A stretch of 64,000 nucleotides of DNA. Source: Paralichthys olivaceus (lineage: Eukaryota; Chordata; Actinopteri; Pleuronectiformes; Paralichthyidae). The stretch covers positions 18,821,501 to 18,885,500 of the forward strand of contig NC_091111.1 in NCBI RefSeq assembly GCF_024713975.1, written 5' to 3'. This document shows positions 1 through 64,000 of the stretch, one piece after another. The translations under genes and the position numbers were made by a program. The notes under the pieces were generated by a model that searched no databases, was not told the origin of the DNA, and worked only from the letters and a program-made list of their open reading frames with translations. Position 1 is the first letter of the stretch, and each line of letters starts with the position of its first letter.

Positions 1-138
1 GTTGGATTAATAAAACATCCAGATTCTTCCCTTTCGTCAATGTTAGGTGCAGACAAAGTTCAGCCGGTGTGAATTTAACATGACAACGGTCGTGTAAGAG
101 CTGTGTGAAGTGGGAAGTTCTCAGAAAAGCTTTCTTAC

Positions 139-3100
139 GCTACATAGGCGGCATCCTGGGCCATCAGGTAGCCCGGTGCGTTCAACGGCCAATAGATTTC
201 ATTGGTCAGATAGCGTTTCTGAACAGTGATTGGATGATCGAGCCTCTTCAGATCCCACGTCTTTATACAGCGGTCCTCTCCTCCCGTCACCAACAGGTTG
301 CTGAGACGAACAGAGAGAAAAGAGTCGGTGTCCGTTTTTGATTTGATGGAGAGAAGCAATACGTGATTTTCCCGCCGGAGGAAAACGCTTGAACGTTGAT
401 CTGAAATGCATCATCACACGAACATTGATCAAATCTGACAGCAGCGTCTGCCGTAAGACAAACGAAGACAGAGCGATCAATACGACCTGAGCTCACTGAG
501 AAACTAACAGAGGTGTATGAATGTGGAGAGGAAGAGGAGAAAAGAAAACAGGTGAGAAAAAGACAAGAGGAGTGGAACAGAGAGGGGGGGGGGGGGGGGG
601 GGGGGGGGGGGTAGTTTTATCTCTTTCAACATGGCTGTGTAATTAAAAAGCAGTGATCCAGACAAGATGTTTGTCCTCGTCAGTCTCTCTCGGCTGCAGG
701 ATTAATCTTGTTATTCAGCCTCGGCTCCATAACTTTCAAATCTGCCTTCACGGAAAAACCGAGAGTCGACGCTGACAAACGACAGAGACCGGACGGAGGA
801 ACACGGCTGTTCATCAAATTAGCCTCAGATCTGGCAGGAGACCAACAGTAATGCAGTGATGTTAACGCCAACGTTAATTATCTACAGGGATTTAAACACA
901 GTCTACATTTAAACAAACCAACCAACAGACAAAACTAAATCACCACTGATACTTCAGATGAACTGATGAAGACTTTGAAAGACGATGCAGAGCACGACTT
1001 ACTTATCAAAACCTAAACTTTCTTTAAAAACTAATTTCCTTTTCTTCTTCCGAACTCGTGAATCACGTCAAGGCAGAAAAAAAATCCTTCGCGAAGCCGT
1101 TTGCGTCACGTGACACAAAAACGTGTTCATCATTTTTCAGGTGGCCTGTCCTCACCTCAGGAGATTTATTCTCACTGCAGATTTTAGAGACGACCATTAC
1201 TGGAGAGGAGACGTGGGACTCCTTGACACACTGACTGGCCAATATCGAATTTTAATAAAAAGCCAATCTTGACTCGGGTTATTGCTTTAGCACTTATGCT
1301 GACTCGCACTGCGAATCAGTGTCGTCGGTGAATCCTTGTAGCGGACGCAGGTGATGTAAATGACCCTTCCATCTCCCCCCCCTCATCTACACATACATCA
1401 GCTGAGTAATGGAGCAGGGCAGACTAATGTGAGGAGGGGTGAGACGGTTCCTACGAGGGTTAACGTGAAATCTTGAGCTATGGCCTTTAATTACATAGTG
1501 GACAGTCGAGTCTTCTCTCTGTGCTCATGTACGGCAGAGACCAGCGATTCCTGGAAAAAGTCCAAAAAGAATAAGTAGCACTGAAAAGAGTTGCAAGGAT
1601 ATTTTTCCCTGTTCGTCAGTGTTCCTGTGTTCTCTGAAGGAGGGAAATATCAACAGATGTTCCTCAAAGGAAGAAGAGCTCACAGAAGATCTTACTCCAG
1701 AGGATTTGAGCCCAGAAGTGCCGCAGCCTGAAGGTCAGTGCACGTGTAGCGATAAGTGAGGTTACCTCACTGAATTGGTGATGGCTCAGAGAGGACATGG
1801 CTGCACACGAGGCCTTGTTCCCTACATTATGAATTAGTGCCTGAATACACTGGAGAAAGGGCTTTTCTGCCAAACCTCTGGATTTATTGTGCTGCTGAGC
1901 TTCAACCCACCTTTTAAAGGTTAGTGAATAAAAGTGCCAAACTGCAGCAGATGGGGAAAAAAACATAAACAGATCCAAGCAATTACTTCTCTCTTCTGTG
2001 ATGCTCCTTCAGTGTTTCTTACATTTTTCAATCCTTTTCTGCACGAGGGTTTTTTTTAAAGCTGATAGAAACTGATTTAATTATGAAAAAAAGATAATAC
2101 AGATAAACTCCGATCAACTTTTTCACTTCACTGATTTACAACATGACCCCTGAAACGGAAATATTACATTTACACAACCATTCACTCTTCATGAGTCCAA
2201 ATTCTATACAATACAGTGACAAGCTGAGTTTTCGCTCAATAAATTACAGGTTTTCTGACTCGTTTTATCTGGAGTGATTAAAATCTGGAGTGAAATGTCC
2301 TTAAGATATCGTGTTCAAAACGATGAAATGAAAAGACAACCTGGAAACATATCTGCGGCACGGGGACATGAGATCAGCGTTTACCTGGAGGCGGGACAGA
2401 AGGCCAGCGCCCGGACAGCGTGATCGTGAGCAAGCAAGCATCGATAGGGCAGCAGACTCAGGGACCCGTCCGACTCTCGCATCTGCAGCAACGTAGACTT
2501 AGTGGACAGATCCCAAAGACCCACGATACCTGGAGATAGAGACAAAGAGTCAGAGGGCAAAGAAAAGAATGGATTATATTCTTCCAACTTGCAAAAGACA
2601 CCAGTGAATCATGTTTTTTGTTTGTCAGGACGGGAACAGATGAACCTGAAGGGATCCAGGCTGCTCATCTGTTTGCTCTCTCAGACGCTGAACCAATTAA
2701 TCAAGAACATCCCCAAGAAATCAATTCATACCGTCATAGAATCCAATAGCTATTACATTGTGTGGTTTTTCCGGCAGCCAGTCCATAGACAGGACCTGTC
2801 CACTGTTCTCATGGCGAGGGGCTTTGAGGGCGCCGAGTTTCAGCGTTAATACGCCATCTGTCTGCAGAGAAACAGGAAGCACCGCAACAAACACAGCTTC
2901 ACAAACAACGACACAGAGGTGGATGGTACATTTTATATTTTTGAAACAAAACGAAATTTTACAGGGAGAGGATTGTGACAGCGTGGTAACTTCTTTAAAT
3001 CGGGGCCTACCTGGTATATCGGCAGCTGTTGCTTCACATTTCCTGTAGAAAGACACAAGAATCACGATTTTAAATGTGTTTATCGTTGATGATTATTAAA

Positions 3101-3798
3101 ACCGAGCATACAAATCAGAACACGCATCAAACGAACAATGTTATAAAACAAAATGGTGGAATTCATCTCTGGATGAAGCCTTCACATCCTCTGGTGCGAA
3201 CAACGTATAAATCAGTTTTATGTGAGAGAGGTCAATCCAAAGTGTTTTTACAGGAAGGTAAACGTGGGTTATATCCATCGAGGATGTGACAGCTCGCAAA
3301 AATGAAGCCAAATCATCTTGATCGCCCCCTGGTGTTCGGATTTTAACACTGATTCATCTGTAAACACCGGCCCTGTGTGATGAGCACAGTTTGATGTGAC
3401 TGATGATGCTGATTATCTGGCGACATACACAGGGCTCGGGTTAATGAACATTAACACAGTGGATGTTCTCGTCATCTGAACCAAACATCCCCTGCACACT
3501 CACGTCCTGAAGATGAATAAAAGTACTACACACACACTAGAGCGCATTAGCTTGGCCTCCCTGTGACCCCGCCCCCTCCCAAAAATAAGTCCTGGATGAC
3601 TGACAGAGTGGGGACACAGGAGGTGTCAGCTACTAGAACTCAAATTCATGGCTTCCAACACTAACAACTGGCTCGGTGATGCATCTTCTTTGTCATTTCA
3701 ATTATAGATCCTTGTCTGATGGAGAACGGCACTGTAAATTATGTGCATTCACTTCACCGTCTCACATTCTCCCTTTTGTCTTTTTTTCTCCTCCCTTC

Positions 3799-3841
<43 letters not shown>

Positions 3842-5501
3842 CCATCCACCCCCCGACAATTCTGCCGCTTTAACAGCCTCCTCTTCTCAGTCACTCGCTC
3901 ATTCATTCTGGCGACTGGGCGGACAAAAGACATTTATAATTATCTGTCGCAAACAGAGCCGGGCCGGTGGGGAAGACGGGCACACGCCCCGTTTAACCCC
4001 GCCCGAGCCAATTTCACCTTTAACCCTTTCAGCTGAGAGGGAAACACGGAAACCCTTTCCACTGGGACAGCTAATCTGTTTTCAATTAGCCCTCATCTCG
4101 TCAGGCTGAGAGAAGCAAGAAAACGCTAGGAAGAAATTCACAAATGACACGTGGCTGCAGAGCAAATGATGGATCTACCGACAACCACCACATTAGTTTA
4201 TGTGAATATTTACCTCTGCTGAGGTTTGTCTGTCAGCAGGACGGATTAGATTTCATGGATCTAGTTGAAAAACATCCTGGATATTAATGGGTGCTCACTG
4301 GTGGACCTCATCACACTGAGGCTCCAGTGCAAACAGCTGCCACTTACATTGTTATATTCACTCTACACCAGAATACAACTACTGTGGGTTTCTTACAGTC
4401 ATCTTGAAATCTTGTTGGTTGAAAGTGAGGACAGTGAGGTCATGTAGTAAATCACACAATTAAAAAACAACAGATGGTGATTTTAGACTGATTTAAAATG
4501 AAAATGATTTTAAGCACATTGAGTAATTAAGTATTTACTACTTAAGTTTATTCCTATATGTTGGGAACACTTTATTTGAATGTGTATACAGTATATGACA
4601 ATATTCACAATCTGGGTTTTAGTCCAAGTCAAAGTCTCTCTCTGCGGTCTCAGTCTGTGTGTTCAGGGCACAGTATCTTCTAATGTGAGTGCTCTGCAAC
4701 CTTTCCATCCAATAACCATAACCTACGGTTGGAAGCAAGCGGCTGACAGAGTCACTCTTTGGAATACAGACCCAATGACCCATGGCCACAGAATAAAATG
4801 GAAACTATAGGCCATGAAGCTACGGGGGAAAGGAAACAACAAAGAGTGGAAATGTCAGGCTTTATGGAGCTTTCATGTCCAAACTAAAGCAACAAAAGTA
4901 TTTCTTAATCAGAAAAAAGTGCAAAACATTAGAATCGTCCAACACAACGTGTGCACATTGAAATAATCATGATACAGATTTGAAGTCATACTGCCCGAAC
5001 CGTATTCGATAGATAAAAGAGTCAATACAATTTTACACAAGGCTAGGTCCAAGTATTTAATCTCATGTGGCTTCCAGCTGAGAAATTCTGTGGTTCAAAA
5101 CTGTGAGAATGAAATCTGGACACAACAATCAGCCAATCTTCACGTTACACAACCACGGACACGATGTGACCCACAGGTGAGTCTCAATGGGACGGAGGAA
5201 GCTCGTGGTGACCGATATGACGTCAAAGTGTGTGAGTGTTTCGAGATGCTATGGTATCAGACTGGTGTCGTGGTTCAGATCGGCCTGTGTGCCGACGGGC
5301 AGACGCAGGCAGATCAACACACAAACGTGTAGATATAAACAGCTTTCTGTGCATGATGGATGTGGCCCACGAGGTCGCCATCAATCTCATTCACACAGTG
5401 TTCTATCAGCCGAGCCCCAGAGGCAGCTGACGCAGTGATCTGAGTGGACTGGACCACAGGCTCCACCATCCATAATGTCGGCATATATACACTCCTGGAG
5501 C

Positions 5502-5545
<44 letters not shown>

Positions 5546-8500
5546 CAGATCTTTCAGAGGAGCGATTAACTACTGCCATTGTTAAAGCAGCATTAAAATG
5601 CTTGATGGGCCTCCCAGCACATAACAGAGACACACCCTTCACGGACACTGTCCCACTACTGAATATGATATCTGGTTCAGTTAATGATGTCAGTGACTGG
5701 TGTGATGCTGTTTGATCGATTTCATACTTAGGTTTGAGTTAATCATGTTATGGATGAACGCCTGTGAACTAAGATCATCAAATCATCACACTGGCTCAAA
5801 CTGTTTATGGATTAGTCCATCGTCAGAAAACCAATCAGCAAGTATTTTGATAAACAATTAATTATTGAAGCCATTTTTCTTGGAGATATAAAACGATTTT
5901 CTGTTTTTTAATGATTGTGATCTGAATATTTTAAGGTTTTTACTTATCATCACTTCAGGAGTTATGACGGCCATGTTCAATATTTTAGACATCTTTAGGA
6001 CCAGAGCAGATTCACCAGGTAATTGAGAAAATAAATCAATAATAATAAATGACACTATTCCTTTTCCTCAATTCTTAAACAGTGCGTAAAGACACTTTCT
6101 CACTGTAGAGTCCCGCGAGTCTCTGCGTCTTTACTTCACTTTGTTTGTTGACGTTTCATAGATCCAGGAATCACTTCAGGCTTTAGAAAGGCAACACTGC
6201 CCTCTGTTGGACACCCAGACACACAACATCTGTCTGGGTGTGAATCTGCTCCAGTCAGGACGTGTTTAGAGGTAAAGGAGGTTGTGTTGTTGTTTCAAAA
6301 TCACAGTCTTACCAGAGTCAGGGAGCTTCTTGTTGGAATGCAGAGCGGCAGGGTGGGGAAGGCTGTAAATGGTGACCACGCCGGTGGAGGAGGCAGCAGC
6401 TAGAAGACCCAGCCTGGGCAGGAAGGGAGCCTTTGGAGGTGGACAATTAAAAACGTCACAAAATGTTTAGCGATAAATACCAAACCAAATGTACTGGCTT
6501 TCAAAGAAGTCGCTTTGGTAGAAGCCCACTTTGAAAACACCTCACCTTTCTGCCACAGCTGGGGAGCTCCCAGCCTCCAGCAGGACACCACTTCAGATTC
6601 CAGATGAAGCCTTTGTCCTGAGCTAAGCCGTAGGCCAAGGTCGGCTGAGAGTCCGGGCTGCAGGGACCAGATGGAGGTAAAGAGTAAGAACAAGCATCGT
6701 AACAAGCAAAGGAGGAGGAAACACATGTGTCTGACGTTGTCAATTCAGATGTTGCACTCCCTAACTCTTATAGAAAAAGAAGTCTTTCTGTTTCAAAGGA
6801 GAAAATGAATAATATGGGTCAGGCAGAACTTCATCTGTACCTGCTGTTGTACTCCATCTTGCCCACGTCCCACAGCTGAATGAGTCCAGGTTCCGTGTAC
6901 GTCTTGTTGACGTAGTGCCGGTCGTCCATGCCTCGATGGCAGGCCAGAGCTATGTACTGTGTGGCCGGAGCTCCATCAGGTGTCGGACACCACTCCATGG
7001 CCCAGACGGGTCCCCCTGCATACAGCAGCATGTCCCAGCATTTTCTGTGAGCAGGCACTGCCTCAAACCTGGTCAGTTACATTCACAGAAAATGCTTTAA
7101 AAACAAGAACAAACCCTCTTCTCTCCATTTCCCTTAAAAAAAACCACATCTGACTTTTAGATCAACCAGAATTACATATACTTCTTAAGAAATCGATAAA
7201 CAATAACTTGTGTTTAGTGACATTTGTCCAGTGGATAGTTTCAGTAATAAATAAATGTTTTGATGATGATGTCTCTCACCTGTTGAGACTTTGCAAAGGT
7301 GTCTCCTCCTTACCCAGGCCTTCTCTGGACACTTGGAAAGCAGCTGAACGAGGCTCCTGAGGCAGGTATTTCTCCACATCACTGAGTCCCATGTAAGACA
7401 CATGAAAACTTATATATTAACTTGTATAAGAGGCTTAAGACACCAACCAGGGCAGAACCCAAACATTCACTACCTTCATGACTTTCAAAAACAGCATTAA
7501 GGTGAAATACCTCTGAGTCACAAGGTGCCAGTCGTTGGTGGAGGGGACCCACTCTGGGAACACCCAGCTGCTGTAGTGCTCCTCACGGCTAAAAACACAC
7601 AGACGTATTACATCACATCCTGTGAAAAACTAACTAGTACCTCACAGAAACAACAACCACCACCACACTGCGGCAGTAACTGCAGCTACTTACAATTTCT
7701 TAGTTGTTTCAAAGTTGCTCCAAACAGCTCCCATGATTTTCATGGAGAGTCCGTTAGAGGTAGTGGCATTGGAGTAAGTCTGTTGAAGAGAGGACACCAT
7801 ATTTACAGTCCAGTTACAGATTACATGTCATTTTATCTGAACAGGATACTTCAGTTTCATTTAAATACTATAGATTCTAAGATTAGGATTCGATTCAACT
7901 TTATCTTCATCGCACATAGTAACAAGTACAACGAAATTCAGTTGTGCAGTTCATGGGAATATACAGAATCTGTAGGTGAGGTAGAGAAACAGAACAAGAA
8001 TTAACATTCTGGTGGTGAGGGGTGATAGTGTTGATCAATAACGGAATCAAAAATTCAAACCACTAACATTCCTGTTGATGTGAAAAACTGCTCGACGTTT
8101 TCCAACGTTCCTGAAGTCTAACTCCAAATCTGACTCCTCTACTTCTTCCTCCTCCTCCTCTTCCATCTCCTCAACCTCGTCTTCTTCAGCACCAGGCACA
8201 AAGTCCTCATCGTCTTCAACATTGCTGTCAGAAACACACCGTTTCCTTTTTTTACCTTGACGCACTGCAAAGACGAAACATTGATGTCAGAGTACGTCTC
8301 TCCTGACAAGTATACAACATATACTGGATGAACTTGCGGTGTGGCCTGTGAGGTGGTTTTCCTTAAAAGCACAAATTCATTCAAACAGAGAAACACTCGA
8401 ACATGTAATTATATGAAATATTCATTTTGAGAAGTTCACTTATTTTCTTTCATTGACGCTGACCTCAAATATCCAGCCACAGCTTAGTTTAGCCTGAAGA

Positions 8501-10064
8501 CGAGTAACAGAGGCTAACAGCTAGCTTAGCTTTTGGCAAAGTTGAAAACATGACTTAGTCTGAACATTTTTTTTTTTTTTTTTTACTGACAAGACAACAA
8601 CATTGAGATGGACCTGTCAGTCAACTGAAAACGATCGCCCGCAGGATTGTCACGCTACCTTTGCTTCCTTTGGGATTTTTCCCCTTTGCGTCATCGGCGA
8701 CTTTACTGTTGGCACCAGGCTCGGAATCATCATTGGAATTACCAAACACCTCTTTTGCCAAAATCTGAAGGTACTTCAAGGCTCTGAAAGAGATTAATCA
8801 CATTATTTTAGATGAGATTGATCAGATTACCATTTCAGAATTTATTACTCGTGTAGCATTTACCTTCGTTACCTTTTTAGTTTAATTACGCTCTGACTGA
8901 ACAACAAGTAATCACTGCCTACACATAACATTTGGCACAGAGATTGATTTGGGTATTTTAAGAATGTATATCTGATCATTGAAATAACTAGAAATAACAC
9001 ACAGTGGTGCCTACGCCAACGAGTGCAGTTTCATTCAACATCCACACGTAATTCATAACTGAATACAGTGAATTAAATGACACCCTTCATGAGACTCACG
9101 CTGTAGCTGCACCTCTCCTGCGGCGGCCGCCCGGACCGACCGCCTCCTCGGGTTGAACTGCATCTTCTCCCTGTTCCTCCTCAGCTTCTGTCACCAGTGT
9201 TTTCTGTGCAGGCTGCTTTTTTACATGCTTCGTCTTTGGCTTTGGCGCCCCATTTTCCTGCTGCCCAGCGTGTACAGCTCCACCCTCTCCAGTCAGTCCA
9301 TCAGCGTTGGGAGTTTTTCTGGCGGGAGTCTTTTTTGCGGGAGTCTTTTTCGCAGGAGTTTTTTTCACAGGAGTTTTTTTCACAGGAGTCTTTTTTGCAG
9401 GAGTTTTTTTCACAGGAGTCTTTTTCGTGGGACTCTTTTTCGCTGGAGTCTTTTTTGACGGGGTCCTCTTGGCTCTCGTTGCCTTTTTCGGAGTTTCCTC
9501 TGAGGTTTTTCCATTAGACTCCTGAGCTGCTTTGTCCGTTGCTTCTTTATCTTCACTCTTTGCCGGACTTGTTTTAGAAGGTGTTCTTCTTACCCTTAAG
9601 CTCTTTCTAAGTGGATTTTGCGCAGGTGATTTATCAACAGTTTCAAAATCTGTATATTTGGGATTTTTCTTCCGTTGTCGTCCTTTTGAGCTGGGTGTTA
9701 ACTCCTGATTCTGTGCTGATGGCTTCTCTTGCCCTGTGAGGACAGTGACAGTGTTATGGGACATTGTATAAGGGAAACAATAAATATATATGTTACTTTT
9801 ATAAGTTGCATACTACATTATATGGCAGATGACACCATAATTAGTGAGTCGTATTCTTTAATTACTTTTTTGTGCAAATGAATCATGTTTTTTTTCTTTC
9901 AAACTAATATTTTGTGTCCAAGATAAAGTGTTTAAGCTCCTTGGCGGAGACGATAATAATGTGACACTTAATCAAAGCTTAGCTAACAACACTGATAAAA
10001 ACTATATCACAGAATGTTGATAAGGAGAAAAGGAGGAACCTTGTCCAGGGTCAGTGGGCTCCAT
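139..10064 (-). CDS. gtf3c2: General transcription factor 3C subunit 2 (TFIIIC 110-kDa subunit), 3' end outside window
   Basis: Subunit of TFIIIC, which binds B-box promoters of tRNA genes for RNA polymerase III in the nucleus. Coding exons read on the minus strand: 10064-10040, 9733-9100, 8783-8659, 8264-8068, 7779-7694, 7588-7511, 7381-7280, 7044-6841, 6657-6546, 6430-6313, 3042-3011, 2861-2732, 2529-2385, 300-139; all junctions keep frame and give 716 complete codons. Start is MEPTDPGQ in a 25-nt coding part of exon 2. Residues about 97-149 are a Lys-rich array of TPxKK units, about 262-310 hold a KKRKR motif then a Glu-rich run, and from about 416 on is the WD40 region (GGPVWAMEWCP, GFIWNLKWCPAG, LLAHDHAVRALAFCP, NLLVTGGEDRCIKTWDLKR), matching the human protein in order. 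The human protein is about 911 residues, so roughly 200 C-terminal residues lie left of base 139. Identity is firm; the large introns 301-2384 and 3043-6312 hold only repeats. Confidence 0.93.
301..2384. other. gtf3c2 intron without genes
   Basis: This 2.1-kb intron separates the exon ending at 2385 from the exon starting at 300 (minus-strand sense). Apart from the poly-G tract I see no coding exon, RNA gene or recognisable transposon; short reading frames here lack splice or homology support. Confidence 0.6.
584..611. repeat. Poly-G tract (28 bp) in gtf3c2 intron
   Basis: Uninterrupted run of 28 G on the plus strand (C on the gtf3c2 sense strand) within the last intron visible in the window. 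The length is likely to vary between individuals and be error-prone in assembly. Confidence 0.95.
3801..3839. repeat. (CA)n microsatellite
   Basis: About 19 CA units, uninterrupted, in a gtf3c2 intron. The His/Thr reading frames across it are artefacts of the dinucleotide. Confidence 0.97.
5504..5544. repeat. (GT)n microsatellite
   Basis: About 20 GT units in the same gtf3c2 intron; purely a dinucleotide tract. Confidence 0.97.
7880..7965. mobile_element. Fragment of a dispersed fish repeat
   Basis: The stretch with TTTATCTTCATCGCAC and ACAACGAAATTCAGT resembles the tail region of a dispersed repeat; a related but different copy (AAAGTTTATTGTCACATGC, CAGTGAAATTCTTG) lies at about 32432-32500. 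It sits in a gtf3c2 intron. Family not identified. Confidence 0.4.
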
Positions 10065-10779
10065 CAGATCTGGGTTTCTCGTGCTGTCGCTGTGTGATCT
10101 GGTGCCTCCTCATGTGTAGAGCAGGTTTCCTCTCCCTCTGGCTCTGCTGCTGCTCACAGAAGAAACATAAAACCAAGACAAACACTTATTGACTTTCTGT
10201 AAAAATTAAACCACACGTGTTTTCCTTTAGGTTACAGCGACTTAATTGTTCAGTAGTATTTCATCATACAACCAGTTTGTTCCGCTTTGGTCCTGATGGA
10301 CTTTCTCAATGTCGTCAGCTGCAGTAATAAGATCGTTGCTCTATTTGTCTGAATTTTCAAGAGATGAATCAACATTTAATTTGGAAATGTCCTGTATTAG
10401 GACGTTGCAGACTTTAGGAATGACAGATACTGATTGTTGAGTAAATTCCTGTTTTTTTTTGTTTGTTTCTTTTTGCAGTTTGATATTTAATGTTTCTTGT
10501 ATTAAATAAACCAAAAAGACACGGAACCGTAAAGATTCAGACATTATAGCCACATCACATGGGTACTCGCTGCCTGGAGCCTGACAAACTGAAGCTCATC
10601 CACTAAAGTGACAGTTTTATCCTCTCTTCCGCTTTGGCAAACACACGTGACTTCCACATAGACAATTATTACAGAATCTGGATATTTTCTATCCCCTCAT
10701 TGATTCGGCATTAATCTCTAACTCGAAACGACGCGAGGATCCAGTGAATTTAACTCATAAACCGCTGCAGCTCGTTTGT

Positions 10780-11260
10780 TTTGGCGGTGACTCGCAGCTT
10801 TCCTCCAGCCACGCTGTTAAGCTAGCAGACGCTGCTAAAGCTAACTTGTGACAGTGGACCAGCGGAGTGTGGCGCTTCTTTCTCTCTCGCTAGATCCGCT
10901 GCAGTGTTAGGAATCGACCCCGGGACTGGGAGTCGTCACCGAACGGGACGACCGGCACCGTTTAAAGCTCACCCTGCCGGGCTGCGGGGCTCGCTTCCCC
11001 CGGTGGCGGAGGCGCAGAAGTCGCGCACCGAACCCGGGAAGCTCGTCTCTGGTCTCCCGGTATCGAATCCCGATATCCGCTGAGCGGGACCGGCACCGCG
11101 GAGGCTCTCAGGGGCCGCGGAGACACAAGCGACACTCGCCTCCGGACGATGCTCTCTCACCGGCGGGGAAGAGCGAACCTCTCCGGTGTTGATCGGGTTG
11201 ATTCTCGTTGATCTCAGTCACACTCACACCGCCATGTTACTGCTCCACACCGCCCCCTAC
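10780..11260 (-). promoter_or_regulatory. gtf3c2: GC-rich promoter / 5' UTR region of gtf3c2
   Basis: The stretch upstream of the gtf3c2 start exon becomes GC- and CpG-rich (about 10.9-11.17 kb) against an AT-rich background, as expected for a CpG-island promoter of a housekeeping gene. The first, non-coding exon should lie here and splice to the exon with the start codon at 10064, but I cannot fix the transcription start or the exact non-coding exon borders. No TATA box is evident. Confidence 0.5.
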
Positions 11261-11495
11261 CGGCGCACAGGACACCGGTATTTGCTGCAGCAGCCGCGGG
11301 TTCAAACCCCCCCCCCCCCGGGTCCAGGTCTCAGTTCTAATCTCGCTCCTGGTTCTTGCTCCTGTTTACATCCGTTCATTCCTGTTATCATTACTTCTGC
11401 TCTTCACATCTCATCTCACAGTCCACTCACTGGAGTTTTAATGTTTCATGAATGAACGCTGAGAGAAGAAGAATGTTTATGATGATGTGGTGATG

Positions 11496-13636
11496 AGTTT
11501 GTTGGTTGATTGGTTGGATGTTGATTAGCTGTGGATTGGTTATTGGTTGGTTGGGTTAGTGGGTGGTTTGTTAATTACTGGTTGGTTGGTTAGGTTATTG
11601 AGTTGTTGGTTGGTTTGTTAGTTACTGGTGTGTTGGTTAGGTTAGTGGGTTGTTGGTTGTTTGGTTAGGTTAGTGGGTTGTTGGTTGGTTGGTTGGTTGG
11701 TTAGGTTAGTAGGTTGTTGTATTGGTTGGTTAGGTTAGTAGGTTGTTGGTTGGTTGGTTAGGTTAGTTGGTTGTTGGATGGTTGTGTTAGTGGGTTGTTG
11801 TGTTGGTTAGGTTATTGAGTTGTTGGTTGGTTAGGTTAGTGGGTTGTTGGTTGGTTAGGTTAGTGGGTTGTTGGTTGGTTGGTTAGGTTAGTTGGTTGTT
11901 GGATGGTTAGGTTAGTAGGTTGTTGGTTGGTTGGTTAGGTTAGTTGGTTGTTGGATGGTTGGTTAGTAGGTTGTTGGTTGGTTGGTTAGGTTAGTAGGTT
12001 GTTGGTTGGTTGGTTGGTTGGTTAGGTTAGTAGGTTGTTGTATTGGTTGGTTAGGTTAGTAGGTTGTTGGTTGGTTGGTTGGTTGGTTGGTTAGTAGGTT
12101 GTTGTATTGGTTGGTTAGGTTAGTAGGTTGTTGGTTGGTTGGTTGGTTGGTTGGTTAGGTTAGTTGGTTGTTGGATGGTTGTGTTAGTGGGTTGTTGTGT
12201 TGGTTAGGTTATTGAGTTGTTGGTTGGTTAGGTTAGTGGGTTGTTGGTTGGTTAGGTTAGTGGGTTGTTGGTTGGTTGGTTAGGTTAGTAGGTTGTTGTA
12301 TTGGTTGGTTAGGTTAGTAGGTTGTTGGTTGGTTGGTTAGGTTAGTTGGTTGTTGGATGGTTGTGTTAGTGGGTTGTTGTGTTGGTTAGGTTATTGAGTT
12401 GTTGGTTGGTTAGGTTAGTGGGTTGTTGGTTGGTTAGGTTAGTGGGTTGTTGGTTGGTTGGTTAGGTTAGTTGGTTGTTGGATGGTTAGGTTAGTAGGTT
12501 GTTGGTTGGTTGGTTAGGTTAGTTGGTTGTTGGATGGTTGGTTAGTAGGTTGTTGGTTGGTTGGTTAGGTTAGTAGGTTGTTGGTTGGTTGGTTGGTTGG
12601 TTAGGTTAGTAGGTTGTTGTATTGGTTGGTTAGGTTAGTAGGTTGTTGGTTGGTTGGTTGGTTGGTTGGTTAGTAGGTTGTTGTATTGGTTGGTTAGGTT
12701 AGTAGGTTGTTGGTTGGTTGGTTGGTTGGTTGGTTAGGTTAGTTGGTTGTTGGATGGTTGTGTTAGTGGGTTGTTGTGTTGGTTAGGTTATTGAGTTGTT
12801 GGTTGGTTAGGTTAGTGGGTTGTTGGTTGGTTAGGTTAGTGGGTTGTTGGTTGGTTGGTTAGGTTAGTTGGTTGTTGGATGGTTAGGTTAGTAGGTTGTT
12901 GGTTGGTTGGTTAGGTTAGTTGGTTGTTGGATGGTTGTGTTAGTGGGTTGTTGTGTTGGTTAGGTTATTGAGTTGTTGGTTGGTTAGGTTAGTGGGTTGT
13001 TGGTTGGTTGGTTAGGTTAGTTGGTTGTTGGTTGGTTAGGTTAGTGGGTTGTTGGTTGGTTGGTTAGGTTAGTTGGTTGTTGGATGGTTAGGTTATTGAG
13101 TTGTTGGTTGGTTGGTTAGGTTAGTGGGTTGTTGGATGGTTGTGTTAGTGGGTTGTTGTGTTGGTTAGGTTATTGAGTCGTTGGTTGGTTAGGTTAGTGG
13201 GTTGTTGTGTTGGTTGGTTAGGTTAGTTGGTTGTTGGATGGTTGTGTAAGTGGGTTGTTGTGTTGGTTAGGTTAGTGGGTTGTTGGTTGGTTGGTTAGGT
13301 TAGTTGGTTGTTGGATGGTTGTGTAAGTGGGTTGTTGTGTTGGTTAGGTTAGTGGGTTGTTGGTTGGTTGGTTAGGTTAGTTGGTTGTTGGATGGTTAGG
13401 TTAGTAGGTTGTTGGTTGGTTGGTTAGGTTAGTTGGTTGTTGGATGGTTGTGTTAGTGGGTTGTTGTGTTGGTTAGGTTATTGAGTTGTTGGTTGGTTAG
13501 GTTAGTGGGTTGTTGGTTGGTTGGTTAGGTTAGTGGGTTGTTGGTTGGTTGGTTAGGTTAGTGGGTTGTTGTGTTGGTTAGGTTATTGAGTTGTTGGTTG
13601 GTTAGGTTAGTGGGTTGTTGTGTTGGTTTGTTAGTC
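11496..13636. repeat. 2.1-kb GGTT-type tandem repeat (minisatellite) with higher-order structure
   Basis: On the plus strand the block is almost only G and T with some A, built from TTGGTTGGTTAGGTTAG and GTGGGTTGTTGG variants. Longer segments recur in the same order, for example the ATGGTTGTGTTAGTGGG module followed by TTAGGTTATTGAGTTG near 11.78, 12.17, 12.36, 12.76, 12.93 and 13.14 kb, so units were copied in blocks of a few hundred bases. It lies just upstream of the gtf3c2 promoter. It is not the vertebrate telomere unit TTAGGG. Confidence 0.95.
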
Positions 13637-16600
13637 AGGAACAGAAACAGACGAGGACTCCGGCTGCAGTTAGAGAGCAGCTGGATCATGAGGACTGACC
13701 CCAGTGGACGAACCTGTGGACAGACACAATCTAGAAAACACTAAATATTAGGAGTAACAGCTTTTCTCACCTTCCAGCATCACAGAGGACACAGAGCCCA
13801 CAATGACCATGAATTCAACTTTTAATTATCTGTTGTTATAACACTGCTGGTCACTATGAAATAGCAGCACATAACTTCTAAAAGTAAATAAAGTAATTCT
13901 AAAGTAATAACATATTAATTTACAGAGTTTTTAAAGAGACAGTAACAGTTTTCACTTGAATAGAAATTATATACCACAAAAAAAGAGTGCTTTCTATTAC
14001 TGAATCTTAATTAAATCTGGTCTAGACAATATATATGTATTATCTGTATGGATGTTGGTGATGAGGCACTAAGACATGACAACAGTGTTTCATTCATTTC
14101 AGTATTCATGTGATGCACAGAGCTTCTTCACTGTCAGTGGTTTAAAAACACAACTTCTGCTCCAACATCACATCTATGACGGCCATCTTTTTCAAAAGAC
14201 GTTAGTTCAGGAGGTCAAGACCAAATCAATGAGTCTGGATCTCGTGAATTTCCCGCTAAATGTGGTTTCATAAAGGAACAGTTGGGCCTTGAAGGAAGTA
14301 TGAACTCTACTGAGTGACAATCTAGTTTTTACTTTATTTAGATGATAGAACTGTGCTCCAGCCTCAATAAAAACAGAAGCTGCTGCTGTACTATGCAAAG
14401 TACTACGAAATGTAAAAGTCTCAGTAGTTCTATCATAACTAACGTGTCTGAGCCTTAGTTAATCCGATGAAATAAGACATTTCAGTCATTAAATGTCAGA
14501 TCTCAAAGTATAATTTCACGTAAAAGAAAATGAGGTCAGGGATCCAAGGTGCTCTGTGAAATAAACCTGCTCTCTCTTCACGTCGAGCTTTTCTTTGTGC
14601 TATCAAACAGAGCAAAGTGCAAGCATGGTGATAAAGATTTGGTCTCAAGCATAAAGGACATGGGACGCATTTCAACAGGAGAGAACACAGTGAGTCAGTG
14701 GTCACACTCAGGATCAGAGGGAACCAGGAGGTCACAGGTGTTGTCAGATGTTCCTCCTCCCACCAAGGAGGTTACGTGTTCACCTCTGACCTTTAGTTTG
14801 CTCATGGGTTTGTTTGTTTGTAAGAAAACCAGGACAACCAAATGGGGAGAAACTATTGAGTTCTGGTGAGGATCCAGGAATTTCTATGACTTTCTTGAGA
14901 ATTTTCCCAGAGAATAAATGATGTATCTTGACGAAAAATATCAGGCACATTTAGAGAACTGACCTCTATGAGTGTGTGTGATTTCTTGCAGCTTGAATTT
15001 AAGTGAACTGCTGTTCTGTTCTGAGCTCTGTTAGGGATGCTGGACGGATTACCACAAAAACTTTAAGTAACAAAGCCTGAAGAAAAACATTACTTGACTT
15101 GTTACTGGGCTTGATGTAAAATAATGGAAATCACTGAGCAGGAATGAATGTGTTTTCCACCACTTCATAACATAACAACTCCTGCTTTCTGAAATACTTC
15201 CCATGAACCACAGGAGGTTTTTCCACTTTAAACGACACAGGCTGATCTTTCTAAAGGCATCTGATGGAGCGATGAAGGGTCGAACACTTTCAACAGAAAG
15301 AGAAACAGTAAAATACATGAACACAGTTTGTTGAAGACAGATTCACAGATTAAAGGGTAGAGTCGTTATTGTAGTTAAAGGAAACTGAGGTGCAGAACAG
15401 GAGAGAAACGAAGAATCAAAAACATAAATGAAACAAAATGTGAAAAGAAAAAACTAAATAGAGTCAAACAAATGACAACCATCCATAAGCACACGCCACG
15501 ACTGCAGATAGAGTATATAAACATTAGGCTACATGCTATCGGTTAAATATTCCACGCTCCATATTAAATCCTTAAATCCTTCATATTAAACTGTCGTACC
15601 TTCACTGTGACAAGATCAATGAGTCTTTGTTGGTGAACAACACTTGGAATGTTTAACGGCTTACAAAATGAAAAGTTAAAGTTAATCCCTAACCAAAACA
15701 AATAAGATAAATTCATTTAATCCATCGCAGGAGGGCGATTATTTTGATTATTGATTAACAAAGTCTGAAGTTTTCTAGCTTCAGCTTCACGATTAGATCA
15801 AATACATCAGATTTAATGATTTTCTTTATCGATATTATACAAAATTTAAAAACTTGTTTTGTTGGTCAAACAAGACATTTAGAAAGAAGCCATCTTGATG
15901 GAAACCATGAAGGAAGTTGTGTTTCCATCTGCGTTTGTTAGTCAGGATAACGATAAACTACGGGACTGGGAGGATGCGAATGTGTGGAGGAAGAAGCCAT
16001 AACATTTTGGTTCTTTTCTGCATCAGGGGGCAGGTTCAGGATTTCTTTCCCTTTCTTTGGCTGCCATTCTAGTCTGACAGATAAAGCCATTTCATTTCTC
16101 TCCGTGATTTTGATGAGGATATTTATCCCAGTCATTTGTGCATTGAGCCAGATTCAGGGGGCGATCAGCTTCACTTAGCATAAAAATTGGAAACGGTAAA
16201 ACAGCTCGTCTTGATCCGTCAAAACTCCAATCCAAACTTAATCCCATGGAATGAGGACGGAAGGTAGAACTGATCCTCGGATCAGATTAAACGAGGTGAT
16301 GATGAGTCGTGCGAAATTATAAAGATCATATTCAAGAGGCACAAATGTTTTCAGAGAGAGAACGACTGGACCAGTTTAACAAAAATACTGAAGCATCCTC
16401 TCTTCAAGTCAGAGCAACTTCTTCCCTTTCAGGTAAACGTAAAAGACAAAGAGTGTTTATCAAAACCTTTTAAAAGTATAAGACACGTTTAAGAATCTGT
16501 TACATATAAACACAGATAAACGGTAGAACTAGGATTTCTCTGAGCTTTACACCAACGAACATTTCCATACAGAGAAGCACAAAGTCTCCACCCACGTTGA

Positions 16601-16807
16601 CACCTTGACGTTTCCTTCCAATCATCACCGAAAAGCTCGAAAACCTCAGAAGAGCAGCTCTGTCATTAGCTGCCTTCTCACCTGTTTGTCTTGAGGAAAC
16701 CCGTTCTTTAATGGACACTTTCAGATGGTGTCTTTCCCTACCTCTGTTAGAACCAGCTCCGGTGCACGATAGTGTTTGATGACAGAAGTGTTGTTTCCTG
16801 GACGTGT
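13637..16807. other. Region without recognised gene; includes znf512 3' UTR
   Basis: No exon with splice sites and recognisable protein was found. Part next to 16807 must be the 3' UTR of znf512 on the minus strand. A minus-strand AATAAA (plus TTTATT at about 14331-14336) is one possible distal polyadenylation signal, but the UTR end cannot be fixed. Confidence 0.5.
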
Positions 16808-19800
16808 TTAAGTGCTCCGTTGCTGCTTCCCGGCCTCAGGGTGCGGCTCCATGGTGCCCAGTCCTTTCAGGTTCCACTGCTCCACCTGTCTTTGCCTGTC
16901 CTGCCGCTCCACCTCCGTTTCGCTGGACGAGCTGCTGACGCCACTGCCTCCACCTCCGCCGAACGCAAAGCAATCCTTCCGCTTCCCGTCAGCCTTCCCC
17001 CTCTCCCCTCCTCCCTCTCTACCCTCCACCATCTCCCTGCTGTCCTCTCCAGGTTTGTCACCGTCAGCCAGCTCCATCTGGAGCGGGGCCTGCTCCGACC
17101 CGTGCACCGCTCCACTCCGGTCCATGTCCACCCACAGCGGTTCCGCAGGAGGCTCCAGAGGGGTGTACTGCAGGATCGGCTGCTGGAGCTGGGCGTCCGC
17201 CTGCGGAGGGAGGTTCTGGTGCTCTGGATGGAGGAGCTGGGTTTGGTGCTGGAGGTGATGCAGCGGCTGCAGAGGGTGCTGCATGGGCTGGAGCTGGAGA
17301 TGATGATGCGGCTGCTGCTGCTGCTGATGGTGATGGTGATGATGGTGATGGGGGCAGTGGAGGTGCGGGTGATGCTGGAGGTGGTGTTGGTGATACTGAT
17401 CCACAATCTGCTTGTCCACGTTATGGATTAACTCCTTGTGCTGGTTTTTCAGGAACTTCTCAAACGTTTTGGAAGCCTTCTTGTTCGTCACAAACCAGTC
17501 CTGTCCACACGCAGGAAAAACAAGACGTCAAGAGGGGAACTCAAAACAGCGGTGAACATTTACGTCTGCACAGAGTGACAGAAATGTAATTGATCGTGAT
17601 TAAGAGACAAAGTGAGAGATGTGAACTGTGTCGTTACCTGTGAATGCACAGAGTTGATGTGATATTTCACTCCACTCTCAGAGTTAAACTCTTTATTGCA
17701 GATAAGACATCTGTATTTTCCAGCTTCGAAATCGCCCTGAAATGGGATCAAATGAGAAATCTGTGAACGATCCCTGAGGACTGGAACATCCAACACTACT
17801 AGTTTTAACACCCATCATTGTTGCTACTGTCACGTCTGCCGTCCACACTTCTCCAGAATGTCTGAACGCCTAAAACGCTTGGAAACGCTGGTGGTCCCGT
17901 TGTAGTTTGAAAACTCTGGGTCTGTGTTGTAGTCTGGACTTGGACAACAATATGTTTTTAGGTGGTTATTACTGATGCTGAGCTCAGTTTAATAATGAAA
18001 ACCTGCATCTGCACTTGGGTCGTCATGGTGTATTAGGATGCATTTTTATTCTGGACCAGAATGAACTCACCCTGGTGCAGAGGCCCAGATGAGCCTTCAG
18101 CCCAGACACACTGGTGTAGGTGCAGCCACAACCCTGAGGACAGAAATGATGTGAAACCAACAACACGGACTGATTATTGGACTTGAGAGACGAACAAATA
18201 AAGACGGAGAACAAATAATAATATCACTTCCATACAAGCAAGAAATTTAAATGACTCGATAAATGATTTTCTGGAGATGTGAAGCGTTTTCTACCTGGTT
18301 GGGACAGTGGACTTTCCTCTGCAGCTTCACCTCGTTCTTCCACTTCCTCAGCACCTCCTGGCTGAAGGCAGGGAGGCCTGGTCGAGCGTATTTTAACTAC
18401 GAAGCACAGGACGCAGGTTAATTCAAGTGCAAAGGTTCATTAAGTGCACAGAGAGAATAATACTGCATGAATAATCTTCTATAGTGTAGAGATATATCCG
18501 AGGATTCCCTTTATTCTCCACTTCTCCTCCACACAAACCGAATCTCCTCTTGCCTTTTTGTCGTCGGGCACCAGGTCGGACTGAAACTTCCTCTTGGGCC
18601 AGTCTTTGGGCAAGTCGTTGTTGGCGATTTCAGCCAAGTGGAAGTTGGCCACCTGTGCCGAGGCCCGCTGCACCCGGCCGCTCGGCGTCCTCTCCGGGTT
18701 GGCCTCCCTCTGGGCCTTCAGAGCCTCGTCTTCCTCAGTCTTTTCGGGCGTCTGGGTAACAGGAAGGAGACAGTTCAACAGGTCGAATTTAGGAAAATCT
18801 ATTTAAGACAACGATGTAGTGTTTAATGAACTTTAAAAAAAAGACCAACCTAATCACACTTATATATTATTTTGACAGAGTTCAGACTTTTTAAGGCGTT
18901 TGATTAAGATTTATTTATGTTGATTCAGTTTCTTTGATCTGAGTCAAATTAAAAACCTGACTCACTGGAGTGTGCTCTGATTTAAGGTGGTATTCCAGAC
19001 CAGCCTTGGATTTGTATGTTTTCCCACAGTGAGAACAGTTCAGCAACAGCTTCTCCAGCTCGGACTCCTCCTTCCCACACTTCTTCATGTGGTAGACGTA
19101 GCCCATGATACTGGTGAAAGCAGCAGTACAGCCCTGAGACAGAGAAAAGAACATGTCATAGAAATATAGAAAATATCGGATCTCCTGTCGTATATTACTT
19201 CTAACCTCGGCCAAGGGGGTTATGATTTCCTCTGGGTTTGTTTTGTTTGTGCAAAGACTCCTGGATTGATTTCCACAAAAGCATCTGATATCAGTGATAT
19301 AGCGATAAAGTGGCCGATCATCTTTGGTAGAGGTCTGCAGCATGTGATTTATTTTATGATTTATTTACCTCTTTGGAGCATTTTAATTTGCCCAGTCTCT
19401 TCAGGATTTTACGCAGTTTGTCTTTTATGGCCCGATCGTCCAGGTCCTTGGCTTCTTCTGCTGAAGGCTACAGAGACAAACGTTAGAGAAAGGACCTGAA
19501 GGTTCGGCACAGCAGGAGTCAGAGAGGCAGGCTCTTACCAGGTGGCTGTGGTCGGCCATGATGTGATACTTCATCCCTGTGGAAGACTTCAGCTGTTTCC
19601 CACAGTGTTGACAGGTGAATGGTTGCTGCACACAGGGACACATGTTAACATCGGGAGTGAACCGAGCTTTAGTTCGTGTCTAATGTCTGCTCACCAGTCT
19701 GCAGTTCTCCATGTGCTTCTTCAGCCCCTCCACCGTCTTCCTGCTCACACTCTTACATTTGGGACAGGTGACTCTGCCTTTGGCCACGATCTGGAGCTGC

Positions 19801-22312
19801 CAGCGCTCCTCTTGACTTCCTGTCGGCAGAAACAGACATTGTGTATTTTACTCTGTGGAGACATTCTGGAGGAAGAAGTGGTGTTAGTGCACGTTAGCGG
19901 GTTAATTTAGTTAGAGGTGGAGTGAGGTGGTAAAGGAAAGATTGAGGCCCCGTTCAGACAAGAGGTGGCAAAAGTACACACAAGTAAAAGTAGAAGTACT
20001 GACTCAACCTCTTTACTCCAGTAAATGTACAGGTTTTGAAACGACTGTGCACATCAACTGAAACTCATGTCACATTAATATCGTTCAATGACGATTTCAA
20101 TTAAACCACAAAATAAAAAACAATCGACTAAAAACAAGTTAAAGCAAGAAAACGATTTGTGACAAGAAAAAAAAGAGTCCAGGATAGAAAGAAGAGATGT
20201 TGTGTCTCAGTGTCTCTCACCTGGAGCGTAGGTAGGAGGCTCCTTCTTAGAGGAGACAGCTGGAGGTTTGTGATCCTCACTGGACGGAGCCGTCGAGGCT
20301 TCACCGCTGGTTTCTGAACCTGAAACATTCACATCAGATTTTTTTTTTTTTTTTCCCAGAGCCTCGTTTGTGCTTCTTCTTCTGTGGTTTGTAATCAGTC
20401 ATTAAAATCTGGCATCAAGGATTAAATGTCTCATTACGCTGCCGAGTTGTCAATCCAGTGTAAACGTGGTAGATTTAGAGTGTTTGTTCCCTGAAGGTTG
20501 CGGAACAGATATTAAATGATTTACACAATAAATTCAAACACTGACATTATTTTTATGTCAAAGTAGAAGAATTAATGTTTTTTTATTCACAGTCGATGGT
20601 TGTGTCGTGGTTAACTATGAGACTGTGAACTCACAGGCGTCTCTGCTCTCTGGTGGCTGCTCCATCTCTGCTCTCTGCACCTTCTTCATGTTCAGCTCTT
20701 TAAAAACACACAGGAAGAACAAAACCAACAAATCAGCATAAAACAAACACAAATCTGCTGACATCACACTCTCACATTTTATTCCTTCTGCTGTACTCTT
20801 GTATCTATATACTCAAGCTTACACTTTTAGGACGGTTTCATTTGAACTTTAAACTATAAAAACTCAACTAAAAGCATAATAAACAGAGACTCAGGATAAA
20901 TAACTGATAGTATAACTGAGTCCAACTTTCAAAATGTCCTAGAAATACTATTCATAACTTGAGATATGTGACAACACAATAATGAGAAATTGTGGGTCTG
21001 GGATCTTTGTACCTGGTCTCCAGACGTGTCCTCTGTCTCTGCTCGTGTTGTTCCAGACTTGGTCTTGGTTTCGGCCCGATCCCCACGCCGGCTCCGGCCC
21101 CGAGGAGGCCTGCTCTCTTCCTGGATCCCTGCCGGCGTTCCAGGCCTGATCCTGGCCTCGGTCTCTGCCGGCTGCCCAGCCCTGCTCAGGTCCCCTGTCC
21201 TGACCCGTCATCCAGGCCTGCTCCTGTCCCCCATGAGCTCTGTCCCTGCCTGACATCCATGTCTGATCTGGACACAAGTGTCCCGCTCGCTCTCTGCCGG
21301 AGTTCCACACCTGCTCGTGGGGTCGGTCTCGACCCGGGGCCCAGGCGTTGGGGCCTCTTTCCCTGGAGTCCCAGCTCTGGTCCTGAGGATGGGGCTGATC
21401 CCTGCCTGCTTCGGGGCCTTGAGGCCACGCCTCCTTCGCAACCAGTCTCGGAGGGAGCCTCGCTGTGGGTGGAGCCATGGAGCCGGGGCCCACCCCATTG
21501 GCCAGGTCACCTGATGACATCACTGAGCAGCTGGGGGTTGGGTAATCTACTGTTCCCATGGAAACACTCTGGAGGTCCTCGTACCTGATATTAAAAGAAA
21601 TATTATACTCGTCAGAAAATACTGATGGTGGAGACGTTCAAAAGTTTATACGTGTGCTTGGACTGTCGCTGGCTTTTCTTCATCATCATCATCATCGAGC
21701 TATAAGTTCAAGTTCAAAGTTCAAACAAATGTTCTTTCCCTAAATTCATTCTAATATCAACAAAAACAAGTCACTTCTTGAACTATCACATGTCTGATCG
21801 CTCTCGTACCTTTTTCTACCGTACGTCCGTTTCATCTTCAGAGAGCCGTGGGCTTGAGACTCGTCATTCTGAAACATTCAAGTACAGAACTGTGAAGATG
21901 CGACGCTGTGCATGAAGTCGACAGATTGTGTGAATCAGAACAAGGAAACACGTCTTTATACACAACATTTACTGGTACGACCCCACAAATGCAAAACCAG
22001 CAGGATGTAGTGTATAATCCATTCACTCTCACCTTAGTGCATCCAACTGCATCTGATTCACAGTCTCGTTCTGGCATTCGCTGAACAACTGTAGGAGAGA
22101 GTCAGATTCAAACCCGAAACAATGAAAAACTGAAACTAGTTCAATCGTGATGTTGCACCGTCACGTTGACACTGATTGTGATGATTGGAACTTGTCTTTT
22201 TTTTTTGTGTACCTGGACATAGAGATCCACTTTTAAGGTGTGACTGGGCTGACTTTCTTTTTCTTGGCACATACAGAGGTGACATATCCCCTCCGACATG
22301 GGCAGGGTCCAT
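16808..22312 (-). CDS. znf512: Zinc finger protein 512
   Basis: Nuclear zinc-finger protein. Coding exons on the minus strand: 22312-22213, 22088-22033, 21868-21810, 21584-21013, 20697-20635, 20319-20221, 19819-19695, 19625-19539, 19467-19369, 19133-18966, 18751-18554, 18396-18295, 18133-18071, 17736-17638, 17500-16808; they join in frame to 860 codons plus stop. Fingers: residues 335-356 (C2HC, CPKC...HMENC), 363-384, 417-439 (C2HC), 453-474, 573-595 (C2HC) and 607-628. Linker phrases such as [32 protein letters not shown] and KTFEKFLK match human ZNF512 in order; the human protein is much shorter (about 570 residues). The extra length comes from exon 4 of the CDS (Arg/Asp/Gln/Trp repeats) and a 231-residue last exon with His/Gln runs. 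The intron after 18554 has a GC donor. The start is the first ATG of the second exon ([10 protein letters not shown]); exon 1 is non-coding. Confidence 0.93.
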
Positions 22313-23440
22313 TCTAAGAGCCGACACCCGGAAGAAAATCACCAAACAAGACAGAAAACATCATAAACATACACATCACTTCATTTTACTGTGAAATACT
22401 CATCAAGGACGATTTGACCTCATCTTAAAAGCTGAGCTGTGATGCAGGTCTCGATCAATAATTCTGGTTTCTATATGATCTTGATAAAGTTCCAGTTATG
22501 TCAGAGGATCCACTGTTGTTTTACACAGCCAGTCAATCATAAAATGAAAAGTGGAACCAGACCAAATCTATGTAGAAGCTCTTGAGCGTCATCTTGTCTT
22601 TTGTGTTAACTTCTTTTAATTTGACGTAATGTTAAATGGATGTATTTTGCTTCCTGTCTATTGTTGCCCATGATGTTGTAAACCCAGCTGCTATACGACG
22701 CAAAACTAATTTCAGATGTGTTCTGACAATAAAGCATCATTGTCATTACACAAGTTAAAACTGTTGTCAAATGACGCCTCCACTTGCTCCTGGTTGAATC
22801 GGTTTGTACGTAAAAACAAAAATGTTAATAGTCATAACTTTCCCACAGCCATATTTGTTTTGTCTTGTTTCATTTCCATGTTCACCATCTTATTATTATA
22901 TGTCTTTATTCTTATAGTTATTATTTGGGCAGAGAATCCAAACTATGAGGATTCTGACTTCATTTGACCATCCTATTATTTTCATGATCTATTAGTCACA
23001 CAGTATTATTATTATTCTCATAAGTAACCATGCATTATAAACATAAGGAGAATGGAAACCCAAAGTAGAAATTATAAAAACCTGGAATAGAAACAGAATA
23101 AATACAGTGGAGTAGTTTAGCGATGAAATGCACGGACAGAGATAAATGCTGCAGTTAAATGCTTTACACCTGACTTCACATTACATGTGTGTATCATTGG
23201 CTTTATCTGACTGCAGCTGTTGTTATGGTTCAATGATCCCCCGCTGCACACTGAGGCAGGAGCACGTGAACGCATCATTCCAGGCTGCGTGGTTAAAACG
23301 ACGTTTGTCTTGAGACGAAGAGAAACTCGAGTGGATGTGAATCTGCAGCGGAGCCACACGTTCATCCTCCGGAGGTTTATTCTCCGGAACATCCAGGGAC
23401 TGTTTCACACGAGCCGCCGCCGCCGTCCATTGTTTCTTAC

Positions 23441-23720
23441 CGGAGGAGGAACAGCGAGGCTCCGTCCTACAGCTCGGTCACAGCCTCCATGTCCTCAGCC
23501 TGAGCCCCCCCGGCCTCCCGCGGCCTCCCGTCCCCGGCTCTGGTGAGCAGCAGGCGGGTCAGACACCCAGCACAGGCCCGGTCCAAGAGGGAAATGATCC
23601 GGAGCGGGTCGGTGTGAGGATCGGAACCGGTCCAGATGTGAGATCCGCTTCTCTTCAGAGGAACGCCCTCCTCCTGCATCTGCTGCTGCCTTCAGGACCT
23701 GTGGGAAATAAGGCCTTTAA
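23441..23720 (-). promoter_or_regulatory. znf512: znf512 non-coding exon 1 and promoter
   Basis: GC-rich block ending on the minus strand at a clear donor (CCTCCTCCG|GTAAGAAAC, exon end 23441), which would splice to the coding exon at 22313. It contains a 70-codon upstream reading frame (starting MQEEGVPLKRSG) that stops just before the donor; since only the recent duplicate shows it too, I treat it as untested 5' UTR rather than a protein. The upstream border is approximate. Confidence 0.55.
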
Positions 23721-23836
23721 AGGTTCAGTGTGCGGGATCCAGTGACATCTAGCGGTGAAGTGTCATGTTGCAGCTGAACACCCGTCACCTCACCCTGTCG
23801 AGAGGAACAGTGAAAAATAAGAAACAGGACCCAATC
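23700..23836. mobile_element. Dispersed repeat fragment upstream of znf512 (left arm)
   Basis: Contains AGTGACATCTAGCGGTGAAG and CTGAACACCCGTCACCTCAC, a motif pair typical of short dispersed fish repeats. The same sequence is present, inverted, at about 32718-32853 in the right arm. Family not identified. Confidence 0.4.
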
Positions 23837-23842
23837 TATCTG

Positions 23843-23913
<71 letters not shown>

Positions 23914-23970
23914 GTCTGTCTGTCCGTCTGTCTATCTGTCCGTCTGTCTGTCTATCTGTCCGTCTATCTG

Positions 23971-24001
<31 letters not shown>

Positions 24002-24014
24002 GTCCGTCTGTCTG

Positions 24015-24061
<47 letters not shown>

Positions 24062-24076
24062 GTCTGTCTGTCTGTC
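23837..24076. repeat. (CTAT)n/(CTGT)n microsatellite, left arm
   Basis: Tetranucleotide array of CTAT with CTGT and CCGT variants. Its right-arm counterpart (inverted, GATA/GACA) is much longer and interrupted, so the arrays have changed since the arms were duplicated. The long Tyr-Leu-Ser frames over it are artefacts. Confidence 0.97.
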
Positions 24077-24283
24077 AGAAGGATGAGCTGAAATAAAAAA
24101 GAAAAAGAACACACACTTTTTGTCGCTGTCTCAAAAATAAACCGTCACTGATGTTAACGACTTCAATCCTCCCAGTTTGTCGTCAGAAACCTTCTGGTGT
24201 CGGTGCCGCCACTTTTCTTCACTTTTCTGTAAATTCACTTCAACAACATTGAAACAGAGGAAACAGGAAAGTTTTACGAGGCT

Positions 24284-24289
24284 TTTATT
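24284..24289 (-). terminator. Polyadenylation signal of copy A
   Basis: TTTATT on the plus strand gives AATAAA on the minus strand about 655 nt after the stop codon; equivalent positions in copies B (31154) and C (40105) are conserved, supporting a long shared 3' UTR. Confidence 0.6.
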
Positions 24290-24943
24290 GATTCACTTTC
24301 AAATGGAACTCTAAGTTTACAGAGACAAGCTAAGACAACATGATGATAACATGAACGTGATCTAAATATTTTAAGCAGTGTTGAGCAGCAAAAGTCATTA
24401 TTCGATAAAAACGTGAGTCTTCATTGGAAACACATAAGATTCCAGTCAAGACAAATTCAAACACGACAGAAAAACATTTCTCAAAAGCATAAACTACTGC
24501 TGACATCAAGTGACTGAAATTAAAAAGTCAATCTTAACATCTGTGTTACAACTATATGACAACTGCACATTGAAATTACTTTTTACGTTTATCTCGATGT
24601 GTTAGTGTTTCATTTCTCTCCCTCTTTGTCTGTCAACTTGATTTGAAGCTAATATTTTTAAGCTGCTCACTTTTCATCTTGCAGTCACTTTCACTTTTGA
24701 CTTCCCATCAGCCACCACCTCTTTCCCAGATATGATAGCTTTGATATAATTACTGTATTTGTAAAGCGCTTATCTAAACAAAGGTAGAGTAAAACTCTTC
24801 AGCCCAGAATCCTTCAATATTAGTTACACATACATTGGCACTTTCTGATTTTAGGACTATGTAATGTTGATAATGTGATTTAATTAGATTTAAGTTTCCT
24901 TCATTTGCTTTTTGTTTTCTCACGTTCACTGTCCTCCATCATG

Positions 24944-27482
24944 TTATTTCAGGAGAAAAATGAGCATCAGAATAATCAGACAAACCACAACAACAAAAAC
25001 CAACAGGATGAGCCAGAACCTGAGATGATTGTTCTCCCGGTCTGAAAGAAAGAAGAAAAACACATCGATGACTCATCAGGTGTAATTCACAAGGTGAACA
25101 ATAATAAAATGACTTATCTTACATACTAGAATATTACAACCAGAGAAATCCTATAATGTAATTGTAGAGATTCCTGACGGACGACATCATGATCGTTGTG
25201 AGCCACATGAACCACCGTGCCGGTGCCCGGCAGCAACGCTGTGCCAGGTAGCAAATCACCGGTGCCAGGATGCAAACTGGACCCATTGCTCGTCGTGACA
25301 TTGAGAAAAAGTTAACTCCCTCATCGTCCACTATTCAGAGACGTCCCCCATCATCCACCCCTGTTTCGGGTTTACATCCTGGCACCGGCTCCACGTGGAG
25401 ATTCCTGGTGGACGAGGTCTCGGTCTTTGCGAGCCACATGAACCACCGTGCCAGTGTCAGGTAGCAAAGCTGTGCCAGGTAGGAAAGCCTCGCCGGTGCC
25501 AGGATGTAAACCCGAAACAGGGGCGGATGATGGGGGACGTCTCTGAATAGTGGACGATGAGGGAGTTAACTTTTTCTCAATGTCACGACGAGCAATGGGT
25601 CCAGTTTGAAACACTAGATGGCGCCCTGAGCCATACTCAACCCATATATAAAGACTCTTTGTGGTAATTGGATATTAAAACCCCCATAAGAACAGTTCTG
25701 TTAATTAGAGAAACACTACAGTCGGTATTAAAAGACACTTTAAAGAAATCTGAAGTTCATAATTCAAGTCACACTTACATCGGGGGATGGACCAGGATTC
25801 CTGCAAGTAAGAAAACGAGAGAAAAACATGAGTGATGATAATCAAACAGCATCGGGAGCAGTCAACAGGAACAGTAATATATCAGTAAATCACCTGTTGA
25901 AGTCCAAGATACTTCCGGAGCTCAAACCGTGCGATATCGTTGTGGTTACACCTCAGCAGACTTCGCTCATGGAACAGACAGCTCACTGTGAGGCGGACGC
26001 GCGGGTCCACCACCCCCAGCCTGTGGTTTTCGGGCGTGACGTAGTCTGGATTATAGGTGTGATACATCACCACCAGGATCGCTGGTTTATCTGCTGTGAG
26101 AACAAAGATAACACAACAACCAACTGAGTCAGACACAAGTGGAAAGTGTGGCTCTCTTTATTCACCTTCTTCTGTATTTTGAATCCAAGCTATAACTACT
26201 TCTTTAAGTTGATATGGCAACGACACTAATCCAGCAGACAGACCAACATTAGCATCGTTTCTGGCCTCCTGATGAACCTAAGTGAAATATGTACTCTCCT
26301 GTTTGCTCTGCTTTGGTCTCCACTGACTCATTTCTCACCAGGAAGGAGTCTGAGGGACGAATCCACTTGGGTTTCAACTCGTGAAGTGATGGGACAGAAG
26401 AGCAGACAGTAGTCACAGTCTTCAGGAGTCTGGACCTTAACGTGTCCAGAGTTTTGAATCATCTGTACAATGTCTTCATGGGTGTTGTTGGTTTTTCCAG
26501 ACAGGACCACAAAGAACTTTTCCCAGGACACTGGAAACGAACCTGAGAAGAAGAACGTGTGTGTCAGCATCATTGAGCTGCATCATGATTTTGTGCAACA
26601 ACACGACCTGAGAGAGACAAAATAAAATCTCATGTATGTATTCTCACACTGAACTGCATCAAAATTCTTTAAATAGATAAACGGACTAAATTCAAAATCT
26701 ACTAAAAAGAGGTGTGGAGTCGGGGTGTCATGTGACATTTGTAATATTATTTATTATATTTTAAATATTTATTTTTGGTTTAATATATCAGAAACACTGA
26801 AACCTAGTCGACCACTCCCCTCTGTCATTTTATATTCCTGCCATACTTTATATTTCTATGAAGAACTGGATATGAAGGATTATTCAGAGATTTGCTGAGA
26901 GACGTTCTAGTTCCTGACTAATAAGATTTATTTTATTTAAAGTCTTTTATCGGTCCCATGACGAGGAAATTCACTTTCACTATTGATTCTCCACAAGCTC
27001 TTTGCTCTTTGCTGCTAAAGGCTCCGGTCACTTCAAGAATCAACACATTTTAAAAAGCAGAAGTGCAGTTTGTTGTTTTTAATACTCGCATGGTTGATAC
27101 ACATAGAAAGACTGACATGTGTCGTCACAGGATACACACATGAACGTGTTTTCTCACCTGGCTGTATCTGAGGCATGTCTCTGAAATACAAACACACACA
27201 TGGAAACTGTCAGTCCACACAAAACAACACAAACTGAACAAAGGTCAAAGAAAACATCACAACACAACAATAAAACATTCACAGAGTCAAACATCAGAAA
27301 CTGCTTCGTCACCGCTGCTCTGCTCGAGCTGTCTGCAGGAGAAAATACCTTCGACAATCTGTAATGAGTCGATGCATGGCGGAGATTCAGCAGCTCACAG
27401 TCTCTGCAGTTATTTCACCTTCATTTAAGAAGCCTACTTACGGTATGGCTTGATAATCTCTCGACGTGGACTCGTTCAACAT
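24944..27482 (-). CDS. Predicted interferon-inducible tail-anchored protein, copy A
   Basis: Family not recognised. Exons on the minus strand: 27482-27442, 27180-27158, 26542-26339, 26093-25894, 25800-25779, 25041-24944; they join in frame to 195 codons. Order: 14-residue start MLNESTSRDYQAIP, DMPQIQPG, then a domain of alternating hydrophobic strands and helices (KFFVVLSGKTNNTHEDIV, DYCLLFCPITSRVETQVD, KPAILVVMYHTYNPDYVTP, VRLTVSCLFHE, CNHNDIARFELRKYL), a short ESWSIPR link and a C-terminal membrane segment of about 23 residues ending Lys-stop. The lack of a signal peptide and the C-terminal anchor imply a cytosol-facing protein on an internal membrane. An ISRE lies 55 bp upstream. Strand order resembles a Rossmann/TIR-like fold, which is inference only. 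All splice sites are intact, so this copy should be functional. Confidence 0.8.
25134..25330 (-). pseudogene. Copy A remnant of alternative terminal exon
   Basis: In copies B and C an alternative last exon starts with a good acceptor (CCCTCAG|ACATG). Here the homologous reading frame (CILAPVICYLAQRCC..., ending NLYNYIIGFLWL-stop) persists, but its 5' part and acceptor have been replaced by the arm of a local hairpin (25274-25389), so normal use in copy A is unlikely. Confidence 0.5.
25274..25607. repeat. Local hairpin: 116-bp inverted repeat with about 102-bp spacer
   Basis: Arms 25274-25389 and 25492-25607 are reverse complements with one visible mismatch (AAACTGGACCCATTGCTCG ... CGAGCAATGGGTCCAGTTT at the outer ends). 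It lies in the intron before the last exon of copy A and consists of that intron's own sequence duplicated in inverse orientation. Confidence 0.9.
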
Positions 27483-27537
27483 CTCTGCCCCACTCTGCTG
27501 CAGAAGAAAGAAAACTCCGTCACAAACTCACTGAAGC

Positions 27538-27549
27538 ACTTTCACTTTC
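27538..27549 (-). promoter_or_regulatory. ISRE / IRF element of copy A
   Basis: Minus strand reads GAAAGTGAAAGT, fitting the IRF-binding pattern GAAANNGAAANN, 55 bp before the copy A start codon. The following leader (GCTTCAGTGAGTTTGTGACG) is the same in copies B and C. Confidence 0.8.
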
Positions 27550-27592
27550 TCATCCCACCACAACAAACTGCTTGTTATCTAATCTCACTTTG

Positions 27593-27607
27593 CCCCCCCC
27601 CCCCCCC
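27593..27607. repeat. Poly-C tract (15 bp)
   Basis: Run of C between the copy A promoter and the orphan promoter fragment to its right. Further C runs mark other rearranged junctions at 27998-28040 and 36982-36988. Confidence 0.95.
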
Positions 27608-27613
27608 TCCCCT

Positions 27614-27990
27614 GTGGTGGGAATGAAAGTGAAAGTGCTTCAGTGAGTTTGTTCTTTCTTCTGCAGCAGAGTGGGGCAGACACGTCTCTTGGAATTCAAC
27701 AGGTGATTTACTGATATATTACTGTTCCTGTTGACTGCTGTTTGATTATCATCCTCCGATCTCAGTGTGACATGAATAATCAACTTCAGATTTCTTTAAA
27801 GTGTCTTTTAATACCGACTGTAGTGTTTCTCTAATTAACAGAACTGTTCTTATGGGAGTTTTAATATCAGATTACCACAAAGAGTCTTTATATATGGGTT
27901 GAGTATGGCTCAGGGCGCCATCTAGTGTTTCAAACTGGACCCATTGCTCGTCGTGACATTGAGAAAAAGTTAACTCCCACATCGTCCACT
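27614..27990 (+). pseudogene. Orphan promoter and fused fragment of the interferon-type gene (copy E)
   Basis: Plus-strand fragment starting with the gene's own ISRE and leader, but where the start codon should be (GGGGCAGAC then ACG) it jumps to the last bases of exon 4 (TTCAACAG) and the following intron. Exons 1-3 and most of exon 4 are missing, exon 5 is lost, and its donor remnant reads CCGATCTCAGT instead of CCGATGTAAGT. It ends in the shared intron sequence before the 43-bp C run. No protein is expected, but the promoter could still fire. Confidence 0.75.
27625..27636 (+). promoter_or_regulatory. ISRE / IRF element of orphan fragment E
   Basis: GAAAGTGAAAGT on the plus strand, 75 bp from the oppositely oriented copy A element, making a divergent pair of interferon-response elements at the palindrome centre. 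Confidence 0.75.
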
Positions 27991-27996
27991 ATTAAC

Positions 27997-27997
<1 letters not shown>

Positions 27998-28040
<43 letters not shown>
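27998..28040. repeat. Poly-C tract (43 bp) at palindrome centre
   Basis: An uninterrupted run of 43 C directly upstream of the copy B promoter. It marks the junction between the orphan fragment and copy B. Confidence 0.95.
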
Positions 28041-28041
<1 letters not shown>

Positions 28042-28059
28042 TGCTCTGTGTTGGGAAGT

Positions 28060-28071
28060 GAAAGTGAAAGT
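28060..28071 (+). promoter_or_regulatory. ISRE / IRF element of copy B
   Basis: GAAAGTGAAAGT, preceded by a partial third unit (GAAGT), 55 bp before the copy B start codon at 28127. Confidence 0.8.
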
Positions 28072-28126
28072 GCTTCAGTGAGTTTGTGACGGAGTTTTCT
28101 TTCTTCTGCAGCAGAGTGGGACAGAC

Positions 28127-30497
28127 ATGTTGAACGAGTCCACGTCGAGAGATTATCAAGCCATATCGTAAGTAGGCTTCTTAAATGAAGGTGAAATAAC
28201 TCCAGAGACTGTGAGCTGCTGAAGCTCCGCCATGCATCGACTCATTACAGATTATCGAAGGTATTTTCTCCTGCAGACAGCTCGAGCAGAGCAGCGGTGA
28301 CGAAGCAGTTTCTGATGTTTGACTCTGTGAATGTTTTATTGTTGTGTTGTGATGTTTTCTTTGACCTTTGTTCAGTTTGTGTTGGTTTGTGTGGACTGAC
28401 AGTTTCCATGTGTGTGTTTGTATTTCAGAGACATGCCTCAGATACAGCCAGGTGAGAAAACACGTTCATGTGTGTATCCTGTGACGACACATGTCAGTCT
28501 TTCTATGTGTATCAACCATGCGAGTATTAAAAACAACAAACTGCACTTCTGCTTTTTAAAATGTGTTGATTCTTGAAGTGACCGGAGCCTTTAGCAGCAA
28601 AGAGCAAAGAGCTTGTGGAGAATCAATAGTGAAAGTGAATTTCCTCGTCATGGGACCGATAAAAGACATAAATAAAATAAATCTTATTAGTCAGAAACTA
28701 GAACGTCTCTCAGCAAATCTCTGAATAATCCTTCATATCCAGTTCTTCGTAGAAATATAAAGTATGGCAGGAATATAAAATGACAGAGGGGAGTGGTCGA
28801 CTAGGTTTCAGTGTTTCTGATATATTAAACCAAAAATAAATATTTCAAATATAATAAATAATATTACAAATGTCATATGACACCCCGACTCCACACCTCT
28901 TTTTAGTAGATTTTGAATTTAGTCCGTTTATCTATTTAAAGAATTTTGATGCAGTTCAGTGTGAGAATACATACATGAGATTTTATTTTGTATCTCTCAG
29001 GTCGTGTTGTTGCACAAAATCATGATGCAGCTCAATGATGCTGACACACACGTTCTTCTTCTCATGTTCGGTTCCAGTGTCCAAGTTCCTTGTGGTCCTG
29101 TCTGGAAAAACCAACAACACCCATGAAGACATTGTACAGATGATTCAAAACTCTGGACACGTTAAGGTCCAGACTCCTGAAGACTGTGACTACTGTCTGC
29201 TCTTCTGTCCCATCACTTCACGAGTTGAAACCCAAGTGGATTCGTCCCTCAGACTCCTTACTGGTGAGAAATGAGTCGGTGGAGACCAAAGCAGAGCAAA
29301 CAGGAGAGTACATATTTCACTTAGGTTCATCAGGAGGCCAGAAACGATGCTAATGTTGGTCTGTCTGCTGGATTAGTGTCGTTGCCATATCAACTTAAAG
29401 AAGTAGTTATAGCTTGGATTCAAAATACAGAAGAAGGTGAATAAAGAGAGCCACACTTTCCACTTGTGTCTGACTCAGTTGGTTGTTGTGTTATCTTTGT
29501 TCTCACAGCAGAAAAACCAGCGATCCTGGTGGTGATGTATCACACCTTTAATCCAGACTACGTCACGCCCGAAAACCACAGGCTGGGGGTGGTGGACCCG
29601 CGCGTCCGCCTCACAGTGAGCTATCTGTTCCATGAGCAAAGACTGCTGAGGTGTAACCACAACGATATCGCACGGTTTGAGCTCCGGAAGTATCTTGGAC
29701 TTCCACAGGTGATTTACTGATATATTACTGTTCCTGTTGACTGCTCCCGATGCTGTTTGATTATCATCACTCATGTCTTTCTCTCGTTTTCTTACTTGCA
29801 GGAATCCTGGTCCATCCCCCGATGTAAGTGTGACTTGAATTATGAACTTCAGATTTCTTTAAAGTGTCTTTTAATACCGACTGTAGTGTTTCTCAAATTA
29901 ACAGAATTTTAGAAGATGTTTTTAAGCAACTAGATTATATGACTGTTCTTATGGGAGTTTTAATATCCAATTACCACAAAGAGTCTTTATATATGGGTTG
30001 AGTATGGCTCAGGGCGCCATCTAGTGTTTCAAACTGGACCCATCGCTCGTCGTGACATTGAGAAAAAGTTAACTCCCTCATCGTCCACTATTCAGAGACG
30101 TCCCCCATCTTCTCCTGTCCCTCAGACATGAGGCCCCTGTTTTGGGTTTGCATCCTGGCACCGGTGATTTGCTACCTGGCACAGCGTTGCTACCTGGCAC
30201 AGCGTTGCTGCCGGGCACTGGCACGGTGGTTCATGTGGCCCGCAACGATCATGATGTCGTCCGTCAGGAATCTCTACAATTACATTATAGGATTTCACTG
30301 GTTGTAATATTCTAGTATGTAAGATAAGTCATTTTATTATTGTTCACCTTGTGAATTACACCTGATGAGTCATCGATGTGTTTTTCTTCTTTCTTTCAGA
30401 CCGGGAGAACAATCCCCTCAAGTTCTGGCTCATCCTGTTGGTTTTTGTTGTTGTGGTTTGTCTGATTATTCTGATGCTCATTTTGCTCCTGAAATAA
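28127..30497 (+). CDS. Predicted interferon-inducible tail-anchored protein, copy B
   Basis: Same family as copies A and C. Exons: 28127-28167, 28429-28451, 29078-29263, 29509-29708, 29802-29823, 30400-30497, joining in frame to 189 codons. The exon 3 acceptor used by A and C (TCTCAG|GT) is mutated to TCTCATGT here; the next AG, 12 bp downstream (TTCCAG|TGTCC), keeps phase, and a further 6-bp in-frame deletion removes two more residues, so the protein is six residues shorter just before the first strand (SKFLVVLSGKT). The C-terminal anchor (FWLILLVFVVVVCLIILM then LILLLK) is intact. It is the right-arm copy of the palindrome, transcribed away from copy A. Confidence 0.75.
30126..30307 (+). 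CDS. Alternative terminal exon of copy B
   Basis: After exon 5 (ending T|GTAAGT) an acceptor CCCTCAG|ACATG at 30126 continues the frame as Y-MRPLFWVCILAPVICYLAQR and so on to a stop at 30305-30307. The peptide is hydrophobic with short repeats (CYLAQRCYLAQRCC) and would replace the usual tail anchor. The same frame is kept in copy C. Use is predicted, not shown. Confidence 0.4.
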
Positions 30498-31153
30498 CAT
30501 GATGGAGGACAGTGAACGTGAGAAAACAGAAAGCAAATGAAGGAAACTTAAATCTAATTAAATCACATTATCAACATTACATATTCCTAAAATCAGAAAG
30601 TGCCAATGTATGTGTAACTAATATTGAAGGATTCTGGGCTGAAGAGTTTTACTCTACCTTTGTTTAGATAAGCGCTTTACAAATACAGTAATTATATCAA
30701 AGCTATCATATCTGGGAAAGAGGTGGTGGCTGATGGGAAGTCAAAAGTGAAAGTGACTATAAGATGAAAAGTGAGCAGCTTAAAAATATTAGCTTCAAAT
30801 CAAGTTGACAGACAAAGAGGGATAGAAATGAAACACTAACACATCGAGATAAACGTAAAAAGTAATTTCAATGTGCAGTTGTCATATAGTTGTAACACAG
30901 ATGTTAAGATTGACTTTTTAATTTCAGAGTCACTTGATGTCAGCAGTAGTTTATGCTTTTGAGAAATGTTTTTCTGTCGTGTTTGAATTTGTCTTGACTA
31001 GAATCTTATGTGTTTCCAATGAAGACTCACGTTTCTATCGAATAATGACTTTTGCTGCTCAACACTGCTTAAAATATTTAGATCACGTTCATGTTATCAT
31101 CATGTTGTCTTAGCTTGTCTCTGTAAACTTAGAGTTCCATTTGAAAGTGAATC

Positions 31154-31159
31154 AATAAA
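31154..31159 (+). terminator. Polyadenylation signal of copy B
   Basis: AATAAA followed by GCCTCGTAAAAC, at the same place in copy C (40105) and inverted in copy A (24284). Confidence 0.6.
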
Positions 31160-31837
31160 AGCCTCGTAAAACTTTCCTGTTTCCTCTGTTTCAGTGTTGT
31201 TGAAGTGAATTTACAGAAAAGTGAAGAAAAGTGGCAGCACCGACACCAGAAGGTTTCTGACGACAAACTGGGAGGATTGAAGTCGTGACAGAAAGTCAGC
31301 TGTAGATTAACAGGTTACATTTATACAACGTGCACGATGTCTCTCTAAAAGTTGGTTTTCATCAGAAGGTTCAGGATGAACAGACGTCATGTATTCTGAT
31401 GACTCTCTAATTATCTGCTCACGTAGATAAAGATTCCATATTTGAATATTTAGTAGAGCTCATACTTCTGCCACTCAATTTAATTTGTTATTTTACTCCA
31501 GTAACGTTTTGAAAAACATTATACAGATTTTATCTTTGACATATTTTGATCACTTTACCTCTAAAATTCCGCTCTTTGAATTTTTTGCTAAACTTGTTTT
31601 ACATTGTGCCTTTTGATTTTACACCACCTTGAATTTACCCTCCAACCACCAAATTCTCATGACTTCTGTTTTTTGTAGTCAAAGTAAAGTTTGTCCACTT
31701 TTTTGAATAAACTTCAAGAGTTCCCAAAGAATCAGACGGACGAGCTGAATCCTGAAGTGGTTAACATCAGTGACGGTTTATTTTTGAGACAGCGACACAA
31801 AGTGTGTGTTCTTTTTCTTTTTCTTTTAGCTCGATAG

Positions 31838-31859
31838 ATAAACAGATAGACAGACAGAC

Positions 31860-31909
<50 letters not shown>

Positions 31910-31927
31910 ACAGATAGACAGACAGAC

Positions 31928-31981
<54 letters not shown>

Positions 31982-32187
31982 ACAGATAGACAGACAGATA
32001 GATAAACAGATAGATAGATAGATAGATAGATGGATAGACAGATAGATAGATAGACAGACAGATAGAAAGACAGGTAGATAGATAGATAGATAAACAGATA
32101 GATAAACCGATAGACAGACAGATAGATAGATAGACAGATAGATAGATAGACAGGTAGATAGATAGATAGATAAACAGATAGATAAAC

Positions 32188-32267
<80 letters not shown>

Positions 32268-32387
32268 GGATAGACAGATAGATAGATAGACAGACAGATA
32301 TATAGATATATAGATAGATAGATAGATAGATAGATAGACAGACAGATAGAAAGACAGGTAGATAGACAGACAGACAGACAGACAAAT
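31838..32387. repeat. (GATA)n/(GACA)n complex microsatellite, right arm
   Basis: Long tetranucleotide array with GATAAACA, GACA and GAAA interruptions, arranged in repeated blocks of about 60-140 bp. Long Tyr-Leu-Ser frames on the minus strand are simple-repeat artefacts. Confidence 0.97.
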
Positions 32388-32530
32388 CAAATCAAATCAA
32401 ATCAAATCAAATCAAATCAAATCAAATCAAAGTTTATTGTCACATGCACCAAATAACTTAGCGTCATCAGAGCAGTGAAATTCTTGTGACCTGGCAGGCA
32501 ACATCTACGCAGTAGACGGGAAATACAAGA
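32388..32530. mobile_element. Dispersed repeat with (AAATC)n tail inserted in the microsatellite
   Basis: About ten AAATC units run into AAAGTTTATTGTCACATGC and CAGTGAAATTCTTGTGACC, typical of the tail of a fish retroelement or SINE. It is absent from the left arm, so it may have inserted after the inverted duplication. Family not identified. Confidence 0.5.
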
Positions 32531-32636
32531 TAAAATAAAAAATAAAAAAAATAAAAAATAATAACATATGACATATAACATAGTAACATATAACATTTAA
32601 CATAACATTTACCATATCGGACAGACGGACAGATAG

Positions 32637-32646
32637 ACAGATAGAC

Positions 32647-32718
<72 letters not shown>

Positions 32719-32720
32719 TG
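32637..32720. repeat. (GATA)n microsatellite, second block
   Basis: Continuation of the right-arm GATA array after the inserted element; corresponds to the inner end of the left-arm CTAT array at 23837. Confidence 0.95.
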
Positions 32721-32852
32721 GGTCCTGTTTCTTATTTTTCACTGTTCCTCTCGACAGGGTGAGGTGACGGGTGTTCAGCTGCAACATGACACTTCACCGC
32801 TAGATGTCACTGGATCCCGCACACTGAACCTTTAAAGGCCTTATTTCCCACA

Positions 32853-35800
32853 GGTCCTGAAGGCAGCAGCAGATGCAGGAGGAGGGCGTTCCTCTGAAGA
32901 GAAGCGGATCTCACATCTGGACCGGTTCCGATCCTCACACCGACCCGCTCCGGATCATTTCCCTCTTGGACCGGGCCTGTGCTGGGTGTCTGACCCGCCT
33001 GCTGCTCACCAGAGCCGGGGACGGGAGGCCGCGGGAGGCCGGGGGGGCTCAGGCTGAGGACATGGAGGCTGTGACCGAGCTGTAGGACGGAGCCTCGCTG
33101 TTCCTCCTCCGGTAAGAAACAATGGACGGCGGCGGCGGCTCGTGTGAAACAGTCCCTGGATGTTCCGGAGAATAAACCTCCGGAGGATGAACGTGTGGCT
33201 CCGCTGCAGATTCACATCCACTCGAGTTTCTCTTCGTCTGAAGACAAACCTCGTTTTAACCACGCAGCCTGGAATGATGCGTTCACGTGCTCCTGCCTCA
33301 GTGTGCAGCGGGGGATCATTGAACCATAACAACAGCTGCAGTCAGATAAAGCCAATGATACACACATGTAATGTGAAGTCAGGTGTAAAGCATTTAACTG
33401 CAGCATTTATTTCTGTCCGTGCATTTCATCGCTAAACTACTCCACTGTATTTATTCTGTTTCTATTCCAGGTTTTTATAATTTCTACTTTGGGTTTCCAT
33501 TCTCCTTATGTTTATAATGCATGGTTACTTATGAGAATAATAATAATACTGTGTGACTAATAGATCATGAAAATAACAGGATGGTCAAATGAAGTCAGAA
33601 TCCTCGTAGTTTGGATTCTCTGCCCAAATAATAACTATAAGAATAAAGACATATAATAATAAGATGGTGAACATGGAAATGAAACAAGACAAAACAAATA
33701 TGGCTGTGGGAAAGTTATGACTATTATACATTTTTGTTTTTACATACAAACCGATTCAGCCAGGAGCAAGTGGAGGCGTCATTTGACAACAGTTTTAACT
33801 TGTGTAATGATGATGATGCTTTAATGTCAGAACACATCTGAAATTAGTTTTGCGTCGTATAGCAGCTGGGTTTACAACATCATGGGCAACAATAGACAGG
33901 AAGCAAAATACATCCATTTAACATTACGTCAAATTAAAAGACGTTAACACAAAAGACAAGATGACGCTCAAGAGCTTCTACATAGATTTGGTCTGGTTCC
34001 ACTTTTCATTTTATGATTGACTGGCTGTGTAAAACAACAGTGGATCCTCTGACATAACTGGAACTTTATCAAGATCATATAGAAACCAGAATTATTGATC
34101 GAGACCTGCATCACAGCTCAGCTTTTAAGATGAGGTCAAATCGTCCTTGATGAGTATTTCACAGTAAAATGAAGTGATGTGTATGTTTATGATGTTTTCT
34201 GTCTTGTTTGGTGATTTTCTTCCGGGTGTCGGCTCTTAGAATGGACCCTGCCCATGTCGGAGGGGATATGTCACCTCTGTATGTGCCAAGAAAAAGAAAG
34301 TCAGCCCAGTCACACCTTAAAAGTGGATCTCTATGTCCAGGTACACACACACACAAAAAAAGACAAGTTCCAATCATCACAATCAGTGTCAACGTGACGG
34401 TGCAACATCACGATTGAACTAGTTTCAGTTTTTCATTGTTTCGGGTTTGAATCTGACTCTCTCCTACAGTTGTTCAGCGAATGCCAGAACGAGACTGTGA
34501 ATCAAATGCAGTTGGATGCACTAAGGTGAGAGTGAATGGATTATACACTACATCCTGCTGGTTTTGCATTTGTGGGGTCGTACCAGTAAATGTTGTGTAT
34601 AAAGACGTGTTTCCTTGTTCTGATTCACACAATCTGTCGACTTCATGCACAGCGTCGCATCTTCACAGTTCTGTACTTGAATGTTTCAGAATGACGAGTC
34701 TCAAGCCCACGGCTCTCTGAAGATGAAACGGACGTACGGTAGAAAAAGGTACGAGAGCGATCAGACATGTGATAGTTCAAGAAGTGACTTGTTTTTGTTG
34801 ATATTAGAATGAATTTAGGGTAAGAACATTTGTTTGAACTTTGAACTTGAACTTATAGCTCGATGATGATGATGATGATGATGAAGAACAGCCAGCGGCA
34901 GTCTAAGCACACGTATAAACTTTTGAACGTCTCCACCATCAGTATTTTCTGACGAGTATAATATTTCTTTTAATATCAGGTACGAGGACCTCCAGAGTGT
35001 TTCCATGGGAACAGTAGATTACCCAACCCCCAGCTGCTCAGTGATGTCATCAGTTGACCTGGCCAATGGGGTGGGCCCCAGCTCCACCCCGGCTAATGTC
35101 AGTGTTTGAATTTATTGTGTAAATCATTTAATATCTGTTCCGCAACCTTCAGGGAACAAACACTCTAAATCTACCACGTTTACACTGGATTGACAACTCG
35201 GCAGCGTAATGAGACATTTAATCCTTGATGCCAGATTTTAATGACTGATTACAAACCACAGAAGAAGAAGCACAAACGAGGCTCTGGGAAAAAAAAAAAA
35301 AAAATCTGATGTGAATGTTTCAGGTTCAGAAACCAGCGGTGAAGCCTCGACGGCTCCGTCCAGTGAGGATCACAAACCTCCAGCTGTCTCCTCTAAGAAG
35401 GAGCCTCCTACCTACGCTCCGGGTGAGAGACACTGAGACACAACATCTCTTCTTTCTATCCTGGACTCTTTTTTTTTCTTGTCACAAATCATTTTCTTGC
35501 TTTAACTTGTTTTTAGTCGATTGTTTTTTATTTTGTGGTTTAATTGAAATCGTCATTGAACGATATTAATGTGACATGAGTTTCAGTTGATGTGCACAGT
35601 CGTTTCAAAACCTGTACGTTTACTGGAGTAAAGAGGTTGAGTCAGTACTTCTACTTTTACTTGTGTGTACTTTTGCCACCTCTTGTCTGAACGGGGCCTC
35701 AATCTTTCCTTTACCACCTCACTCCACCTCTAACTAAATTAACCCGCTAACGTGCACTAACACCACTTCTTCCTCCAGAATGTCTCCACAGAGTAAAATA

Positions 35801-36088
35801 CACAATGTCTGTTTCTGCCGACAGGAAGTCAAGAGGAGCGCTGGCAGCTCCAGATCGTGGCCAAAGGCAGAGTCACCTGTCCCAAATGTAAGAGTGTGAG
35901 CAGGAAGACGGTGGAGGGGCTGAAGAAGCACATGGAGAACTGCAGACTGGTGAGCAGACATTAGACACAAACTAAAGCTCGGTTCACTCCCGACGTTAAC
36001 ATGTGTCCCTGTGTGCAGCAACCATTCACCTGTCAACACTGTGGGAAACAGCTGAAGTCTTCCACAGGGATGAAGTATCACATCATGG
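32853..36088 (+). pseudogene. znf512: Truncated znf512 duplicate
   Basis: Right-arm copy of the 5' half of znf512. Non-coding exon 1 ends at 33111 (donor intact); coding exons 34241-34340, 34470-34525, 34690-34748 and the start of exon 4 (from 34980) match the left copy. Exon 4 then breaks at about 35095 through a 0.93-kb deletion that removes its Arg/Asp repeat part and the next exon; the frame runs into a stop (AATGTCAGTGTTTGA). Exons homologous to 20319-20221 (35324-35422), 19819-19695 (35825-35949) and the first 70 nt of 19625-19539 (from 36019) follow, ending mid-finger 2 at 36088, where sequence switches to an inverted promoter fragment of the interferon-type gene. A promoter and first exons remain, so transcripts with a short N-terminal peptide are possible. 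Confidence 0.85.
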
Positions 36089-36989
36089 CTCTGCTCGAGC
36101 TGTCTGCAGGAGAAAATACCTTCGATAATCTGTAATGAGTCGATGCATGGCGGAGCTTCAGCAGCTCACAGTCTTATTTCAAACACCTTCATTTAAGAAG
36201 CCTACTCACAATATGGCTTGATAATCTCTCGACGTGGACTCGTTCAACATGTCTGCCCCACTCTGCTGCAGAAGAGAGAAAACTCCGTCACAAACTCACT
36301 GAAGCACTTTCACTTTCCACCACAGAGCACAGGGAGGGGGGGAGGGGAGGAGCGAACAAAGTGAGATTAGATAACAAACTGCTTGTTATCTATCTCCCCC
36401 ATCTTCTCCTGTCCCTCAGACATGATTCGGACCCTGTTTCGGGTTTGCATCCTGGCACCGGCGAGGCTTTGCTACCTGACACCGGCACGGTGGTTCATGT
36501 GGCTCGCAACGATCATGATGTCGTCCCCCAGGAATCTCCACGTGGAGCCGGTGCCAGGATGTAAACCCGAAACAGGGGCGGATGATGGGGGACGTCTGTG
36601 AATAGTGGACGATGAGGGAGTTAACTTTTTCTCAATGTCACGACGAGCAATGGGTCCAGTTTGAAACACTAGATGGCGCCCTGAGCCATACTCAACCCAT
36701 ATATAAAGACTCTTTGTGGTAATCTGATATTAAAACTCCCATAAGAACAGTCATATAATCTAGTTGCTTAAAAACATCTTCTAAAATTCTGTTAATTTGA
36801 GAAACACTACAGTCAGTATTAAAAGACACTTTAAAGAAATCTGAAGTTGATGATTCAAGTCACACTGAGATCGGAGGATAAACCAGGATTCCTGCAAGTA
36901 AGAAAACGAGAGAAAGACATGAGTGATGATAATCAAACAGCATCGGGAGCAGTCAACAGGAACAGTAATATATCAGTAAATCCCCCCCC
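36089..36989 (-). pseudogene. Scrambled fragments of the interferon-type gene (copy D)
   Basis: Directly after the broken zinc-finger exon lies an inverted 5' piece of the small gene: micro-exon region, exon 1 and ISRE (36089 to about 36330). Next comes a plus-strand piece of the alternative terminal exon (about 36398-36545) meeting its own inverse at CCACGTGG. Then a minus-strand intron piece follows with a degenerate exon 5 (donor CCGATCTCAGT, as in fragment E) and the end of the intron after exon 4, up to the short C run at 36982. No intact reading frame remains. The shared donor mutation links D and E to one ancestor. Confidence 0.75.
36306..36317 (-). promoter_or_regulatory. ISRE / IRF element of fragment D
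   Basis: Minus strand reads GAAAGTGAAAGT next to the inverted exon 1 fragment. It would direct transcription leftward into the antisense strand of the truncated znf512 copy. Confidence 0.7.
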
Positions 36990-37013
36990 TCCCTGTGCTC
37001 TGTGGTGGGATGA

Positions 37014-37025
37014 GAAAGTGAAAGT
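37014..37025 (+). promoter_or_regulatory. ISRE / IRF element of copy C
   Basis: GAAAGTGAAAGT, 55 bp before the copy C start codon at 37081. No TATA box is seen between it and the ATG. Confidence 0.8.
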
Positions 37026-37080
37026 GCTTCAGTGAGTTTGTGACGGAGTTTTCTTTCTTCTGCAGCAGAGTGGGGCAGAG

Positions 37081-39447
37081 ATGTTGAACGAGTCCACGTC
37101 GAGAGATTATCAAGCCATATCGTAAGTAGGCTTCTTAAATGAAGGTGTTTGAAATAACTCCAGAGACTGTGAGCTGCTGAAGCTCCGCCGAGCATCGACT
37201 CATTACAGATTGTCGAAGGTATTTTCTCCTGCAGACAGCTCGAGCAGAGCAGCGGTGACGAAGCAGTTTCTGATGTTTGACTCTGTGAATGTTTTATTGT
37301 TGTGTTGTGATGTTTTCTTTGACCTTTGTTCAGTTTGTGTTGGTTTGTGTGGACTGACAGTTTCCATGTGTGTGTTTGTATTTCAGAGACATGCCTCAGA
37401 TACAGCCAGGTGAGAAAACACGTTCATGTGTGTATCCTGTGACGACACATGTCAGTCTTTCTATGTGTATCAACCATGCGAGTATTAAAAACAACAAACT
37501 GCACTTCTGCTTTTTAAAATGTGTTGATTCTAGAAGTGACCGGAGCCTTTAGCAGCAAAGAGCAAAGAGCTTGTGGAGAATCAATAGTGAAAGTGAATTT
37601 CCTCGTCATGGGACCGATAAAAGACTTTAAATAAAATAAATCTTATTAGTCAGGAACTAGAACGTCTCTCAGCAAATCTCTGAATAATCCTTCATATCCA
37701 GTTCTTCGTAGAAATATAAAGTATGGCAGGAATATAAAATGACAGAGGGGAGTGGTCGACTAGGTTTCAGTGTTTCTGATATATTAAACCAAAAATAAAT
37801 ATTTCAAATATAATAAATAATATTACAAATGTCACATGACACCCCGACTCCACACCTCTTTTTAGTAGATTTTGAATTTAGTCCGTTTATCTATTTAAAG
37901 AATTTTGATGCAGTTCAGTGTGAGAATACATACATGAGATTTTATTTTGTCTCTCTCAGGTCGTGTTGTTGCACAAAATCATGATGCAGCTCAATGATGC
38001 TGACACACACGTTCTTCTTCTCAGGTCCGGTTCCAGTGTTCTGGGAAAAGTTCGTTGTGGTCCTGTCTGGAAAAACGAACAACACCCATGAAGACATTGT
38101 ACAGATGATTCAAAACTCTGGACACGTTGAGGTCCAGACTCCTGAAGACTGTGACTACTGTCTGCTCTTCTGTCCCATCACTTCACAAGTTGAAACCCAA
38201 GTGGATTCGTCCCTCAGACTCCTTCCTGGTGAGAAATGAGTCGGTGGAGACCAAAGCAGAGCAAACAGGAGAGTACATATTTCACTTAGGTTCATCAGGA
38301 GGCCAGAAACGATGCTAATGTTGGTCTGTCTGCTGGATTAGTGTCGTTGCCATATCAACTTAAAGAAGTAGTTATAGCTTGGATTCAAAATACAGAAGAA
38401 GGTGAATAAAGAGAGCCACACTTTCCGCTTGTGTCTGACTCAGTTGGTTGTTGTGTTATCTTTGTTCTCACAGCAGATAAACCAGCGATCCTGGTGGTGA
38501 TGTATCACACCTATAATCCAGACTACGTCACGCCCGAAAACCACAGGCTGGGGGTGGTGGACCCGCGCGTCCGCCTCACAGTGAGCTATCTGTTCCATGA
38601 GCAAAGTCTGCTGAGGTGTAACCACAACGATATCGCACGGTTTGAGCTCCAGAAGTATCTTGGACTTCAACAGGTGATTTACTGATATATTACTGTTCCT
38701 GTTGACTGCTCCCGATGCTGTTGGATTATCATCATGTCTTTCTCTTGTTTTCTCACTTGCAGGAATCGTGGTCCATCCACCGATGTAAGTGTGACTTGAA
38801 TTATGAACTTCAGATTTCTTTAAAGTGTCTTTTAATACCGACTGTAGTGTTTCTCAAATTAACAGAATTTTAGAAGATGTTTTTAAGCAACTAGATTATA
38901 TGACTGTTCTTATGGGGGTTTTAATATCCAATTACCACAAAGAGTCTTTATATATGGGTTGAGTATGGCTCAGGGCGCCATCTAGTGTTTCAAACTGGAC
39001 CCATTGCTCGTCGTGACATTGAGAAAAAGTTAACTCCCTCATCGTCCACTATTCAGAGACATCCCCCATCTTCTCCTGTCCCTCAGACATGATTCTGCCC
39101 CTGTTTTGGGTTTGCATCCGGGCACCGGCGAGGCTTTGCTACCTGGCACAGCGTTGCTACCTGGCACTGGCACGGTGGTTCATGTGGCCCGCAACGATCA
39201 TGATGTCGTCCGTCAGGAATCTCTACAATTACATTAAAGGATTTTCACTGGTTGTAATATTCTAGTATGTAAGATAAGTCATTTTATTATTGTTCACCTT
39301 GTGCATTACACCTGATGAGTCATCGATGTGTTTTTCTTCTTTCTTTCAGACCGGGAGAACAATCATCTCAGGTTCTGGCTCAGCCTGTTGGTTTTTGTTG
39401 TTGTGGTTGGTCTGATTATTCTGATGCTCATTTTGCTCCTGAAATAA
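37081..39447 (+). CDS. Predicted interferon-inducible tail-anchored protein, copy C
   Basis: Cleanest copy; family not recognised. Exons: 37081-37121, 37387-37409, 38025-38228, 38474-38673, 38763-38784, 39350-39447, joining to 195 codons plus stop. Residues 1-21 are polar; about 29-90 hold KFVVVLSGKTNNTHEDIVQM and CDYCLLFCPITSQVETQVD; about 90-156 hold KPAILVVMYHTYNPDYV, a VRLTVSYLFHEQ strand and CNHNDIARFELQKYLG; 172-194 is an uninterrupted membrane segment (FWLSLLVFVVVVGLIILM and on) followed by a final Lys. This suggests a tail-anchored protein facing the cytosol. Exon 4 has a CAGCAG acceptor allowing a one-residue difference. Two tiny potential exons in the first intron (37209-37218 and 37235-37254) would also keep frame. 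A tandem copy of B: the two match through about 40572 / 31624. Confidence 0.8.
39087..39265 (+). CDS. Alternative terminal exon of copy C
   Basis: Acceptor CCCTCAG|ACATG joins exon 5 in the same phase as the normal last exon and reads Y-MILPLFWVCIRAPARLCYL onward to NLYNYIKGFSLVVIF and a stop at 39263-39265. The tail is hydrophobic and rich in Cys, Arg and Trp. Conservation of the open frame and acceptor in copy B supports a real alternative C-terminus. Confidence 0.4.
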
Positions 39448-40104
39448 CATGATGGAGGACAGTGAACGTGAGAAAACAGAAAGCAAATGAAGGAAACTTA
39501 AATCTAATTAAATCACTTTATCAACATTACATAGTCCTAAAATCAGAAAGTGCCAATGTATGTGTAACTAATATTGAAGGATTCTGGGCTGAAGAGTTTT
39601 ACTCTACCTTTGTTTAGATAAGCGCTTTACAAATACAGTAATTATATCACAGCTATCATATCTGGGAAAGAGGTGGTGGCTGATGGGAAGTCAAAAGTGA
39701 AAAGTGACTGTAAGATGAAAAGTGAGCAGCTTAAAAATATTAGCTTCAAATCAAGTTGACAGACAAAGAGGGAGAGAAATGAAACACTAACACATCGAGA
39801 TAAACGTAAAAAGTAATTTCAATGTGCAGTTGTCATATAGTTGTAACACAGATGTTAAGATTGACTTTTTAATTTCAGAGTCACTTGATGTCAGCAGTAG
39901 TTTATGCTTTTGAGAAATGTTTTTCTGTCGTGTTTGAATTTGTCTTGACTGGAATCTTATGTGTTTCCAATGAAGACTCACGTTTCTATCGAATAATGAC
40001 TTTTGCTGCTCAACACTGCTTAAAATATTTAGATCACGTTCATGTTATCATCATGTTGTCTTAGCTTGTCTCTGTAAACTTAGAGTTCCATTTGAAAGTG
40101 AATC

Positions 40105-40110
40105 AATAAA
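40105..40110 (+). terminator. Polyadenylation signal of copy C
   Basis: AATAAA 658 nt after the stop codon, conserved in all three copies. Confidence 0.6.
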
Positions 40111-40770
40111 AGCCTCGTAAAAAACTTTCCTGTTTCCTCTGTTTCAATGTTGTTGAAGTGAATTTACAGAAAAGTGAAGAAAAGTGGCGGCACCGACACC
40201 AGAAGGTTTCTGACGACAAACTGGGAGGATTGAAGTCGTGACAGAAAGTCAGCTGTAGATTAACAGGTTACATTTATACAACGTGCACGATGTCTCTCTA
40301 AAAGTTGGTTTTCATCAGAAGGTTCAGGATGAACAGATGTCATGTATTCTGATGACTCTAATTATCTGCTCACGTAGATAAAGATTCCATATTTGAATAT
40401 TTAGTAGAGCTCATACTTCTGCCAATCAATTTAATTTGTTATTTTACTCCAGTAACGTTTTGAAAAACATTATACAGATTTTATCTTTGACATATTTTGA
40501 TCACTTTATCTCTAAAATTCCGCTCTTCGAATTTTCTGCTGAACTAATTGTTTTACATTGTGCCTTTTGATTTAAAATTTTATTTTATGGAACATGTCGG
40601 ACTCACGCTGGAGGACGATACCTCACAGAACACGTCTTCATTTCAAACTTTATGGGCTCGAGGGCTCATATCCACATTTTAAGGAGCATCGAGATACTAT
40701 CTCCTTCTCTGCAAAGTTTTTTTAGCGCCATGACATCGCCACAAATTTTAACTTGGAGCACACCAACATT

Positions 40771-40793
40771 CCCCCCCCCCCCCCCCCCCCCCC
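40771..40793. repeat. Poly-C tract (23 bp)
   Basis: Uninterrupted C run upstream of the trdn promoter region, near where similarity to copy B has ended. Confidence 0.95.
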
Positions 40794-40906
40794 TCTCTGT
40801 AGGCCTGATGACAGCTCTACTCTGAGCTGGAGGTCTGGAGAAGGGGGATTAGTTAACATGGGGGCTGGGTGGCGGTGGGCCGGGGGTGTTAAGGTCACGC
40901 CTCTGG

Positions 40907-40916
40907 CCTAAAAAGG
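40907..40916 (+). promoter_or_regulatory. trdn: CArG box in probable trdn promoter
   Basis: CCTAAAAAGG is an exact CC(A/T)6GG serum-response-factor site, about 750 bp before the trdn start codon; CTAAGAATAA, one mismatch from a MEF2 site, lies 41 bp further on. SRF and MEF2 drive striated-muscle genes, which fits triadin. Transcription start not located. Confidence 0.5.
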
Positions 40917-41661
40917 CAAAGCAGAATACCAACAGCAGCGATCTGCTCTAAGAATAACTCCGGGCCTGAGGCTCAGAGACACAGCCTGAATGTAACAGGG
41001 ACTTTTTTTTACTGTAGGTGATGAGAAGTTTTTGACCAAATCAGATAAAGAGGGATTCTGGAGTGTGACGTCTGATTGTTTATAGCTCTAAGTCGTGTGG
41101 AACCATCACACACGTTATATTCACGTGACTCCAGCAGCAACAGTGGCCGGTGGGATAAAGTTACCGTGAAGCTCGTTCTCCCAGTTCTCTCTTCATCGTC
41201 CATTAGTCCCCGTGGTCGATCTAAATCTGTCAGAGCTGGAGCAGTGGAGGGGAGGGGGGCAGCTCGAGCTACAACCCAAGCCCCAACCAGGCAAAGGGCA
41301 AAGACAGTGACCACCTCAACCGGGTCTCTGTCCCACTCTCCGGCCTCATCCCCTTGGGACGTCACTCATCTGGACCAGCTCAGTCATCTGGACCCATCGA
41401 GGTCTTCTTTGACTTCTGGAGGGGAAAAGGAAAAGTGCAGAGTTAATTGCGGCGAATGGAAAAAGAGGTGTAGAGTTACCGGTCGTGGCCTGAGGGGTTG
41501 GGGCTCCAGCCTTTCACGTGACGCTGCTGGATTGGAATTAAAGACTGGGATTAAATCGCACACGGGAGTCGAGGATCTGCGGCAAACGTTTGTTTTCATG
41601 GCAACTTAATGTGCGCAGAGGATTTACTGCTGGAATAGACGTTTTATTTTGACACTGCAGT

Positions 41662-44600
41662 ATGACTGAAGCAGTTGAAGGTAAAGTATCGTCACATTAA
41701 TGTCAAAGAAGCCTCACCATGATGTTTGATGTGTGTGTGTTTTGTTTTGCACACACACACACTGTGATGTTGTGCGGTCTGGTGTGTGTGGGAGAATTTC
41801 CCGATTGGAAGAATCTAAAAATATGCTGCTATCATGTATCTGCTGTTTGAAATTCAGCTTTGAGGCGTGGTGACGTCTGCAGAGCTGAATGGGATCAGTC
41901 AGCATCAACACTGTGCTGGTGCAGCTTTTATATCGACTGATTCTGATTTTTATACAAGGGAAATTAAATGAGAGGAAAAACGTCACAGAAGAGAGTTTCA
42001 CATGTCACTGAAAGCATTAAACTCTCAAAGGTAAATGTTTGATTTCTTAAACTCGATCTAAACAACCAGATTAACTGAAAACACCGGGATGAATGTGCCG
42101 GCCCCTGAATTATGGGATAACTATTCATTTGTCTGGAGCAAATATGGATTTCTTAAGACAATAATACAAATAGTATCAGGGTTAAAAAACTATGTTGGAC
42201 TCTGCAGAGAGAGTTGAAGATTCTCTGATGAAGACTGAAGCATTTGGTTGAAAGCTCTCAAAACAACAATGCACTTATATCGTTATTTTAGGATATCCAA
42301 CAGTTATTTCTCAACGATGGTGGCGAAACGTTCTAATTTACTTTTGCTGTTTCACTTCAAACTGTGAAGCTGTGGAAGCTTAGACACAAGATAAGATTTT
42401 AAGATGAGAACAGAATTTTGATGCTTCACTTGTTTTCCATTTAAAAACATCTGAGTCAAAAAGCTTTTGACTTTACTGAAGAGAATCTCCTGTAGTTTCT
42501 GGCAGCAAATCAACTAATGACACATTTATTCAGTGAAAACATAAATCAGAGCAAATATAAATTTTTCACTGTTAAAAAGACACAGAGACAAAAAAAAAAA
42601 AGAGTGGAGACAATCGTCTGGTGTTGTCTTTGGTGTTTCAGCGTTTGCCTCAGAACTAATTCAGTCTACAGCGGTAACGAGGCTTCGTGCGCCGGAAGCT
42701 CACCCTCACGTGCGACAGGTACAAAGAGTGAAAGAACTGAGAGAGAGAAACCACCGCAGCTCTGCCAGAGATGCTGCAGCTGAAACTGTGAGAAATCAAA
42801 AAATCGTGGTAATGCAACAGAGAGAGTGAACAGAAAGCAAACAGAGCGGCAAGTTGTAGATCTCTGAGGTTACGATGAAAAGTGTGAAAAAAGTCAGTGG
42901 TTCATAATTAAACTGTGGAGTTTGTCTGTTAGTTAGAAACATTCCACGAAAACAAACTAATTCAGAACCGTTCTAGTTCCACGGGTTTATATTTACAAAG
43001 TGCTGTGATTTGTTTCTTTCTTTAAGTATTTAAAATGTGACGCCTGTTTATTTGTAGACCTGAAGCTCATTTGTCCTCAGCAGATGTTTAAGACTGAGGT
43101 AGAGACGGGAAATCATCAGGTTCAATCACGTGATTATTGGCAGCAGCGTGTTGAACTGACTGATTAAGGAAACGCCATGACGCCTCCTCGCTGTGTTCTG
43201 ACTGAATAGATACAGTAAAGCTCCGTCTGGCCGCTCTGAGCCGAGCCGTCATGGAGACAGAGCAACAACAGAAGCGTTTTTCCCGCCATAAAAGGAGGAG
43301 TTGTGCACGGATGGTCGGTCAAACCGTTTACAGTTGGGTTTGGGAAGTGGCGTTGGACAGAGGCATCGGATCGGAGGGGGAAGGAGAGTTTGTCTGAAAA
43401 GGTTTCACTGGATTCCGTGTGTGATTCTCACGTCTGGTCTCAGGGTTTTGCTGCAGAAGTTTCAGAAGCTGAACAAAGTGCAAACACAAAGACGGTTGTT
43501 TTTTCTCAGTGTGACGAGTCCACTTCATTGAGAGAATCACAGTCTATCGGCTGTATTCTCACCTCAGTAGCAAAACTAATACTAGATGTACCTGATAAAC
43601 CGGCAACGTCCCACTGACACATGGGCTCGACCAATCCTGAGTCAGTCTCAGCTGTCAGTCACCATGTTTCACCATGTTTTAAAAAAAAAACATCAGCGTG
43701 ATACGAACGAGAGAAAACGACAGAAACCATCTTCGAGAAAGTTTCTTCAACGCGCACTTTGACTTTTCACTGAGGCCCACGTCCCATCCACGGAGGAGGC
43801 AGAGTGTATGGCCTACACTGCAGCCAGCCACCAGGGGGCGATCAAGATGATCTCTGTATCTGACCACTGTCTCTTATGCTTCCCTCCTCAGCGCGGTCGT
43901 CCACCACCACCACCATGGTCATCGACAGTAAGAGCGGAGACGCCGGCTCGTCGTCTCAACGGACCCCAAAGAAAACGTTCACAGAGGACGTGCACTCTAC
44001 GTTCAGCTCCCCGCTGGCCTGGATCTTAGTCCTGGCCCTCGTCATCACGTGGTCCTGCGTGTTTGTCATCGTGTTCGACCTGATGGACTACAAGACTCTC
44101 TCAGGTATGAAGCGCTGCTCCGTTCTCAGGTTCACAGGAGTCAGACGCTGTAGAGGAGCGAGAGGGTGAATCTACGTGTTGTGAAGCCACAACATTAAAA
44201 CTGGTAACTGGTTTGATTTCTGTCTGAGTGTCGGCACGTTGCTCTGAGAACCAAACACACCTGTGTGGCATCCAGGTGCATTTAAGTTGATCTGTGACGA
44301 GCAGGATTCTTGAAGCAACACGATGCAACTTTTTCACCTCAAACCAGCAGCTTGATAAAAAGAGTTTGATGTGTGAGTGTGAACGTGGAGAGAGTTTCCT
44401 CCTTCACTCTCCGAGCGTCTGTTCTCTGTAACTCTGCTGACTGGGTTCGATCTCCAGCTTCAACTGTCACAATCGGCTCCCGACAGTTGAAGAGCGAAGC
44501 TGACCTGTGATCAGTTTCAAAACACTGAGAAGTTTTTAAGAACTAGAGTTTATCTCCAACGTTCAGCGGGAAACTTTAAAAACATGAAGAACTCTGAACA

Positions 44601-46556
44601 GAGTTTGGTGCATTTGTTACAGCTGCTGCTCTTCTGGTTCAGAAAGCAGAGGATCGTGGGTAATATTTCAGTTCAGCGAGTGAGACAACGCAGTCAGAGA
44701 TCTCCACGTGTGCCTGCAGAGGGCGCTGCTCCTCAGGAGAAGTCCCACAGTGTGATCTGTCTCCTGTTAAATAAAATAATTGAATTTATAAATCACTTCT
44801 CAAGACAAACTGAATAAGTGCTTCACAAAGACAGAAAAATGAAATAGAGCAAAACAATAAAAACACGAAAGGTGCGACGTGACCACTCATTACAAATGTG
44901 TTTCATCATGAATGTTGTTTTATTGTTTTATCTTTCTCTTCTGACTTTTTTCCTTGAACTATTTGCTCTCCAGGTTTCTAACAACCACGAATTCTACTAA
45001 TATAACTCGTTCATATGTTTTCTCGTGAAACTGTGTCATCACCATTTCTCCTCCCAACATCAAAACAAGCGTCTGTTTTCTAACTCTTCACTCGATTCAC
45101 ACAAACCTGAACATCACGGCAACAAGAACAAACGTGTTGGACACTTTATTCCTGGAGAGAGCTGCGAAATATTCTCCTCATTCCCGATTTCATCTGGAAT
45201 AAGAGGACGGAAGTAACGACACGATGACAAATCACCGTCTGCGTCGATTTAAGAGAAAAGTAAATGTTCTTATCGTCACAGTGTTAATTCAAACCCATCA
45301 TCTGTCTGCGTCATCGTCAGAGAAACGCCTCATCTTCCTCCTCTTTGTGCTTCACCTCTTTGCTTATTGCGACTGTGTCTCTCATCCAACCAGGTCGCCC
45401 GCCTCCTGGCGTCAGGAAGGTTTTTAAGGATTCAGAGCGTAGAGGCAAGAAACCTCATGTGCTACTAACTCCTCAGAGCAGAAGCTGCTGATTTACCACT
45501 AACGGCATTAACTGATAATGAGCTGCAGACATTCAGAAGGACGCTGCTTCCTGTCTGTTTCACGATGCACTGTAATAAGATGTCGGGTGTAGTTTTGACG
45601 TGAGCTTGTTCGTTTCTTAGTCGTTCGAGCCTCCTGCGTATTTGTGAAGAAGAAGAAAACTCAGTTTCAAATAACTGAAAAAAAAAAATCTGAAAACAGA
45701 CAAACCAAGCTTCATGTTTGACATTTTCAGCTTCATCTCTCTGTTGTGTTTTTCCCCCCCCCAGTGTTTCTTTTGCCTGTTTATGTGAAGCTGGTTGATT
45801 AAATGTTTAAAGAGAATGAAAATAAAACATTTAATCGTGTTTGACTAAAACACAGAAAACACCACAAGAGCCCAACTTGGATATTTGGAAGCAGATGATG
45901 ATCCTGATGTTAAGGAGTAAAAAACAGAAATGCTGATACATCAGTGATCCTTTAGATGTCGTTATCAAACTTTAGTTGAAACTAGAATGAGACTCAGTAG
46001 AGTCACGCACAGCCCCAACCTGTAAAACCACATTTAACACAGGATCTGCTTTTTTATTTGGATCTGATTTGTTTATCAAGATCCATGAAATCCATGTGAA
46101 CGGGGTTAGAAAACACTGACAAACACTTGGAATGCTGGGAACACTGGTCCCCGTCACCAGACTGTGACTGATGAAACAACGGTTTCTACAATTTAAAAGC
46201 AGATAAGAACACGTGCACCTCGACGGAGGAGGGTCAGTGTGGTTTTTTTTCATGTGCTACCTGCTGAGCAATCTGCTAAACTGAAGTTCTCCTGCAGTGG
46301 TTAAACTGGCCGGTGGGTTACTCCTAATGTGACACTGATCGATTCCTGAAATCCCCGTTTGTTTTGGTTTCGGTTGCGTGGTCCCACCTCAGTTTAACCT
46401 TTTTGCTTTAAAGTGGATGTTTTGTTTCCTCACTGCAGACGAACGAGAGCTTCGTCCGCAGTGAGGAAACGTGAGACGCTCTCACTGATGTTTTATTTGT
46501 TGGGTTTGATTGAGAACGATCAGCTTCAATCGAACAGAAGCAGTGATTGAATTAAC

Positions 46557-46601
<45 letters not shown>

Positions 46602-46754
46602 CATGTCGCTGCTCCACCAGGAGGCCTCACTAAGATCGGCTCAGACCCCATGAAGGTGGTGAACGATGCGGTGGAGGAATCATCAAACCTGATCAGTTTG
46701 ATGTTCAAATTTGCTGCCAACCTGGTCGCTCCAGAAGAAGATGAAGGTACGGAG

Positions 46755-46790
<36 letters not shown>

Positions 46791-49700
46791 TTATTTATTT
46801 TAAATAAACTTGTTCACAGTTGATCTGATCTCACTGTTCCCTCTGCTCTCCTCTAGCAAATCTCTACGCCGTGAGAAAAAAAGGTTTGTACCGCTGCAGC
46901 TTTTATTTTTACAGTTGCTGAATGAGAAACGGGCTCTTGCTGCTTTTTGAATGTGCTTTATTACATTTATATATATTTTACATGTTGTGTACAACCACTG
47001 ACTGTAAATAAAGATGGACGAGGCATGTGCACTTCCTCCCACTATCCCACTGTACTGCAGCCAGCCACCAGGGGGCGATGGAGGCTCTTTGGCTTCACTT
47101 GTTGGAGCTGTCGTCCATCTTCATTTACAGTTGATGTACAACCAACAGTCATTTTAATATAATCTTTACGTCCGGGAGGCTCTGATGAGGCTTATTTTAC
47201 TAATGCAGTTTATCACAAAGAACAGCAACTCAAACTGAAACAAAACTCTCCTGTCGAGACTTAAAAAAATAACTTTAATATGTGAGGAGAAGGATTTTCA
47301 GTCAATGAACTGAAAACTAAGATGGATGAAGACTATTCACAGACCTGGTTTTAAGATTTCTTTGCACAGAGCGTGTGATGGACTAGAAACACACACACGT
47401 GGATCAGTGAGACAAAACATGGTCAGATGATTATTATCATTATTATTATTGTGGTGTTAGTTTTTAACTGACTTTATGTATAAACCATCTCAAAGATTCA
47501 AGATGGTTGGAGGAGGAGGAGGATGAGGAGGAGGAGGAGGAGGAGGTGAAGAAAAGAAAAGGTATTCTCCAGTTACTGTGTTTCTGAGAATGTGTAGTTT
47601 AACTGTAGATAACAACTGACGAGTTCTGTTCATCTCCCTGTAACAGCAACACTAATGAAGGCAACAGGACCCAACAGTGAAACCTGACGTGTGGTTTCCC
47701 TGAGAGAACTTTACTGTTCTCGTGAGAAGAGTCAGTTTCTTACCACAGAGGATTTGTGCAATTTAACGAGGGGGGAAAAAAAATCTCATGGAATAAAGTC
47801 GGGATTCAACAGATTGAATCCTAAATAGTTTTTTCTTTTTCTCGAAATATCGACTGTCGACTTTATTCTCAAATGATTTTATTTTCATTAAATTGTGATT
47901 TAATTCTCGTTAAATTACAACTTAGTTCTTTTAATATTATCGTTTTTCTCTCTCATTAAAATACGACTTTATTCTTGTAACATTAAATTCTTTACATTCT
48001 TCTTTATTCTTGAAATCTTAATTTCCTTTAACATGGCCCTAATCCTCACTCACGTTCTTTGCTAACTGCTGCCACTAATCTCTTGCAATATTATAATATA
48101 ACAATCACAACATGTTTCATTCAGTATCTTTGTTTCGTCAAGTTGCTGATTGTACTTTTATTTTTTTAAATCCCAGGAGAATTTCTACCGTCTCGAAGTA
48201 AAGGTCAGTAACTTTTTACTTTGATTGATTAAAGTCAGTTCACGACTGGAATAGTTTTATTGACAGTTAATTTTCTTTTAATAGCATTGAAACGTGTTAA
48301 AACCTTTTTATTGTGGACGTGAAAACTTTGTTCAGTTTGTTGATTCATTACAATGAATCATTAACAGGTTTTATTTTGCAGTTGTAGGGATGCAAGCAAA
48401 GACGAAACCACCAGTGGTTGAAGCTGTAGAGGAAGAGGAGGAGGGAGATGAGGAGGAGGGAGACGAAGAGGAGGCTGCTGAGGAGGAGGAGGAGGAGGAG
48501 GAGGAGGAGCAGGATGAAGGAGATGCAGAAGAGGGGGAACAACTAGATGAGGAAGAGGAGTATGAAGAGTATTATGAGGATGAAGAATATGAGGATGAGT
48601 ATTATGAGGATGAAGAATATGAGGATGAGGAAGAGTATGAGGAGGAGGAAGAATATGAGGAGGAGGAAGATTACGAGGAGGAGGAAGCTGAAGGAGAGGG
48701 GGAGGCTGGGGTGGAGGTGGAGGAGGCAGGGGGAGTTGAAGACGATGAAGAAGAGGGAGAAGAAGCTGCGGCAGAGGTGGAGGAAGAGGAGGAGGAGGAA
48801 GAAGAAGATGAAGAGGAGGGAAAGGAAGTGGAGGATAAGGTGGAGGAGGAGGACGAGGAGGACGAGGACGAGGACGAGGAGGAGGACGAGGACGAGGAGG
48901 AGGAGGAAGAAGGACCTGATGAGGAAGAAAAAGAGGAGGAGAAGAAAGATGAAGCAGCTGTGGATGAAGAGGAGGATGTGGCCGAGGAAGAGGAGGACGG
49001 ATTAGCTGCTGAGGTGGAGCAAGATGATGAAGATGATGATGAAGATGAGAAGGAACCTGAAGCAGCTGCGGCAGACACTGATGAAGATGATGAAGGTGAA
49101 TCCAAAGAGGAGACTGCAGAAGAAGAGGAGGACAAAGAAGATGAAGATGATGAGGTAGAGGAAGAGAAGACAGATGCTGCTGATGAAGATGATGAAGAGG
49201 AGTCTGTAGCTGCTGATGCTGAGGATGATGATGATGAAGTTTCTCCTGAACCTAGTTCCACTTCTGAGGATGAAGAGTCGGGCGTGTCTCCCGACTCTGA
49301 GTCTGACGCACCTGTTGACGTCAAAGTCAGCGATGAAGATGTGACTCTGCCTGATGACGCTGATAAAGAAGATGAAGAAGACAAAGATGATGAAGACGAC
49401 GAAGATGACGAAGACGACAAAGATGATAAAGTTGATGAAGATGATGAAGACGACAAAGATGATGAAGATGATGAAGATGATGCCTTCTCCGACAGCTCAG
49501 ACCTCAGTGAATCTGCACTTCTCTCCAGTGAAGAGGAGGCAGAGGAGGATGGCGACGATGACGATGATGAAGATGACAAACTTGCTGAGGGTGTCGCGAC
49601 ATCTGACAGCGATGAAGACGACCTGAAGCTTGATCTTCCTCCTGTCGTCACAGTAGGTGAGGATGAGGAAGATGATGAAATTGAGGAACTCAAATTCCCA

Positions 49701-52700
49701 GAGGAGGAAGATCTTCTTCTTCTGGCCGCTCTTGAAGAAGACTATGGAGACCTGAAGGACAGTGATGATGACGAGGATGATGATGAAGATCTGGAGGACG
49801 TCTCTGTTGCCTCCTCTGAGCACTTTGCAGATGATGAAGATGACAATGAAGACAGTGACCTCAGAGACGATGACCTCGACATCGACTTTGATAAAGATGT
49901 CCGCGTTGACCTCGACGCTGAAGACGATGATGATGATGATGATGAAGACGATGAAGACGATAAAGTTGAGGAGGAAGTTGACGTCGCTCCCTTCGAGAGC
50001 ACAGACAGTGGAGTCCTAGGTGATGATGATGATGATGATGCTCTGGGAACAGATGAAGGGTCTGTTGGAGAGACTGTCTACAGCGATGACATCACCTATG
50101 ACACAAGTGATGAAGACGACGATGACGACGATGAAGATATTGATTCCAGCTCGCTTGAGTTCAGCCTCGATCAAGAGGAAGTTAAATTTGTTTACACTGA
50201 AAAAGACGAAGACGAGATCATATCAGAGTCTTTAGCTGGTGAGGAGGAGGAGGAGGAGGACGATGAAGACGATGAAGATGATGACGTCCTGCTCGCAGGT
50301 TAAAGTTACATCATTATGAAAACATAAATGTTGCGGATTATCTTTTGAAATATTAAATATTATTATTATTATAATTATAATTCCTCGTTAGTAACCAGAG
50401 GAGAATGAAAGAGTCAATTAATGAATCTGTGTTAATTAATTGTAATATTTAATTTAATATTATTATTTTCTATTTAGTTCATACTTTCACTGAATCTGGT
50501 CTTTAATCAAAATTAAGTTTTATTTTTTCATACTTTCCATGAAGCCACCACTGCAGCGGCGTCCACTGTCCAGCAGGAGGCAGTAAAGACTGAGGTGGGT
50601 GAGGAAGAGGAGCAGCTCAGTCAGGCTGATGATGAAGATGAAGCTGAGGAGGGTGACGCAGAGGAAGCTGGTCAGTGTCACGTGTCTTCTCTGTAGTTTT
50701 TGTCCTGTGCTGAAGTTTTGAAATGTGTTGACAGAAGCTCAGTTTCACAGTGTTTGAAGAAAAGTACAGATTTTATAAAAACTGTGACGGGAACACATTT
50801 AAATTAAAAACAACTTCCAACCATCCTCTTAAAAAACTCACCTGCTGTTTATAAATCCATGAGGAGACACTCTGCCTGTTTCAGCCTCGGTCACCGGTCA
50901 GCCTGCTGCTCCTGTCGAGGAAGACGAGGGAGGAGACGAAGAGCCGGAGGCTGAAGCTCAGAGATCTGTGGATGAAGCCGAAGATGAGAAAGAGGAGTAC
51001 GATGAAGACGACGATGAGGAGCGGGCGACGGTGGATGTGATCAAACCTTTGCCTGAACCTGAGGAGGAGGCGACGAAGAGTGAGGCCACAGGTCAGAGAA
51101 CCAACAACAACAACCACAACAACAACCACAACAACAACCACAACAACAACAACAACAACAACAACAACCACAACAACAACCACAACAACATCAGAGTTTC
51201 AAACCCTCTAGTTTCAGTCATAAAGTAGAATTCTCTGCTTGGTGGTTTCAGATTGTCCGTGTTTACATTCTGCTAAAACCAAAGAGTCCGGCACCAAGAC
51301 TGCAGAGAAAAAAGGTTTGTGGGAAATATCACATTTGTATCTTTAGAATTAGAGTCTAAATATCTTTATATTAAAGATGTAACTTTTAAATCAGACTTCA
51401 TTAACTCTCCAGACCTGCTGCTAATGTGTATTTCATATTTCTAGTTATTTGCTCTCTCTGTTTTAAACCTTTGCAAAGTGTCTCTGAACTATAATTAAAA
51501 AATGTCCACATGAAAAGGTTGTTTTCCACCTGTTGCATGTGGATTCATTCCAGTCACAGAAACAAGTTATTGCAATAAAACGATCCTTCATATCTGTTTT
51601 TGTCAGGATGTAAACTCCAGGTCGGGTTCGTTAAAATCTCAGCTCAGTGTTTGTTCTTCCTGTTCGTAGCTTCACGTCTCATCATGTGTTTATTTTCAGA
51701 GGCTCCGAGGAGGGTTTCAGCTGTGAGGAGGAAAAAAGGTAAATCAATGAATTAATTAAAAAATCAGGGATTAAAAGACAAATAAAGTTAATGAAGTTAA
51801 TATTTTAGTCTCAAACGCTGATGTAGAATAATTCAGGCCTGGAAAACATCTAATCATCAAAATAGAAATTGAAACAATGTGAGGTTCAATTTATCCACTT
51901 CTACTTTCTTTTAATTTCAGACCGCGACGCTGTGAAAACAGACGACAAGCCGAAAAGGAAAGGTAAAAGTGAACACTGCAAAGATTCCACCTTCAAACCA
52001 CATTTACCTCAAAATAAACTGAATGTATTTGATATAAAACTTGTTCGTGTCCAGCTCTTCCCAGAGTTGCGAGTCTGGAGCCGAAGATCAGGAGGATCAG
52101 GAGAATCCCGGTTCCTCTCAGAGGTACGACAGCTCAACAATGATGATATGAATGGTTTCGACTGATGGCAGTAAAATATACACGTTTGTGATTAATCTCA
52201 TGTTTTCTCTTTCAAATATACAAAGTCAAGAGGGACGAGAAGACAAAAACTTCCAAAACAGGTAACGCGTGTATTTATACTCGTGGTAGATAATAGAGAT
52301 TAGAAATGAACCGTGTGAGGACGACTTGTTTTTACATCTGAATGTTTCTAACGACAGAGACAGCGTCCAAAAAACAAGACGAGGTCCCAGAGTCCGGACA
52401 AGAAGGTTTGACTGATCTCTTCACTATGATTTAGAAAAGAAATCCACCAACCAGAGCCGTTTCTGTCCATATACAAAGTTTTTACAGACTCATAAGGTCC
52501 CTGTGACCTTTGACCTTGAATATATTCAGTTCATATGAGTCCAAGTGACAACTGGTCAAGATGAGCAGAGATTTACAGAAGGCCGACTTGAGATGTTCGA
52601 GAGAAAGATCCTGATTTGTGACCTTTGACCTGAAACCACTCAAATATAATGAGAATCTGTGAAAGTGTCTCTCTCGTGCTCTGAAGATAACAAACAGTGA

Positions 52701-55700
52701 CCTTTGACCTCCAAATCCTGTTCAATTCATCTTTGAGTTCAACTCAATGTTTGAAACTAAAACTCCGTCAATGCATTCCTGAGATATCGTGTTCACAACA
52801 ATGTGACGTAATGCATCCGGCCCCCGACGCTGATATTCCTCATGTTTACTTTAATCTGATTATGTTTAATGATCTTATGATGTCATAACTGAAGGATGCA
52901 AACCCCCAACATTTATTTTCTTCCCTCTCCTTCAGTCGGCCCCTGCAGACCTGCCCCCGTCTACTGTCCGTCTCCGCCTGGCTGGTACGGTAAGTAAAAC
53001 TTTTAGATATGAACAATATATAACTTTGAAAACCTCCGTGTCAACATGTGAACTCTTCCTCTTCCAGTTCATCACATCGTCACAGACAACCCGTACCCTC
53101 CTCCCACCATGTCAGGTATTTACAGCCGCCTCATATCAGCCATAACTCATATTTCTCATATTTCTCTTCTCCCGACAAACACTATTTTACTTCTTTCAGC
53201 TCCGTCTGCTCCTGTTCTCACCGTCCACCCCGGAGCGCCGCCGCCGCCGATGCAGCCGCTCTACCATCAGCCCCCTCCCCCGCTGATGCACTATCAACCA
53301 TATCCTCCGCCGCTGCAGCCGGTGATGCAGCCTCCACCAGAACCAGCTCAGCCGGCTGAAGCGGTGCCGCCAGTGGCCCCAGAGCAGGAGGCCCCGGTGC
53401 AGGAGGCCCCGGTGCAGCCGGAGGTTCAGGCTCCAGCTGCCGAAGCTCCGCCGGCCGCAACTCTGCTCCACGGTGAGGAAGAGTTTGGTAGAAATAAAGT
53501 GCTGCTGTTCATTCTCAGGAACATTAATGAATTAATCTTGAAAAACTTTATCATTCACAATAAAACCATTAAATATACTAATGGAACTATTTTTTTTCAA
53601 AAGAACCAGTGACTGTGGAGGAAGAGGTGAAGGCTCCACCCCCCCAGAAAGGTATTTCATTATTATTTAAACGCACATAATTATTTTTCTTTTACCAGTG
53701 AATGATACAATAATGAACATGTGACAATTTGCAGCTGCTAAGAAGAAAACAACGAAGGCGACTGACTCAGAGAAAGGTACGGTTCAATTCCCCAGATCCA
53801 TTAAATCCTCGACTCGTCAACAAACTGTTGGAAACTACATCTGCTGCACTGAAACAGTGACGTGTGAATAAATTCATTACGGAAAATTTACTGCTTCTCT
53901 CCAATTATCCTTCAGAGCCGCCAGCAGCCAAACAGAAAACTAAGAAAGGTGATTAATGATAATTGTCAGATGATGTTTTCTCTGTTTTACACTTAAATGT
54001 TGTTATGAATGAAACACACGAGAACACAAACAGGTTCACACACTGAGACGATATAAATAACATCAATCATTTGTTAATCGTAGATGCTGTTGTTTCCAAA
54101 GACAAAACCAAAGCAGCTCCTGCAAAGAAAGGTGAGTGACTCATTAACGTCTCTGTCCACCGCAGTGAATATTTATTTAGAGTAATGATCTTCTCATTGT
54201 TGTGACAGACTCCGCAGCAAAAGAAGAGAAAACCAAAAGTCCTGCAGCAGCGAAAAAAGGTAACGCACATTATAACACGACAAATGTCTGAGCGTCACGT
54301 CGAGCTGAATTCAACTCTTTCACATTTTTTTTTTTTTTTTTTACAGAGAAAACTGTAAAAGAAAAAAACAAGACTCCTGCAGCTGCAAAGAAAGGTAAAA
54401 CATCATTCAGGTCTAATTAAAGCAACACTATGTCACTTTTACCGAGCGACAGCGCCCCCTGCAGCCACACGTAGGGATTCATTCTGCTCAGACTCAGCGT
54501 CCAAGTGATGAAATGGTTTTCATCTAATAATTTCCAATCATTCGTGCACGTCTGTGGCTCGTTTATCTCCAGAAATATTCATCTCATCAGCTTCACAGCA
54601 TGTTTGTTGTTGAAGACGTGCAGTTTTAAATTTGGACACGTGATTCGTTCCAAGGATTCATAATGTGAATAAAAAGGCGCAGCAGCAGCAGCTGGGACTC
54701 ACCAAGACACGTCAACGTGTTGAGTGAGAGAGGAACAAGAAACATTCTCTACAAATGAATTTAAATGAAGCTGCAGGTTTGCCTTAAATGAAAACTGGGA
54801 AAAGAACCTCCGTCTTTACTGTGAAGGGAAATCTGATGATTTACATAGAAAACTAATCAGGACTCTGTCCTCGCCGTGTTAGAGGCCGCAGCTGTTCGAC
54901 AGAAGAGGAAGTCCTCCTCCGAAAAGACAGGTAAGTGCTGATGACTGAATGAAAAATGAATGAACCAGGATGTGAGAGACGACTGGAAACTAATCGTTCT
55001 ACTCGTCTCGTAAGCGTCTCCCGTCAAAAGCAAAGCCAAGACAGCTCCTGCCAAGAAAGGTAAAACGTGCAGAATTTAATTAAAGGAAATGCTTTACATG
55101 ATTATATGATTTTTATCAACTCTGCTGAACTGTAATTTAGTCCAACTGATGACTTGAAATCACTCGGACAGATCCGGAGCCGCGTCCGCAGCCGATCAGA
55201 CTGAGAACGAGACACGACGCCGTCAAGAGGGCGAACGTGACCTCGCAGGCCAAAGAGGAGAAACCGGCCAGATCGTCTTCCTCTGAACCAGGTAACTCAT
55301 CCACCCCGAGCGCTCCAGAGGCTCCTGTGGAACACGTACACAGAAACTTTCATTTCTTTCATTTTCAGCCAAGATGAAGTCAGAAACCGCAGCAGAGAGG
55401 AAAGGTGAGTTTATGTTTTATATGCGCTCGTGTTGCTGCTCCTCTCAGTTTGTAAACTTGTGACACGAGAGGAAATCAACTGGATTGTTCCGCCTCAGCA
55501 CTTCAGACGATTGTGTCGACTCCCTGGTTGTAAATGCAAGAAGTTAAAGTCGATGTTTACACGAAGAGTCTCCACTGGAGTCAAATCCCTCCTCTTAACC
55601 ACATAGATTATGTGATTAAATGTTTAAAGCACGATAAAGATAGAATTAGAGACACGTGGAGCTGTGTTACACCAGTGAGGATATTAAACGTGCTCCACGA

Positions 55701-57839
55701 TTAAAGGGAGATGTTTTGGCTTCAGTACCGGGACTGACCGTTCCTCCTGTTACAGGCAAAGCTGAACCGGCTGAGAACAAAGCGGCTCCAGGTATCAGAT
55801 CAAGTCTGGATTCACAGTTAGACTCTGATTAATCTACAACTGACACTGAGTCTTTTTTTTTTTTTGCCTTTTCTCTAAATGTAGATAAAGAGAAACAACC
55901 GTCTGAAGCCAGTAAGTACAGTTTATATATATATATTCACCTCCAGCCGTCTTCAAGGAGACATATTCTGCTCATGTTCAGCTTCAGCATTTTATTTATT
56001 ACTTGAAAACGGTCACATCGACAAAACCTCTCCTGTGAGAAGATTGAACTTGACTCAGCAGAGTGAAGCTGAACTGTAGATCAGTTACAAGTTAAAGTTT
56101 AAAATATGAAGAAGTCAGATTCAGGAAGCCGGGGCTCATGGGTAATGTCCTGCGAGTTTCGGTTCAGTGAGCGAGGACGACACAGTCAAGAGCTCTGATC
56201 CCAGAGTGAATCACAGTGTGTGGCTGCAGGGGGCGCTGCTGCTCAGTAAATGTTCCGCAGTGCTGCTTTAAACTAGACGATAGTTTAACCTCATCCTGTT
56301 GAAACCGGAGCCACAGATAATTACCACTGAATAAAAATGTGTTTACGCTTCATTTATCATTTCAGAGATTATCACAGTTTGAACAAACTGAAAAAGAATC
56401 TTTGATGAACAGAGAAACACGTTCAAGTCCAAACGTCTCCGACTTTTTGTCGACTGAAGCTTCGCGGACTCACAATTTGTCGTGTTAACGCTTCGTGTGC
56501 TTGTCGTTCATAGAGAAAGCAAAGAGAGCTTCCTGTGCGGCCTGAGGTATCAGCTCATCTTCACCTTCTCTCCTCTGGTTGACTCAGTACGAAGAGACGT
56601 TGTCTCTTAACGACGCCAGCGGTGATTAGAATCTAACGAGACGATTGGTTCTTCAGAAACTTGCCTCCGCTCACTGCAGGAGATTAACGTCTGTCATGAA
56701 GACGGCAGCAATAATATTCATCCAGACTAATTTGATCCATGAACCAAACCCCAGTAAAGTGTGGTATCAGTGTTCTGTTCTTACTGAGTCATCCAGCAGA
56801 GTCTCACCCCCCCCCCACCACCACCAGAGTGACTCTACACTTTTCCACCGTCGACGTCTGACACAGAGTTTAAATGAAAAGGGTGATCTGAGGGTATCTG
56901 TACGTGATGCAGCCACGACAGACTGATAGTTTGAAGGAACAACATTCTCTCTAAAAACCAGCTGACGTGTGAACCATCCTCAGCTTTCTGTGAGGGACTT
57001 GAACCCACGGCGATAAAGCTGCTGCACGTCTTTGTATATCTGAGCAAAGAGGATGAACCAGTTCGTGACGTATTAAGTTAACGGCGTCTCGGCTTCATCA
57101 AAACACTGTCTTTTGGGATAGTTTGGACTTTCTGACCAATCACAGGAAGCAGAGACATTAAACAATAGAAGAAGAAGAAGAGGAGGAGGAAGCAGCTGTG
57201 CTATGAGTGATTTGTGTCCTCTCTGCAGGCTCCGTCTTCCTCCTCACACGCATGTGGACACTCACCCTCATCGTCTGTCCTCTCGTCTTCCTCTCTCACA
57301 CAGACACAGTCACATTTTGATTTGTTTCATTCCCGTTCTTTTGCAGAAGAGCCTCAGACTGAAGACGACGCCACGGAACAGAAGAAACCAGGTAGAGAAA
57401 AGAGTTTTACTGTCTGCGAAGAAGGAAAAGAGTCAATTCCTGTTGAAACTTTCAACATGAAGACATTCATGCAGCTTTAGAAACGAACCAGGGACGTTGT
57501 GGTTACATGTTCTGCACCTTAATCATTCAACTATAAACAGCTTTTAAAATGAGGAGAACAATAATCAGTTAGTATATTCTGAGTTATTCTCTCTTTTGTT
57601 TGGTTGAACTTCAAAAGTTGGAGCTCAGTTTAGGCTCAATGTTCCACTTATTCAATTTACTATAATTCATCTTCTCCGTCTTCTCAGGCCAGCGATACTT
57701 CCAGTGCATTTACGTCCCTGGTAAAAATGCTCAGTACCCTCTACGACCTTTCACCCCAGCGATGTCCCCCGCCATGATGTCCCCCGCACTCCGCTCCATG
57801 TTGGAGCAGCAGCGAGCAGCCAGGGCGTCGGGGCAGTAA
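41662..57839 (+). CDS. trdn: Triadin
   Basis: Sarcoplasmic-reticulum junctional membrane protein linking the ryanodine receptor and calsequestrin in striated muscle. Exons: 41662-41680, 43892-44104, 46621-46746, 46857-46883, 47496-47561, 48177-48203, 48382-50298, 50545-50670, 50885-51091, 51252-51314, 51700-51738, 51921-51962, 52055-52123, 52226-52261, 52358-52405, 52936-52989, 53068-53115, 53200-53472, 53604-53651, 53735-53776, 53916-53948, 54084-54131, 54209-54259, 54347-54394, 54883-54930, 55015-55059, 55172-55291, 55369-55404, 55756-55791, 55885-55911, 57347-57391, 57688-57839. All internal introns are phase 1 and the sum is 1392 codons plus stop. MTEAVE start, STTTTMVIDSK, EDVHSTFSSPLAWILVLALV (membrane segment about 48-68), KIGSDPMKVVNDAVEE, many PAKKG-ending lysine exons and the C-terminal YFQCIYVPGKNAQYPLRPFT match mammalian triadin. 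Residues 160-798 come from one acidic exon. Confidence 0.92.
41681..43891. other. trdn intron 1
   Basis: 2.2-kb intron; contains a short CA tract (about 41751-41762) and the partial MITE at its 3' end. No other coding exon found. Confidence 0.6.
43605..43850. mobile_element. Partial copy of the same MITE family next to trdn exon 2
   Basis: Shares CTCGACCAATC, CAGTCTCAGCTGTCA, GGAGGAGGCAGA and ACTGCAGCCAGCCACC with the copies at 59496-59790 and 47001-47131 but lacks both terminal repeats. It ends about 40 bp upstream of trdn exon 2. Confidence 0.6.
44105..46620. other. trdn intron 2
   Basis: 2.5-kb intron between the membrane-segment exon and exon 3. No coding exon recognised; holds a weak dispersed-repeat module near 44.7 kb and the GT tract at its end. 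Confidence 0.6.
46559..46601. repeat. (GT)n microsatellite before trdn exon 3
   Basis: About 21 GT units ending 20 bp before the exon 3 acceptor (46620), so the polypyrimidine tract is unusually short. Confidence 0.97.
46759..46787. repeat. (GT)n microsatellite after trdn exon 3
   Basis: About 14 GT units beginning 12 bp after the exon 3 donor; together with 46559-46601 it brackets a 126-bp coding exon. Confidence 0.97.
46997..47135. mobile_element. Short hAT-like MITE in trdn intron, with 8-bp target duplication
   Basis: The ends are inverted repeats (ACTGTAAATAAAGATGGACG at the left; the right end read in reverse gives ACTGTAAATGAAGATGGACG), and the element is flanked by GTACAACC at 46989-46996 and 47136-47143. 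Eight-bp duplications are typical of hAT transposons. No coding capacity. It contains CCACCAGGGGGCG at 47065-47077. Confidence 0.75.
48382..50298 (+). other. trdn: Giant acidic exon of trdn (639 residues)
   Basis: A single 1917-bp phase 1-1 exon (acceptor TTTTGCAG|TT, donor GCAG|GTTAAA) encoding residues 160-798, overwhelmingly Glu and Asp. The first part is Glu/Tyr-rich (EEYEDE-type repeats), the middle Glu/Asp mixed, the last part Asp-rich with Ser/Leu islands (LEEDYGDLKDSDDDEDDDED). In mammals the matching luminal segment is only a short acidic run. Topology places it in the SR lumen, where a high-capacity, low-affinity calcium-binding role is plausible by analogy with calsequestrin; that role is inference. 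The long Ser-rich antisense frame over it is a shadow of GAG/GAT codons. Confidence 0.85.
51105..51190. repeat. (AAC)n-rich tract in trdn intron
   Basis: AACAACAACCAC units directly after the donor at 51092. The Asn/His frame reading across it is intronic. Confidence 0.9.
53200..53472 (+). other. trdn: Proline-rich exon of trdn
   Basis: Phase 1-1 exon of 91 codons, rich in Pro/Gln/Ala with PPPP runs (GAPPPPMQPLYHQPPPP) and EAPVQEAPVQPEVQAPAAEAP repeats. Two preceding exons (52936-53115) encode VYCPSPPGWY and VTDNPYPPPTMS, also Pro-rich. It sits between the acidic and lysine-rich luminal parts. I know no equivalent in human triadin. Confidence 0.7.
54419..54500. mobile_element. Dispersed repeat fragment in trdn intron
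   Basis: Contains AGCAACACTATGTCACTTTT and CAGCGCCCCCTGCAGCCAC. A related module in the other orientation (GTGGCTGCAGGGGGCGCTGC) lies at about 56220-56245 and a weaker one at about 44711-44740. Family not identified. Confidence 0.35.
56514..56545 (+). CDS. trdn: Alternative trdn terminal exon (short isoform)
   Basis: After the exon ending at 55911, acceptor TTCATAG|AGAAAGC at 56514 reads KKAKRASCAA then TGA (56543-56545). The reading phase matches that used to reach 57347. This would end a shorter triadin lacking the conserved Cys-containing C-terminus. Mammalian trdn makes short isoforms through alternative 3' exons, so this is plausible but unproven. Confidence 0.4.
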
Positions 57840-58252
57840 CCTCACGTCTGACGGCTCAGCACTCCCACTCCAGCAGGAGGGATGTTTGAATCTGTGGACA
57901 AAAACAAGGGGACAGACATATTTTGTCTTTGATTCATTTGTGTATTTATTTTTCTCGTGGTTGAGCTCCTGGGTTTTTTTTTAATGAGAGGATTTCACCC
58001 TCCGCTGACGCTTCGCTGTGCATGCCTGTCTTAAATCTCTCAGCTCAATATCACTAATATTCAGATATTTTAATATTCATAAACGTATTTAATGTACATA
58101 ACATATATATTTATAATTGAGGCTGAGTTAATCAGTTGTTCTTTTTTTCTGTCCACTCCTGAAGCTCCTGATTTTTTAAATTTCATATTGTTCAGGACAT
58201 TTGCACATTATTCTTTTTTCTAGCCACACGTTACTCGGATTAGGACAAATTG

Positions 58253-58258
58253 AATAAA
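58253..58258 (+). terminator. trdn: Candidate trdn polyadenylation signal
   Basis: AATAAA 414 nt after the trdn stop codon (57839); another AATAAA-type hexamer occurs near 58340. The 3' UTR end is therefore probably within 58.27-58.4 kb. Confidence 0.5.
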
Positions 58259-58399
58259 TTCATAATCAGTTCTATAATATATTTAAATATTTAATAACAT
58301 TTAATTGAACATGTTGCACGTGAATACAAGACAATGGGTAAAATAAAGCAAACAATAGACAAAAGCAGTTTCATTCAAACACTGAGGTGGCTGATGGAC

Positions 58400-61300
58400 A
58401 GAGGGAGGTTGTTCCACAGCTGTGACCTCATTTCTCTCGAACCCAAAATCATAACTTCATTATATAAAAGAAGTTTTTTTTATTTTTTATGTTTGCTGCT
58501 TCAGCTGCATCAGTCAAAGTCAGAGGGTCAAATCCCAGGAGCTCCCACAGTTGATCCAAGCATCGTCCCCGTCTCTGAGCGTCAGCGTCTCACCAACGTT
58601 TCGCCGTTTGTTTAGATCGAAAGTGAAGAATCAAGAAGAAGAAGAAGAAAAACTCATATTTAGTCAAAATAAAAAGTTCCGTTTTCTGACTTTAAAGAGA
58701 AACTCGACTCCAGTCACATGTGGTTTATTATCTCGAACCAGAACTGACTTAGAACAATAAGCCCAGAAATAACGTGAACGATACGATAAACAAGGAGATT
58801 TGTAAAACTTTATTAGTATAAAAACTTTATGTAATCGCTTCAACAGCCACACAAGAGCTGCCAAAATTCAAATAAAGTGGGGAAACAAATGGTTTCTGTT
58901 AATGTTGAAGGATTTTCATTCTAAACATTTTTTACATTAAGTATTTATGTACTCCAGGTTTTATTTTGAAAGGTGCTGCCAAATTAATTGTAATAACTTA
59001 ATATTAACATTTTTTAATTAAACGTATTTTAAATCCTTTAAGTTATAATTAGTAGTAGTTAATATTTGTATAAATAAATTAAACCTTTATCTTAAAAATG
59101 AAGTCAATTAATTGACAATAAATTTAATATAAGTGTGTATTTTAACACGTGTGACGTCAGAACTCTGAAACCGTCTCAGACACACTCGTGTTTTTTTATT
59201 ACGTGGTGCGTTCAGGGACAGGGACTCTGTGCAGGACAACTTTGACGTGACCAACTCATGAGACGCTGTGATTTCTGCCACAGTGGATGAAAGTCGTTGG
59301 TGTCATGTTGAAGCATCAGCGCGTTTATCCTGACGCTTCACATATTGTTACCTCACTCGTTCGGAGATCTGGTTTGGTGCCTGACAACAAACCTGAACAT
59401 TACCAGCAATTTGCTATTGTCGTCTTACTGAATGAAAACCCGATACAGATAAGAAACAAAGGGGGTTTTCACGCTGGGCTTAAACCTGAGATGAGACCAA
59501 AGACTGTGGACAAAGATGGACGAGGCCTCGACCAATCGTGAGTCGGTCTCAGCTGTCAATCAGCGTCAAATATCCGATTGAAACCAAACTTACCAGAAAC
59601 ATCAGTGTGAAGCAAACTACTTAAAATGACAGAAACTGTTTTTGGATGTCTAACTTGACTTTTTGTAGTTTGGTCCATGTCCACTCTGCTGACAAGGAGG
59701 AGGCAGATTTATTGACCTATACTACAGCCTTCCACTAGAGGGCGTCACTATTGCGGAGCTGTCGTGTCGGCCATCTTTATTTACAGTCTATGGAAACGTT
59801 TTGTCAGCATGTGATTCAACACGACTACGTGCTTTCAGGTGGTTTCACTTCAGGAACCTGATAACGTAAAAACACTATTGTTGCTATGGTTACCTTGTGC
59901 ACTTATCCGTAACAACGATTACATATAAACTAGACAATCATTTAGTTTAGGTTTTATTAACTTTATCAAAACTTGCGGCACATCGTCCTCAAACGGTCCC
60001 AGAGAGTCTTAAGTTGCGTTCACAAAGTAAAACGTCCAAAGTGAACGGAGACGAGAGGAAGAACGAGAGAAACCGCTGCAGTTCGTTCTGAGTCACTGTT
60101 CGTGTGAATCTGGATTTGAACTCCGGCGATGAGACGTTTCATTGTTCTTAATCAAATCTCAGTTCGCCGCATGTCGTTAGTGTGAACTGTTGAACTCGAC
60201 GCTCGACGGACGACCTGAGTTTACAAGTTAACGAACAGGAAATGAGGTCGTCCTGCAGAATCTGAAGTCAGCCGGCCTGAGGAACGTGAGGAGCTCCTCG
60301 TGTTTCACGACCAAATGAGATCTGACAACCATTTACAGCGTGAGGTCACCGTAACGACCCCGGCTGACGTGTCGGCGTTTAGCTCTGAGCTCACGGATGT
60401 TTGGATTTATGATTCCAGCAGCTCTTTGTCGTCTGAGCGTAACGTGGTCATTGAGCCACAGAGCTGCGGAGCTGTGCTGTAACTAAGGATTTATTTATTA
60501 TCTATTCGTCTTCATGAATATTCATGAGCCTAAAGGAGGAACGCTGTGTTTGACCTCGACGACGTCCCTGATCACAGGATTTAAATAATGACGCTGAGTT
60601 TCTCTCCTTCGTGTCGGGACGTTCAGGTGCAGAGAGTCTACTTGAATCTTTTTTATTCGGGTGTTTCATCTTCGGTTGGTAGTTTCTCTGACGGTTCCAC
60701 AAAGACCATGTCGCGTTTTTATTGGTTGATCAGTGGAGTTTTTGACCACCGGTGGCACTAGAGAGCAATTCTTCAACAAATAGCACCGGAGATATTGACA
60801 ACACGTCCTGACATACGACCAGTAGGTGGTTTGTAGGGGGATGGGGGGGAATGCCGTCCCCTTCAAACCACACACAGATATATTTAAAAGTCAACATACA
60901 CGAAATAAAGTTGCATTTACTTGTTTTACTTGTTATGATTAACACCTAGTTTCCATGTAGCTCTGACTCTGAAGTGTTTTCATTCCGATGGGAACATCCG
61001 GAATCTCTGATGAGTCACGATGGATTTCACACGCACCGTTTGCTCTTTGTGCCTCTGGAAGTTCGCATAAAAACCAATTAGCGAAGAAGCCTTAAATCAG
61101 TTGATCTGTTTAATTGTTTAATTGAATAAAAACATAATGAGCTTTAACCAGCAATGTGAAAACTTAAAGATTTTGTTCAGGTGCATTTGCCTAAAAAAAA
61201 AACAGGCAGTGAAAACCCAACGAGCCTTTAAAAGAAAAAGAAATGCACATCTGGGTGCTGAACACTAGGGGGCGAAGTCCAAACGGAATTACGGACACAA

Positions 61301-64000
61301 CACAAAACTGTGTGCAAACGAGGCGTAAGGTATATTTCACCTGACGCGGGTGACGAGACGATCATAGGTTGTAAAAATTGTACAAAAATGACGCCGAAGA
61401 CATCGTGAATACAGACGCGGCCATCTTCCACTTCTGACGTCATCCGAGTCCAGAGTCTTCTCAACTCTGCGTTCGCTTCATGTTTTCAGACGTTCGATCA
61501 AACGTACAGTTGCAGTTTGTACATGAATGGACATTCAAGCGACTGAGGACGACGATGTGTTGAAAATCGCTGCAGGATGTGATTTCATCCATTTCACACG
61601 TTTATAGTTTGTTTATTTTGTTCTTGATTTCTATGCATGAAAAACACAGACACTGTAAAATACACACGAAGCCGCTGTCAGTCAGATTCTGTGTAGAAAC
61701 TGTAGATAATAGTTTATTTTGTTCATTTCATCTGGAGACGATTCACTCGAGTTTGACCGAAGGAGAAAAAACTATCACTTCTTGTGTGTGTGTGTGTGTG
61801 TGTGAGTTAGTTTCAGTGCAGCAGTATAAATACTTTAAGTGCATTTGATTAAGAGACAGTTTAAACTTGGTGTTGCATGTATCATAAAGCAGAGATGAAC
61901 CATGTTGTCGCGATGAGAACAGTCGGACTCTCACTTGCTGAGCAGAATGTAGAATCACCACAGTGCCAATATTTGTGTCATCATTTTATTAAATATTTGC
62001 TGTATACTGTGACGCTGTTTCTCTATTTATTTTAGTGACATTATAAAATCATTTATTGGACTTTTTTTTAGATTTAAAACACTGAAAACATATTCGATGA
62101 ACCAGAACAACAGCAGATATATAAACCAGCTGTGTGACGATAATGAGACGATAACGATTCTCTAATTAGCTTTGCTTAGATTGTTTCTGTTTTTATCGAC
62201 ATGTGAATGAAACGTTGAAGTCGAATTATATTCCGAGTTTTGACCAGATTCAAAACATGTTTGTGTTCACAACAGTTCACATACACAAAGAATTAATATA
62301 ACAAGTAATTGAAATACCACCTTTTGCTTTCGCGACGTGACTTTTCTATTCCTGTTTTTTTCCGTTCATGCACGTGTGTGAGAGACTCTGTGTCTGCGGA
62401 CGTGTGGACGAGGCCTCAGAGTCTCCAGCTCGGCTGCTCCTCTGTAAAAGAATGAAAGGGTTAAAAAATGATAAACAAGAGAAATCTACGTGTGTCCATA
62501 TTTATTTTTGCCTGTTTTACATTATGCATTTCAGCAAATTGTCTTCGAGGACATTTATACATTTAACACCTGCTAACTGAACAGCTTTTGCTCCTATAAT
62601 ATACTGGTTGTCCATGACGACGTCACAATTCAGTTCTGAGTTTGGTCCCCCTACAGCTCCTACTGCCTTACAATCAAAGAGCAGTGAGATGAAAATCAAT
62701 AAGCATATAGATCACAACTGAAGGTCGTGAATTCAAGGTCAGAAAAACGATCAATCGTCAAACATGTCATTCAGAGTCCGAATCTTCGAAGCACAACACG
62801 AACATTAGTGATCGGAAACAATACATCAGGTTTTTAATTGAACACGTGGCTTCGGCTGAGATTTAAAACACACGACAGAGTCAGTGAGAAATAAATATTC
62901 CGAGTCTCATCACAAAGACAAAGACTGTGATGGAGACTTTGATTCCAACGATTAAAGAAACTAATCAGATTCATTCATCTCCTCACGTCGAACATTTAAT
63001 GACCGATGTTTATAACTGGGACAAAAGTGATATAAGTCAAATTTCTGTCAAATGTTCTGAATCCAGATTAAAGCGAATAAAACAAAGTGTTAGTTTCAAG
63101 GTTGAATCTTCTACAATCTGTTTCAGATGGAAATTGAAAGTTTGTCGTATTGAAGAAATGAATCTCAGAACTACTGAAGCTGATTAATCTGAATTCATAA
63201 ATGAAACTCCTGTGAACCACGTGTGACATTGATGGACATCAGCTGTTGAATGTCGGAGGTTGTGTTTTTCATTCATTACACAAAAACCTCTGGACGGATT
63301 TCACTCGGTGGAAGGATGTGACGTGGGTCAGGGATGAACTCTGAACATTTGGTTTGGTTTTTTTTTTACTTTCTTTGTGGTGTTATTTTGACTTTCTCAC
63401 CATTTTCACAGGGAATTATTAATGTTTGTATCTCGTGTCCTACATTTCTATCGATCCCAGATATAAACAAAGCAAATTAAATGTGTCTGGGTTAAAATCA
63501 TTAGGGAACTGATTTCTATGACTGTGTGTAATTTGATTGACTTTGTTGGGACGGCTGGGTCTCGGCGGAGGTTTGAGCTCTTCTGAGTGACATTCTAGGT
63601 AAAAGTAAGATCTAAATATCCTCCAAGGCCGAACAGTTCCCTCTAACTCAACCAAGCTGCACCAAATTACTCACACTCATATTTCAAATCAACTAAATAA
63701 ACCTGTTTTTCGTCAATATCCAAAAATGATTCTCTGGGACATCGGTTGATAAATGCTCTTTGTCTGCGTCGACACGTCTGAAGTGTCTGAAATGTCTTCA
63801 ACAACACTTTGATCAAAGTCAACAGGAAAGACAACAACACAGAAATAACATTCAAAATGCTGAGTTTCTTAAATAAAACCTCATAATTCTGTTTACAATT
63901 CATACAACATATACGCATCTGCCTCCTCCCCCGTGTCGTCAACAAGGTAGATATCAATTTTAATAAAATACTGACAAAAAAGAAAGAAACATTTCAGAAA
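58400..64000. other. Intergenic region without recognised gene
   Basis: AT-rich sequence with only short reading frames lacking splice sites and recognisable protein. It contains the MITE at 59496-59795 and a short TG tract near 61783-61804. I see no RNA gene or further exon. Confidence 0.5.
59496..59795. mobile_element. Longer MITE copy downstream of trdn
   Basis: Left end AAAGACTGTGGACAAAGATGG and right end CCATCTTTATTTACAGTCTA form imperfect inverted repeats. The interior shares GACGAGGCCTCGACCAATC and GGAGGAGGCAGA with the copies in trdn. No clear target duplication was seen. Confidence 0.6.

Follow-up and report, generated by a model that had tools for sequence, protein, structure and literature searches.

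A predicted tail-anchored branch of a fish gene family with an interferon-type promoter element in Paralichthys olivaceus

The window analyzed here, a stretch of 64,000 nucleotides of the Paralichthys olivaceus genome, contains three related genes (copies A, B and C), whose models we rebuilt from the sequence. All three are predicted to be intact, with six exons and products of 189-195 residues, in agreement with the original prediction. The five introns have GT-AG boundaries in every copy, and their phases are identical (2,1,1,0,1). Copy A (195 aa, minus strand, 27482-24944) starts with an ATG at 27482 and consists of exon 1 (27442-27482), exon 2 (27158-27180), exon 3 (26339-26542), which encodes the first half of a predicted alpha/beta domain with the motif FCPITSR, exon 4 (25894-26093), with the second half of the domain and the motifs KPAILVVM and LFHE, exon 5 (25779-25800), and exon 6 (24944-25041), which carries a C-terminal membrane segment, as judged by hydropathy, and the stop codon. 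Copy C (195 aa, plus strand, 37081-39447) has its exons at 37081-37121, 37387-37409, 38025-38228, 38474-38673, 38763-38784 and 39350-39447, and those of copy B (189 aa, plus strand, 28127-30497) are at 28127-28167, 28429-28451, 29078-29263, 29509-29708, 29802-29823 and 30400-30497; in both, the last exon again encodes the membrane segment, identified by hydropathy, and the stop. The exon 3 acceptor used in copies A and C is mutated in copy B (AG to AT) and replaced by an AG 12 nt downstream; this shift, together with a 6-nt in-frame deletion in the same exon, explains the 189 residues of its product.

In all three copies, the final Lys is directly preceded by a stretch of 23 residues with no charged or strongly polar residue. 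The Kyte-Doolittle maximum over 19 residues is 3.64-3.83 at the tail, and at most 0.97 in segments well before it. Each protein has a single hydrophobic segment, located no more than about 30 residues from the C-terminus, which is the sequence pattern of tail-anchored proteins, and hydropathy thus supports the anchor that had been predicted for A, B and C.

Copies A, B and C are evidently recent duplicates, judging from their sequences: they share ~97-98% identity in the main aligned blocks (94-95% with long gaps counted). Copies A and B lie in the arms of an inverted duplication. The left arm (19555-27562, minus strand) contains copy A and the 5' portion of a znf512-like gene, and the right arm (28021-36089, plus strand) contains copy B and a truncated copy of the znf512-like gene. 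The arms align at 99.4% (19555-20549 with 36089-35094), 98.6% (21478-23932 with 35086-32620) and 94.2% (25395-27562 with 30277-28047). Two partial copies were also found: a fourth-copy fragment (36088-36317, minus strand) with only the promoter, exon 1 and the start of intron 1, and a promoter fragment (27613-27680, plus strand) fused to a piece of exon 4 and intron 4.

An exact 12-mer of IRF/ISRE type, GAAAGTGAAAGT, ends exactly 55 nt upstream of the ATG in each of the three copies, just as had been claimed (27538-27549 on the minus strand in copy A; 28060-28071 and 37014-37025 on the plus strand in copies B and C). The window contains five exact occurrences, namely those in the three promoters and two in the promoter fragments (27625-27636, plus strand; 36306-36317, minus strand), compared with 0.034 expected per 64 kb under a first-order Markov model and 0.019 under a second-order model. 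An acceptor-like TTTTCTTTCTTCTGCAG is present 15 nt upstream of the ATG in the window copies, and the element may therefore fall inside an intron. Against this, the alignment of copy A to B and C stops 13 nt upstream of the element, and that of B to C stops 32 nt upstream, so that a promoter common to the three copies should lie close to the element. Since the three copies are recent duplicates, their elements go back to one event, and the triplication does not multiply the evidence that they provide.

Our search for relatives, which covered the host genome (588 Mb), identified two further loci with the same domain, one on contig C21 and one at 9.3 Mb of contig C19, at 34-35% identity. Searches with the C21 sequence matched the 9.3-Mb locus (E 7.0e-7) and copy A (E 7.8e-7), and searches with the 9.3-Mb sequence matched C21 (E 4.9e-7) and, over the first half of the domain, copies A, B and C (E 4.2e-4 to 1.6e-3); the second half of the 9.3-Mb domain alone had no significant match to the other loci (E 0.10-1.2, 0.67). 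Members have in common the signature FCPIT[ST][RQ].E[ST], [KQ][PK].I[LV]V.M, H-E, C, N..A, and the phase of intron 3 is identical in the window genes and the C21 gene. On this sequence evidence, the window copies, the C21 gene and the 9.3-Mb gene are assigned to one domain family. The C21 gene model corresponds to a soluble protein of 138 residues, whereas the 9.3-Mb gene has a helical-looking N-terminal region of ~130 residues upstream of the domain; among the three loci found, the predicted anchor is confined to the window clade. A match on contig C20 was weak (E 0.08, with one internal stop) and was set aside.

Both distant paralogues also have the exact 12-mer near their 5' ends, which strengthens the interferon-type reading of the promoter proposed originally, and interferon-type control therefore looks like a property of the family. 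In the C21 gene the 12-mer is located 485 nt before the ATG and keeps its orientation; a donor-like CAGTGAGT follows, 88 nt from the start of the element. At 9.3 Mb it is reversed and located 597 nt upstream of the first ATG of the model. Every one of the three loci found thus has an exact GAAAGTGAAAGT close to its 5' end, as a site match that does not by itself prove function. The chance rate is 1.5e-4 to 2.7e-4 per 500 bp, for upstream spans (about 500-600 bp, either orientation) that were picked after the sites were seen. When 5' regions were compared, the element was in every case the best match: 14 bp between copy C and the 9.3-Mb gene (E 0.005), and 12 bp both between copy C and C21 (E 0.07) and between C21 and the 9.3-Mb gene (E 0.08-0.10), these last two being weak by E-value alone.

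These data also bear on whether this could be a tail-anchored family with no immune role, in which the GAAAGTGAAAGT sites arose by chance or derive from a repeat. The three window copies count as one event only, and a looser GAAANNGAAA is frequent (21 sites in the window with both strands counted, 11 in 62,802 fetched bases), as such an explanation would have it. Nevertheless, the exact 12-mer is present at three of three family loci; in the window and the seven fetched stretches (the same 62,802 bases, with two occurrences, both at the distant paralogues) it is found only at family promoters or their fragments; and the flanks of the paralogues have no longer match in common, so that no longer repeat can have carried it. 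We consider a non-immune family improbable.

The domain had been described as belonging to no named family, and this held for the members scanned, with no credible match in Pfam, NCBIfam, PADLOC or solved structures. In Pfam (E up to 10), we found nothing for copy A, and nothing for the C21 protein or the 9.3-Mb domain; copies B and C had only a sub-threshold match to UPF0004 (0.11 with domain and tail of B, 0.24 with C), and the membrane segment of copy C only sub-threshold matches to MRAP (0.14) and RAMP4 (3.4). PADLOC had no match for copy C, nor NCBIfam for its domain. Among solved structures there was no match for copy C, three matches only, none credible, for the C21 protein (E 0.61-0.84), and only DNA alpha-glucosyltransferase for a profile of five sequences (A5; E 0.82-0.83). 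Viral and prokaryotic collections, searched with alignments A1 and A5, gave no confirmed relatives. A match of RASA1 to the 9.3-Mb relative (E 1.5e-4) is taken as chance, because no such match was obtained with copy C, the C21 protein or profile A5 and the RasGAP fold is all-helical.

The Rossmann/TIR-like fold that had been suggested is not shown. AlphaFold2 models of single exons, built from alignments of copies A, B and C, had low mean pLDDT values (50 and 61). These low-confidence models do show an alternation of strands and helices, ending strand-strand-helix, and Foldseek searches with them found nothing below E 0.84 (best E 5.0 and 0.84). No TIR-clan model matched any of five members (A, domain and tail of B, C, C21 and 9.3 Mb) in Pfam at E up to 10, where HMMER filters discard most matches above about 0.1. 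Such a fold is only compatible with the results. A more specific version would make the domain a TIR/SLOG-like (flavodoxin-like) nucleotide-binding or NAD-consuming one, placed at the membrane as a sensor or executioner. The modelled order strand-helix-strand-(helix)-strand would suit it, with weak model support for the strands and helices, as would the S..E motif that follows the second of the modelled strands, a likeness to TIR and other Rossmann-like immune domains. However, the conserved acidic residue of the motif is one Glu, the modelled C-terminal order differs from that of TIR domains, and the absence of profile matches (TIR-clan models in five members, PADLOC for copy C, NCBIfam for its domain) and the best Foldseek E of 0.84 also count against an enzyme of this type, which we regard as unlikely.

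A putative counterpart is PANTHER PTHR34488 (SI:CH211-245H14.1-RELATED), among the uncharacterised fish families of that library, whose short members likewise carry an FCPI..SR motif and a KP.ILV strand; nothing was found in the literature under this name or under family peptide words. As far as our limited searches reached, the family was not found in any paper, and neither was a paper combining the terms tail-anchored, interferon-stimulated, teleost, antiviral and endoplasmic reticulum. Listing the interferon-stimulated genes of teleosts and testing their function is described as open work in a 2026 review of fish ISGs (PMC13030082). Gig1 (grass carp reovirus-induced gene 1), which the original prediction had named for comparison, was compared by architecture only. 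Gig1 genes are likewise a fish family with interferon-type control and local tandem copies (PMC12247413), and their range of lengths is similar, the control being, for the window genes, deduced from the promoter element. In the salmon Gig1-like genes of that report, however, a single exon holds the entire reading frame, of 222-240 residues, compared with six coding exons and 189-195 residues here, where the domain alone spans two exons. Given this misfit, we judge that the window genes are very improbable relatives of Gig1.

The sequence shows open gene models, a hydrophobic tail, the 12-mer at all three loci found, a shared domain and, as set out below, an excess of exon divergence; taken together, these data very probably reflect a family of interferon-stimulated fish genes, one branch of which is tail-anchored. 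The window would carry three copies of one gene of this family, switched on by IRF/ISGF3-type factors, that is, interferon-stimulated genes; we infer their transcription and induction. The common part would be an alpha/beta domain of ~127 residues in the cytosol, for which no fewer than three formats occur: with an anchor, soluble, or fused to a helical region on its N-terminal side. The anchor of the window clade, 23 residues at the C-terminus with a single residue after them, would hold the domain on the cytosolic side of a membrane, the ER being the likeliest. A specific antiviral role is somewhat less assured, but still probable; the proteins would most likely serve at the membrane as effectors or regulators of the antiviral response, and contacts between the domains of different members perhaps mediate the action. 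MAVS, a tail-anchored antiviral adaptor, also combines a cytosolic domain with a C-terminal membrane segment in an antiviral context; the window proteins are much shorter and have no CARD or other credible Pfam domain. They might, for that matter, not be direct effectors but membrane-anchored negative regulators or adaptors of antiviral signalling. Soluble and anchored versions could compete, and the fusion of the domain to the ~130-residue helical-looking region in the 9.3-Mb relative is a layout of adaptors, but this region matched no death-fold model, AAA_22 being the one hit (0.027, which does not reach its cut-off), and had no credible match among solved structures (best E 0.25). Such an adaptor or regulator is possible, and less probable than not.

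Returning to the interferon-stimulated family with its anchored branch, a domain with no credible library match would lie behind one and the same control element at three places that are far apart in the genome, which gives a short, concrete set of genes, together with a single DNA element, for testing. The pairing of a soluble with an anchored version provides a natural experiment on the purpose of the anchor. More tentatively, the family may form an undescribed antiviral system of fish whose basis is a single new alpha/beta domain, with three formats under the same interferon element, in which the anchored copies multiply and the proteins change under viral pressure. Among copies A, B and C, with gap columns omitted, and likewise the 75 columns of the promoter, of which 4 vary, in each case in B, 24 of 582 exon columns are variable, compared with 50 of 2410 columns from the introns and the 3' flank taken together (Fisher p 0.007); the excess is modest, with p 0.10, 0.048 and 0.005 for the copy pairs. 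The ratio of replacement to silent changes is 19:3, with the codons that have a gap in B and two neighbouring ones set aside, and does not depart from neutral (p 0.10-0.19). Divergence between the copies that is about twice as high in exons as in introns is suggestive, rather than proof, of adaptive change.

We read 24.0-40.5 kb of the window and rebuilt the gene models of copies A (minus strand, ATG at 27482, end of stop codon at 24944; 195 residues), B (28127-30497, plus; 189 residues) and C (37081-39447, plus; 195 residues) independently. Each copy has six coding exons (41, 23, 204 or 186, 200, 22 and 98 nt), all introns are GT-AG with identical phases among copies, and the frames are open throughout, so that the three intact six-exon genes of the original prediction are borne out as gene models. 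Copy B lacks the exon-3 acceptor of A and C (29066-29078) and must splice instead at the following AG, 12 nt further downstream, a site that A and C have as well; its frame is preserved by this 12-nt shift and a 6-nt in-frame deletion. An AATAAA lies 655, 657 and 658 nt past the three stop codons.

Self-comparison of the window revealed a large inverted duplication with arms of about 8 kb, 19555-27562 (minus) mirroring 28021-36089 (plus), which includes the 5' part of the adjoining zinc-finger gene. That gene is probably znf512-like, with a sub-threshold Pfam match. The right arm stops at 36089 and is without about 0.9 kb present in the left (20550-21477). Copy C is a direct repeat of B at a distance of 8.95 kb (97.0% over 3.6 kb). 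At 36088-36317 (minus strand) a fourth copy survives only as its promoter, exon 1 and the first part of intron 1, and the protein search of the window gave no copies beyond these. At 27594-27996 and 36088-36985, fragments from the promoter, exons and introns of the A/B/C gene lie in mixed orientation beside C runs, a patchwork that looks like the scars of repeated rearrangement. A run of about 40 C (27998-28040), immediately upstream of the copy B promoter, could be a weak spot of the assembly. Long tetranucleotide repeats of GATA/GACA type (23800-24090 and 31840-32720) lie on either side of A and B.

Variable columns in the three-way alignment were more frequent in exons (24/582) than in introns and 3' flank (50/2410; Fisher p 0.007; pairwise p 0.10 for A-B, 0.048 for A-C and 0.005 for B-C). 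Only one of the 21 listed gaps, of 6 nt, touched an exon. Replacement and silent changes stood at 19:3, a ratio no different from random mutation (0.68-0.73 replacement, 0.03-0.04 stop; p 0.10-0.19). Together, these observations indicate that the frame is preserved but that the protein has diverged no more slowly than the non-coding DNA. Such divergence would fit diversifying selection in a host-virus contest, although with three sequences only it is no more than suggestive.

In all three copies, 55 nt separate the end of the interferon-type element GAAAGTGAAAGT from the ATG, and two further exact occurrences in the window both fall within promoter fragments; the expectation per 64 kb is 0.034 (first-order Markov) or 0.019 (second-order). 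The three promoter sites count as one event, given how recently the copies were duplicated (97-98% identity within the main blocks). Upstream of the element, the alignment of copy A to B and to C extends for 13 nt, and B aligns to C for 32 nt.

A search of the 25 contigs (588 Mb) of the host genome, in which the window occupies C19:18821501-18885500, returned A, B, C and one distant match on C21 (E 9.0e-4), where the domain lies in two exons followed by a short last exon (138-residue model). With the C21 query, a further locus came up at C19:9.31 Mb, the third of the family (E 7.0e-7). The query from this locus recovers the others, the second halves of A, B and C not being significant (E 0.10-1.2), with no further credible locus among the best-scored candidates; since only the best candidates are scored, the family comprises at least three loci. 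The two distant proteins have 34-35% identity to copy C and share with the window copies the signature FCPIT[ST][RQ].E[ST], [KQ][PK].I[LV]V.M, a strand, H-E, Cys and N..A, in that order; intron 3 phase is identical between the window and C21 genes. In the 9.3-Mb gene, whose modelled splice pattern is provisional, upstream exons encode a region from MTSLLEQIRL to ESEANK that reads as helical, and at 5381-8007 of the extracted locus (L020) three small exons are repeated three times in tandem within one gene, the first two units holding just the start of the domain exon. In the Protein Data Bank, L020 4711-4987 has a match to RASA1 (E 1.5e-4), which we took as chance, as copy C, the C21 protein and a five-sequence family profile gave no RASA1 match.

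Both distant genes carry GAAAGTGAAAGT as an exact 12-mer: at C21 485 nt upstream of the ATG, where CAGTGAGT, which resembles a splice donor, lies 88 nt past the start of the element, and at 9.3 Mb in reverse orientation, 597 nt upstream of the first modelled ATG. In pairwise comparison of the 5' regions (800 nt around the copy C ATG, 1,100 nt at C21 and 840 nt at 9.3 Mb, the last with only 40 nt before the element), it was the top match in each pair (copy C against 9.3 Mb, 14 bp, E 0.005; copy C against C21, 12 bp, E 0.07; C21 against 9.3 Mb, 12 bp, E 0.08-0.10). Across seven counted stretches (62,802 bases) it occurred twice, at these two genes, and was absent from the 42,901 counted bases outside their stretches. 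The chance rate is 1.5e-4 to 2.7e-4 per 500 bp and, even allowing for the spans having been chosen after the sites were seen, chance presence at both loci is very unlikely. Given the 12-mer at both distant loci and this low rate, interferon-type control is most likely a trait of the family, which strengthens the interferon reading first proposed for the window copies.

The only strongly hydrophobic segment of the window proteins is C-terminal (23 residues, basic residues before and one Lys after), and hydropathy gave no N-terminal signal (first-40-residue maximum 0.58-0.88). From these features we infer a tail anchor, as originally suggested and still plausible; strong hydrophobicity points to the ER rather than mitochondria, so the ER would be the expected location. 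No membrane segment was seen in the 138-residue C21 model (hydropathy maximum 0.79) or in the two modelled parts of the 9.3-Mb gene (0.92, 1.29). AlphaFold2 models of exons 3 and 4, made separately, had low confidence (mean pLDDT 50.3 and 60.7) and the order strand, helix, strand, an unclear element (modelled as a short strand), strand, short helix, and finally two strands and a helix; Foldseek gave no match below E 0.84 with these single-exon models. Of the Rossmann/TIR-like fold proposed earlier, a Rossmann-like sheet is compatible with these models, which do not establish the fold, and TIR found no support from any profile searched.

PANTHER groups fish proteins with the FCPI..SR motif under the name of an uncharacterised zebrafish protein, for which a literature text search found nothing. 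Comparison with Gig1 had also been advised. Salmon Gig1-like genes, as far as the gene descriptions in PMC12247413 go, consist of a small exon and a large second exon that contains the entire frame of 222-240 residues, in contrast to six coding exons and 189-195 residues here; the window genes do not fit this architecture. The most likely mechanism predicted is that interferon would induce the window genes, their product being a membrane-fixed antiviral effector or regulator.

Further along the window, a membrane segment at 43864-44169 matches Pfam Asp-B-Hydro_N above cut-off and precedes an open frame of 648 residues that is extremely acidic (48357-50303); we take the two to be, probably, triadin.
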